DNA from: Gigantopelta aegis
Lineage: Eukaryota > Mollusca > Gastropoda > Neomphalida > Peltospiridae
Reading direction: 5' to 3'
Length of the DNA stretch: 64,000 nt
Assembly (NCBI RefSeq): GCF_016097555.1
Contig: NW_024532987.1
Coordinates: 1 to 64,000, forward strand
The translations under genes were made by a program, and so were the position numbers. The notes beneath the pieces are model-generated. The model searched no databases, was not told the DNA's origin, and saw only the letters and a program-made list of their open reading frames with translations. Of the stretch, positions 1-64,000 are shown one piece after another. The number at the start of each line of letters is the position of its first letter. Within the stretch, counting starts at the first letter, position 1.

Positions 1-439
1 AGTTTGAATTCAATAAAATATAAGAAAATTGTCTTTTAAGATTATGTAAAAAAAATAAAAATATAAAAACAAGAAAGCACACTTTGTAATAAACCAAAAA
101 TACAAAATGATTAATCAGTATTTCATAAGACAGAATGAAGGTGGCTTCCCAGACGACATGTCCCGTTACACTGGTAACCCACCATTTCATAAGTTTCCCT
201 GTATTGGGACTGACAGTGTTCATATCAGAATATTGCAAGGGTTTTTAGGGGAGCAAAATTTGGAACTTGGGATTGGGTTTGAGTAGAAAGGAAGATCAAT
301 TGTGATGAATCATTTCCCTATATGTAGTAAATTACCAGAACGAGGGGACCGTTTGAGTGGGGGGTTCGAGTAGAAGACTGAATTGTCGGATCTGAGGAGC
401 GGAGACAATTTTGTGCAGAGTGGTCCATTAATTGTAGGT

Positions 440-945
440 CATTTGTGGGTGTGCAAATAAAGGTTGTGTGGGGTCAATACGTTGGATGGAGTTTGAAAAG
501 GACCATATAGCATGGATATTGTGGTCTAAGGTGGTAAAGTATGAACTTCGAAATGGGGGGGCAAATCTGTAGCAGGGTGACGATTCCTAAAAGCTGCATT
601 AGTAGGGTCGTACATAGCAGTTATGGTGCAGTGGTGTGTGTACCAGCTTGAGGTAAAAAAGTATTACCAGTATAATGAGGGGTTGGCTACAGTGTATTGT
701 AAAGTATTTGAGGGTTGGTCCATCGGATCAGAGGTAAGTAGCCCAAAGAAACTGACCTCTCATTTACACATTTGGATCTCGATCTGTTGTACGTGGTCTT
801 TCTCCTCTTGTGTAGTTTAAGCACATTACCAATAAGTTGTACCAACACAAAAACAGAGGAGAGGATATAACTATGATGATAATAAGAATGACAACACCAC
901 CTAAAAGTACCAACAACAACAGGAACAATAACTGCTAAGAGTAAC
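440..945 (-). other. Membrane segment and cytoplasmic tail of SRCR receptor A
   Basis: On the minus strand, about 945-838 reads as a hydrophobic run with pieces such as VIVPVVVGT and GGVVILIIIIVI, broken by one indel. It is followed near 830-760 by a basic stop-transfer stretch beginning HKRRKTTYNRSRSK. Further downstream a tail-like reading contains YDPTNAAFRNRHPATDLPP and ends near 440. This is the layout expected after the last SRCR domain of a receptor, and it parallels receptor B. The tail has several apparent indels and its stop codon is not certain. The tail reading is inferred; the membrane segment is better supported. Confidence 0.5.
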
Positions 946-3900
946 AGAAGTATATATAAATATTATAAATGGACAATGTGATTTTTACCTGAGGATCATA
1001 GTTGATGAAGAAGTGATGACGAAGTTGAAACAGAATTCCAATTGTAATGTATTAGTAGAATATTGTGAATATGCTAAGTATTATATCATGAACTAACAGT
1101 AAAACAGTCGAGCTAATGCTTACTTACTACAAGAGACCGTGATATCTTCAGGAATGAGTACAGCTGTCACTCTGAGATGTAGGACATGAATACTTGTCCA
1201 AAAATCTATCATTTGAAGTACTAAATATGTATGTGACCATATAGGTGACCAGATGATCCATGTCGAATGAGGAATATAATTATGTGCAAGTTATTTTTAA
1301 AGTCTTCTACTTACAGTGTTAAATGGATCCTATCTATTGATCCAGTATAATCCTAATGTTTTACAGATAGTCTTAGCATCAGTAGAACCAAATCCATTAT
1401 CACATATTGTCTCCCATTTGTCCATTACAATAGACCTCCCACACGTCCTTGATTAAGAATAGCTACCTCCTTGAAGACGGAATCATACCAGAGTAAGGAT
1501 ACTGTTCCAGATTGCATAGTGGTTTATCTGAAAATAAAAAAAACTTCCATGATGATTACCATATACATTGAGTACTTACAGCCAGAACACAGTAGCATCA
1601 TAATAGTCAGACAGAATTACATCCAATAATAATATTATGTTTATCTTCACACTGTAAGATAGTAGTGGTAGTTGCTTCTAGTACAACTGACTTAATTTTT
1701 AGTTGCATTGAATATAATCAAGGCCATAGCTACCACATCAAAATATATCAAATTAATTAACAGTTAATTCTTGTACTTACAAACCTCATTAAATCCAGCT
1801 CTCGGTACTTGGATGCTACAGTATATCGCCACTGATGACAGATGACAGCAGCTCCATATTGAGGTGTAGTATGAATCATACACAGATATGTACCCCTTCT
1901 CTCCATTAATATAGAGCTGTAACGATACCATAGTAATTTGATGATGAGTTATATCCAGTACGATTAGAGTGGTACAATCCCATTACTAGGAGAAGCTACA
2001 GAAAAGACAGATATTCTAATACGAATACTTTAAATGAAAGTATAAAGGCAGAAGAAGTTCTGCCACGGTAGGAACTAATTTGCAGAAAAACATTAATTGT
2101 GCCTAAATTATTCTTGGTCCAATGAAACAATGGGGACTGTTTTCCTTTTCCGAATTTTTTTAAATTATCATTGCATTAGTGTACTGTACCTGTAATGAAA
2201 AGCATAGGTTCGGCCAAACATTAACTATTTTGGTAATGTGTAATTACAACTTTGTAAATGCGCTGTTTCTTTTTTTCAAACAAACTCCAAGTAATAAACA
2301 TAATTAATGATGTATTAATGGAGTCCTTCACATACTAACCAACTAATCCAGAACATTGGTCTTTGTAGCAGGCGAAGTTGAATGATACACTGTTATAAAC
2401 TAAAAGTAGTAACAAAAAGACTAAGTCATGGGTAACAGATAACAAAATTGTAAACTGCTAAGACTTTTATATTTTCAAATTAGAACTATTTATTCAGTCG
2501 AACTAGAGAGTTAATAAAATATTACCAAATAGCATGATTCCTTGTCATAAGTTTATTTAAACATTTCCTGCTTCACAGTGATAATCTTCAGTGTGAGAAC
2601 AACTAGTCACTGAAGTAAATTGACATGAATTTCTAGTACCCTAACATGTATAGAGAAGAAAAAGAAATGAATGTATTCCAAAGTGGGTTGTATAGCAATA
2701 TCCAGATTGTGATCATGATAAAAATAACAATTATTGTATAGTTAATCCAAATTAGCTACTTACCTCAATATTTCAAAGGTATGTTGATTAAGAGGAGGAA
2801 TTAGGATTATTTTTGATTACTCACAGACTAAGCGATCTAAGTCTATATAGTTTATATCCCAAGTTTTTACATATAGTTTGAGCATCAGTAAACCAAATCC
2901 ATTATCACATATTGTTCCCCATGCCATTCAATCGACCCCCACAATCGTCCTTTCTTAGAATAATTTACCTCCTGGAAATACGTATCATACCAAAGTAAGG
3001 ATTACTGCCCAGATGCTAGTTGGTATCGGACAAAACAATATGGATGTTTTGATTAGGAAAATATTAATACTCACAGCAATACACAGTAGCATCATAAGAG
3101 TTACTGTTATAACATTCATAATCAATATATTTATCAAAGAACACGAAAATATAGTGAGGTAAATACTACTCGTAACAGGCGAGGTCATCTCTATACTTTA
3201 TAGACAGAGTATCAGTCCCAAAACTATAAAAGGGAAAATAAATAGAGACTTCTTTAAGTGCACTAGTGAATAACGAAACCATCACTAATTCCAGATATTG
3301 AGTAAGTAGAGTCTCCAGATATATCCTAACTGATGACAGATGCATTTCAGCTTCAGTAGTAACGGTAGGAATAATCATCACCAATATTAACCCATCCATT
3401 ATTTGTACTAGACCCTAAGAATACCAATCGGGTAATATGGATGACTGAAGCATACCATGTTCTGAGATAAAGTAGTTTTGCCCCCATTTCTTGTTCCTCT
3501 GCACCTAGATGATAAAATAATTTACTGTTTTGAATCCAAATGATTGACTAGTTAAAAATTATAGCAATTACTCAATCCAATATTAGTGGAGCAGTATGCA
3601 TATAAATAGTAAAAAATAGAGTCATAATTACTGATCAAAATATCTAATTATTCATTGATAACAGTTGCTGTGTTAGCTGTTTTTAAAAGAGTAACTTCAA
3701 ATTTTTATCCCCTAACCGAATTCATGTGAGAACAAGGGGTCTGTGTAACAGATGATTTGGAATATGAAACTTGTATATGCTAAAATGATCAAAACAAAAA
3801 TTAAGGTATCAATTGTATAATTGATCTATTAGATATAAACTTATAAAAAATAGAAGATTATTACACCAAGTTAGAATGATGTTGGTCTCAGAGAGAAGCA

Positions 3901-6900
3901 GAAAATACTCTACAAAGTATGGTAATACGCTCACGCATTAGTATTAACAATTCCAAAATGTCAAGTTCGATAGGACATTGTCTCAAAGAAACAGGAAAAT
4001 ACTCAACATTAGTAGTAATGGCTCATTACTCATTCTTCAATTTTCAAAATGCTTGAGTTTAACTACTTGTTATATACTTTACTACATTCCACAGTAACAT
4101 CTTCAGAGTGAGTACAACCAGTTATTGAAGCTAATGGACTGAATTACTTAGTACCATAACATTGTGTCTGAGGGAAGAACTAGACATGTCCTGTGCTTCC
4201 AAATAGGTTGACACTAAAACTACCTGATCTGTATTATAACATAGTAACACTAACATGATTATTGAGGTAGTAAATTCTTTCATCACAAAAATATTCAATT
4301 CTACATCTCAATATATGAGTCTACAATTATCAACTATGTATACTCACAAGACTAAGGTGATTGTATCTATAATGATAGTTATATCCAGTTGTTTACAAAT
4401 AGTTTGAGCATTAGTGGAATCCAAATCCATTATTGCATATTGTTCCCATGTCCATTACAGTAGACCCAACACACGTCCTTCATTAGAATAATTTTACCTC
4501 CGTGAAGACGTATCATAACAGGATAAGGTTACTGTTCCAGATTCTAGTGGTATCTGTTACAAAGATGATATGTTCAGAAAATATTAATACTCCAGCAGTA
4601 CACAGTAGCATCATAAGAATTAGTGTTAATGCATTCAAAATCAATAATGTATCAAATAAACACTGAAATATAGTGAGGTAACTACTACTGTAACAGTCAA
4701 GGTCATCTATCTTATAGACAGAGTATCAGTCCCATAACTATAAAAGCCGGAAGGAAATAGAGACTTCATAAGTACACTAGTGATACTAACCTCACTAATC
4801 CAGCTTTGGAGTAACTAGAGGCTCCAGCAGTATAGACCCTAAATGATGACAAATGGACATCAGCTTCAGTAGAACTGTAGTAGTCATCATCACAGAATGT
4901 TACCCATCATTGTAGTAGAACCTCACAATACCATAGTAATAGGCTGATGAAAGCATTCCATATCCATTTTGGGGATAAAGTTGATTGCCCCATTTCTTGT
5001 TCCTTCAGCTAGATGCAAAATAATCTTACTATTTTACTTAATGACTTTACTATTTAAAAATGATAACTATAAGGCAGTCAATATTAGTGGATCAGTATAA
5101 TATAAAATAAAACTCGAGTCTGACTTGATCAATAATAAAAATAGAGTCATGATCATTGATCACATATCGATTATTATGATATCATTTACTGTTTACGTTA
5201 GTTTATAAATGTACTAACATTTTAATCACAACAAATAATTTAGAACCAATTGGTATGTGTCACGAGATATGAACTGTTAGATGCTACACGGACAAACCAA
5301 AAAGTAAGGTATTCAAATGTTAAATTGATTATTTAGATATCATACTTAAAAAATAGAAGATTATAAATCAAGTTAATGATGTGTTGTCTCAGAGAACAGA
5401 ATAATCTCTAAATTATGTATCGACCCCTTAGATTAGTTTATCAATTTCAAAAATGCTCAACTACTTGTTATAATACTTACTGCATTCCACAGTAACATCT
5501 TCAGAGTGAGAACAACCAGTTACGGAGGTTAATTGACAAAGAATTATAGTACCATAACATGTGTGCTGAGGAAGTACTAGACCATGTATGTACTTGCCCA
5601 ATAGGGTGACTGGAGACACCTGATCTGTATTATAATATTAGATAACATTTAAACAGTGAGTATTGAGGTATATATGTTTGCATCTTATTAGTTCACAATA
5701 TGTTGCAAACGCACATCTCTATAAAAATCTAAATTTGATCACTATTGTTTACCTCACAACGAAGGTGATTGTATCTATATGATATAATCCCAGTTGTGTA
5801 AAGATAGTTGGTGCATTCAGTAGAACATAAACCATATCACATATTGTTCCCCACTGTTACATTACAGTTAGACCTCAACCCGTCCTTAATGAGAAAGATT
5901 TATCTCCTTGAAGACGTATTCAGACCAGAGTAAGGATTATTCGCTCCAGATTCTAGTGGTAGCTATACAAATATTGATAGTTTAAGAAAATATTAATCTC
6001 ACAGCAGTAGACAGTAGCATCAATATGTTAGTGTTTACTGCATTCATAAATCAATAATGTAACAAAGGAACACTAAAATTTATAGTGGGTAATATACTGT
6101 AAAAAAATCGAGGGTCATCTAGCTTTATAGATAGGAGTATCAGTCCCATAACTATAAAAGGGAAATTAAATAGAGACGTTCTTAACGGCACTAGTGCATA
6201 CTAAGTGACTATATCCAGCTCGAGACTAAATCCCTCTAAGAAACCCCTGAGGAGGCTCCAGTTAATCCGAACGATGGAAGATCACATTAGCTTCATAGAA
6301 CTGTAGGCTTAGTCATCATCACAAATATTTAACCACCCCGCCACTATTGTATAGGAGACCACTCCTATAAACCATAGTGTATAGATGATGATACCATGTC
6401 CATTACGAGAAAATTTATTGCCCCATTTCATTGCTCTTCAGCTGAGAGATAAATAATTTATTACCTTATCCAATGACTTTATCGTTACTACAATTAATTT
6501 AGAAACAAGTGGTCTTGTGTAACATACTGAGATGGAATATACTGTTCCTATCCTAAGGATCAACACAAAAATTAAGAGAACCAAATGTATAATTGATCTT
6601 TCGATCTAACGTATAAAAAATAGAAGAGATACATCCGACTAGGTAGCTATAGTTTTCAAGATAGCAGAAAAATACTCATAATTATAGTATAGTCTCATTA
6701 CGTTACTAATCACTTTAAAAAAATGCTCAAATCACTGTTAATAACTTACTACATTCCACAGTAACATCTTCAGAGTGAAGAACAACCAGTTACTGATGTT
6801 ACTGGGACAAGAATGACGAGTCCCATAACATGTGTCAGAGGTAACGTCCTAGACATGTATGGTACTCCCAAATAGGTTGACTGGGAACTTACCTGATGCT

Positions 6901-9900
6901 GTAATCTAATATGGTATAACACTTAACACAGATTTATTGAAGGTATTAGAGTCTTCCATCAACAAATATTTTCAAATTCACATCTCAATATGGACATCTA
7001 AAATTATCACTAAGTGTACTACTCCAGACCTACGGTGAGCCTTATCTGTAGTAATTAGCTATTCCAAGGTGTTTACAGATGGTAAGAAGCAGCAGTAAAC
7101 TAAATCCATTATCATATTGGTGTCCCCACTGTCCCCTTACAGTAGACCTCAACACGTCCTTCATTATAAACATTACCTCCTTGAAGACGTATCATACCAG
7201 AGTGAAGAGTACTGTTTTCCAGATTCTGAGTGGTATCTAACAAACAATATGATTTTACTTAGGAAAATATTAATACTCACTAAGCAGCTCAGACAGTAGC
7301 AATCATCATGACATTGAGTGTTTAGTACATTCTACTCATCATGGACTGTACGCAATATAACACTGAAATATCATGGGAGGTAGTTTGTTACTGTCACAGT
7401 CAAGGTCATCTCATCTTCAATAGATAGAGTATCAGTGCCTAACTACCAAAAGGAAATTAAATAGAGACATCATAAAGTGTATTAGTGTTACTACTTCACT
7501 AATCCAGCTCTAGAGTAACTTTAGGCTCCCAGTAATCATAACTGATGACAGCTGACCGTCAGCTCAGTAAACCTGTAGAATAAATCATCAACAGATCTTA
7601 CCCCATCCATGTGTAATAGAACCCCACACTACCTAGTAATAGGTGATGACGTTATATACATTACGAGATAAAATTTATTGCCCCATTTCGTAGCTCCTTC
7701 AGCTAATGAGAAAAATATTTTGTCTGTCTAATCAAATGAATTCCTAGGTACTACGGAAGTCATTAGAACAAGGGGGTCGTATAAACCAGAGGATTTGGCA
7801 TATGAACGTTTTATATGCTCAGGGGCAACCAAAATGTAAGCCTAATCACATGTAAATTGATTATTGAGATACAGCCACTTATAAAATACTAGAAGATTAT
7901 TAAATCAAGTTAGATAGCTGTTGTCCAGTCTCAGAAAGAAATCAGAAACGACGCTAAAGATAGTAATAGCCTCATCGTATTTATTATCAATTTCAAAAAA
8001 TGCTAAACTACTTGTTATATTACGACTGCATTCCACATAACCATCTTCAGAAGTAAAACAACCAGTTCCTGCGGTTAATGGATTAAGAATTACTAGTACC
8101 ATAACATTTGGCTGAGGACTTACTAGAACATGTATGTACTCCAAATAGGTTGACTGAACTACCTGACTGTATTATATATAGCTAACCACTTAACATGATT
8201 AGTGCGGTATTGATATTTTTCATCATTATGTCACATAGTGTTAGTAAAATTCCTCATCTCAATAGTACAGACTAAAATTTAATCACGATTGTATTAACTC
8301 CAGAACTAGGTGATTGTATCTATTAATGATAGTTATCTCCCAGGTGTTACACAGAGAGTTTGTGCATCAGTAGAACTAAATCCCTTATCACATATGTTGT
8401 CCCCATGTCCATATACACTAGAACCTCAACACGTACCTTGATTAGAATATTTACTCCTTGAAGCTTGAGACGTATCATACCATAGTAAGGATTACTGTTC
8501 GATTCTAGTGGTATCTAACCAATATGATATGTGTAAGAACTATATAATAACTCGACAGCATACACAGTACGCATCATAGAATTAGTGTAATACATTCCAT
8601 ATAACAATATGTATCAAGGATACCAGGCGCAATAATAGTTGAGGTACTACTACTGTAACAGTCAAGTCATCTATCTTATAGACAGAGTATTCATTACACA
8701 TAGCTACTAAAAGGGAAAATTAACTAGAGACTTCTTTAAGTGCACTATGATACTAAACCTCACTAAATCAGCTTCTGTAGTACGTAGAGGCCTCCAGTAT
8801 ATCCTAACTTGATGACACGATGACAATCAGCTTCAGTGAGACTGTAGGAATAATCATCACCACATATTCCCCTATCCATTATTGTAGTAGATACCCACAA
8901 TACCATAGTAATAGGATGATGGGTTATCCTTAGGGCTAAAGATTCATTGGCCCCATTTCTTGACATCATCATTAATACAAATTTCTTGGTAGCATCATCT
9001 ATCAATACAACATATTTCAAGCATCATGTTTACTATTTTTTTTTAATTACACAACATGTAAAATTGTAATGCTAAAAAGTCAAGCACAAAATTCGCTTAA
9101 GTGGATATCATCTGTAGAGGAATCCTTATTGTTAATTTAAAAGGTTTAGGAACAGTTCATACATACTAAAGTATCACCTTATTGACGAATAACTCAATAT
9201 CTGACTATTAACTATTATTAATCATATTATAGTTATAAGCAATCACTCTAATATTACAATAGCAGACAATGCCAGACATTATGGTTTAAAATTGACATTA
9301 TCATCACTTACTAATTAATCCAGAACATGTAGTCTCTGTATTATAGTATTGACCATATGAAGTGTTTATAAGCTATAGGAAAATAAATCAAATTAAAAAA
9401 AGGATGCTATCATTGAAAATAAATCAAGGTCACTATCATAAAATGAACATGTATATTGCAGTCAGTATGACTAAGATGATAACTAAAAGATAAAAGAATG
9501 TTTGATAAAAATATTTTAAAACTAATTTCTATTTTTCTATGTTGCTTTACATATTTGAAGAGATCTATTCAAATTAAAACTTTAAAGAACTGTCAGTTTT
9601 GAAAACATGATACAATACAAAAATAACATACTATTAATTAGAGGCATAAGTAGTTATCCCTAATAAATATTAAATGATAAATCAATATTGATCATGAATG
9701 AGTGCTTAAAAAAACATTATTTGTATTCCAGGACTTAGATATAGTCAACATGGCAAGTAATGCATGAATTATTTGTGAATAAAATCTTTTATTGTCAGAC
9801 TTCATTCATGTCAGATACAATTAAAAAAAGGTTGTATAAAACAGTCACTTACTGCATTCCACAGTGACACTTCAGAGTGGGAACAACTAGTCCTGACTGA

Positions 9901-11895
9901 AGTTGATGGACAGGAACTGCTATTACCATAACATGTTGTCTGAGTAAGAACTAGAATGTATGTTATTCCAAATGGTTGACTGGAACTACCAGATCTGAAG
10001 TGTCAAAAGATTGAAACATTCAATTGGCCATCATTTAATGACTACAAATACTTAACGAACTTACAAATGGAGGTGATCATATCTATAGTAATAGTTATAT
10101 CCCAGTTGTCTACAAATAGTTTGTGCTGTCAGCATAACCCAATCCATTATTACATATTTGTTCCCACTGGTGTGCATTACAGTAGACATCAAAACACGTC
10201 CTTGATTAGAATAATCACCTCCTTGAAGACGTATCATACCAGGATAAGGATTTACTGTCCCAGATTCTAGTGGTATCTGTACAAAAAATGATACGTTAGG
10301 AAAATGTTAATACTACAGCAGTACACAGTAGCATCGTATGAAGTAGTGTTAGGACATCCACTAATCATGTATGTATCAAAATAACACTGAAAGATAGTGA
10401 GGTAACTACTACTGTCACAGTTAAGGTCATCATCTTCATAGATAGAGTATCAGTGCCATAACTATAAATTAAATAGAGACATCATAAAGTGTATTAGAAT
10501 ACTAACTTCACTAATCCAGCTCTAGAGTAACATAGAGGCTCCAGTATATCCTAACTGATGGAAGATGACGTCAGCTTCAGTAGAACTGTAGAGTCATCAT
10601 CACAGATATTACCCCATCCATAATTATAATAGACCCTCACAATACCATAGTAATAGGATGATGAAGTAATCCATTACAGATAGAATTACAGCACCATTTG
10701 ATAAAGCTATAGCATAAAGGAATAGTGAAACAGTAAACAATGTCTGTCGATTATTCCAGTAACTAAACTATAAACATTATTCCAACAAAGCACATGAAAG
10801 GTCTTGATGATGTTAATCAGAGCAGTTTAAAGCATATGGATTAAAGAAATAAAAATATAAAATAATAATCTATCTTTACTATGGTTATTATGGTTACTAT
10901 AGTTCATACTAATTATTCATGACAATGCAAGCTTAGAGTATATATAAAACAATGTAAGGAGACATCTTTAGTAATTAAGTCATATCATGTTACAATGTAG
11001 CGCATGTGTAGTCATTGTAGTGAGTGGTCCAGTTTGTAAGGTTCAATTCAATTTATACTATTAAAATGCATTAGGTACTTCAAATAAAACATGTTATGAG
11101 ATAGTCGTGTATGTTAGTAGCAATACACTCAACATGAATAGTTAAAGTGTCATTGTGAGATGTATTGTTATTTACGTATTTTAAAAGGGAAATATCTTGT
11201 CATGTTTTGTAATCTAGATCTGTTTAGATAACACACATTAATACCACTCATTTTTACCAAAATAAGGAAAAATTGAAGTAACATCTGACCTCCCTTATTA
11301 GGGCCTTAGTACCCACTCAGGTCACATTTTGACATCTAAGGTTTTCTTATTTTTAAAAACAATTTTAAATTTTAGCACATTACTTGATTATCTTTTGTCT
11401 CTTGTTACCTCTTGGAAATTAACTCTTTAACATCATAAGTAATCTGCTGTGTTCATTTGTGTTTATTAGCAAATATTTTATTATATACAATTGAAAACTC
11501 TTATCAATAAGAAGTTATCTAATATTTAGTGAACTATACTGGTATTACTACTTTGTTTTACCTTATTATGATTCAACTTAAAGTGGAGATTTTTTGTGAG
11601 TTATGGGGAATAGCAAGCTAACTCAATGTCCTTATAATATCATTCTTAAAAGTTATCATGTGTTCATTATATATAACAATATCTAACTGGAATATAATTG
11701 GCAGAAAGGTAATGTTAAAAAGACAATATCAAAAATTTATCAATCTTTTAAAACTTAGTTTATCATCAAAGAATAGAGCAAAAGAAAAAAAATAACATTC
11801 TTGTTGTTAATAATTATTCAGTGATAACTCATAACCATTTACACGTTCAGGAGATAGCAAAAAGAACAGAAATACACAAGAACAGTAATCGCCAT
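440..11895 (-). CDS. SRCR receptor A, seven two-domain SRCR modules with membrane segment and tail
   Basis: This is a large multi-exon gene for a type I surface receptor built from scavenger-receptor cysteine-rich domains, which bind ligands outside the cell. Read on the minus strand, a possible signal-peptide exon lies at 11845-11895, followed by a long intron. Seven modules follow from 10.7 kb down to 1.1 kb, then a hydrophobic membrane exon near 838-945 and a basic cytoplasmic tail to about 440. Each module has two SRCR domains, and each domain is split over two exons. The first exon carries the GRVEVYCNGQWGTICDNGF-like half ending in CKQLGY or CHQLGY. The second carries the half ending in SEDVTV-C. 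Exon order and spacing match the cleaner receptor B at 59.4-64 kb. Almost every exon has small indels, so no frame stays open for long; sequencing error is the likelier cause but a pseudogene is possible. The 5' and 3' ends are inferred. Confidence 0.72.
1115..1970 (-). other. SRCR module 1 of receptor A, the most membrane-proximal
   Basis: Four exon remnants lie at about 1115-1210 (second half, ending near SEDITVSC), 1318-1530 (first half, with WETICDNGFGSTDAKTICK), 1573-1700 (second half) and 1783-1970 (first half). They make up two SRCR domains in minus orientation. A short linker exon comparable to those in receptor B may lie near 2340-2380. Confidence 0.65.
2560..3480 (-). other. SRCR module 2 of receptor A
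   Basis: The exon set is about 2560-2660, 2870-3010, 3074-3215 and 3290-3480. The third exon reads FGTDTLSIKYRDDLACYE in one frame, the start of the second half of an SRCR domain. The first-half exon at 3290-3480 contains the AEMHL and YSRIYLET-like remnants of the CHQLGY region. Indels shift the frame at least once per exon. Confidence 0.65.
4083..5025 (-). other. SRCR module 3 of receptor A
   Basis: The exons lie at about 4083-4230 (second half), 4340-4550 (first half), 4590-4740 (second half) and 4790-5025 (first half). This module aligns base for base with module 2 over most of its length, introns included, which points to tandem duplication of the whole two-domain unit. Confidence 0.65.
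5470..6445 (-). other. SRCR module 4 of receptor A
   Basis: The exons lie at about 5470-5620, 5750-5960, 6000-6150 and 6210-6445 in the same order as the other modules. Indel density is higher here, with an extra or missing base every 20-40 bases against the neighbouring modules. The framework (the CNGQWGTICDN region, then Cys-Lys-Gln-Leu-Gly) is still recognisable. Confidence 0.6.
6748..7715 (-). other. SRCR module 5 of receptor A
   Basis: The exons lie at about 6748-6895, 7030-7245, 7285-7450 and 7490-7715. Like module 4 this copy is densely scattered with one-base insertions and deletions relative to modules 3 and 7. It is still the same two-domain unit. Confidence 0.6.
8026..8965 (-). 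other. SRCR module 6 of receptor A
   Basis: The exons lie at about 8026-8155 (reading CFTSEDGYVECSRN in one frame, the end of an SRCR domain), 8290-8520, 8555-8715 and 8757-8965. The last contains YGGDDYSYSLTEADCHRVIKLGYTG-like remnants, read in pieces, of the first half of a domain. The unit is equivalent to modules 3-5. Confidence 0.62.
9850..10700 (-). other. SRCR module 7 of receptor A, the most membrane-distal
   Basis: The exons lie at about 9850-10000, 10065-10275, 10315-10465 and 10505-10700. A possible linker exon precedes it at about 9310-9360. This is the last module before a gap of about 1.1 kb that leads to the signal-peptide exon. It is less noisy than modules 4-6. Confidence 0.65.
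10701..11844. other. Long non-coding stretch, probable intron 1 of SRCR receptor A
   Basis: No SRCR exon, repeat array or RNA gene is recognisable here. A short piece at about 11315-11332 resembles the end of the palindromic element found at 22.7-22.9 kb (shared CAGGTCACATTTTG). The rest is AT-rich and featureless. Confidence 0.4.
11845..11895 (-). CDS. Candidate signal-peptide exon of SRCR receptor A
   Basis: A minus-strand ATG at 11895 opens MAITVLVYFCSFCYLLN, a short N-terminus with a long hydrophobic core, typical of a secretory signal. The exon ends at a GTGTAA donor (complement of 11839-11844). It lies 189 bp downstream of the sulfurtransferase stop codon on the same strand and upstream of module 7. 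Linking it to the SRCR exons is inference from position and orientation. Confidence 0.45.
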
Positions 11896-12083
11896 ATTAC
11901 CTGCTCGACATATTAGTGTGTCAGGAATGTACCAGTAGACCTTCCCCCTATATTATAATGAATATAAATAACTTGGGAAATAATGCAAACTAACAAACTA
12001 TAACTAACTATAACAAACAAACAAACAATTTCACATATTTAAAAAAAAACTCTTTGTCAATCAGTTCATCTACTATTGTTATG

Positions 12084-13455
12084 CTACTTCAAATCTTCTC
12101 CTTTGACTCCGAGGACTTTGGTATCATCAGGTCCTCTCTTGAACCACTCTAACCAAGAGCCCTATTTGAACAATAGAACATAAACAATAACAAAATATAT
12201 TTTATTATAGTATTTTTGCATTTCTTTCTTCAACATAAATGTTCAAAGGTTGACATGATACAAGTAGATGATACATGAAAGATACCATCTTATATACACA
12301 GTTTGCACACTAGAATCCTCCATAAGTAATACTTACAGTAAAACACTGGGAATGGTTTTGTCACAGACATTAGCCGCAAGTGCAATCCAACAAGCAGTTA
12401 TCCGCCTCCACACAAAGCAATGTTGGGCTCTTCAAGGACAACACCAATGGCTGAAAAAATACTAAAGAAAATAAAATCTAAAAATACTGTACTAAATGTA
12501 GTATTATTGTATTTTCAGTACAATAATAATATAGTTAATGTAAAGATTGATACCTTGTTGTACTTTCATCAGGTGATTTAAGAACTTTTGTATCAGAATT
12601 TATAAAATGACGCCAGAAAAGGTTTGTTGTTCCAATATTATATGACACTAGGAATTTCTAGAATAAATATTAATAAGTGTTTTTAGATCAATGGTAATGA
12701 TAGAGATTAATATTATTAGATACAACTTGGATTGGGTTCAGGATCTTTGCCATTGTACCTCCCAGGAGGACGAGCAGATCTAGGAGCTAAAAGACTACAT
12801 TATTAAATGTCAACTTATTAATACATTACATGATACTCTTTGAAATTGATTATCAAAATTACTAAATGCAATAAGTAAACACTGTAATGTTTTTAATACT
12901 AATGGACTGTTTTTTTTTGGCTAATGACAATTTTGTTTGATCATAGACCATAATAGATTTCAGGCAGTAGGCACACCACTGAATTTATATAGGAACACCT
13001 GGAGACATTTTTGAGCTACTTTCTTATAGTAACAGTAACAACATGATATATTACTACTATTAACACTTTTCAAATCATGTTGGATACATGCAACCAAATT
13101 TCCATAAAATAACATCATTTTTAACAAACAATGTATTAGTCAGATTTTATTAACATGTCAATTATAAAAGTAATTTCATATAATCTTGTTTACAATACCT
13201 TTGCCTTTATTGTTTTTATATGCTTCCAATTGTTTGTTCAAAGTTGCTATGAAGTTCAGCTTTATATGAAGATTTATATGAAAACTGTCTAAAGTTAATA
13301 GAGACATGATTATCATTTTATTTGCTGGATATACTTTAACATCCGGCTGTGTCCTGCGATACTACCTGCCCTCCTTCAGCTAACCACTTGGTAATCCTCA
13401 TCAAGTATGGAGACACGATCATGACCAAATACTGGTGGGATAGAGAGAGAGAGAA

Positions 13456-13500
<45 letters not shown>

Positions 13501-14407
13501 CGAGAGAGGAAGAGAGAGAGAGAGAGAGAGAGAGATTATCTTTTAGCAGAAAATCACTTACTTTAAACATAAACCAAAACTCTTGGAGCAGAAAACATAC
13601 CTAGATTAGCGTTATTATATAGATAACAACATGATCATCATTACCTATACCCAACTGAAAAAAATGTCAGTAATCAATTTTATAAAATAATATATATAAT
13701 TACACCTTCCTATTGCCTCTTCAAATTGTTCAGCAGAGGGAGTGTCTCGGTAAAGGGAGCTGTTTTGTTAGCAATCTCATAAACATTAAATTTACAGCTC
13801 CTTCAATATGCTGACTAAATTATAATAATAAAAATAAGATAAATATAACAATGAGCAAAGTGTAATTATTAAAATTATACTTTTGTTAATAAACCAGATG
13901 CTAAAGGTTAATGATATTCATGATCTGTATAACCTAGGTACGGTACACACATGTAGTCTCAAGTCAGATCAAAAATCTTTGACATTTTTAGCCAAAATGT
14001 TAAGGTAGATAACTTCAAAAACTATCATAAATGTACTCCAAGAAATTTATGGGTCCAACACATACTATATATATAGATATTAGAATATGCTATGTACATG
14101 TACAAATATGTGTATATAAGCACTTGTTGATTTTCTAACTTCAATTACCTCAATATTCAGCCTCTGCCATCTCTCTTCCATAATGGTAGATGCCATGTGC
14201 CATCAACAATTCTATACAATAAAAAACAATGATAGTTAGAAGTGAGAAGGATTTTTGTCTTGGCATATTAAAACTTAATCCCACATGCAAAGATACGTGT
14301 AATTCTCCCATTGCATAATAATATTCTATAATTACTTGATTCCAGAGTTGCCTGCTTCTATTTGTTCACGAAGCCAAGGACACAGAGACCATCAAAGGAA
14401 CAGCCAT
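12084..14407 (-). CDS. MPST: 3-mercaptopyruvate sulfurtransferase / rhodanese family, nine exons
   Basis: The enzyme moves sulfur from 3-mercaptopyruvate to an active-site cysteine and so feeds persulfide and H2S production. The exons, 5' to 3', are 14336-14407 (start MAVPLM..., then WLREQIEAGNSGIK), 14149-14211 (RIVDGTWHLP), 13706-13814 (HIEGAVN...FEEAIG), 13335-13431 (FGHDRVSILD, WLAEGGQVVS), 13199-13259 (linker), 12727-12786 (RYNGKDPEPNPS), 12554-12657 (NIGTTNLFWRHF), 12337-12450 (ALCGGG-TACWIALAANVCDKT) and 12084-12161 (GSWLEWFKRGPDDTKVLG, stop). Together they make both rhodanese domains. The catalytic loop is Cys-Gly-Gly-Gly-x-Thr-Ala, nearer the CGSG loop of MPST than the CRKG loop of thiosulfate sulfurtransferase. 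About five exons contain one-base indels, read as sequence error. No mitochondrial presequence is evident. Confidence 0.85.
13441..13535. repeat. (GA)n microsatellite at a splice acceptor
   Basis: A nearly pure GA/AG dinucleotide tract of about 95 bp starts ten bases upstream, in transcript sense, of the acceptor of the MPST exon at 13335-13431. On the minus strand it is a CT tract and so forms part of the polypyrimidine tract of that intron. Frames open through it on both strands are artefacts of the repeat. Confidence 0.9.
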
Positions 14408-14459
14408 GACTGCTTCTTTAATGTGGGTGGAGTAAACTTAGTGAGGTGGAGCTAAACCA

Positions 14460-14645
14460 TGATTGAGCTTACCTCAGGAAATAAATACATTGAGCTACCT
14501 CCAGAGATAATTAAGATGTAGAATTAACTGTCACTACAGCTACCTCAGGAAATAATAAAGATGTAGTAATTAACTGTCATTACATACGTTGAAGCTACCT
14601 CCAGAATAATTAAGATGTAGTAATTAAACTGTCATTACATACATT
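14460..14645. repeat. Short tandem repeat, about three copies of a 60-bp unit
   Basis: Three consecutive copies share the blocks GAGCTACCTCCAGA, TTAAGATGTAGTAATTAA and CTGTCATTACATAC, with small indels. The array lies just upstream of the MPST start codon, in its probable promoter or 5' leader. Confidence 0.75.
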
Positions 14646-14918
14646 TCAGTATTTACATCATGCATCCTGTGTTTTAACTAAAGATAAATTAATGTTTACA
14701 TTTAAATGGGAAAAGCTAAGTAGCTTCTATTAACATTATTAGCTTCTAATACAGATCAATAATCATTTGATAATCATATAAATTTGATATATTCTCATTG
14801 CAGAGAAGACACATGACAATAGTTTAATGTACTAAACATATTCTTAATAATAAACTCAAAGAGACAATATTTCAGCATTGATTGTAATAATCTTATTAAG
14901 TTATTTCAAAAGTCACAT

Positions 14919-15640
14919 GACCTGTCCTCTTAGTTTCTCAATAATAGTAAAAGCAACAACGGGACTACATACATCTCCATTATCAGGTCATTCTGTTAAC
15001 AAGATCAGGACAACCTAATATAAGTCCTATTTGAGAAAGGAATTTATTCTGTTGGGAACAAACATATTTGTTATTTTAAAAAGCATTCCTCTATCCCATT
15101 GTGTAAGCTATGAATACACAGCAGACATCATGACATTTATGACTTTAGTTGCATTATAATATGATGTACTATAAGATTATATAGAACAAGCCATGATAAA
15201 GACATGATCAATTGTTGGTGTATTGTGAAGAGTAAACAAAATTTATTTATTTTACATTTAACAGATACCATTTACTTACTGTTACAATTTTACTTTTGTT
15301 ATGAAAGTAATTCTGTGTTTTTTTTGTACCTGAAATGAAAGTAGTAGACAACATTACAAACATTGTTATGTTATTGTTTTTTATCATGAGATTGATAACC
15401 ACCTAAAATGTTTATATAAATTAATGACTTACGACAAATCCTTCCAGAGATACAGTTGTCAATGCACAATCCATTAATAGTAGTGCTGTCGTCAAATAGT
15501 AGACCTCTAAAGATTATCAAATATGGCTATATTACTGAGATAATATAAGTAAGGTATTTCTAACCTTCTCGGCCTGTGAACAATGTCACATGGGAGTGGT
15601 AAGTTTCCATAAGTCTTTAGATTTGACAGAAATGAATGCT
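14919..15640 (-). CDS. Unidentified minus-strand exons (three)
   Basis: Three exon-like stretches sit in minus orientation. About 15550-15610 reads TYGNLPLPCDIVHRPRR and ends at a GTTAGA donor. 15432-15510 reads GLLFDDSTTINGLCIDNC and ISGRIC between an AG acceptor and a GTAAGT donor, and its frame continues from the first. About 14919-15020 reads LILGCPDLVNRM then PDNGDVCSPVVAFTIIEKLR across one indel and stops soon after. I do not recognise the family. They may be the 3' part of the gene starting near 16.84 kb or belong to something else. The splice-compatible frames and open reading are the only support. Confidence 0.3.
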
Positions 15641-16545
15641 ATGATCCAATTTTGAATGAATAATCTGACAAAGTAAGGTTCAACAAAAGGTACTACAAGA
15701 TCACATATTATTACTTTGATATCAAAAAAATTACTGTAATGTAACTAACAACAGTAATGTAACTAACAACAGTGTCAATTTGATCTGGAAATGGCAAAAC
15801 ATTCCATTCTCATTATATACCTAACAAACACATAGAGAAAACCAAATGTAAAATTAAGTTGAACTCTGATTTATTTAGGAGGAAGATGCATGGCCATAAT
15901 AGTATTAGAAGATGGCTTTGTGCTTCTTTTTTGTGTGTGGTAACATCAAGAGAATGTGGCTGTTTTTATGGTTATTTCTTATAGCAAGCAGACATACAGT
16001 GTACTTTGATGATTGTGGTCAAGTAAATATATTTCTTTTACAACTACATGTATCAAAGGATCAATCTAATTACTATAATTAATTTTTATTACTAATACTA
16101 TTACTATAATTAGTTAAAATTACTTTTTATAATACTATTATCATGGGATTGTTAATTACTGTTACCATAATTCATAATATTATACCAAATACCCAATAAC
16201 AAATGATTTATAGAATTATGTCAGTGTTATAGGAATATAGTCAGACCTTTAGTGCCAAATAATATATGACCCTCTTACACACTTCCCACATCAATTAACC
16301 CTAATCCACCTCCCCTTGAAGCATTATGTACTAACTATTGAGCTAAGATCCTTATTACAATTACTATACCTACTAACTCCTAAGTCTGTCTTAACAAAAA
16401 ACACTCCAAAATCTGTTGATAAACAATAAAAACCACATCCCTATGCAATAAATATATTGGTCTGATGAGGTTCTTCATGAAAATATACAGCAATATCTTC
16501 CATGAAATATGTCTCTCATGTGATATTAATATGGTCAAAGTGGCG
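15641..16545. other. AT-rich stretch without recognised genes
   Basis: No convincing exon was found. A minus-strand reading at about 16440-16510 gives YFHEEPHQTNIFIA, but no splice sites or homology support it. A 186-bp open frame at 16546-16731 (minus) begins MWEPNHREPPLCIALCGHY and was not assignable to any family. Confidence 0.35.
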
Positions 16546-16770
16546 TCATACACGACTTGATCGAATTTTCAACATGAAGCAAAAATGAACTAGAACAGTT
16601 AATGATAAGTTTTGTTGTGCCACAAAGAGAATTGATGCATTTTTTCTGACATGAATTAGTATAGTTTTGTAAAGATAATGACCACAGAGTGCTATACATA
16701 ATGGAGGTTCTCTGTGGTTAGGTTCCCACACTATGTTGGTGATATGATTACAAAGCTTGATGAATTAAAC

Positions 16771-16836
16771 TCTTGTGTAAGATCCTGTGAATCCAGTAGC
16801 ACCAAATAGAATTAAATCAACCTGATTCCTTCTCAT
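16771..16836 (-). CDS. First exon of a Rossmann-fold oxidoreductase, possibly saccharopine-dehydrogenase-like
   Basis: A minus-strand ATG at 16836 opens MRRNQVDLILFGATGFTGSY and the exon ends at a GTTTAA donor. The DLILFGATGFTG motif is the N-terminal dinucleotide-binding loop (GxxGxxG) typical of saccharopine-dehydrogenase-like oxidoreductases (SCCPDH). An alternative ATG lies at 16846 in another frame. No downstream exon could be matched to that family with confidence, so the gene may be truncated, interrupted or simply not recognised. It is divergent from the carbonic anhydrase gene. Confidence 0.4.
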
Positions 16837-17050
16837 TAGTCTCCATTCTCTATCATAAGAAGAGAGTGACTGTTCATATTTTGAAACGCATGGATATACA
16901 CCCACTCATGTTTATTTAATTAATAACTATTAATAACTTACTATAGTAACCAAATTCGAAAGAGGGGGTGTAGCTGCTTGTCTTGTCTTTAAAACTAAGA
17001 ACATTCTAGCAAGATTATTCACATCAACTAACCTCCCACTCAAGGTTACG
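16837..17050. promoter_or_regulatory. Short divergent intergenic region, probable shared promoter
   Basis: Only 214 bp separate the minus-strand Rossmann start from the plus-strand carbonic anhydrase start. A two-way promoter is therefore likely if both starts are right. A TTTAAAA element lies near 16987-16993, about 60 bp upstream of the carbonic anhydrase ATG. No other motif was recognised. Confidence 0.35.
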
Positions 17051-17931
17051 ATGGAATTCATTCGTTTTGTTGTCATCTCTCTGATTCTTGCTGGGGCTAC
17101 AAATGCCACAGGCGTTACTTACTCATACGGCGATCAACAAGCTTGGAACAGTCTCAATGGTTCCTTCTGTGGAGGACAAAGGCAGTCGCCTATAAACATT
17201 AACACTAACACCTTGGTCAACAACGCCAGCCTCGTAGCGCTAACTTTCAGCAATTGGAATGAAAGTGTCTCTGGTAACTGGAGCAACAACGGACACACAC
17301 TTAAATTTACTCCCTCGCCATATGATCCTGTAGCTACTACAACTACTCACCTGGCCAATATCAGTTGGCTCAATTCCACTTCCATTGGGGCGCCAGTGAC
17401 TCAACTGGATCAGAGCATCTTGTTAATAACTTTCAATATAGTGGTGAGTTTGCACTTTGTCCATTTTCTGCCAGGAGGAGACAAGACAAGTGGTAGTTAC
17501 TATACTGTAGTGGGTGTACTCCTAAGGTCTGACTCCAGCATGGCACTTAGTGGAATATGGCAGACTCTAAATGTTGACCCGCCACCTGATTTTGATATGG
17601 AGGAAGAACTGTTTGGTGTTGTTTACCAGTCAATGCTGCCAAATGATCGTAGCTATTATCATTATGAGGGTTCATTGACAACTCCTCTGTGTAATGAGTA
17701 GTACAATGGTATGTTCTTAACACAACAGTTTCCGTTCCTGCACAATTTTTTGTAACATTACGTAAAACCCAGACTTCTAATGGATCACTCTTACTGCAAA
17801 ACTATCGTAATGTGCAAGAACTTAATGGACGATCTGTCTATCGATATCCTTCTAGTTCAATAGCCATTGTCCCTACCATTGCTTTGATGTTTTTCTCAGT
17901 ATTATTTATAATGGCATTGTTTAATCTGTAG
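17051..17931 (+). CDS. Alpha carbonic anhydrase, secreted and probably GPI-anchored, single exon
   Basis: The enzyme interconverts CO2 and bicarbonate outside the cell. Secreted alpha-CAs (astrosclerins) are known in sponges, where they are linked to skeleton formation and pH control. The start at 17051 gives a signal peptide (MEFIRFVVISLILAGATNA). Family motifs follow in order: QSPININT, NNGHTLKF (proton-shuttle His), QFHFHWG (two zinc ligands), SEHLVN (the conserved Glu), LHFVHF (third zinc ligand) and SLTTPLCNE, then VQWYVLNTTVSVPAQFF. The C-terminus has SSS followed by a hydrophobic tail, as expected for a GPI signal. QFHFHWG and VQW lie out of the starting frame. There are three small indels: near 17340-17352, one extra T near 17451 and an extra TA at 17699-17700. 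No introns are needed. Because all catalytic residues survive, sequence error is favoured over a pseudogene. Confidence 0.9.
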
Positions 17932-20102
17932 TGCTAGAGACTACTTTGGACAAATACTATTTACTTGTAGGTCACAGTTTTGTTAATTGTAAGTCAAGGT
18001 ATTTTATTAGTATTGTCATGTTAACATGTCAGTTCTTATTATTGTCTTGCTATATAAGACTTGATTTTCTTCTATTGAGTTGATTGAACATTTTAGAAGA
18101 GAAAAATAATTACTAAAAACAAGAACTAATTAATATCCTGATCATACTATTGGTGTTGTATAAGACTGGATTGCTGCTAATATAAATTTGAAGACTGGGG
18201 ACATGGCAGAAGCTATGATACTGTACGTGTAGCAAAACCTTTTCGTTGATTATACTTGCAGTCATACGGTTTCAATTACTGAGCACGGACAGCTCGTCAA
18301 ATGTAATATTATGAATGCTTTCAAAGATCGAGATAGCCTCGTGAGTAGGATTCATATGACTGTATCCATTTGTGAAATTGCTAATTCTCCTATGTCTTTA
18401 TGACAGAATCTTTCAGAGATCTAGAGTGTCAGTGTCACAGACATGTTTTTCAAGACAATCAATACATACGTACATTCTATTGAAAGCTGAACTGCAACAA
18501 AGAGACACAGTGAATATATAAGAGTCAATGGGAATATATATAGCTAGGTCTATTCACTTGATGACAGGTAAATGTACTGCATGCATGCTCCATCATTCAC
18601 AACTCCTCTTAACATACAACAAACAACACAATATCACTCATAATTGTTGTAATAATATAGTTCTTTCAGTAAAGCTGATATATACGTTACATTTAATTTA
18701 ATTGAATTTATAGATTGTATCAGTACTCACTATATACCTACGCCTCAGCTAATTCAATTTGTCAATTATTGCCTGCACCATTGAATGAGTCATTGAAAAA
18801 ATGCTTGGCAGTTGTAAAAACCTGGGAACATTGACCAGGCAAGTCTTAATTATCATTGCATGGATCGTCAGTTACTTACAGCTTACTTACAGCTTAGCTT
18901 AAGTGGATTACTATGGAATATATGTAATGTGAATTTTATCACTGTAAAAGTTGATTGGTTGATTCAACCAATATAATGATTATAAAGGTGGGCATGCATG
19001 TGTAAACAATTGTTTAGTCTAAATTGAAAATAAACATAAGTATTGTTTTCATTCCTAATGTACATATACTAGTAATCTGATAGTACTTGATATTTAATTT
19101 TCATGCTTGTTTATTGTCTACCAACTATTATTGTAATTATTAAAGTGAAATAATTTTCATATATTGAAATCTTCACAAAATAAATTCCAATAAAAATGTC
19201 TTATTGTAATAAATGATGAGATATTGAGAAGTTTAATAAACACCACTCTGCTCTCATTAGTATTATACTAGTGACAAAACTATTAGTTGAGTAGTGTATG
19301 CTATACTATATTACATCCTATTAGACAATAGACCATTAATAGTATGTAAATGTAGTCTATTTCCATCTTATGTTTGCAGGAAAGGCAGGTATCTGTTTGC
19401 TTTCTCTTAATAGGGAAACCCATTGTCTACTTCTGTTTAAACATTACTATTAGTAACGTCTGGACAACTGTAGTATCACTGTGATTAAAACAGTGTTGTA
19501 CTTACTGCTTCTCAGTATCTTATTATGTAATATATAATATAGTCTTGTTTATTATGTTTACACTGTAGTAACATAGAAAGGGAGGGAACGTCTTGCTTAA
19601 TCTTAGTCATGTTGTCTACTTCTGTTTACACCATTATACTATCAGTAATGTCTGAACAACTATATTATCACTGTAAAAATTAATACATTATTTCAAATAG
19701 TTTGTACTTTACAATGGTGGATTACTATGGAATGTGGAATTTATGCAAATTACACATTGCATAATTTGTTGATACATAGTGTCACAAGAATTCTATATTA
19801 CATAATAATCCATACATGTAAGCTACAAATTAGTTGTTAAAATAACATATTAATTTTTACTACTTCTCAGTATCTCATTATGTACTGTTTACAACAAGAA
19901 TGACAACAGATTAATTAAATCAACTTTTACAGTGGTTAAAATAGATTGGTTGTTTTTAACTGCTTATTGTCATTGTAATTGTACATATCCTCACCAAATA
20001 CTTGCATTGAAAGATATTAACAACATATATTGTTTTAGTTGGTGATTACAATAAAATGAACTGCCCATTTATGTACTTTAAAACTAATAGCAACATCCTT
20101 TA
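17932..20102. repeat. Intergenic region with a diverged direct repeat
   Basis: No gene is recognised. About 19430-19515 and 19610-19690 are diverged copies of one sequence (shared TCTACTTCTGTTTA, TAATGTCTGAACAAC and TATCACTGTAAAA-like blocks), and further pieces recur near 18900-18955 and 19860-19940. A short match to the 3' end of DDAH exon 2 (TGGGAACATTG) lies at 18828-18838 and may be chance or a decayed exon copy. Confidence 0.45.
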
Positions 20103-20392
20103 TACATAATACATATAGTGATAACCCTTATATACATAATACATAAATTGACAGCCCTTGTGTCATCTGTCTAACTAAAGAGATAATTTCATTGCTCTGA
20201 CAGTTAACTGCATGTCTGATTGACAGCCATACAGTTAACTCTCTTCAGAGAACTCAATCAGTCACACAGTTAATTGTCAGAGCAACAAAAATTAACTCCT
20301 TATTTAGATGGATGCCATAACAGCTGTCAATTTATGTATTCAGTACATGTGTATTATATATATATTTGGGCTGTCACTATGTGTATTATGTG
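20103..20392. mobile_element. Palindromic MITE-like element, about 290 bp
   Basis: The left half (20103-20247) and the right half (20248-20392) are imperfect inverted copies along their full length. Shared blocks include ATACATAAATTGACAG, the TTGCTCTGACA region and TGTATTATGT at the outer ends. There is no open frame. The structure fits a non-autonomous DNA transposon that folds into one long hairpin; the family is unknown. It lies between the carbonic anhydrase and DDAH genes. Confidence 0.7.
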
Positions 20393-20891
20393 ACAATAGT
20401 ATGTTGTTTACAACTTTACAGCATCTCAGCCTGTATTATATAATTTAATTAAATAGTCTTAAATTGGTTAGATCAATCAGGTGTTCTTAAAATGATTCAA
20501 TATAACTATTTGATTTGTTGTTTACTACACTTCTTATGGAGGTCATTTTATGGTATAAGGTTTGTCACTGCTTATGAACTTAATATTTTGAAAATAACTG
20601 TGTAAACAATTATGTGGTTATTGATTCTAAAGTGATAAGGCATGTTATCCTATAACTGTCATGGCTTGCTTGTGGTCTAACATTTGTTGCATTTCAGTTA
20701 CCTACATGTTATGCTATGATTATATACATATCAGGCATACAATAGTGATGCCTAAGTAGGGATGGCTCCCAGGCAGTCTCATCAATAAATTCTGATATTA
20801 CTGTTGTGTATTAATCTCTAATACTTCATTTTAATAAAAATTCATTGAGTGACAAATTCTAATTAATAATCACATGTTTTGGTTAACCAAC

Positions 20892-23402
<2,511 letters not shown>

Positions 23403-23528
23403 ACTAAGAAAATAATTTATTATTGTATTTGCTGTTGAGTTATATTTATTAGTTTCCTATTGAGTTATATTATTAATATTGGCCATTGCTCTATTAAACA
23501 CAGCTAAAAATATGTAGTGTTAAAATAA

Positions 23529-25416
23529 CTACATACATGCTTTAGTATTTGCAGTTTTAAATACTATAAATCCAAAGATATTGGGGACAACTCAATATTA
23601 GCACCACTAGCTTGACTCTGCGGAGATAGAGTAGGAATGGTGTCTCCATTAACAAGTTGTAATACCTGACCATTTAGCAACACAACCCTAGTTAAGTAGG
23701 AAATTTGATATGAATAGTCAAGTTAATATTACACTCACTGAGAGGTAATATTGTTAGATGATGGTAACAACCAGTATATATCTCGTTCACTGTTTATTAG
23801 TTCACTATTATTAAGAGTGATTGTTGATATATTATCATTGGTATTTAGTAGCATAAGAACTACACTACCTTTGGGATACCTGAATAATTGAATTGAGATA
23901 TAACAACATTGTGTGCTCTACATTAAAAGGTACATAGACTGCACTTTGATAAAAGACAAATTCATGTTGTAGTTATCTTACAATGGTTTAGCACAGTGAG
24001 CATAGACCCTAACATGACGTCCTTTATCAAGAGCTCCTTTTACTTCCAGTACTTGAGTCCCTACCAATTGTTTATACAATACTGACAACCAAAAGTCCTA
24101 ATAGAGTGACATAACAATGTTCAATGTTATATGGAAGTACTTACTGGTAAAGGTTTTGGTTAGTGTCAAGTAAGGAATAATGTCCTCCTACAAATGCCTG
24201 ACGGAATACTTTCTTTTGTGAGTAAGCTGTTATTCCTAATTTATCAAGCCACCTATGTTTATAAAGTTAAGCAATTACTTATGATCTACAAATATGATTT
24301 AGATAATATACTTACATGAATCCTGAAATGAAGCTTTCTGAATACAATGCTCTTCCTCCTCCATAAGTACTAGATGTCTCTCCAAGCCACATATCATTAG
24401 TAAATGATGTTTGCTTTATAATAGATTGTAACTCATTAATCCAATCAAACAATTTATCTAACACATTGACACTATAGAAATCAGATAGTTTGACAGTTGC
24501 ACTGTTTCCATAGTAACTACAGAATGAAACCATCAATACAAGAATGTGTTGTAACACTTACCTATGCCATGTTGTAGCATTGATCAAATCAGGATCATTC
24601 TTAATGTTTTCTAAAAAACTTTTAAAGAGACTTTAAGAAATCAGCACAAAATGTTTCTTACTCATGTAAGTAGTTATTTCTAGATAGCGTTGCAACATCA
24701 GGACCAACAACAGTTTGATTGGATATTGTTTTGCTTTTAAGATCGATCGAAGTTTACGAAATCCATCAGCACCTTGACGACCAGTCACTGTTGTATTCTG
24801 CTTTTCATATAATCAGGTTCTATAGACAACATAATAATAAATTAATTATCATTATACTTCATATCACATCTTACCATTTCCTAGCTCCCAAGCTACTTGA
24901 TATCCCTTCTTCATAGTATAATCAATGATTTGTTCTGCATTACTAGAGTCCCATGATCCATCAGTATTACGTAGTAATTGGTTCAATCCAAATATTAACT
25001 TCCAACCTACATTTTGTACAACGTATTTACAGCATCCCTTGTGAAGGTGACATCTTGAAATTAGAGTCCCCTATATTGTCATCAATATCTCTTTTATAGA
25101 TCCTATTGTCTCCTTCATTAGGATCAAAGATGAGGAAGTCTTCACTTGTTCCACCAACTCTTAACATAGCTGGATTGAGAGCTTTAGCCATGTTGATTAC
25201 CTTGGTTGATGTGAAATTAATATCTGACCAATTTCTATTAATTGACCCAGCATCAATAGTGACTGACAAGAAATCTTCATTCACTATAAAGTGGACAGAA
25301 TCCAAGTTGACAGAGATGGGACCAGAGAAGAGGTCATTCCTCTTGTGACCATTTCCTGCCCAGGATAACAATGGAAGAAGGACAAGGCAGAAGACAGAGA
25401 TTTGCAAAGGTGTCAT
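23529..25416 (-). CDS. HPSE: Heparanase 1 (glycoside hydrolase family 79), eight exons
   Basis: Heparanase is a secreted endo-beta-glucuronidase that cuts heparan sulfate chains in the matrix or lysosome. Exons, 5' to 3': 24875-25416, 24662-24819, 24562-24610, 24316-24516, 24145-24252, 23982-24097, 23739-23879, 23529-23687. The signal peptide is [31 protein letters not shown]-like sequence, [17 protein letters not shown] and QVAWELGN plus EPDYM (proton-donor Glu) follow, then [21 protein letters not shown] (nucleophile Glu), [34 protein letters not shown] and [20 protein letters not shown]. The splice sites are canonical. One missing base near 25030 and one near the 3' end break the frame; copy 2 is intact at both places, so these look like errors. 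It is a tandem duplicate of heparanase 2. Confidence 0.9.
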
Positions 25417-25585
25417 TGTTTATTTATTGACCACTAGGATTAATCCATATATGTAAATGTGTTAATATTCATTGTTATTGGCAAAACAATGAATTTTTAA
25501 AATTATATAACATACATAAGAAAATGATTTTTTTACATTAATGTATCAGTATCTATTAAATTGGGTGCATTATAAATAATAATAA

Positions 25586-27474
25586 CTACATACATGCTTT
25601 AGCATCGGCAGTTTTTAAATACTATAAATCCAAAGGATATTGGGGACAACTCAATATCAGCACCACTAGCTTGATTCTGCGGAGATAAAGTAGGAATGGT
25701 GTCTCCATTAACAAGTTGTAATACCTGACCATTTAGCAACACAACCCTAGTTAAGTAGGAAATTTGATATGAATAGTAAAGTTAATATTACACTCACTGA
25801 GAGGTAATATTGTTAGATGATGGTAACAACCAGTATATATCTCGTTCACTGTTTATTAGTTCACTATTATTAAGATGACTGTTGATATATTATCATTGGT
25901 ATTTAGTAGCATAAGAACTACACTACCTTTGGGATACCTGAATAATTGAATTGAGATATTATAACAACATTGTGTGCTCTATATTAATAAAAGACAAATT
26001 CATGTTGTAGTATATCTTACAGTGGTTTAGCACAGTGGGCATAGACCCTAACATGACGTCCTTTATCAAGAGCTCCTTTTACTTCCAGTACTTGAGTCCC
26101 TACCAATTGTTTATACAATACTGACAACCAAAAGTCCTAATAGAGTGACATAAACAATGTACAAAGTTATATGGAAGTACTTACTGGTAAAAGGGTTTGG
26201 TTAGTGTCAAGTAAGGAATAATGTCCTCCTACAAATGCCTGACGGAATACTTTCTTTTGTGAGTAAGCTGTTATTCCTAATTTATCAAGCCACCTATGTT
26301 TATAAATTAAGCAATTACTTATAATCTACAAATTTATGATTTAGTAATTTATAATATACTTACATAAATCCTGAAATGAAGCTTTCTGAATACAATGCTC
26401 TTCCTCCTCCATAAGTACTAGATGTCTCTCCAAGCCACATGTCATTAGTAAATGATGTTTGCTTTATAATAGATTGTAACTCATTAATCCAATCAAACAA
26501 TTTATCTAAAACATCAACACTATAGAAATCAGATAGTTTTAGCAGTTTCACTGTTTACATAGTAACTACAGAATTGAACCATCAATACAAGAATGTATTG
26601 TACCACTTACCTATGCCATGTTGTAGCATTGATCAAATCAGGGTCTTTCTTAATGTCTTCTAGAAAACTTTTAAAGAGAATTTAAGAGATCAGTATAACA
26701 TGTATTCTTACTCATACAAGTAGCTATTTCTAGATAACGAATGTGATGAAACATCAGGACCAACAACAAGTTTGACTGGATATTGTTTTGATATTAAGAT
26801 TGATCGAAGTTTACGAAATCCATCAGCACCTTGATGACCAGTCACAGTTATATTGAATTTTTCATTGTATGAGTTAGGTTCTATAGACAACATAATAAAT
26901 AAATTAATTATCATTATACTCCATATCACGTCTTACCATTTCCTAGCTCCCAGCTACTTGATATCCCTTCTTCATAGTATAATCAATAAGTTGTTCTGCA
27001 TTACTAGAGTCCCATGATCCATCAGTATTACGTAGTAACTGGTTCAATCCAAATATTAACTTCCAACCTACATTTTGTACAAACGTATTTACAGCATCCC
27101 ATTGTGAAGGTGACATCTTGAAATTAGAGTCCCCCACATTGTCATCGATGTCTCTTTTATAGATCCTATTGTCTCCTTCATTAGGGTCAAAGATGAGGAA
27201 GTCTTCCCTTCTTCCACCAACTCTTAACATAGCTGGATTGAGAGCTTTAGCCATGTTGATTACCTTGGTTGATGTGAAATTAATATCTGACCAATTTCTT
27301 TTGACAGACCCAATACCAATAGTGACTGATAGGAAATCCTCCTCAACTAGACAATGAATTGTATCTAAGGTAACAGAAATGGAGCCAGAGAGAGTTATGA
27401 TCATGTCCTCTCCAGCTGCAAGATAGCATTGGTAGGAGGACAAGGTAGAATATAAATCTTTCCAAAGCTATCAT
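25586..27474 (-). CDS. HPSE: Heparanase 2, tandem copy (glycoside hydrolase family 79), eight exons
   Basis: This copy has the same exon pattern as heparanase 1: 26937-27474, 26712-26880, 26611-26659, 26364-26565, 26185-26293, 26021-26136, 25798-25937, 25586-25746. The preferred start is 27474, giving the hydrophobic signal MIALERFIFYLVLLPMLS; a later in-frame start would lack it. A one-base shift near 27390 separates the signal from SISVTLDTIHCLVEEDF. EPNSYNEKFNITVTGHQGAD and [13 protein letters not shown] carry the two catalytic glutamates. Introns are nearly identical to those of copy 1, so the duplication is recent. The two copies differ mainly in the signal-peptide region and around exon 2. 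Homopolymer changes near the 3' end alter the last few codons. Confidence 0.88.
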
Positions 27475-27529
27475 CGCTCTGTTGCACATTCAATTACAAG
27501 GAAGCCCTATCATGACAAATTAGTTCCTA

Positions 27530-27690
27530 GTTAAAATTGGACCTAGGTCCAATTTATGCAAGTTAAATTTTGACCTAGGACCCAATTTTGATGCCTAATT
27601 TGGAACTATACTGCAAAATTTGTTCCCAGAGATAGGTCCACTTTTGGCAGCAAAATTTGGTCCTAGGTCTCCTTTTGGCAGCATATAATC
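27530..27690. repeat. CCTAGG-centred palindrome and short interspersed motifs
   Basis: A perfect 22-bp palindrome centred on CCTAGG lies at 27534-27555. It is followed by variants of AATTTTGACCTAGGACC and TTTGGTCCTAGGTCTCC up to 27690. It lies just upstream of heparanase 2. It may be the remains of a small inverted-repeat element; no function can be assigned. Confidence 0.6.
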
Positions 27691-27699
27691 TAAATAAAG

Positions 27700-28287
27700 A
27701 CAGTATATGTTATAATTATAGGTTATATATATAGGTAATGCTACAATTAATTAAGAGTTTTACACAAGTGCCACATATCCATGATATATGGCTCTTGGTC
27801 TGCCAAATGGCTCTTGAGATTTCAACACAATCTTCATAAAATCAGCCTTTACAGCTTTGCACTTAATCATTCTACCCCCTTCTGCTTGAGGACACTTGTA
27901 GTATACTCCAAATTTAATATCAGCAACACATTGTTTTGCTTTCTTTTTTCACCATTGGAAGGGGAATGGGTTAATTGTTTTATTTTCAAGACAGTGACAA
28001 AGGTGGTCCATTAATTGATGTTGAAAATAGGTTATTTGTGTTGGGGTTTGCCCACCATAAAGAGATGTGGCAAAAGCTAATGAAAACCCCACAAACATTT
28101 GCAAAACGTCCACCAATGTTTTGGCATCTTTCAGAAACTTCATGCAGCAGTAATGCTGTGTTACCTATCATTGATCAATGATTTTCTGTCTGACAGAAAC
28201 AATGTTAATTCTTGTATCCAATATTATGGTTGGGACATCTTTCTTGTTTGTTAGGTCCACACACTCCATTGGAAAAGAGCTAAGTAG
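27700..28287. other. Intergenic stretch, nothing identified
   Basis: Several overlapping open frames of 60-77 codons occur on both strands between 27781 and 28181, but none resembles a known family and they overlap antisense to each other. No splice pattern or codon signal supports one over another. Confidence 0.3.
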
Positions 28288-28391
28288 TATAAATATTGAA
28301 CCCACAGTTTGCTACTGTTAATGATTTCATTTGCAATACTTAAGCTTCTGCTATTAATAAACAGTAGCAAACTGTGGGTTCAATATTTATA
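28288..28391. repeat. Perfect 32-bp inverted repeat with a 40-bp loop
   Basis: Positions 28288-28319 and 28360-28391 are exact reverse complements over 32 bases, beginning TATAAATATTGAACCCACAG. The spacer is 40 bp. The perfection stands out against the otherwise noisy sequence and suggests a young hairpin, a recent insertion or a gene-converted structure. Confidence 0.9.
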
Positions 28392-28675
28392 TCAGTGACC
28401 AAATACACTTTAACGAAAACAATGTTAAGATTACTCTTTCTTGAAATTGTTAATGTCACATTGGAATGGGTATCAGTCCAGAAGAGTTGTTTTGGACTCT
28501 ATCTAGATCTAGTTAATGCTTTATAATGGTGTGTTCGTCTCTGGCTTGATTAGCAAGAGTAACAATCTACTCAACATATGACAATAATTTGATATTGCAA
28601 ATTTATCCTGAATATTTAATATTATTTTACAAAACATAAAATTATTGTCAGTTTGTTGATACTAATGGTAAGTAT

Positions 28676-28888
28676 CTATGTATCTATAGTAGGTGCTCTT
28701 GCTTCAGAGTTGATCTCATCAGGAAATTGAAAGGTCTCCAGTCTAGTCAAGGAGAGTCCAATAATAAAAAGCACAGTTAGCATACATCTACATTTTTCAT
28801 CAGCACTAGTAAATTGAAGTGTTTCAATACAATTTTTATCATATATTGCAATTGCAAAATAAATTTGTGTGTATTGATAGACACTGAA
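28676..28888 (-). CDS. Hypothetical terminal exon
   Basis: A minus-strand frame of about 70 codons follows a plausible acceptor (ATTTAG at 28889-28894). It begins FSVYQYTQIYFAIAIYDKN and ends TFQFPDEINSEARAPTIDT before a stop. It contains one hydrophobic run (MLTVLFIIGLSLT). No family was recognised. Being open for 210 bp in AT-rich DNA is suggestive only; upstream exons were not found, though a promoter-like patch lies at 29.03-29.15 kb. Confidence 0.3.
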   Translation of the reverse strand, partial: FSVYQYTQIYFAIAIYDKNCIETLQFTSADEKCRCMLTVLFIIGLSLTRLETFQFPDEINSEARAPTIDT

Positions 28889-29027
28889 CCCTAAATTTAA
28901 ATTGTTAACAAACAGCAAATTAAATAATAAACGTTAATTTTAATGCCTAAAGGAAATATCTTAAAAGACCTTGATTAAAAAGAAATATTAAAACAGAAAT
29001 TAAACAGAGAGGGAATATAGACTAGAG

Positions 29028-29146
29028 CACGTGTACACACCTAGCAAGGAAACGCGTGACCATCATTATGGCGGGAAATATCAGCCACTAGCACGCGCCT
29101 GACGAGCCAAAAATTACATAGTGGTAGTCTGCTGGCATTTCCCGCC
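29028..29146. promoter_or_regulatory. Promoter-like patch with E-box and paired E2F-type sites
   Basis: A CACGTG E-box is at 29028-29033. GGCGGGAAA lies at 29070-29078 and its inverted match TTTCCCGCC at 29138-29146; both fit the E2F consensus. The patch is GC-richer than its surroundings. Such a cluster suits the promoter of a cell-cycle or growth gene, possibly on the minus strand, but no gene start is secure. Confidence 0.4.
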
Positions 29147-29279
29147 AAATTGTCACTGGTTTGTGCCTTGTGTTTGTCAAAATGAAGTATGACAGAGATG
29201 TCTTGATAACATAAAAGGACTTCGTGTTTCAAGTTATACAAGTTCACAGACCCCCGTGGGTCTTCGTCGCTACGACTCG

Positions 29280-30118
29280 TCTTTGATTGTTCTCAGTTCT
29301 CTGATATTTTGCTTAGCTTGTTCTCAGCTCTCTGATGGATTGATTGTTCTCAGTTTTCTGGTATTTTGCTTAGCTTGTTCTCAATTCTCTGATGGATTGA
29401 TTGTTTTCAGTTCCCTCATATTTTGATTGTTCAGTACTAGTTCTCCCATGGATTGATTGTTTTCATTGATATTTTGATTCTTCTCAGTTCACTGATGGAT
29501 TGATTGTTTCTCAGTTCTCTGATATTTTGATTGTTCAGTTCTCCAATGGATTGATTGTTCCAGTTCACTGATATTTTGATTCTTCTCATTGTTCAGTGAT
29601 ATTTTAATTGTTTGCAGTTCTCTGATCTTTTGATTGTTCATTGTTTCTCCAATGGATTGATTGTTCCAGTTCACTGATATTTTGATTCTTCTCAGTTCAC
29701 TGATGGATTAATTGTTATCAGTTCTCTGATGTTTTGATTGTTCAGTTCTCCAATGGATTGATTGTTTCACTGATATTTTGACTGTTCAGTTCTCTGATGG
29801 ATTGATTGTTTTTCACTGATATTTTGACTGTTCAGTTCTCCAATGGATTGATTGTTCCAGCTCACTGATATTTTGACTCTTCTCAGTTCACTGATGGATT
29901 GCTTGTTCTCAGTTCTCTGATATTTTGATTGTCTCAGTTCTCCAATGGATTGATTGTTTTCACTGATATTTTGACTGTTCAGTTCTCCAATGGATTGATT
30001 GTTTTCACTGATATTTTGACTGTTCAGTTCTCCAATGGATTGATTGTTCCAGCTCACTGATATTTTGATTCTTCTCAGTTCACTGATGGATTGATTGTTC
30101 TCAGTTCTCTGATGTTCT
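29280..30118. repeat. Minisatellite array of GATTGATTGTTC and GATATTTTGA units
   Basis: About 840 bp consist of alternating blocks TGGATTGATTGTT, CAGTTCTCTGATATTTTGA and TTCAGTTCTCCAA in variable order, with a basic period near 45 bp. On the minus strand the array reads in places as repeated NNQSIGELNSQNISE, but stops and shifts interrupt it and no start or flanking coding sequence exists. I treat the open frames as repeat artefacts. Confidence 0.85.
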
Positions 30119-30270
30119 CTTGATGAAAAAGATGAGTCGCTCTCCTGCTCATTCTCTTCTCTCTTCTTCCTTCAAGCCTTCTTTCCTTTTCTTTTTTATT
30201 TTTATTTTATTTTTTTTGGGCTATTCAGCCTATACACTATACACACACTCATACAATCTCTAAAAATCAT
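30119..30270. other. Pyrimidine-rich spacer
   Basis: A CT- and T-rich tract lies between the minisatellite and the GC hairpin. No gene was identified. Confidence 0.5.
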
Positions 30271-30340
30271 CTCCCTCCTGCCGCTCGGCGGCCTAAAAAA
30301 ATTTTTTTTAATATCTCAGGCCGCCGAGTGGCGGGGGGAG
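30271..30340. repeat. GC-rich hairpin around an A/T loop
   Basis: The left arm 30271-30294 (containing GCCGCTCGGCGGCCT) and the right arm 30318-30340 (containing AGGCCGCCGAGTGGC) pair over about 23 bases with a few mismatches. The loop is 23 bases of A and T. In a genome this AT-rich it is a conspicuous structure. It is not followed by a T run like a bacterial terminator, and the context is eukaryotic. Confidence 0.85.
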
Positions 30341-30356
30341 CTCTGATCTTCTAGGG

Positions 30357-30386
30357 TGCGTGTGTGTGTGCTGTGTGTGTGTGTAG
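30357..30386. repeat. (GT)n microsatellite
   Basis: A TGTGTG tract of about 30 bp, interrupted once, lies immediately after the GC hairpin. Confidence 0.85.
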
Positions 30387-30649
30387 GTTGGTGGTCCTTT
30401 TTCACTTCCTCTGTCTCTCTTCACTCTCTATCCATCCATTCATTCACCAACAGTTCATAACTACTCTCTTTTTCTTTCCCTGCAGGAGCAGCACTGGTGA
30501 AAAAGGTGAGCTGTCTTCCATCCATCCATCCACTTTTCATCCATTCTTTAGTGATCCAGTTGTTATTCTTCTCTTTCTCCCTCTATGTTCTCAACTGGCG
30601 GACTGACTGGACTCTTGGGAACTCTTTATCTTCTCTTTTCTACAATTGT

Positions 30650-30815
30650 TGGATTGGAGACCTTCACTGGACTTCTTGGTGGATTTGGAGACCTTCACTG
30701 GACTTCTTGGTGGATTGGAGACCTTCACTGGACTTCTTGGATTGGACTCTTCACTGGACTTCTTGGTGGAGAGACCTTCACTGGACTTCTTTATGGAGAC
30801 CTTACTGGACTTTTT
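30650..30815 (+). repeat. Short minisatellite with a 27-30 bp unit
   Basis: Five to six copies of a unit built on GGAGACCTTCACTGGACTTC and TTGGTGGATT lie in tandem. Three overlapping plus-strand frames run through it (for example repeats of ETFTGLLG) into a T-rich hydrophobic tail. Open frames in all phases through a repeat are expected, so no gene is called. A short protein cannot be excluded. Confidence 0.75.
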
Positions 30816-32400
30816 TTCAACTACAGAGACAGTTTTTATTTTATTTTTTATTTTTCATTTGTATTTTTCTTTTCATTTTTATTTTTCTGTAATTTTTTAG
30901 TTTCATTTTTTCCTAAGAAATACTTTAATTCTTTAAATATTTTTATCTTTAATCTTTTATAGTTTATTCTAAAAAAAACAGTTTTTACTAAAAGAAGTCA
31001 ATCTTAACTTAGTTTTCAAAGGTTTTTTAAAAAATATTTAAAAACAGTTTTTCACTAACTTTAGTTTCAAAGGTTTTTTTTTTAATATATTTTTTTTTCA
31101 GTACTTTTATACTAAAAAATATTTTTCTTAAAATAGTTTATCTTTAATCATTATAGTTTTTTTTTCAAAGGTTTTTTTTAAAATATTTTTTCTTAAATAG
31201 TTTTATCTTTTAATCATTATATTTTTTTTTCTTAACTAAAAAAAAAGGTTTTCACTAAAAAAGTCAATTTTTAGTTTCAAGGATAGTTTTTTAAAATATT
31301 TTTTTTTAACTTTGTTTTATCTTTTAGTTAGTTTCTCAATTTTCTTTTTTATGGTTTTTTTTCTTAAATAGCTTGTTATCTTTAATCTTTTGTAGCTTGT
31401 TTTTTAGTTCTTATTTATATTTTATATTAATTGTTTAGAATTCAATTTCTTTTGAAATAACTTTTTATCTGAAATCATATTGAATTTCAACTTTTTTTTT
31501 TAATAATCTTTAATTTTTCTTTAATAGCAACTACAATCAGTTTACTTGCCATTTCTGTTCTATATTAAAATTTTTTTTAATATTTAAAAAACAGTTTTCA
31601 TAACTTTAGTTTTACAACAAGTCTTTCATTTAATCATATTTATCTTATTTACAAAATACTATATATATTTTAATTAATTGTTCTCTTTTAGTTTTTCCAA
31701 ATAGGATTATTTTATTGTATTTTTTTTCTCATTTATAGCTTGTTATTTATTTCATGTTAAAAGAACAACCATTTTATATATTTTTTTAAATTTATAGTCA
31801 ATCTTAACTTTAGTTTGTTTTAAAGTTAAGTTGATTAATGTAGCTTTTCCAATAGGATTGTATTAACTATTGTATGTCAATATGTACTTCTCAGTGGTTT
31901 TCATTCACATAACTTTAGTTTCAAAAGTTTTTTTTAATATTTTTTTATTTAGTTATATACTTTTACTAAATACTTTGTTGTTCAAATTTTAGTTTTTTCT
32001 CAATTTTCTCTTTTATGGTTTTTTTTTCTCATTTATAGAAAATTGTTATTTATTTCTTTTGTAGCTTGTTTTTTTAGTTTGTTATTAAAAATAGTTTTAT
32101 ATTAATTGTTTAGAATTCAATTTCTTTTGAAACTGTAACTTTTTAAAACTGAAATCCATCTTTAATTGAATCTGTAATACTTTTTTCTTTAATAATCTTT
32201 AATATTACTTCTTTAATAAGCAACTACAATCAGTTTACTATTCCCATTTCTGTTGTATATTATAATTATACTGATTGTTTGCTTACAACATAAGTTTTAT
32301 TCCTTTAGTTTTACAAGAAACAATTCTTTCATTTCATCATATTATATCTTTTTTACAAAAACCTATATCATTAATTTTAATTAATTGATTAATTTAGCTT
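30816..32400. repeat. Strongly T-rich low-complexity tract
   Basis: About 1.6 kb of plus-strand sequence is dominated by T runs, with recurring TAGTTTCAAAGGTTTTTT, TTTTATCTTTAAT and GTTTAGAATTCAATTTC motifs, some duplicated about 650 bp apart (31430 and 32105). No gene is visible. The T bias is the opposite of the A bias in the satellite domain that follows. Confidence 0.75.
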
Positions 32401-32959
32401 TTCCAAATAGATTAGTTATAAATAACCTACTAAATGTAACAGAATTTAGTTTGCTCTGAAAATATAGTTAGTATTAACTATTGTATGTCAATATGCCTCA
32501 TTATAAGTTAATGTTCATGTTGTTTGTATAATGTTAGTGTTTTATTTGGTATAAAATTTGACAGTCCCTCATATACCAAACGTGTTAAACAGAATTTAGT
32601 TAGCTCTAAAAACAACCATCCTGACTTGGATCACCTTTGATTGTCGGAACTAAATTCCATGTCCAGATAATTAGCAACTCATATTCCATTACTTTTAAAG
32701 TTTTTGCTAAATTCGTTTTATATTTTTGTTTTAATTTTACAAAATAGTATTAAATCATATTAACTTTTAATGTAATTCAAATTGAACATAAAGTTTTAAC
32801 TGAATGTAGGTCCCTCAAAGTAAAGCATACATTTCTATACATCTACATCATAATAATGTCATGTGATGTCAGTACTTATTGTTGACTTACTTCTCAGTGG
32901 TAAAATGTACTTCACAACTCTTATGGAGTCTTCAAATGAGATATATTACAACAATAACA
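32401..32959. repeat. Degenerate edge of the 123-bp satellite
   Basis: Diverged pieces of the family C unit appear at about 32410-32490 (TAACAGAATTTAGTTTGCTC) and 32580-32615, separated by unrelated AT-rich sequence. This is the eroded boundary of the array. Confidence 0.6.
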
Positions 32960-35900
32960 TCATTTTACTAACATTATCATGTGATCTCTAGTAGTTATAA
33001 ATAGACCTACTAAATGTAACAGAATTTAGTTTGCTCTAAAAATATAGTTAGTATAAACTTACAACCCTTAGAACATTACAACATCATATTAGCGTCATCA
33101 TGTGATCTCTAGTAGTTATAAATAGACCTACTAAATGTAACAGAATTTAGTTTGCTCTAAAAATATAGTTAGTATACAACTTACAACCTTTAGAACATTA
33201 TAACATCATATTAACGTCATCATGTGATCTCTAGTAGTTATAAATAGACCTACTAAATGTAACAGAATTTAGTTTGCTCTGAAAATTATAGTTAGTATAC
33301 AACTTACAACCTTTAGAACATTACATCATCATATTAACGTCATCATGTGATCTCTAGTAGTTATAAATAGACCTACTAAATGTAACAGAATTTAGTTTGC
33401 TCTAAAAATATAGTTAGTATACAACTTACAACCTTTAGAACATTACATCATCATATTAACGTCATCATGTGATCTCTAGTAGTTATAAATAGACCTACTA
33501 AATGTAACAGAATTTAGTTTGCTCTGAAAATATAGTTAGTATACAACTTACAACCTTTAGAACATTACAACATCATATTAACGTCATCATGTGATCTCTA
33601 GTAGTTATAAATAGACCTACTAAATGTAACAGAATTTAGTTTGCTCTGAAAATATAGTTAGTATACAACTTACAACCTTTAGAACATTACAACATCATAT
33701 TAACGTCATCATGTGATCTCTAGTAGTTATAATAACCTACTAAACAGAATTTAGTTTGCTCTGAAAATATAGTTAGTATAAAACTTACAACATTTAGAAC
33801 ATTACATCATCATATTAACGTCATCATGTGATCTCTAGTAGTTATAAATAGACCTACTAAATGTAACAGAATTTAGTTTGCTCTGAAAATATAGTTAGTA
33901 TACAACTTACAACCTTTAGAACATTACAACATCATATTAACGTCATCATGTGATCTCTAGTAGTTATAAATAGACCTACTAAATGTAACAGAATTTAGTT
34001 TGCTCTAAAAACATAGTTAGTATACAACTTACAAACTTTAGAACATTACAACATCATATTAACGTCATCATGTGATCTCTAGTAGTTATAAATAGACCTA
34101 CTAAATGTAACAGAATTTAGTTTGCTCTAAAAATATAGTTAGTATACAACTTACAACCCTTAGAACATTATAACATCATATTAACGTCATCATGTGATCT
34201 CTAGTAGTTATAAATAGACCTACTAAATGTAACAGAATTTAGTTTGCTCTAAAAATATAGTTAGTATAAAACTTACAACCCTTAGAACATTATAACATCA
34301 TATTAACGTCATCATGTGATCTCTAGTAGTTATAAATAGACCTACTAAATGTAACAGAATTTAGTTTGCTCTGAAAATATAGTTAGTATACAACTTACAA
34401 CCTTTAGAACATTACATCATCATATTAACGTCATCATGTGATCTCTAGTAGTTATAAATAGACCTACTAAATGTAACAGAATTTAGTTTGCTCTAAAAAA
34501 TAGTTAGTATACAATTACAAACTTTAGAACATTACAACATATTAACGTCATCATGTGATCTCTAGTAGTTATAAATAGACCTACTAAATGTAACAGAATT
34601 TAGTTTGCTCTGAAAATATAGTTAGTATACAACTTAGAACTTTTAGAACATTACATCATATTAACGTCATCATGTGATCTCTAGTAGTTATAAATAGACC
34701 TACTAAATGTAACAGAATTTAGTTTGCTCTAAAAATATAGTTAGTATACAACTTACAACCTTTAGAACATTATTATTAACGTCATCATGTGATCTCTAGT
34801 AGTTATAAATAGACCTACTAAATGTAACAGAATTTAGTTTGCTCTGAAAATATAGTTAGTATACAACTTACAACCTTTAGAACATTACATCATCATATTA
34901 ACGTCATCATGTGATCTCTAGTAGTTATAAATAGACCTACTAAATGTAACAGAATTTAGTTTGCTCTAAAAATATAGTTAGTATACAACTTACAACCTTT
35001 AGAACATTACATCATTATATTAACGTCATCATGTGATCTCTAGTAGTTATAAATAGACCTACTAAATGTAACAGAATTTAGTTTGCTCTGAAAATATAGT
35101 TAGTATACAACTTACAACCTTTAGAACATTACATCATCATATTAACGTCATCATGTGATCTCTAGTAGTTATAAATAGACCTACAAAATGTAACAGAATT
35201 TAGTTTGCTCTAAAAATATAGTTAGTATACAACTTACAACCCTTAGAACATTACAACATCATATTAACGTCATCATGTGATCTCTAGTAGTTATAAATAG
35301 ACCTACTAAATGTAACAGAATTTAGTTTGCTCTGAAAATATAGTTAGTATACAACTTACAACCTTTAGAACATTACATCATATTAACGTCATCATGTGAT
35401 CTCTAGTAGTTATAAAGTACCTACTAATGTAACAGAATTTAGTTTGCTCTGAAAATATAGTTAGTATACAACTTACAACCTTTAGAACATTACAACATCA
35501 TATTAACGTCATCATGTGATCTCTAGTAGTTATAAATAGACCTACTAAATGTAACAGCATTTAGTTTGCTCTGAAAATATATTTGTATACAACTTACAAC
35601 CTTTAGAACATTACATTAACGTCATCATGTATCTCTAATGTAAATAGACTACTAAATGTAACAGAATTTAGTTTGCTCTGAAAATATAGTTAGTATAAAA
35701 CTTACAACCTTTAGAACATTACAACATCATATTAACGTCATCATGTGATCTCTAGTAGTTATAAATAGACCTACTAAATGTAACAGAATTTAGTTTGCTC
35801 TAAAAATATCATTAGTATACAACTTACAACCTTAGAACAACATTATTAACATCATCATGTGATCTCTAGTGTTATAAATCCTACTAAATGTAACAGAATT

Positions 35901-38690
35901 TAGTTTGCTCTGAAAATATAGTTAGTATACAACTTACAACCTTTAGAACATTACAACATCATATTAGCGTCATCATGTGATCTCTAGTAGTTATAAATAG
36001 ACCTACTAAATGTAACAGAATTTAGTTTGCTCTTAAAATATAGTTAGTATACAACTTACAACATTTAAAACATTACATCATATTAACGTCATCATGTGAT
36101 CTCTAGTAGTTATAAATAGACCTACTAAATGTAACAGAATTTAGTTTGCTCTGAAAATATAGTTAGTATACAACTTACAACCTTTAGAACATTACAACAT
36201 CATATTAACGTCATCATGTGATCTCTAGTAGTTATAAATAGACCTACTAAATGTAACAGAATTTAGTTTGCTCTAAAAACATAGTTAGTATACAACTTAC
36301 AACCCTTAGAACATTACAACATCATATTAACGTCATCATGTGATCTCTAGTAGTTATAAATAGACCTACTAAATGTAACAGAATTTAGTTTGCTCTGAAA
36401 ATATAGTTAGTATACAACTTGCAACCTTTAGAACATTACATCATCATATTAACGTCATCATGTGATCTCTAGTAGTTATAAATAGACCTACTAAATGCAA
36501 CAGAATTTAGTTTGCTCTGAAAATATAGTTAGTATACAACTTACAACCCTTAGAACATTACAACATCATACTAACGTCATCATGTGATCTCTAGTAGTTA
36601 TAAATAGACCTACTAAATGTAACAGAATTTAGTTTGCTCTAAAAACATAGTTAGTATAAAACTTACAACCCTTAGAACATTACAACATCATACTAACGTC
36701 ATCATGTGATCTCTAGTAGTTATAAATAGACCTACTAAATGTAACAGAATTTAGTTTGCTCTAAAAACATAGTTAGTATACAACTTACAACCCTTAGAAC
36801 ATTACAACATCATACTAACGTCATCATGTGATCTCTAGTAGTTATAAATAGACCTACAAAATGTAACAGAATTTAGTTTGCTCTAAAAACATAGTTAGTA
36901 TAAAACTTACAACCCTTAGAACATTACAACATCATATTAACGTCATCATGTGATCTCTAGTAGTTATAAATAGACCTACTAAATGTAACAGAATTTAGTT
37001 TGCTCTAAAAAATATAGTTAGTATACAACTTACAACCCTTAGAACATTACAACATCATATTAACGTCATCATGTGATCTCTAGTAGTTATAAATAGACCT
37101 ACTAAATGTAACAGAATTTAGTTTGCTCTGAAAATATAGTTAGTATACAACTTACAACCTTTAGAACATTACAACATCATATTAACGTCATCATGTGATC
37201 TCTAGTAGTTATAAATAGACCTACTAAATGTAACAGAATTTAGTTTGCTCTGAAAATATAGTTAGTATACAACTTACAACCCTTAGAACATTACAACATC
37301 ATATTAATGTCATCATGTGATCTCTAGTAGTTATAAATAGACCTACAAAATGTAACAGAATTTAGTTTGCTCTAAAAACATAGTTAGTATACAACTTACA
37401 ACCCTTAGAACATTACAACATTATATTAACGTCATCATTTGATCTCTAGTAGTTATAAATAGACCTACTAAATGTAAAAGAATTTAGTTTGCTCTAAAAA
37501 TATAGTTAGTATACAACTTACAACCTTTAGAACATTACAACATCATATTAACGTCATCATGTGATCTGTAGTAGTTATAAATAGACCTACTAAATGTAAC
37601 AGAATTTAGTTTGCTCTGAAAATATAGTTAGTATACAACTTACAACCTTTAGAACATTACATCATCATATTAACGTCATCATGTGATCTCTAGTAGTTAT
37701 AAATAGACCTACTAAATGTAACAGAAAAATTTAGTATACAACTTACAACCTTGAGACCTACAAAATGTAACAGAAGTTTAGCTTGCTCTGTAACAGAATT
37801 TAAATATAGTTAGTATACAACTTACAACCTTTAGAACATTACATCATCATGTGATCTCTAGTAGTTATAAATAGACCTACTAAATGTAACAGAATTTAGT
37901 TTGCTCTGAAAATATAGTTAGTATACAACTTACAACCTTTAGAACATTACATCATCATATTAACGTCATCATGTGATCTCTAGTAGTTATAAATAGACCT
38001 ACTAAATGTAACAGAATTTAGCTTTGAGACCCTAGAACATTAAATATTAACGTCATCATGTGATCTCTAGTAGTTATAAATAGACCTGCTAAATGTAACA
38101 GAATTTAGTTTGCTCTGGAAATATAGTTAGTATACAACTTACAACCTTTAGAACATTACATCATCATATTAACGTCATCATGTGATGGTTTTTAGTAGTT
38201 ATAAATAGACCTATTAAATGTAACAGAGTTTTGTTTTTTGAAAATATAGTTAGTATACAACTTACAACCTTTAGAACATTACATCATCATATTAACGGCA
38301 TCATGTGATCTCTAGTAGTTATAAATAGACCTACTAAATGTAACAGAATTTAGTTTGAGACCTACAACCTTTAGAACAGAATTTAGATCTCTAGTAGTTA
38401 TGCTCTACTAAATGTAACAAATTTAGTTTGCTCTAAAAATATAGTTAGTACAGCTTACAACCCTTAGAACATTACATCATATTAACGTCATCATGTGATC
38501 TCTAGTAGTTATAAATAGACCTACTAAATGTAACAGAATTTAGGTTGCTCTAAAAATATAGTTAGTATACAACTTACAACCTTTAGAACATTACATCATC
38601 AGATTGTTTTTAGTAGTTTATAAGTATATTAAAAGTAACAGAATTTGTTTTTTTCTTGAATCATAGTTAGTATACAACTCACAACTCAAT
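32960..38690. repeat. Satellite C, about 45 tandem copies of a 123-bp unit
   Basis: The unit contains, in order, CATCATATTAACGTCATCAT, GTGATCTCTAGTAGTTATAA, ATAGACCTACTAAATGTAAC, AGAATTTAGTTTGCTCTGAA and TAGTTAGTATACAACTTACA. Spacing between copies is 122-124 bp through most of the array. Copies are nearly identical from about 33.0 to 37.7 kb, with variants such as CTCTAAAAACATAG recurring in groups. Beyond 37.7 kb units become truncated and shuffled. The unit has stop codons in all frames. It carries an E-box-type TCATGTGA and a CGTCA half site. Confidence 0.95.
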
Positions 38691-39239
38691 AGTTCATCAT
38701 TAGACTACAGAAAAATAAATAGCTAGTAAAAATAATAATAAATAATAGACTTGACTTACGTATAGTATATCATAGGACTAATAGATCTAGATCATCACAA
38801 GTTGATGCATTATGAGTTACTACAATATTTAAGAGAACAAATAGTAAAACCTTTATTTATAATTCTTATTAACTCACTAGTATCAGAACATTCATTTCCA
38901 GTAGATCACTAACAAATCTAAAGTAGTCCTAAAAAGAAATCCTTTAAAGTATTGAGTTTATAACAGCTCTCACAGTTGACCATTGTCAGTAGACAGTCCT
39001 ACTATAAACTGAAAAATAGTTATTATAACAGTGAAATAAGTATTATTTAAAATTGACAAGTATCTGTTGTATACTAAAATTATGTAATAATTCTAGTGTA
39101 CAACAGTCCATGTCAGTTTTTAGAGATAAAGAGAAGAGCTTGAGAAAGAAGCTAGAGAGAAATTATAGAGATGCAAAGCCAAGTTTAGATGAAAATAAAC
39201 TATGACAAAACGAGATGCTAGAAGGTATTCAGTATTCAT
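38691..39239. other. Unique spacer between satellite C and satellite A
   Basis: This is AT-rich sequence without repeats or recognisable coding. A short stretch at 39110-39200 is purine-rich (GAGAAGAGCTTGAGAAAGAAG). Confidence 0.4.
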
Positions 39240-39790
39240 AACCTTGAGGCCTGAAGAAAATCCCATAATGTCAGTAAATCCTGATGCCAGTAAAATGAAT
39301 CTAAAAGAACAAAGTCGATGCCAGTGAAGAAATAGATGCTTGTAAAACTCTGGAAACTTAAAATCCTGATGCCAGTAAAATGAATCTAAAAAATCCTAGA
39401 TGCCAGTGAAGAGCAAGGTCGATGCCAGTAAAACTCTGGAAACTTAAAATCCTGATGCCAGTAAAATGAATCTAAAAAATCCTAGATGCCAGTGAAGAGC
39501 AAGGTCGATGCCAGTGAAGAAACGGATGCTTGTAAAACTCTGGAAACTTAAATATTGATGCCAGTAAAATGACTAAAAAATCCTAGATGCCAGTGAAGAG
39601 CAAGGTTGATGCCAGTAAAACTCTGGAAACTTAAAATCCTGATGCCAGTAAAATGAATCTAAAAATCCTAGATGCCAGTGAAGAACAAAGTCAATGCCAG
39701 TTAAGAAACAGATGTCAGTAAAACTCTGAAAACTGTAGATGTCATAGCAGTAAAATGGAACTTTAAATGTCATGCCAGTAAGTATAGTGA
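39240..39790. repeat. Satellite A, first block
   Basis: About five irregular copies of the 105-bp GATGCCAGT family appear, recognised by CCTGATGCCAGTAAAATGAA, GATGCCAGTGAAGAGCAAGG and AAACTCTGGAAACTTAAA. Some units are shortened. Confidence 0.9.
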
Positions 39791-41030
39791 CTACATGACA
39801 AAAGAAGGCTAAAAAATTGAGGATTATATGAAATATACAGGAGGTCAACAGGCAAGGATTACATGACAGACAAAGTAGGTTAACAGTTTAAGATTACATG
39901 ACAAACATAGGAGGTAACAGTTAAAAACAGGATTACATGACAAACACAGGAGATTAAGAGTTGAAGATTACATGACAGATACAGAAGGTTAACAGATGTT
40001 AACAATTCAGGATTATATACAGACAAAGGAGGTTTAACAGTTAAGGAATATATCATAGATCAAGGAGTTAACAATTTAGGGTTATTACATGACAAAAACA
40101 GGAGGTTAACAATTAGAATTACACAACAGATACCAAAGGTTAACAGACATTAACAATTCAGTGACAGACAAAGGAGGTTAACAATTTAGGATTACACAAG
40201 AAACACAGGATGTAACAGTTAATGATTACATGACAGATACAGAAACTTAACAGAGATTAACAATTCGAATTACATGACACACAAAGGAGACTGTTAAGGA
40301 ATTATGTTAACAATTTAAGGTTATTAAATGACAAACACAGGACGTTAACAATTAGGGATTACATGACAGACACAGGAACTTGAGGATTACACGGGAGACA
40401 AATGATGTTAACTGTTAAGAATTACGTTACAGACGCAGGAGGTTAACAGTTAAAGATTATATACAAATAAAGGAGGTTAACAGTGGAGGATTACATGACA
40501 GACAAAGTAGGTTAACAGTTTAAGATTACATGACAAACATAGGAGGTAACAGTTAAGAATAACAGGATTACATGACGAACACAGGAGATTCAAGAGTTGA
40601 AGATTACATGACAGATACAGAAGGTTAACAGATGTTAACAATTCAGGATTATATACAGACAAAGGAGGTTTAACAGTTAAGGAATTTATTATAGACAAAG
40701 TAGTTAACAATTTAGGGTTATTACATGACAAAAACAGGAGGTTAACAATTAGAATTACACAACAGATACCAAAGGTTAACAGACGTTAACAATTCAGGAT
40801 TACATGACAGACAAAGGAGGTTAACAATTAGGATTACACAACAAACATAGGAGGTTAATAGTTAAAGATTACATGACATATACAGGAGGCTAACAATTCA
40901 GGATTACATCACAGACGCAAGAGGTTAACAATTTAGGATTACACAAAACACAGGAGTTTAACACTTAAGAATTACATGACGGGCACAGGAGAGTAACAAG
41001 AAAATTAACATTTCAAAATTAGTTTTCGCA
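39791..41030. repeat. Satellite B, first block (GTTAAC minisatellite)
   Basis: Irregular repeats of about 33-40 bp are built from GGATTACATGACAGACACAG and GAGGTTAACAATTCA. A larger segment is itself duplicated: 39850-40140 and 40485-40775 are near-identical. Confidence 0.9.
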
Positions 41031-42475
41031 AGTGACAAGAAAAGGCTAGAACTAACTTCAATATAACGAAGCTAGATGAACCCAGATGCCTGAATAACTG
41101 CAATGAACCCAACCTGACATCTGTTGACACCTGTTGAGATTGCTAGACAGTAGTTACTAATATTATAGTACCAGTGTCATCATCGCAATCATAAAAGACG
41201 GTAACATCAGAAATGTCAGGTAAACAAATTTAAGAATTTTGATGTCATTAAATGATACCAGAAAACAAACCAACATAAAGAGCTTTTGTTAGAACATGAT
41301 ACTCTAGATGCAGAGGACTGAAGTACGAAAAAATCTTGGAGAATGAGTTAAAGATTGACAGAACATACAGTTCATAAGGTAAGTGTTCCAGACAACATGG
41401 AGGTAGTACTATAATTGCTGTAAAACAACAAATGTGATCACAATATCATTAATTTATTGAGCATTATTTTGTTTTAAATACAGAACAAAATACAGAACAA
41501 AACAAAACTTGCTTTACTAAAAAAAGTTTTAATACATCAGAATTATATGGAAAACAACAAGGTTTAAAATACATCAGGACTACATAAAAGGTTTTAATGA
41601 ATTGTGACTATAATCAAGACACTATACAGACACAAGGGTTAATATTTCAGTACTTTTATGACACACACACAAAGGGTTAACTATTCAGGATCGCGTTATA
41701 CAACACATACAACGGGTTGACAGTAATCAGGATTATATGATAAAACAGAAGTTAACTTAGTAATATACAACACACATAAGGGGTTAACACTTCAGGAATA
41801 TATTATATTTGTGAAAATTAGTTTTTAACATAATAGAATTTCACATAGACACAGGAAAACATTTCAAGATTATTATGACACAAAGGGCAAATGGTTTGAA
41901 GGTTAACAAAGGGTTTGACAGCTCAGACATTAGGTTTAATATAAAAAGGAAAAGTCACTGATATACATTCAATACAACATAGGAGGTTATATAATGTTAG
42001 TTTTATAGAGCTATACAAAATTCAAAGATGAACAAGATGGCAGGTAATACAAGGCAAGAAGGAAGTACACAATATAATAACGACAAGACAACATACGACT
42101 TGTTGTTCCATGTGCCTGTTGATCCCCAGACTTATCAACCTCCTACCATCACATTATGCTGTTCATATGCACAATCCACAAACTGATGCCAGACTATACT
42201 CAAGATATTAAGCCGCTCAACCTCAAAATCCAAGCAGATCAAGAACCAGTGAGTGATAAATGTTAAATAATTCTCCAGATCCTCAAGCAGTTACCTATGA
42301 CCAGCATTAGTATTAGATAAACCTACTAAAAGAGACAAAAGTTGTTAGTAGTATATATAGTATAGTACAAGTATTAGTATACAACCATTATCACCTCCAG
42401 AAGTTGAAGGATACTCAACTAGAACATCACAACTATATAATGAAAAGTCAAATATAATTATAAAAGTATATATAA
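41031..42475. repeat. Block U1, unique-looking segment between satellites
   Basis: This segment shares long stretches with U2 (43690-44455) and U3 (56550-57210). It includes 41150-41225, whose minus strand reads FYDCDDDTGTIILVTTV before a stop. It also includes 42027-42270, a plus-strand reading starting MNKMAGNTRQEGSTQYNNDK, which shifts frame relative to U2 and ends near a GTGAGT. Several GTTAAC motifs occur between. No family was recognised. Confidence 0.6.
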
Positions 42476-43170
42476 GTAAAATCTAAAGAATTCTAGATGC
42501 CAGTAAAGAACAAAGTCGATGCCAGTGAAAAAACAGATGCTTGTAAAACTCTGGAAACTTAAAATCCTGATGCCAGTAAAATCAATCTGCAAAATTCTAG
42601 ATGCCAGTGAAGAGCAAAGTCGATGCCAATGAAGAAAAACTCTGGAAACTTAAAATCCTGATGCCAGTAAAATCAATCTAAAGAATCCTAGATGCCAGTA
42701 AAGAACAAAGTCGATGCCAGTGAAGAAAAAGATGCTTGTAAAACTCTGGAAACTTAAAATCCTGATGCCAGTAAAATCAATCTAAAAAAATCCTTGATGC
42801 CAACAAAGAGCAAGGTCGATGCCAGTGAAGAAACAGATGCTTGTAAAACTCTGGAAACTGTAGATGTCATAGCAATAAATCCTGATGCCAGTAAAATCAA
42901 TCTGAAAAATTCTAGATGCCAGTGAAGAGCAAAGTCAATGCCAATGAAGAGACAAACGGTTGTAAAAACTCTGGAAACTTGAAATCCTGATGACAGTAAA
43001 ATGATTCTTAAGAATCCTAGATGCCAGTAAGGAACAAAGTCGATGCCAGTGAAGAAACAGAACTGTAGATGTCATAGCAATAAATCATGATGCCAATAAA
43101 ATGAATCTTGAAAAATTCCAGGTGCCAGTAAAGAAACAGATGCCAGTAAAACTTTGGAAACTATAGACTT
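42476..43170. repeat. Satellite A, second block
   Basis: About six to seven diverged copies of the 105-bp unit are present, with variants such as GATGTCATAGCAATAAATC that are rare in the main array. Confidence 0.9.
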
Positions 43171-43689
43171 CATGGCAGTAACATTAATGATTACATAAAA
43201 GACAAATTAAGTTAACAATTCGGGACTACAGGACAGAAGCAAGAGGTTAAAAATTCAGATTACATGACAAACACTGTTAAGAATTCAAAATAACATAACA
43301 GACACAGGAGGTTAACACCTCAGGATTATATGACAGACACAAGAGGTAAACATTAACCATTACATGACAGAATAAAAAGGTTAACAGTTAAGGATTACAT
43401 AACAAAGAGGTTGTTAACCAGGATGAAATGTTAGAAAACAATTCAAGTTTACATGACAGAGGTTAACAATTTAGGACTACATCAGAAACAAAACGAAGTT
43501 AATTCAGAAATAGATGACAAACACAGGAGGTTAACAGTTAAAGATTTACCAGACAGACAATGGAGGTTAACAATTCAAGATTACATAATAGACAATGGGA
43601 CTTAACAATTCAGGATTACATGGCAAACACAGGAGGTTAACATTTAAAAGGGTACATGACAGACAGCATAAGTTAACAGGATTATTCAG
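43171..43689. repeat. Satellite B, second block
   Basis: These are irregular GTTAAC-type repeats with ACATGACAGACACAGGAGG units like the first B block. No gene is present. Confidence 0.88.
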
Positions 43690-44455
43690 GATTAGAACAT
43701 GATACTTTACATACCAGAGAACTGCACTTAGTAATATACAACACACATAAGGGGTTAACATTTCAGGAATATATTATATTTGTGAAAATTAGTTTTTAAC
43801 ATAATAGAATTTCACATAGACACAGGAGAACATTTCAAGATTATTATGACACAAAGAGCAAATGGTTTGAAGGCTAACAAAGGGTTTGAAGTCTGACATT
43901 AGTTTAATATAAAGAGGAAAAGTCACTGATATACATTCAATACAACATAGGAGGCTATATAATGTTAGTTTTATATAGCTATACAAAATTCAAAGATGAA
44001 CAAGATGGCAAGTAATACAAGGCAAGAAGGAAGTACACAATATAATAACGACAAGACAACATACAACTTGTTGTTCTATGTACCTGTTGATCCCCCAGAC
44101 TTATCAACCTCCTACCATCACATTATGCTGTCCATATGCACAATCCACAAACTGATGCCAGACTATACTCAAGACATTAAGCTGCTCAACCTCAAAATCC
44201 AAGCAGATCAAGAACCAGTAAGTGATAAATGTTAAATAATTCTCCAGACCCTCAAGCAGTTATCTATGACCTGCATTAGTATTAGATAAACCTACTAAAA
44301 GAGACAAAAGTTATTAGCAGTGTATATAGTATAGTACAAGTATTAGTATACAACAATTATCATCTCCAGAAGTTGAAGGACACTCAACTAGAACATCACA
44401 ACTATAGAATGAAAAGTCAAGTCAAATACAATTTTGTAAGTATACATAAAATAAA
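43690..44455. repeat. Block U2, second copy of the U segment
   Basis: About 43725-44455 matches U1 at 41755-42470 with few differences. A plus-strand frame at 43996-44235 (79 codons) begins MNKMASNTRQEGSTQYNNDK and contains PDYTQDIKLLNLKIQADQEP just before a GTAAGT donor-like site. Compared with U1 the frame has one extra C, and differences are G/S, D/N and H/Y plus one silent change, so coding constraint is not evident. I do not recognise the product. Confidence 0.5.
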
Positions 44456-47400
44456 ATCTAAAGTATCTTAAATACCAGTAAAGAACAAAGTTGATGCCAG
44501 TGAAGAAACAGATGCCAGTAAAACTCTGAAAACTGTAGATTTCATAGCAATAAATCCCGATACCAGTAAAAAATCTAAGAACTCCAGATGCCAGTGAAGA
44601 GCAAGGTCGATGCCAGTGAAGAAACAGATGCTTTGTAAAACTCTGGAAACTTTAAAATCTGATGCCAGTAAAATCAATCAAAAAAATCCTAGATGCCAGT
44701 GAAGAAGAGCAAGGTCGATGCCAGTGAAGAAACAGATGCTTTGTAAAACTCTGGAAACTTAAAATCCTGATGACAGTAAAATGAATCTAAAAAATCCTAG
44801 ATGCCAGTGAAGGGCAAGGTCGATGCCAGTGAAGAAACAGATGCTTTGTAAAACTCTGGAAACTTAAAAACCTGATGCCAGTAAAATGAATGTAAAGAAT
44901 CCTAGATGCCAGTGAAGAGCAAGGTCGATGCCAGTGAAGAAACAGATGCTTTGTAAAACTCTGGAAACTTAAAATCCTGACAGTAAAAGAAGCTAAAAAA
45001 TCCTAGATGCCAGTGAAGAGCAAGGTTGATGCCAGTGAAAAACAGATGCTTTGTAAAACTCTGGAAACTTAAATCCTGATGCCAGTAAAAAGAAGCTAAA
45101 AAATCCTAGATGCCAGTGAAGAGCAAGGTCGATGCCAGTGAAGAAACAGATGCTTTGTAAAACTCTGGAAACTTAAAATCCTGATGCCAGTAAAAAGAAG
45201 CTAAAAAATCCTAGATGCCAGTGAAGAGCAAGGTCAATGCCAGTGAAGAAACAGATGCTTTGTAAAACTCTGAAAACTTAAAATCCTGATGCTAGTAAAA
45301 TCAATCTAAAAAATCCTAGATGCCAGTTAAGAGCAAGGTCGATGCCAGTGAAGAAACAGATGCTTTGTAAAACTCTGGAAACTTAAAATCCTGATGCCAG
45401 TAAAATGAATCTAAAGAATCCTAGATGCCAGTGAAGAGCAAGGTCGATGCCAGTGAAAAAACAGATGCTTTGTAAAACTCTGGAAACTTAAAATCCTGAT
45501 GCCAGTAAAATGAATCTAAAAAATCCTAGATGCCAGTGAAGAGCAAGGTCAATGCCAGTGAAGAAACAGATGCTTTGTAAAACTCTGGAAACTTAAAATC
45601 CTGATGCCAGTAAAATGATTCTAAAAATCCTAGATGCCAGTGAAGAGCAAGGTCGATGCCAGTGAAGAAACGGATGCTTTGTAAAACTCTGGAAACTTAA
45701 AATCCTGATGCCAGTAAAAAGAAGCTAAAGAATCCTAGATGCCAGTGAAGAGCAAGGTCGATGCCAGTGAAGAAACAGATGCTTTGTAAAACTCTGGAAA
45801 CTTAAAATCCTGATGCTAGTAAAAAGAATCTAAAAAATCCTATATGCCAGTGAAAAGCAAGGTTGATGCCAGTGAATAAACAGATGCTTTGTAAAACTCT
45901 GGAAACTTAAAATCCTGATGCCAGTAAAAAGAAGCTAAAAAATCCTAGATGCCAGTTAAGAGCAAGGTCGATGCCAGTGAAGAAACAGATGCTTTGTAAA
46001 ACTCTGGAAACTTAAAATCCTGATGCCAGTAAAAAGAATCTAAAAAATCCTAGATGCCAGTGAAGAGCAAGGTCGATGCCAGTGAAGTAACAGATGCTTT
46101 GTAAAACTCTGGAAACTTAAAATCCTGATGCCAGTAAAAAGAATCTAAAAAATCCTAGATGCCAGTGAAGAGCAAGGTTGATGCCAGTGAAGAAACGGAT
46201 GCTTTGTAAAACTTAAAATCCTGATGCCAGTAAAAAGAAGCTAAAAAATCCTAGATGCCAGTGAAGAGCGAGGTCGATGCCAGTGAAGAAACAGATGCTT
46301 TGTAAAACTCTGGAAACTTAAAATCCTGATGCCAGTAAAAGAATCAAGAATCCTAGATGCCAGTGAAGAGCAAGGTGATGCCAGTAAAGAAACAGAAGCT
46401 TTGTAAAACTCTGGAAACTTAAAATCCTGATGCCAGTAAAATGAATCTAAAAAATCCTAGATGCCAGTGAAGAGCAAGGTTGATGCCAGTGAAGAAACAG
46501 ATGCTTTGTAAAACTCTGGAAACTTAAAATCCTGATGCCAGTAAAAAGAAGCTAAAAAATCCTAGATGCCAGTGAAGAGCAAGGTCGATGCCAGTGAAGA
46601 AACAGATGCTTTGTAAAACACTGGAAACTTAAAATCCTGATGCCAGTAAAAAGAAGCTAAAAATCCTAGATGCCAGTGAAGAGCAAGGTTGATGCCAGTG
46701 AAGAAACAGATGCTTTGTAAAACTCTGGAAACTTAAAATCCTGATGCCAGTAAAAAGAAGCTAAAAAATCATAGATGCAAGCTTAAAAATCCTAGATGCA
46801 AGTGAAGAGCAAGGTCGATGCCAGTGAAGAAACAGATGCTTTGTAAAACTCTGGAAACTTAAAATCCTGATGCCAGTAAAATGAATCTAAAAAATCCTAG
46901 ATGCCAGTGAAGAGCAAGGTCGATGCCAGTGAAGAAACGGATGCTCTGTAAAACTCTGGAAACTTAAAATCCTGATGCCAGTAAAAAGAAGCTAAAGAAT
47001 CCTAGATGCCAGTGAAGAGCAAGGTCGATGCCAGTGAAGAAACAGATGCTTTGTAAAACTCTGGAAACTTAAAATCCTGATGCCAGTAAAATGAATCTAA
47101 AAAATCCTAGATGCCAGTGAAGAGCAAGGTCGATGCCAGTGAAGAAACGGATGCTCTGTAAAACTCTGGAAACTTAAAATCCTGATGCCAGTAAAAAGAA
47201 GCTAAAGAATCCTAGATGCCAGTGAAGAGCAAGGTCGATGCCAGTGAAGAAACAGATGCTTTGTAAAACTCTGGAAACTTAAAATCCTGATGCCAGTAAA
47301 ATGAATCTAAAAAATCCTAGATGCCAGTGAAGAGCAAGGTCGATGCCAGTGAAGAAACGGATGCTCTGTAAAACTCTGGAAACTTAAAATCCTGATGCCA

Positions 47401-50400
47401 GTAAAAAGAAGCTAAAGAATCCTAGATGCCAGTGAAGAGCAAGGTCGATGCCAGTGAAGAAACAGATGCTTTGTAAAACTCTGGAAACTTAAAATCCTGA
47501 TGCCAGTAAAATCAATCTAAAAAATCCTAGATCCCATTGAAGAGCAAGGTCGATGCCAGTGAAGAAACAGATGCTTTGTAAAACTCTGGAAACTTAAAAT
47601 CCTGATGCCAGTAAAAAGAAGCTAAAAAATCCTAGATGCCAGTGAAGAGCAAGGTTGATGCCAGTGAAGAAACAGATGCTTTGTAAAACTCTGGAAACTT
47701 AAAATCCTGATGCCAGTAAAAAGAAGCTAAAAAATCCTAGATGCCAGTGAAGAGCAAGGTCGATGCCAGTGAAGAAACAGATGCTTTGTAAAACTCTGGA
47801 AACTTAAAATCCTGATGCCAGTAAAAAGAAGCTAAAAAATCCTAATGCCAGTGAAGAGCAAGGTCAATGCCAGTGAAGAAACAGATGCTTTGTAAAACTC
47901 TGAAAAACTTAAAATCCTGATGCTAGTAAAATCAATCTAAAAAATCCTAGATGCCAGTTAAGAGCAAGGTCGATGCCAGTGAAGAAACAGATGCTTTGTA
48001 AAACTCTGGAAACTTAAAATCCTGATGCCAGTAAAATGAATCTAAAGAATCCTAGATGCCAGTGAAGAGCAAGGTCGATGCCAGTGAAAAAACAGATGCT
48101 TTGTAAAACTCTGGAAACTTAAAATCCTGATGCCAGTAAAATGAATCTAAAAACTCCTAGATGCCAGTGAAGAGCAAGGTCAATGCCAGTGAAGAAACAG
48201 ATGCTTTGTAAAACTCTGGAAACTTAAAATCCTGATGCCAGTAAAATGATTCTAAAAAATCCTAGATGCCAGTGAAGAGCAAGGTCGATGCCAGTGAAGA
48301 AACGGATGCTTTGTAAAACTCTGGAAACTTAAAATCCTGATGCCAGTAAAAAGAAGCTAAAGAATCCTAGATGCCAGTGAAGAGCAAGGTCGATGCCAGT
48401 GAAGAAACAGATGCTTTGTAAAACTCTGGAAACTTAAAATCCTGATGCTAGTAAAAAGAATCTAAAAAATCCTATATGCCAGTGAAAAGCAAGGTTGATG
48501 CCAGTGAATAAATGGATGCTTTGTAAAACTCTGGAATCTTAAAATCCTGATGCCAGTAAAAAGAAGCTAAAAAATCCTAGATGCCAGTGAAGAGCAAGGT
48601 CGATGCAAGTGAAGAAACAGATGCTTTGTAAAACTCTGGAAACTTAAAATCCTGATGCCAGTAAAAAGAAGCTAAAAAATCCTAATGCCAGTGAAGAGCA
48701 AGGTCAATGCCAGTGAAGAAACAGATGCTTTGTAAAACTCTGAAAAACTTAAAATCCTGATGCCAGTAAAATCAATCTAAAAAATCCTAGATGCCAGTTA
48801 AGAGCAAGGTCGATGCCAGTGAAGAAACAGATGCTTTGTAAAACTCTGGAAACTTAAAATCCTGATGCCAGTAAAATGAATCTAAAGAATCCTAGATGCC
48901 AGTGAAGAGCAAGGTCGATGCCAGTGAAAAAACAGATGCTTTGTAAAACTCTGGAAACTTAAAATCCTGATGCCAGTAAAATGAATCTAAAAACTCCTAG
49001 ATGCCAGTGAAGAGCAAGGTCAATGCCAGTGAAGAAACAGATGCTTTGTAAAACTCTGGAAACTTAAAATCCTGATGCCAGTAAAATGATTCTAAAAACT
49101 CCTAGATGCCAGTGAAGAGCAAGGTCGATGCCAGTGAAGAAACGGATGCTTTGTAAAACTCTGGAAACTTAAAATCCTGATGCCAGTAAAAAGAAGCTAA
49201 AGAATCCTAGATGCCAGTGAAGAGCAAGGTCGATGCCAGTGAAGAAACAGATGCTTTGTAAAACTCTGGAAACTTAAAATCCTGATGCTAGTAAAAAGAA
49301 TCTAAAAAATCCTATATGCCAGTGAAAAGCAAGGTTGATGCCAGTGAATAAATGGATGCTTTGTAAAACTCTGGAAACTTAAAATCCTGATGCCAGTAAA
49401 AAGAAGCTAAAAAATCCTAGATGCCAGTTAAGAGCAAGGTCGATGCCAGTGAAGAAACAGATGCTTTGTAAAACTCTGGAAACTTAAAATCCTGATGCCA
49501 GTAAAAAGAATCTAAAAAATCCTAGATGCCAGTGAAGAGCAAGGTCGATGCCAGTGAAGTAACAGATGCTTTGTAAAACTCTGGAAACTTAAAATCCTGA
49601 TGCCAGTAAAAAGAATCTAAAAAATCCTAGATGCCAGTGAAGAGCAAGGTTGATGCCAGTGAAGAAACGGATGCTTTGTAAAACTCTGGAAACTTAAAAT
49701 CCTGATGCCAGTAAAAAGAAGCTAAAAAATCCTAGATGCCAGTGAAGAGCGAGGTCGATGCCAGTGAAGAAACAGATGTTTTGTAAAACTCTGGAAACTT
49801 AAAATCCTGATGCCAGTAAAATCAATCAAGAATCCTAGATGCCAGTGAAGAGCAAGGTTGATGCCAGTAAAGAAACAGAAGCTTTGTAAAACTCTGGAAA
49901 CTTAAAATCCTGATGCCAGTAAAATGAATCTAAAAAATCCTAGATGCCAGTGAAGAGCAAGGTTGATGCCAGTGAAGAAACAGATGCTTTGTAAAACTCT
50001 GGAAACTTAAAATCCTGATGCCAGTAAAAAGAAGCTAAAAAATCCTAGATGCCAGTGAAGAGCAAGGTCGATGCCAGTGAAGAAACAGATGCTTTGTAAA
50101 ACACTGGAAACTTAAAATCCTGATGCCAGTAAAAAGAAGCTAAAAATCCTAGATGCCAGTGAAGAGCAAGGTTGATGCCAGTGAAGAAACAGATGCTTTG
50201 TAAAACTCTGGAAACTTAAAATCCTGATGCCAGTAAAAAGAAGCTAAAAAATCATAGATGCAAGCTTAAAAATCCTAGATGCAAGTGAAGAGCAAGGTCG
50301 ATGCCAGTGAAGAAACAGATGCTTTGTAAAACTCTGGAAACTTAAAATCCTGATGCCAGTAAAATGAATCTAAAAAATCCTAGATGCCAGTGAAGAGCAA

Positions 50401-53400
50401 GGTCGATGCCAGTGAAGAAACGGATGCTCTGTAAAACTCTGGAAACTTAAAATCCTGATGCCAGTAAAAAGAAGCTAAAGAATCCTAGATGCCAGTGAAG
50501 AGCAAGGTCGATGCCAGTGAAGAAACAGATGCTTTGTAAAACTCTGGAAACTTAAAATCCTGATGCCAGTAAAATGAATCTAAAAAATCCTAGATGCCAG
50601 TGAAGAGCAAGGTCGATGCCAGTGAAGAAACGGATGCTCTGTAAAACTCTGGAAACTTAAAATCCTGATGCCAGTAAAAAGAAGCTAAAGAATCCTAGAT
50701 GCCAGTGAAGAGCAAGGTCGATGCCAGTGAAGAAACAGATGCTTTGTAAAACTCTGGAAACTTAAAATCCTGATGCCAGTAAAATGAATCTAAAAAATCC
50801 TAGATGCCAGCGAAGAGCAAGGTCGATGCCAGTGAAGAAACGGATGCTCTGTAAAACTCTGGAAACTTAAAATCCTGATGCCAGTAAAAAGAAGCTAAAG
50901 AATCCTAGATGCCAGTGAAGAGCAAGGTCGATGCCAGTGAAGAAACAGATGCTTTGTAAAACTCTGGAAACTTAAAATCCTGATGCCAGTAAAATCAATC
51001 TAAAAAAATCCTAGATCCCATTGAAGAGCAAGGTCGATGCCAGTGAAGAAACAGATGCTTTGTAAAACTCTGGAAACTTAAAATCCTGATGCCAGTAAAA
51101 AGAAGCTAAAAAATCCTAGATGCCAGTGAAGAGCAAGGTTGATGCCAGTGAAGAAACAGATGCTTTGTAAAACTCTGGAAACTTAAAATCCTGATGCCAG
51201 TAAAAAGAAGCTAAAAAATCCTAGATGCCAGTGAAGAGCAAGGTCGATGCCAGTGAAGAAACAGATGCTTTGTAAAACTCTGGAAACTTAAAATCCTGAT
51301 GCCAGTAAAAAGAAGCTAAAAAATCCTAATGCCAGTGAAGAGCAAGGTCAATGCCAGTGAAGAAACAGATGCTTTGTAAAACTCTGAAAAACTTAAAATC
51401 CTGATGCTAGTAAAATCAATCTAAAAAATCCTAGATGCCAGTTAAGAGCAAGGTCGATGCCAGTGAAGAAACAGATGCTTTGTAAAACTCTGGAAACTTA
51501 AAATCCTGATGCCAGTAAAATGAATCTAAAGAATCCTAGATGCCAGTGAAGAGCAAGGTCGATGCCAGTGAAAAAACAGATGCTTTGTAAAACTCTGGAA
51601 ACTTAAAATCCTGATGCCAGTAAAATGAATCTAAAAACTCCTAGATGCCAGTGAAGAGCAAGGTCAATGCCAGTGAAGAAACGGATGCTTTGTAAAACTC
51701 TGGAAACTTAAAATCCTGATGCCAGTAAAATGATTCTAAAAACTCCTAGATGCCAGTGAAGAGCAAGGTCGATGCCAGTGAAGAAACGGATGCTTTGTAA
51801 AACTCTGGAAACTTAAAATCCTGATGCCAGTAAAAAGAAGCTAAAGAATCCTAGATGCCAGTGAAGAGCAAGGTCGATGCCAGTGAAGAAACAGATGCTT
51901 TGTAAAACTCTGGAAACTTAAAATCCTGATGCTAGTAAAAAGAATCTAAAAAATCCTATATGCCAGTGAAAAGCAAGGTTGATGCCAGTGAATAAATGGA
52001 TGCTTTGTAAAACTCTGGAATCTTAAAATCCTGATGCCAGTAAAAAGAAGCTAAAAAATCCTAGATGCCAGTTAAGAGCAAGGTCGATGCCAGTGAAGAA
52101 ACAGATGCTTTGTAAAACTCTGGAAACTTAAAATCCTGATGCCAGTAAAAAGAATCTAAAAAATCCTAGATGCCAGTGAAGAGCAAGGTCGATGCCAGTG
52201 AAGTAACAGATGCTTTGTAAAACTCTGGAAACTTAAAATCCTGATGCCAGTAAAAAGAATCTAAAAAATCCTAGATGCCAGTGAAGAGCAAGGTTGATGC
52301 CAGTGAAGAAACGGATGCTTTGTAAAACTCTGGAAACTTAAAATCCTGATGCCAGTAAAAAGAAGCTAAAAAATCCTAGATGCCAGTGAAGAGCGAGGTC
52401 GATGCCAGTGAAGAAACAGATGTTTTGTAAAACTCTGGAAACTTAAAATCCTGATGCCAGTAAAATCAATCAAGAATCCTAGATGCCAGTGAAGAGCAAG
52501 GTTGATGCCAGTAAAGAAACAGAAGCTTTGTAAAACTCTGGAAACTTAAAATCCTGATGCCAGTAAAATGAATCTAAAAAATCCTAGATGCCAGTGAAGA
52601 GCAAGGTTGATGCCAGTGAAGAAACAGATGCTTTGTAAAACTCTGGAAACTTAAAATCCTGATGCCAGTAAAAAGAATCTAAAAATCCTAGATGCCAGTG
52701 AAGAGCAAGGTCGATGCCAGTGAAGAAACAGATGCTTTGTAAAACACTGGAAACTTAAAATCCTGATGCCAGTAAAAGAAGCTAAAAATCCTAGATGCCA
52801 GTGAAGAGCAAGGTGATGCCAGTGAAGAAACAGATGCTTTGTAAAACTCTGGAAACTTAAAATCCTGATGCCAGTAAAAAGAAGCTAAAAAATCATAGAT
52901 GCAAGCTTAAAAATCCTAGATGCAAGTGAAGAGCAAGGTCGATGCCAGTGAAGAAACAGATGCTTTGTAAAACTCTGGAAACTTAAAATCCTGATGCCAG
53001 TAAAATGAATCTAAAAACTCCTAGATGCCAGTGAAGAGCAAGGTCGATGCCAGTGAAGAAACGGATGCTCTGTAAAACTCTGGAAACTTAAAATCCTGAT
53101 GCCAGTAAAAAGAAGCTAAAGAATCCTAGATGCCAGTGAAGAGCAAGGTCGATGCCAGTGAAGAAACAGATGCTTTGTAAAACTCTGGAAACTTAAAATC
53201 CTGATGCCAGTAAAATGAATCTAAAAAATCCTAGATGCCAGTGAAGAGCAAGGTCGATGCCAGTGAAGAAACGGATGCTCTGTAAAACTCTGGAAACTTA
53301 AAATCCTGATGCCAGTAAAAAGAAGCTAAAGAATCCTAGATGCCAGTGAAGAGCAAGGTCGATGCCAGTGAAGAAACAGATGCTTTGTAAAACTCTGGAA

Positions 53401-55185
53401 ACTTAAAATCCTGATGCCAGTAAAATGAATCTAAAAAATCCTAGATGCCAGTGAAGAGCAAGGTCGATGCCAGTGAAGAAACGATGCTCTGTAAAACTCT
53501 GGAAACTTAAAATCCTGATGCCAGTAAAAAGAAGCTAAAGAATCCTAGATGCCAGTGAAGAGCAAGGTCGATGCCAGTGAAGAAACAGATGCTTTGTAAA
53601 ACTCTGGAAACTTAAAATCCTGATGCCAGTAAAATGAATCTAAAGAATCCTAGATGCCAGTGAAGAGAAAGGTTGATGCCAGTGAAGAAACAGATGCTTT
53701 GTAAAACTCTGGAATCTTAAAATCCTGATGCCAGTAAAATGAATCTAAAAAATCCTAGATGCCAGTGAAGAGCAAGGTCGATGCCAGTGAAGAAACAGAT
53801 GCTTTGTAAAACTCTGGAAACTTAAAATCCTGATGCCAGTAAAATGAATCTAAAAAATCCTAGATGCCAGTGAAGAGCAAGGTCGATGCCAGTGAAGAAA
53901 CGGATGCTCTGTAAAACTCTGGAAACTTAAAATCCTGATGCTAGTAAAAAGAAGCTAAAGAATCCTAGATGCCAGTGAAGAGCAAGGTCGATGCCAGTGA
54001 AGAAACAGATGCTTTGTAAAACTCTGGAAACTTAAAATCCTGATGCCAGTAAAATGAATCTAAAGAATCCTAGATGCCAGTGAAGAGAAAGGTTGATGCC
54101 AGTGAAGAAACAGATGCTTTGTAAAACTCTGGAATCTTAAAATCCTGATGCCAGTAAAATGAATCTAAAAAATCCTAGATGCCAGTGAAGAGCAAGGTCG
54201 ATGCCAGTGAAGAAACAGATGCTTTGTAAAACTCTGGAAACTTAAAATCCTGATGCCAGTAAAATCAATCTAAAAAATCCTAGATCCCATTGAAGAGCAA
54301 GGTCGATGCCAGTGAAGAAACAGATGCTTTGTAAAACTCTGGAAACTTAAAATCCTGATGCCAGTAAAAAGAAGCTAAAAAATCCTAGATGCCAGTGAAG
54401 AGCAAGGTTGATGCCAGTGAAGAAACAGATGCTTTGTAAAACTCTGGAAACTTAAAATCCTGATGCCAGTAAAAAGAAGCTAAAAATCCTAGATGCCAGT
54501 GAAGAGCAAGGTGATGCCAGTGAAGAAACAGATGCTTTGTAAATCTCAGGAAACTTAAAATCCTGATGCCAGTAAAAAGAAGCTAAAGAATCCTAGATGC
54601 CAGTGAAGAGCAAGGTCGATGCCAGTGAAGAAACGGATGCTTTGTAAAACTCTGGAAACTTAAAATCCTGATGACAATAAAAAGAAGCTAAAGAATCCTA
54701 GATGCCAGTGAAGAGCAAGGTCGATGCCAGTGAAGAAACAGATGCTTTGTAAAACTCTGGAAACTTAAAATCCTGATGCCAGTAAAAAGAATCTAAAAAA
54801 TCCTAGATGCCAGTGAAGAGCAAGGTTGATGCCAGTGAAGAAACAGATGCTTTGTAAAACTCTGGAAACTTAAAATCCTGATGCCAGTAAAAAGAAGCTA
54901 AAAAATCCTAGATGCCAGTGAAGAGCAAGGTCGATGCCAGTGAAGAAACAGATGCTTTGTAAATCTCAGGAAACTTAAAATCCTGATGCCAGTAAAAAGA
55001 AGCTAAAGAATCCTAGATGCCAGTGAAGAGCAAGGTCGATGCCAGTGAAGAAGCAGATGCTTTGTAAATCTCTGGAAACTTAAAATCCTGATGACAGTAA
55101 AAAGAAGCTAAAGAATCCTAGATGCTAGTGAAGAGCAAGGTCGATGCCAGTGAAGAAACAGATGCTTTGTAAAACTTGGAAACTA
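44456..55185. repeat. Satellite A main array, about 100 copies of a 105-bp unit
   Basis: The unit joins three blocks that each start with GATGCCAGT: CCTGATGCCAGTAAAATGAA, CCTAGATGCCAGTGAAGAGC and GATGCCAGTGAAGAAACAGA, followed by TGCTTTGTAAAACTCTGGAA and ACTTAAAAT. The monomer thus grew from a shorter repeat. Spacing is 105 bp with rare 103-106 bp copies. Stops interrupt every frame. Two monomer types alternate as 210-bp dimers in places (46.9-47.5, 50.4-51.0 and 53.0-53.6 kb). The array shows higher-order structure, listed separately. Confidence 0.95.
45269..54540. repeat. Higher-order repeat of about 2.64 kb within satellite A
   Basis: Rare variant monomers recur at fixed distances. TGAAAA-ACTTAAAATCC variants start near 45269, 47900, 48740 and 51383. 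TATATGCCAGTGAAAAGC starts at 45841, 48473, 49313 and 51957. AATCATAGATGCAAGCTTAA starts near 46768, 50251 and 52892. GATCCCATTGAAG starts at 47530, 51014 and 54283. The distances are about 2.63-2.64 kb (25 monomers), except for an additional 840-bp step (eight monomers) after 47.9 kb and a gain of about 630 bp (six monomers) in the third copy. Confidence 0.9.
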
Positions 55186-56540
55186 TAGACTTCATGGCAG
55201 TAACATTATGATTACATAACAGACAAATTAAGTCAACAATTCCGGACTACAGGACAGACGCAAGAGGTTAACAATTCAGGATTACGTGCCGAACACTGTT
55301 AAGGATTACATGACAAACAAACAAAGTTAATAATTCAAAATAACACAGACACAGGAGGTTAACGTTAAGGATTACAGACAAAGGAGGTTAACAACTCAGT
55401 ATTATATGACAGACACGAGGTAAACAATTAACCATTACATGACAGACTAAGAAGGTTAACAGTTAAGGATTACATGACAAACAGGTTGTTAACCAGGATG
55501 AAATGATAGAAGAGGTTATCAATTCATGTTTACATGACAGAGATTAACAATTTAGAACTACATAAGAAACAAAGGAGATTAACAATTCAGGAATTGATGA
55601 CAGGATACAGGAGGTTAACAGTTTGATTTACCAGACAGGATACAGGAGATTAACAATTCAAGATTACATAATAGACAATGGGGGTTAGGATTACATGACA
55701 AACATAGGAGGTTAACAGTTAAAAGATTACATGACAGACAACACAAGTTAACAATTCAGGATTAGATTATAAACGCAGTAAGAAACACAGTAAGTTAACA
55801 ATTCAAAAGAAGTTAACAATTCAGGATTACATTACGGACACAGAAAGTTAAGGAAGATCTCATTATTACATGACAGACAAAGAAGTTAACAAGTCAGGAT
55901 TACATTACAAACACAGTAAGTTAACTGTTCAAGTTAACAATTCAGGATTACATTACAAACACAGTTAAGTTAACAATTCAAAGAAGTTGACAATTCAGGA
56001 TTATATTACAAATACAGTAAGTTAACTGTTCAAGTTAACAATTCAGGATTACATTACAAACACAGTAAGTTAACTGTTGAAGTTAACAATTCAGGATTAC
56101 ATTACAAACACAGTAAGTTAACTGTTCTTAACAATTCAGGATTACATTACAAACACAGTAAGTTAACAATTCAAATAAGTTAACAATTCAGGATTACATT
56201 ACAAACTCAGTAAGTTAACTGTTCAAGTTAACAATTCAGGATTACATTACAAACACAGTAAGTTAACAATTCAAAGAAGTTAACAATTCATGATTACATT
56301 ACAGACACAGAAAGTTAAGAAGATTTCATTATTACATGACAGACAAAGGAGGTTAACAATTCAGGATTATACAACAAACACAGGAGGTTAATGGTTAAAG
56401 ATTACGTGATTATTAGACAGCAGAGGTTAACAAATTAAGAATGGGCACTGAAGATTAATAACAATTCAGGATTATATGAGAATTAACATTTGAAAATTTA
56501 TAACTTTTCAAAATTATAAGAGTGACAGAAAAGGTTACCA
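55186..56540. repeat. Satellite B, third block with a regular sub-array
   Basis: GTTAAC-type repeats resume at the end of the A array. Between about 55.74 and 56.33 kb they become a regular array of roughly 48 bp (CAGGATTACATTACAAACAC, AGTAAGTTAACTGTTCAAG), about eight to ten copies. No gene is present. Confidence 0.9.
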
Positions 56541-57214
56541 ATTCAGGAAAAAAACAACAGACACAGAACTGAACTACAATATAACTTAACATCTGTTAAA
56601 ATTGCTACATAAGCTAAATGAACCTAGTTGCCTGAAAAACTGTGATGTATTGCCTGAAAAACCATGATGTAAGTTGACACCTGTGTAGATTGCTTGATGA
56701 AACCTAGATGCCTGAAAAACTGCAATGTAACTTGACTGTGTAGATTACTAGATGAATCCAGATGCCTTAAAAAGATCTGTTGTGATTGCTAGACAGTAGT
56801 TACTAATATTATAGTACCAGTGTCATCATCGCAATCATAGAAGATGGTAATATCAGAAATCTCAGATCAACAAAGTCGAAGAGTGTAGAAGATGAAACCA
56901 ATGTTAGAACATGATACTTTACATACCAGAGAACTGAACTTCATATTTTAGGGGTTAACATTTCAGGAATATATTATATTTGTGAAAATTAGTTTAACAT
57001 AATAAAATTTCACATAGACATAGAGAGAACATTTCAAGATTACTATGACACAAACAAAGGGCAAAGGATTTAAAGGCTAACAAAGGGTTTGAAGTCTGAC
57101 ATTAGATTTAATGTAAAGAGTAAAAGTCACTGATATACATTCAATACAACATAGGAGGTTATATAATGTTAGTTTTACATAACTATACAAAATTCAAAGA
57201 TGAACAATATAGGA
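56541..57214. repeat. Block U3, third and shortened copy of the U segment
   Basis: 56788-56870 matches U1 at 41150-41225 and 56900-57205 matches the start of U2. The copy ends within the region where U1 and U2 begin the MNKMA frame and joins directly to a satellite C remnant at 57215. Confidence 0.75.
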
Positions 57215-57395
57215 AGTAATAACAGAGTTTGTTTTGTTCTTAAATTATAGTTAGTATACTACTCACAACTGTTAGAACAAAAGATCACTATACTGACGTC
57301 ATCAAATCATCTCTACTAGTTATGAATAGACCTACTAAAGGTAACTAGTTGGCTCTAGAATTATAGTTAGTGTAATACTTACAACTTATAACAAA
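57215..57395. repeat. Two diverged units of satellite C
   Basis: Pieces such as TTATAGTTAGTATACTACTC, ACGTCATC and TAGACCTACTAAAGGTAAC are degenerate copies of the 123-bp unit. They lie on the far side of the A/B/U block in the same orientation as the main C array. Confidence 0.85.
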
Positions 57396-58430
57396 TTTAT
57401 ATAATGTAGGGATTGTGCAATAAACAAAGCAGGACAAATAGAACAAGACTACATTACAATACATGAGCTTTGTGGTTACAAGTCACAATGTTTGTGGTTT
57501 AAATAAGAAATCACCTAATTAATGCCAATTGAAGGTCACTTACAAGGACACACTTAAGTACATGTCCTGACTCCAGTAAATTGAATAAACATTGATGTTA
57601 TACAGTTGATACTATTAATACAACATACAACAATATGACACAATAACATTACAAGAAGGTTGAGCATGTTCTAAAATTAGACTCTTTGACTCACAAATCT
57701 CATGTACTTACCTACATGACAGCCCTAATTAGCTAGACAGTAGCTACAAGCTTATTATGTCAAGGAACAATCTGTCACAAGTTGTATATTATAGGCAAGG
57801 AGGATAGCTTGTTTTCTCTAAAAATTATACAACTACTCCTCATTCTAGTAAAACTGTAGTCTGAATGTCCTTCAATGCATCAATCAGGCTCCCAGTCGAA
57901 AACACAGACGTCATGTGAGAAAAGTTTTCATGAAACACACTTTCATATTATATAATTATATGAATACACACCATATATGGTATTACATTAAGTCAATCTC
58001 CAAAAAAAGTTATATGTTAGTACATATTATACACACAACTAGAACAACTTTGATATCACAAGACTCTATGAATGTAGTCATATTTATATAAGACAATACA
58101 TAATATATGTGTGTGCATTAATATAATTCAGTATTTATACACAAAAACTCTCTATTCAAGACGCTAGACCTAATGACTTCAATGCAGCTACGTATATATA
58201 CATAAATCTGGATCTGACAAAAGTTACAAGACGCTTCGTTAGTATTCGTATTTTTACTACAAAAGCTTGACTACCAATAGCTACAAGACTATGGACGCAG
58301 TCACATAACATATAAGATAGAGACACAATACTATTTTAAATATACCTTAACTAGCTATAGGCCAAACACTACCAATATTGTTTTATAGTTACAAGAGTTA
58401 AGTTTTACATATATCTACATTGTGTACAAT
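57396..58430. other. AT-rich stretch, nothing identified
   Basis: No repeat array, gene or RNA was recognised on either strand. There are scattered short AT palindromes only. Confidence 0.4.
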
Positions 58431-58439
58431 TACTCTGAC

Positions 58440-58760
58440 CGGAGTAGTCTTCTCTCTCTTTTACTGCTAAAAGTTGGAGCCAGCATATATCGTTTCTTCG
58501 TCGCTGTCTTGATGATAATTTCTGATCGTTTTAACATTTTCTGTTCGTAAAGTGAGCGAGACTTGGCAAAGATAGCTTGACTGGATCCGACTAACTGTAG
58601 ACACTAGCAGCAGCTTCTCGTCAGCACTGCCAGACGTCGTCTGCCTTCGTCTTTGTTGAAATGAAGCGGTTCAACTAGAGTATAGTATTTTTACTACTAA
58701 AAAATTGGCGCCACTAAGCGGGTTGTGATACTGAGCATGCTCAGTTTACGCAGCATGATA
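58440..58760. promoter_or_regulatory. Promoter-like patch with GGCGCC and a 16-bp palindrome
   Basis: The base composition rises above the surroundings. TTGGCGCC lies at 58705-58712 and a perfect palindrome ACTGAGCATGCTCAGT at 58730-58745. The patch precedes a possible plus-strand start at 58944. It may be a promoter for that or for a minus-strand transcript; no start site can be fixed. Confidence 0.35.
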
Positions 58761-58943
58761 AGATGATAGGAAAAATAAATAAATATTGTAAAATTAACAT
58801 CAACAGATAGTGAGCATTTAGTTTACTGAATGAGTTACACGATAACATGATAATAATATGATAAAGATCTTAAGAAATAATTAACCGATATTGCAAAATT
58901 GAACGCATTAAGGCGCGTTTTTTATTATCTATAATCTTGTACT

Positions 58944-59073
58944 ATGGCTTACGATGAGGAGCTGCAGGTGGTCCAGGAAGATAGAGAGAATTAAAGAGAA
59001 AGAGATGAGAAGATCTTAGTAGAGATAGTAATGTTGTTAAAATGAAGATTAAACCTCTCACTATTCCATTCTA
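58944..59073 (+). CDS. Possible small ORF with frame breaks
   Basis: ATG at 58944 opens MAYDEELQVVQEDREN and then meets a stop. In another frame the reading DLSRDSNVVKMKIKPLTIPF ends at a stop at 59071-59073, with AATAAA overlapping it. One or two indels would have to lie between the pieces. The acidic start, the clean end and the upstream promoter-like patch suggest a small protein or a first and last exon. No family was recognised. Confidence 0.25.
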
Positions 59074-59356
59074 AATAAAGAAAATCATGTAAGTGCTTTC
59101 TGGTAGTCTCAGCATCGATTAGTATTGTATGATTATATATTGAAAAGCCATTACATAAGTTAAAATTTATACACCATTAATGTCAGATCTTCTTTAAAAA
59201 AGACAATAATACCACAAGAAGTTTATATAATTATGATAAACAAATAATCTATTATATAAAGCATTATTATAGCAATATATTTGAAGGAACATTAAAATTA
59301 AATATTAAAACTGTTGGTAAAAGATTTACTATTTTATTTATTTGAGTATTTACACA

Positions 59357-62300
59357 TCACAGAGGAGGAGGATAGGCCCAAGAAGGATCATATGGAGGTG
59401 GTTCCTTTGTCCTAAAACCAAGTTCTTTATTCTCTTTGTCTACCACATCTGACTCAGGATATGGAACTGTTGATGGAGTAGGAGTATAAAGTGCAGGATT
59501 GTAAGGAGGAGGGGCGGGTATTGTTGGGTTAAAGGATGGAGGAGGTTCTTGAGCTGTGGTGGAAGGTGCTGGAGGTGTGTCTAGCGTTGCTAACGAGATG
59601 GGAGGATGGTTTGTAGTAGTAGTTGAGCTAGGACGATCTGATGGTGTCCAAGTTCGACCAACATTACGGAATGGATTTCTGACGTTACAGAATGGGTTTC
59701 TAACATTACGGAATGGATTTTCAGGTAAATTAATCTTTCCTTTTTTATGTTGGTCTCTAATAAATAGTACTACAACAATAACAATAATCACAAATCCAAC
59801 AACACTTCCAATTGTAGCCCCAACAATAGTTCCAGTACGATCAATTGTGTCTAGAAATATTTTGTAATAATATCAATAAAAAAAAAAACTTACAAGAACA
59901 AGATCTAATGATGTTACTACTACCAGTAGTACTAGCTGAATCTGCGGGTTAAAGAAAAGATGACTGTTAAATTATCATATTAGATGGTAAGCTAGTACAA
60001 TTAAAATGTGGCATGTTACTATAGCAACAGTGACTATATTATAATATATTGTTACTATGGGAACAGTGGCTATATAATGTATTGTTACGATAGCAACAGT
60101 GACTATATAATGTATTGTTACTATGGCAACAGTGACTATATAATGTATTGTTACTATGGCAACAGTGGTTATATAATGTATTGTGATTATAGGTTAACTG
60201 TATTAAAAACATCTACTTACAACAGGTAATGGTGACATCTTCATTATGTCCACAGTTATGATCTTCACTGCCAGGACATCTCTGACATGTTGTTAGACAA
60301 CTATCTCCAGAATTACAATCTAGATCATCCAACCAATCGATTGAGAAGTGTTCCCTCGTCTATGAAAAGTATGGAGATAAGAACTGATCATGCAATCCAC
60401 TACTCACATGGACAAGTGGTCATATCGATAATAGGTATTATAACCTAATTGTTTACATGTTGCTATAGCTTCATACGATCCAAAAGAATCATCACAAACT
60501 GTTCCCCATCGTCCATTACAGTACACTTCTATCAGTCCTTCATTGACATAGTTGCCTCCAGTGAGACGTACCATACCATACGGGTTGTTCCAAATACGAG
60601 TAGAATCTGTAAGTTGACCAAAGCATTAATATCTATCTATTTGTAGTTATTACCACATTATTCAACTTTCCATCCATACATTTCCCAGTTCATTCAAGCA
60701 TTTTTTCTAGCCAGTATTCTCTATCTGTCCATTCATCCACCCCTTTTTATAAACTTACAGCAGTCACAGAGATATCATTATTATCAGTACAAGAGCTACT
60801 GATAATACGACTCACAGTACATTGAAATATCATTTGATATTGACTATTAGAACATGACACATCATCAAGAAGAGCTGGTCTAAAATCAATACCAAACCTA
60901 CAATCAACGTAGCATCAATCATTTAGTATAACTAGTAGTTTATAAACTACAAGTCTTGTTCTGTATAAGACCAAGAAGAAGCTCCAGATAAGTTAACTGA
61001 TGACAGATGACATCAGCTTCAGTCATACTAAAAGAAGAATAACGACAGATATTACCCCAAAATCGTGAAGATGATGTCGATGAACCAACTCCATACATTA
61101 CAACACGTCCAGAGGTGTATGATTTAGAGTTTGTCCCATTCCTTGTTAATATAATTGCTCCAGATTGTGGTATACCTAATGAAAAGAGCCAACAGGGAAA
61201 AAGTAACAATATATTTTACTACATATCCATATGTATTTCATTTAAACAAAACATTTTATGAAAAAGGCATTCAACGTCTTAACTAAGAGAGTACCAGAGC
61301 CTCCACAACTGTTTTTGTAATCCTGGAGCAGATGAGCTTGAGGTGATTGCTATAGAAGAAAGAACAAATGAAGTGTCTAAAAGAAAGCCTCACTTACTGC
61401 ATCTTATTGTAACATCTTCATTATGATTACAGGCTGAAGTAGAACTAGCAGACATACTTGACAATGTGATATGCAGGTATCTCCACTGGAACATAGCAGA
61501 CTATTTAACCAAATAGGTTGACTAGTATTACCAGGACTACATAGAGAGAAACGCAGATGTAGAGAAAATAAAAGGTATGGATAAACAAATTGGAATGGGT
61601 ATATTCACACAACTACAATGTGGATTACATGTACCTGATTGATACATGTAATGACCAAGTAGTTCTTATTACACGTGTACATATACTTACTTTATTTGGT
61701 ACTCATATCTATTATAAGTAGAATAGCCCAGTTGTTTACAGACAGCTATGCATCAGAAGCTCCAAAAGTGTTATCACAAACAGTTTCCCCATTGTCCATT
61801 ACAATAAACTTCTAATACGTCCTTCATTGGCAAAGAGTCCATTAACCAAACGTACCATACCAGAGTATGGATTATCCCAAATTCTAGATTGATCTGTAAA
61901 GAGCAGAACAACATTGTCAGTATACAAATTGACAATCAAGTTTGTTGTAATGTTCAATTACTTCTATTATTAAATATAAACTAAACAAGTATCTTTATTA
62001 GCAGATATTGCAGTTTTAAAATGGGACCTGATTCATTAAAAAAGGACTATTTTTGTTAGTAACGTCTCAAAAAAGCAGGTTGTTGTCTATATAGCCACAG
62101 ACATTTCACTTTGTTTACTAAATTATATCTCAGTTAAAAAAAACAATAGATAACTTGAATATAAAATTTAATAAGCATCCTACTAAAGGATTGCTTACAT
62201 ATATGCCAGTGTTGTGTCTAAATGGTTTGATAGAAGTGGTCCCTATTGCAAACAGGCCACATATTGTAGTGTAATCTAATCTCTTGTAGTGTAATCTAAT

Positions 62301-64000
62301 CTCTTACAGCATGTAACAGAGATATCTTCATTATCAGAACAGAGATTATTAATACTACTACCTAAAAGAACATTGGATAGAGTTAAGAAGTAATTGGATG
62401 ACAACTTATATCATCAAGAACTGTACTACGACTATCGAGACCAAAACTATAGAAAAAACATGAAGAAAAATAAACATGTCATAACAAACTTTTCCAAAAA
62501 TGTAAATAGATGTTATAATGGCAATGCCAAAAAAACACAAAGGTAGGGATGATGCACAAAAATCAATACAAAATCCTATATCAGTAGGCCTAATGAGATG
62601 GTCCTTCTAAGTCTTGAGATTTGAGGTTATTATATGCAATGTTTAATATGCAGCAGCCATTTTGCCACAGTCACCCTCCATATAAGCACAACCATGTTTA
62701 ATGATATCAGGCAATTGTTTGCAACTTTTTAAAAATTATTAGATTTACTTGTCTACTTGATGGTAGGACCACGAGGAAGCCCCTGAATATCCCAGCTGAT
62801 GACAAATGACCTTACCAGCTTGTCAATGTGAATGATGGGCATAACGACAGATATTACCCCCATTGACTTCCATAACGTATTACAACACGTCCTGAATTAA
62901 ATTCATTGGAGACAATACCATTTCTAGAGAGAATAATACTACCAGAAACAGATACACCTGGAGGAAAGTATATAGATTAATAGATGTATAGATAAGGATT
63001 TTTTGGTGGATGGAAAGATCACTTGATGGATCACTTCATATTACCTGTTCCTGTAGCTTGACAGCGATCTAAAGTTTGAGTCAACTTGGACAGAGAACTT
63101 GAGGCATCTTTTTAAGAAAAGAAAATTAATAAATATAAATAAGAAACTCACAGCATTGTACAGTCACACGGTGTCATGAGTAAAAATCGTCGGGGTCATG
63201 ACTACATATTACTGAGCTTGCTATTGGACAAGGGTTACATTCTGTCATACAGGCATCAGAAGTGGAACAAGCAGTATTGTCATACCATATCGGCATTTAA
63301 TGCATTGGCCAGGCTGAGTATTGACGATATGATTTAAACAAATTCTCTTGAATACTTTTATAATACTTACATTTGAGGTAAATTTGAAATAGAAAAAGCT
63401 GAATCATAACCTAACTGTTTGCAGATTGTGTCTGCATCAGTAGAACAAAGTTATTGCTACAAACAGTTCCCCATTCTTCATTACAATAAACCTCCCACAC
63501 GTCCTTCATGACAAACTCTCCATTTATAAGTCGTACCATACCAGGATAAGGATTATCAGTAAGTCTAGTAGTAGCTATAAAGAATGACAAAGTAAATAAA
63601 TATATAGTTGTTGAGAAGTTTTATAAAACTCACAGCAGTTCACAGAGATGTCATCATTATCAGTACCAGTGTATTAATAACAGTACTGAAGACACATTGT
63701 TGTAGTACAGACAGACCTGAAGTTGAGCATGAAATATCACAAAATTTGTAACAGAGCCATCTACTCCTAACTAAAAAAAACAATAAAACTTGATACAATA
63801 ACTCAGACACATCTTCAATATTTCTATATTCCTACCTATCTATTGCTGCATAACTCCACGAGACTGCTCCAATAAATCCTAACTGATGAATTATATGACA
63901 TTAGCAGCTGTCAGTGAGAATGATTACCCTCCTCCCAATGTTTACCCCATTTTTTCTCTTATAATAAACTTGTACTTTCTACCCGAGTTGTAATCAAGAG
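59357..64000 (-). CDS. SRCR receptor B, at least five to six SRCR domains, membrane segment, NPF/PPPY tail (5' end outside window)
   Basis: This is a type I scavenger-type receptor. Exons, 3' to 5': 59357-59850 (membrane segment GTIVGATIGSVVGFVIIVIV and tail), 59894-59941 (stalk), 60221-60359 (WLDDLDCNSGDSCLTTCQRC, HNEDVTITC), 60408-60606 (MVRLTGGNY, IEVYCNGRWGTVCDDSFGSY, CKQLGYNTYYRYDHL), 60759-60897, 60951-61175 (GRVVMYG, FWGNICRYSSFSMTEADVIC), 61295-61349 (linker QSPQAHLLQDYKNSCGGS). Further SRCR exons follow at about 61399, 61691, 62308, 62745, 63047 (linker), 63152, 63371, 63633 and 63838. Each SRCR domain uses two exons and the domains come in pairs, as in receptor A. The tail has three NPF repeats (NPFRNVRNPFCNVRNPF) and two PPPY motifs, which in other proteins bind EH and WW domains. 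A few one-base indels are present. Confidence 0.82.
60013..60185. repeat. Intronic tandem repeat with five X-box-like motifs
   Basis: Five copies of a unit near 33 bp lie in the intron between 59941 and 60221. Each contains a variant of GTTACTATGGCAAC (also GTTACTATAGCAAC, GTTACTATGGGAAC and GTTACGATAGCAAC) followed by AGTGACTATATAATGTATT. The 14-base core is close to the palindromic RFX X-box (GTTRCC-N-GGYAAC). Binding is inference. Confidence 0.8.
62030..62265. mobile_element. Decayed copy of the foldback element in an SRCR-B intron
   Basis: 62215-62262 matches the right arm of the 22.7-22.9 kb element (GATAGAAGTGGTCCCTATTG) and 62030-62060 resembles its left arm in inverted sense. It lies between SRCR exons, away from splice sites. 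Confidence 0.5.

Follow-up and report, generated by a model that had tools for sequence, protein, structure and literature searches.

The question raised by this locus is whether a tandem array with several nested repeat lengths is a fragment of a centromere-type satellite or a repeat that grew in one place. The window, i.e. the whole stretch of 64,000 nucleotides analysed, is the first part of a single contig in the assembly of Gigantopelta aegis, and all coordinates below are window positions, with features given on the plus strand. The main array at 44,449–55,184 (10.7 kb) is built up of some 100 monomers from a GATGCCAGT family with a unit of 105 bp. Tandem Repeats Finder reported a period of 105 and its multiples over 44,552–55,184; the extent given by the original prediction (45,269–54,540) is too short. 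Cut at a single anchor, the array yields 100 monomers, most of them 103–107 bp long and with 52 distinct sequences among them, which share a mean identity of 92.8%. The consensus monomer contains four GATGC words with uneven spacings of 31, 22, 18 and 34 bp, showing that the GATGCCAGT sub-repeat is present, yet degenerate.

The identity between monomers is flat over lags of 1–69 (about 92.4–93.4%), save for three peaks at lag 25 (95.4%), lag 33 (95.9%) and lag 58 (95.7%). When the order of the monomers was permuted (2,000 shuffles with 90 of the 100 monomers, taking the highest value among lags 20–39), the maximum reached was 94.7% against 96.5% observed, and none of the shuffles attained the observed value. 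Furthermore, copies of the blocks are 99.4–100% identical when gaps are set aside, compared with the 92.8% among monomers. Identity between blocks is well above that between monomers and the block order recurs beyond chance, as expected of a higher-order repeat. These observations demonstrate that the predicted nested higher-order repeat is real.

The same period was followed along the array using nine variant words. Six of these make two steps. The first measures 3,472–3,484 bp in all six; the second is 2,641–2,644 bp for five words and 3,269 bp for the sixth, GATCCCATTG. The remaining three make steps of 2,631–2,632, 840 and 2,644 bp. It follows that both the 2.64-kb period and the common extra 840 bp are real, confirming the claim that variant monomers recur at about 2.64 kb with an additional 840 bp in one block. 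Marker monomers of 126 bp start at 46,718, 50,201 and 52,842. Each is made by a 21-bp tandem duplication (2.1 copies; 46,758–46,802, 50,241–50,285 and 52,882–52,926), and since one monomer has this length, 25 monomers total about 2,644 bp.

From left to right the array comprises an outer, truncated block A (44,638–46,717), block B (46,718–50,200; 3,483 bp and 33 monomers, or 25 + 8), block C (50,201–52,841; 2,641 bp and 25 monomers) and a partial block D (52,842–54,436). Only B and C are complete. Block B holds the 840-bp, 8-monomer duplication, whose first (47,789–48,628) and second (48,629–49,468) copies are identical at 835 of 840 positions, while block D has its own 4-monomer duplication of 420 bp (53,597–54,016 and 54,017–54,436), with 412 of 420 positions identical. 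Blocks A and C differ by eight substitutions and nine gaps. The last monomer of the first 840-bp copy, m037, has a left-half variant in common with block C and right-half letters of its own (columns 749, 801 and 819), and judged by these letters it looks like a junction.

A 210-bp dimer was also among the predicted layers. It is present locally around monomers m021–m026, where monomers two apart are 100% identical and neighbouring ones 95.2%, but does not constitute an array-wide level, as two other stretches tested have no lag-2 excess (92.7% vs 93.4% and 92.2% vs 93.4%). The suggestion that the octamer was duplicated last found no support either. Between the two copies of the 840-bp segment there are 5 differences in 840 positions, against 2 in 1,800 between the flanks of B and C (Fisher p = 0.037, for a comparison chosen after seeing the data), and the octamer duplication, being more diverged, need not be the last event.

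A search of the assembly (1.149 Gb, 5,216 contigs) with a 39-base core, allowing up to three mismatches, returned 95 matches, all of which are in this 64.9-kb contig. The genome-wide search that had been suggested for the 105-bp unit therefore does not support a satellite in the centromeric sense. The restriction to one contig applies to assembled sequence, and further copies may be collapsed or unassembled. Within the assembly, a genome-wide 105-bp satellite was rejected. A centromeric satellite is abundant and found on many or all chromosomes, which the unit is not in assembled sequence; a single-locus tandem array of 10.7 kb on one contig falls within the range of locus-specific minisatellites and macrosatellites (0.5–30 kb). 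A DNA search with 211 bp, by a method that skips very common words and scored two of three candidates, hit this contig alone, at six places. A looser pattern, in which two GATGCCAGT words are combined with one GATGC (spacers of 4–24), occurred at 233 places, 160 of them in the window. Outside the window 66 places were listed and seven were not; 61 of those listed, on C3, C4, C8 and C14, are shorter units with no relationship apparent by eye, whereas the five on C660 are related. Because the reversed pattern, used as a control, occurred at 25 places, the looser pattern also catches unrelated minisatellites.

The main array is surrounded by other repeats. Two short diverged blocks of the 105-bp family (39,283–39,757 and 42,480–43,134) lie 5 and 2 kb to its left. 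One of the three variant words with three steps recurs at 42,525, inside the second of these outlying blocks. A 35-bp GTTAACAATTCAGGATTACA-type repeat forms blocks at 39,812–40,999, at 43,179–43,665 and, right of the main array, at 55,210–56,548. The spacer module S is found at 41,747–42,463, at 43,697–44,427 immediately left of the main array (95.3% identity between these two copies over 706 columns), and as a truncated third copy, followed by a single 122-bp-type unit, at 56,909–57,221. Module E is located at 38,594–39,141, and copies on other contigs are 71–78% identical to it. Repeat finding also revealed a 122-bp satellite array (32,969–38,685). The unit amplified in it is related to the start of module E, and C725, C1219 and C2001 also carry related units. 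Splice-like GTAAGT words were observed on the minus strand of module E units.

Matches to E or S are present on a further 21 contigs, five of which carry the modules in the order E-S-E in one orientation (C660, three times, C700, C1656, C2478 and C2537). Most E matches end at query position 543–556, and five aligned copies stay similar for some 20–30 bases further. Two of the five E-S-E contigs, C660 and C2537, were read in part, and in both a simple GATGCCAGT minisatellite of 32–33 bp follows module E and an ATC-rich microsatellite follows S. The simple arrays adjoining related modules on these two contigs support the prediction that the monomers grew from a GATGCCAGT sub-repeat. At other loci different modules were amplified, such as the 122-bp unit on C725 and C1219; two pieces of C1219 (L054 and L056) have no GATGCCAGT word.

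None of the listed E and S matches is on chromosomes C1–C15. The contig thus looks foreign to the chromosomes of its own assembly and may be derived from a second organism. A sponge is a possible, if speculative, source. For the chromosomes, as distinct from this contig, C6 carries a COX1 gene (Pfam) beside genes read by eye as NAD2, NAD3 and COX3, and their code and gene order look bilaterian and mollusc-like. Since the contig may belong to an organism other than that of the chromosomes, claims tied to a species need care.

We propose that the array is probably a non-coding, locus-specific minisatellite that grew within a dispersed composite repeat through local out-of-register exchange. The composite repeat, consisting of module E, the 35-bp block, spacer S and a GATGCCAGT minisatellite of ~32 bp, would be dispersed at many places among the contigs, and at this locus the GATGCCAGT block would have given rise to the 105-bp unit. 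Repeated out-of-register exchange, by unequal crossing over, replication slippage or gene conversion, may then have expanded a handful of copies of this unit to about 100. Once the monomers had diverged, larger out-of-register steps would have copied blocks of 25, 8 and 4 monomers and left the higher-order pattern. The 105-bp unit probably derives from the simple 32–33-bp minisatellite, with 32 bp to 105 bp as the presumed direction, and the array is presumably without function. This proposal is favoured by the preservation of monomer register in the steps of 25, 8 and 4 monomers, and by the first five monomers of the array being the most diverged (93.0% identity to the consensus against 94.7–97.1% in the other five stretches). 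Three observations speak against it. Right-end monomers (96.2% to the consensus) are no more diverged than the centre, leaving an edge gradient on the left only; no one simple order fits all the sites that distinguish A, B1, B2 and C; and open stretches of 104 and 105 aa on the minus strand (39,576–39,887 and 42,757–43,071) overlap the short diverged blocks.

As higher-order repeats are widespread, with clear cases in 76 of 171 plant and animal species with Sanger data in Melters et al. 2013 (PMC4053949), the novelty by rarity that was originally claimed is not supported and novelty is low. For sponges, none was found in the open-licence literature judged by titles and the starts of abstracts, a weak negative. 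The repeat is, in this assembly, a single local array rather than a genome-wide satellite of centromere type. As in alpha satellite and the satellites of many animals and plants described in the same source, several diverged monomers together make up a block, and copies of this block are more alike than the monomers within it; blocks with truncated monomers are known from switchgrass (PMC4053949). Unlike those satellites, there are here about 100 monomers in one contig, about three block copies, other repeats flanking them, and no sign in the assembly of a genome-wide or centromeric satellite. The array resembles minisatellites, VNTRs and macrosatellites in being a local array of variant repeats within 0.5–30 kb, but has a unit of 105 bp, compared with the ~15 bp given for minisatellites in PMC8122249, and a regular 25-monomer order.

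Knowledge of centromeres is unchanged by the array. It offers a small, readable case of how a short minisatellite can lengthen its unit and afterwards build up a layered array. Furthermore, an apparently simpler state persists beside related modules in the same assembly, so the order in which the steps occurred can be tested without recourse to a centromere. More tentatively, the composite repeat could be a seed bed for satellites, in which the unrelated 122-bp, 35-bp and GATGCCAGT modules are amplified independently at different loci, one of them reaching higher-order organisation; we would not count on this. If true, early steps of satellite birth would be readable across copies within one non-model animal genome.

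Among the alternatives, a mobile origin of the composite repeat survives best, and as it concerns the carrier it can be compatible with the proposed local growth. The repeat may be a non-autonomous, Helentron/HINE-like element with the E and S modules as its copies and the array as an internal tandem repeat, a possibility we regard as real, though doubtful. The presence of E or S on 21 other contigs, with one order and orientation on five, is consistent with it, but tandem or segmental duplication accounts for the copies equally well. The Cg_HINE elements of the Pacific oyster have satellite-like arrays between conserved modules and a 3' palindrome (PMC7492417); similarly, tandem arrays here lie within conserved dispersed modules, a palindrome is near a module end, and an ATC-rich microsatellite follows S on C2537 and C660. 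In the window copy the palindrome (39,064–39,106), some 36 bases inside the right edge of module E, gives a strong hairpin (z −5.71, none of 200 shuffles as good), whereas the fold is weak in the four other copies folded (z −0.07, −0.96, −1.40 and −1.03). Unlike in Cg_HINE, neither element ends nor subterminal inverted repeats were found, target duplications were not identified, and three unrelated tandem families occur together. The main array, moreover, lies between S and a 35-bp block and does not adjoin E.

It is unlikely that the array is a small assembled piece of a centromeric or pericentromeric higher-order satellite whose remainder is collapsed or missing. In favour of this reading, centromeric higher-order repeats are layered in a similar way, the contig has a short length of 64,901 bp and the 122-bp array is about 6 kb from the main array. 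Large amounts of such a satellite would, however, predict other contigs of the 105-bp unit, and the core matches are confined to this one. Other sequence bounds the array on both sides within the contig, and carbonic anhydrase-, heparanase- and SRCR-like exons are found elsewhere in the window.

We consider it quite improbable that the 2.64-kb and 840-bp copies were made or miscounted by the assembler. Copies that are >99% identical are hard to resolve with inaccurate reads, and a piece of C799 reads with frame changes, suggesting that some contigs may be poorly polished. The private differences between the copies, both between the 840-bp duplicates and between A and C, nevertheless indicate that the assembler told them apart, and the window contains no Ns.

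Finally, there is very little chance that the array is part of a gene, as tandem exons or a repetitive non-coding RNA of the minus strand: 105 is a multiple of three, and the minus-strand open stretches and GTAAGT words described above would fit, but every one of the six frames of the consensus monomer contains between one and four stops, for which reason a coding array was rejected, and the array contains no ORF of at least 150 aa.

Tandem Repeats Finder assigned a period of 105 bp and its multiples to 44,552-55,184 of the window and also reported short blocks belonging to this family at 39,276-39,734 and 42,518-43,061. Self-comparison showed that exact 60-mers within the array recur most commonly at distances of 210, 2,644 and 3,483 bp. 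Cutting the array at one anchor yielded 100 monomers, and their alignment revealed one ordered series of variants recurring in four blocks (A-D), two of them complete and two partial, with one 126-bp monomer per block (starts at 46,718, 50,201 and 52,842). Six of nine marker words take a first step of 3,472-3,484 bp, followed by 2,641-2,644 bp in five of them and 3,269 bp in GATCCCATTG, whose last copy is placed past the changes in block D. The other three recur at steps of 2,631-2,632, 840 and 2,644 bp. None of 2,000 shuffles of monomer order reached the observed lag identity. The marker steps and this control bear out the original prediction that variant monomers recur at about 2.64 kb, and the 840-bp and 3,472-3,484-bp steps confirm the extra 840 bp in one block copy. 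A 210-bp dimer had also been proposed; it is present in one six-monomer stretch per block, but confined to that stretch.

Block B (46,718-50,200) is complete with 33 monomers, and block C (50,201-52,841) with 25. Apart from the duplication, the aligned bases of the two blocks show 1 difference in 1,071 and 1 in 729. Between the two 840-bp copies, 5 of 840 positions differ; compared with C, the first copy has four differences and the second three. Duplication of the octamer had been placed last in the history of the array. The greater divergence of the 840-bp copies (5/840) than of the B/C flanks (2/1,800) speaks against this order, weakly and in a comparison picked post hoc (Fisher test, p = 0.037). 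A variant at alignment column 749 is common to the first 840-bp copy and C, one at column 471 to the second copy and C, and A sides alternately with the first or second copy at variant sites. Whatever the order, such conflicting sharing requires that the copies have exchanged sequence or converted one another.

Unequal crossing over, slippage or gene conversion within a diverging tandem array would yield a layered pattern of this kind. Block steps that stay in register, a junction monomer of hybrid appearance and the high identity of recently copied blocks all fit such processes, and no observation on the array requires a function. Higher-order repeats, described in the original prediction as well known from centromeres of mammals and some other animals, are reported from 76 of 171 species (PMC4053949). 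The class is therefore ordinary, and the array a well-resolved further example of it. The more interesting part is a dispersed composite repeat outside the region first singled out.

The leftmost of the repeats in this part of the window is a 122-bp array (32,969-38,685), followed by module E (38,594-39,141). Rightward come a GATGCCAGT block, a 35-bp block and the spacer module S; another GATGCCAGT block, 35-bp block and S; and then the main array with a further 35-bp block, after which S appears a third time, truncated, and a single unit of the 122-bp type closes the row. The first two S copies are 95.3% identical over 706 columns, the third 88-89% over about 270-330 columns. By this order, the series of GATGCCAGT block, 35-bp block and S occurs three times, and among these three expansion is seen in the third GATGCCAGT block only. 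The 122-bp array holds ~44 units, related to the start of E. Module E (also at 217-1277 and 2186-3298 of the contig piece L077) itself looks like a degenerate tandem with units of roughly 63-132 bp, many carrying the 5′ splice-site-like word GTAAGT on the minus strand.

The assembly searched comprises 1.149 Gb in 5,216 contigs, and the window is nearly all of C824 (64,901 bp). With up to 3 mismatches, a 39-base core gave 95 forward matches in the whole assembly, all in C824, and no reverse-strand match. A 5.85-kb query of E and S matched at least 21 other contigs (111 matches listed), a lower bound with 39 of 116 candidates scored. Among the matches listed, identity is 71-78% for E copies elsewhere and 71-73% for S copies, but 86% on C1219; the order E-S-E occurs in a single orientation on C660 (three times), C700, C1656, C2478 and C2537, with a distance of about 2 kb between the paired E copies (4.4 kb on C1656). 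Portions of two of the five, C660:142,001-148,500 and C2537:3,801-7,700, were read. In each, the modules follow one another as E, S, E, with a 32-33-bp GATGCCAGT array next; the first E is separated from S by a 35-bp-type block on C660 and by what is left of such a block on C2537. From this simple array beside E, the best evidence on the point, we infer that the 105-bp unit arose secondarily from a simpler GATGCCAGT repeat. One piece of C1219 (L054) carries S and 122-bp units, and the GATGCCAGT word is absent from it and from a second piece (L056). The 122-bp core was found at 162 places, about 100 of them listed, on C725, C824 and C1219; among those listed, C725 carries it in opposite orientations (minus at 61.6-69.2 kb, plus at 70.6-77.5 kb). 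Amplification seems to have acted on different tandem modules of the composite repeat from one locus to another.

Module E has a palindrome at 39,064-39,106, ending about 36 bases short of its right edge. Folded with both arms it reached z -5.71, equalled by 0 of 200 shuffles, whereas the folds in four other E copies hardly beat shuffles (z -0.07 to -1.40). In the oyster, Cg_HINE elements are described as having a 3′ palindrome and carrying satellite-like arrays (PMC7492417). The palindrome near the edge of E recalls them, although the hairpin is strong in the window copy alone of the five folded. By analogy, the composite repeat is a possible, tentative candidate for a Cg_HINE-like carrier.

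All listed matches of the 122-bp core and of the E and S searches lie on contigs numbered C255 or higher. None of those listed is on the chromosomes (C1-C15); two of the searches list part of their matches and two scored 39 candidates each, so the modules may still occur there. The chromosomes matched a 7.5-kb stretch of the window at an AG microsatellite only (40 of 163 candidates scored), and the window's carbonic anhydrase exon matched only itself (11 of 11 scored). A search for 18S end motifs gave ten places: six contigs share one motif, C4817 has a one-base variant of it, C4 a degenerate pair and C811 (L073) a different motif. The C811 locus has 74-81% aligned identity to the first six, which are mutually 77-94% identical, spacers included; as these six differ among themselves, several may be pseudogenes or stem from further organisms. 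Rfam recognised eukaryotic 18S in all five of the ten places scanned. Exons of the RNA polymerase second subunit span about 17, 11 and 7 kb on C4, C9 and C10, and 1.1 kb on C799, where the piece (L078, C799:121951-123200) has an RNA polymerase III subunit, RPC2, as its nearest PDB match and shows frame changes. Together these findings suggest that the assembly holds a second, compact eukaryote, to which C824 may belong; they do not prove a common owner of C824, C811 and C799. Exons in the window that resemble SRCR, heparanase and carbonic anhydrase fit an animal as owner of C824, and a sponge is a plausible candidate. Sponges have many SRCR genes.

Within a 102.9-Mb scaffold, C6:42725000-42734900 (L041) carries mitochondrial COX1 (Pfam) beside NAD2, NAD3 and COX3, assigned by eye and open under the invertebrate code, which is either a nuclear copy or a misjoin. 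In the window, SRCR-like exons lie on the minus strand at 10,064-10,306 and, twice, at 60.4-61.2 kb, one of the three above the Pfam cut-off. Segments of up to about 1 kb recur at 1300-10700 in several diverged copies (about 69-81%), and on the minus strand part of a heparanase-like (GH79) gene is tandemly duplicated (23524-25416 and 25581-27474, 90.6%).
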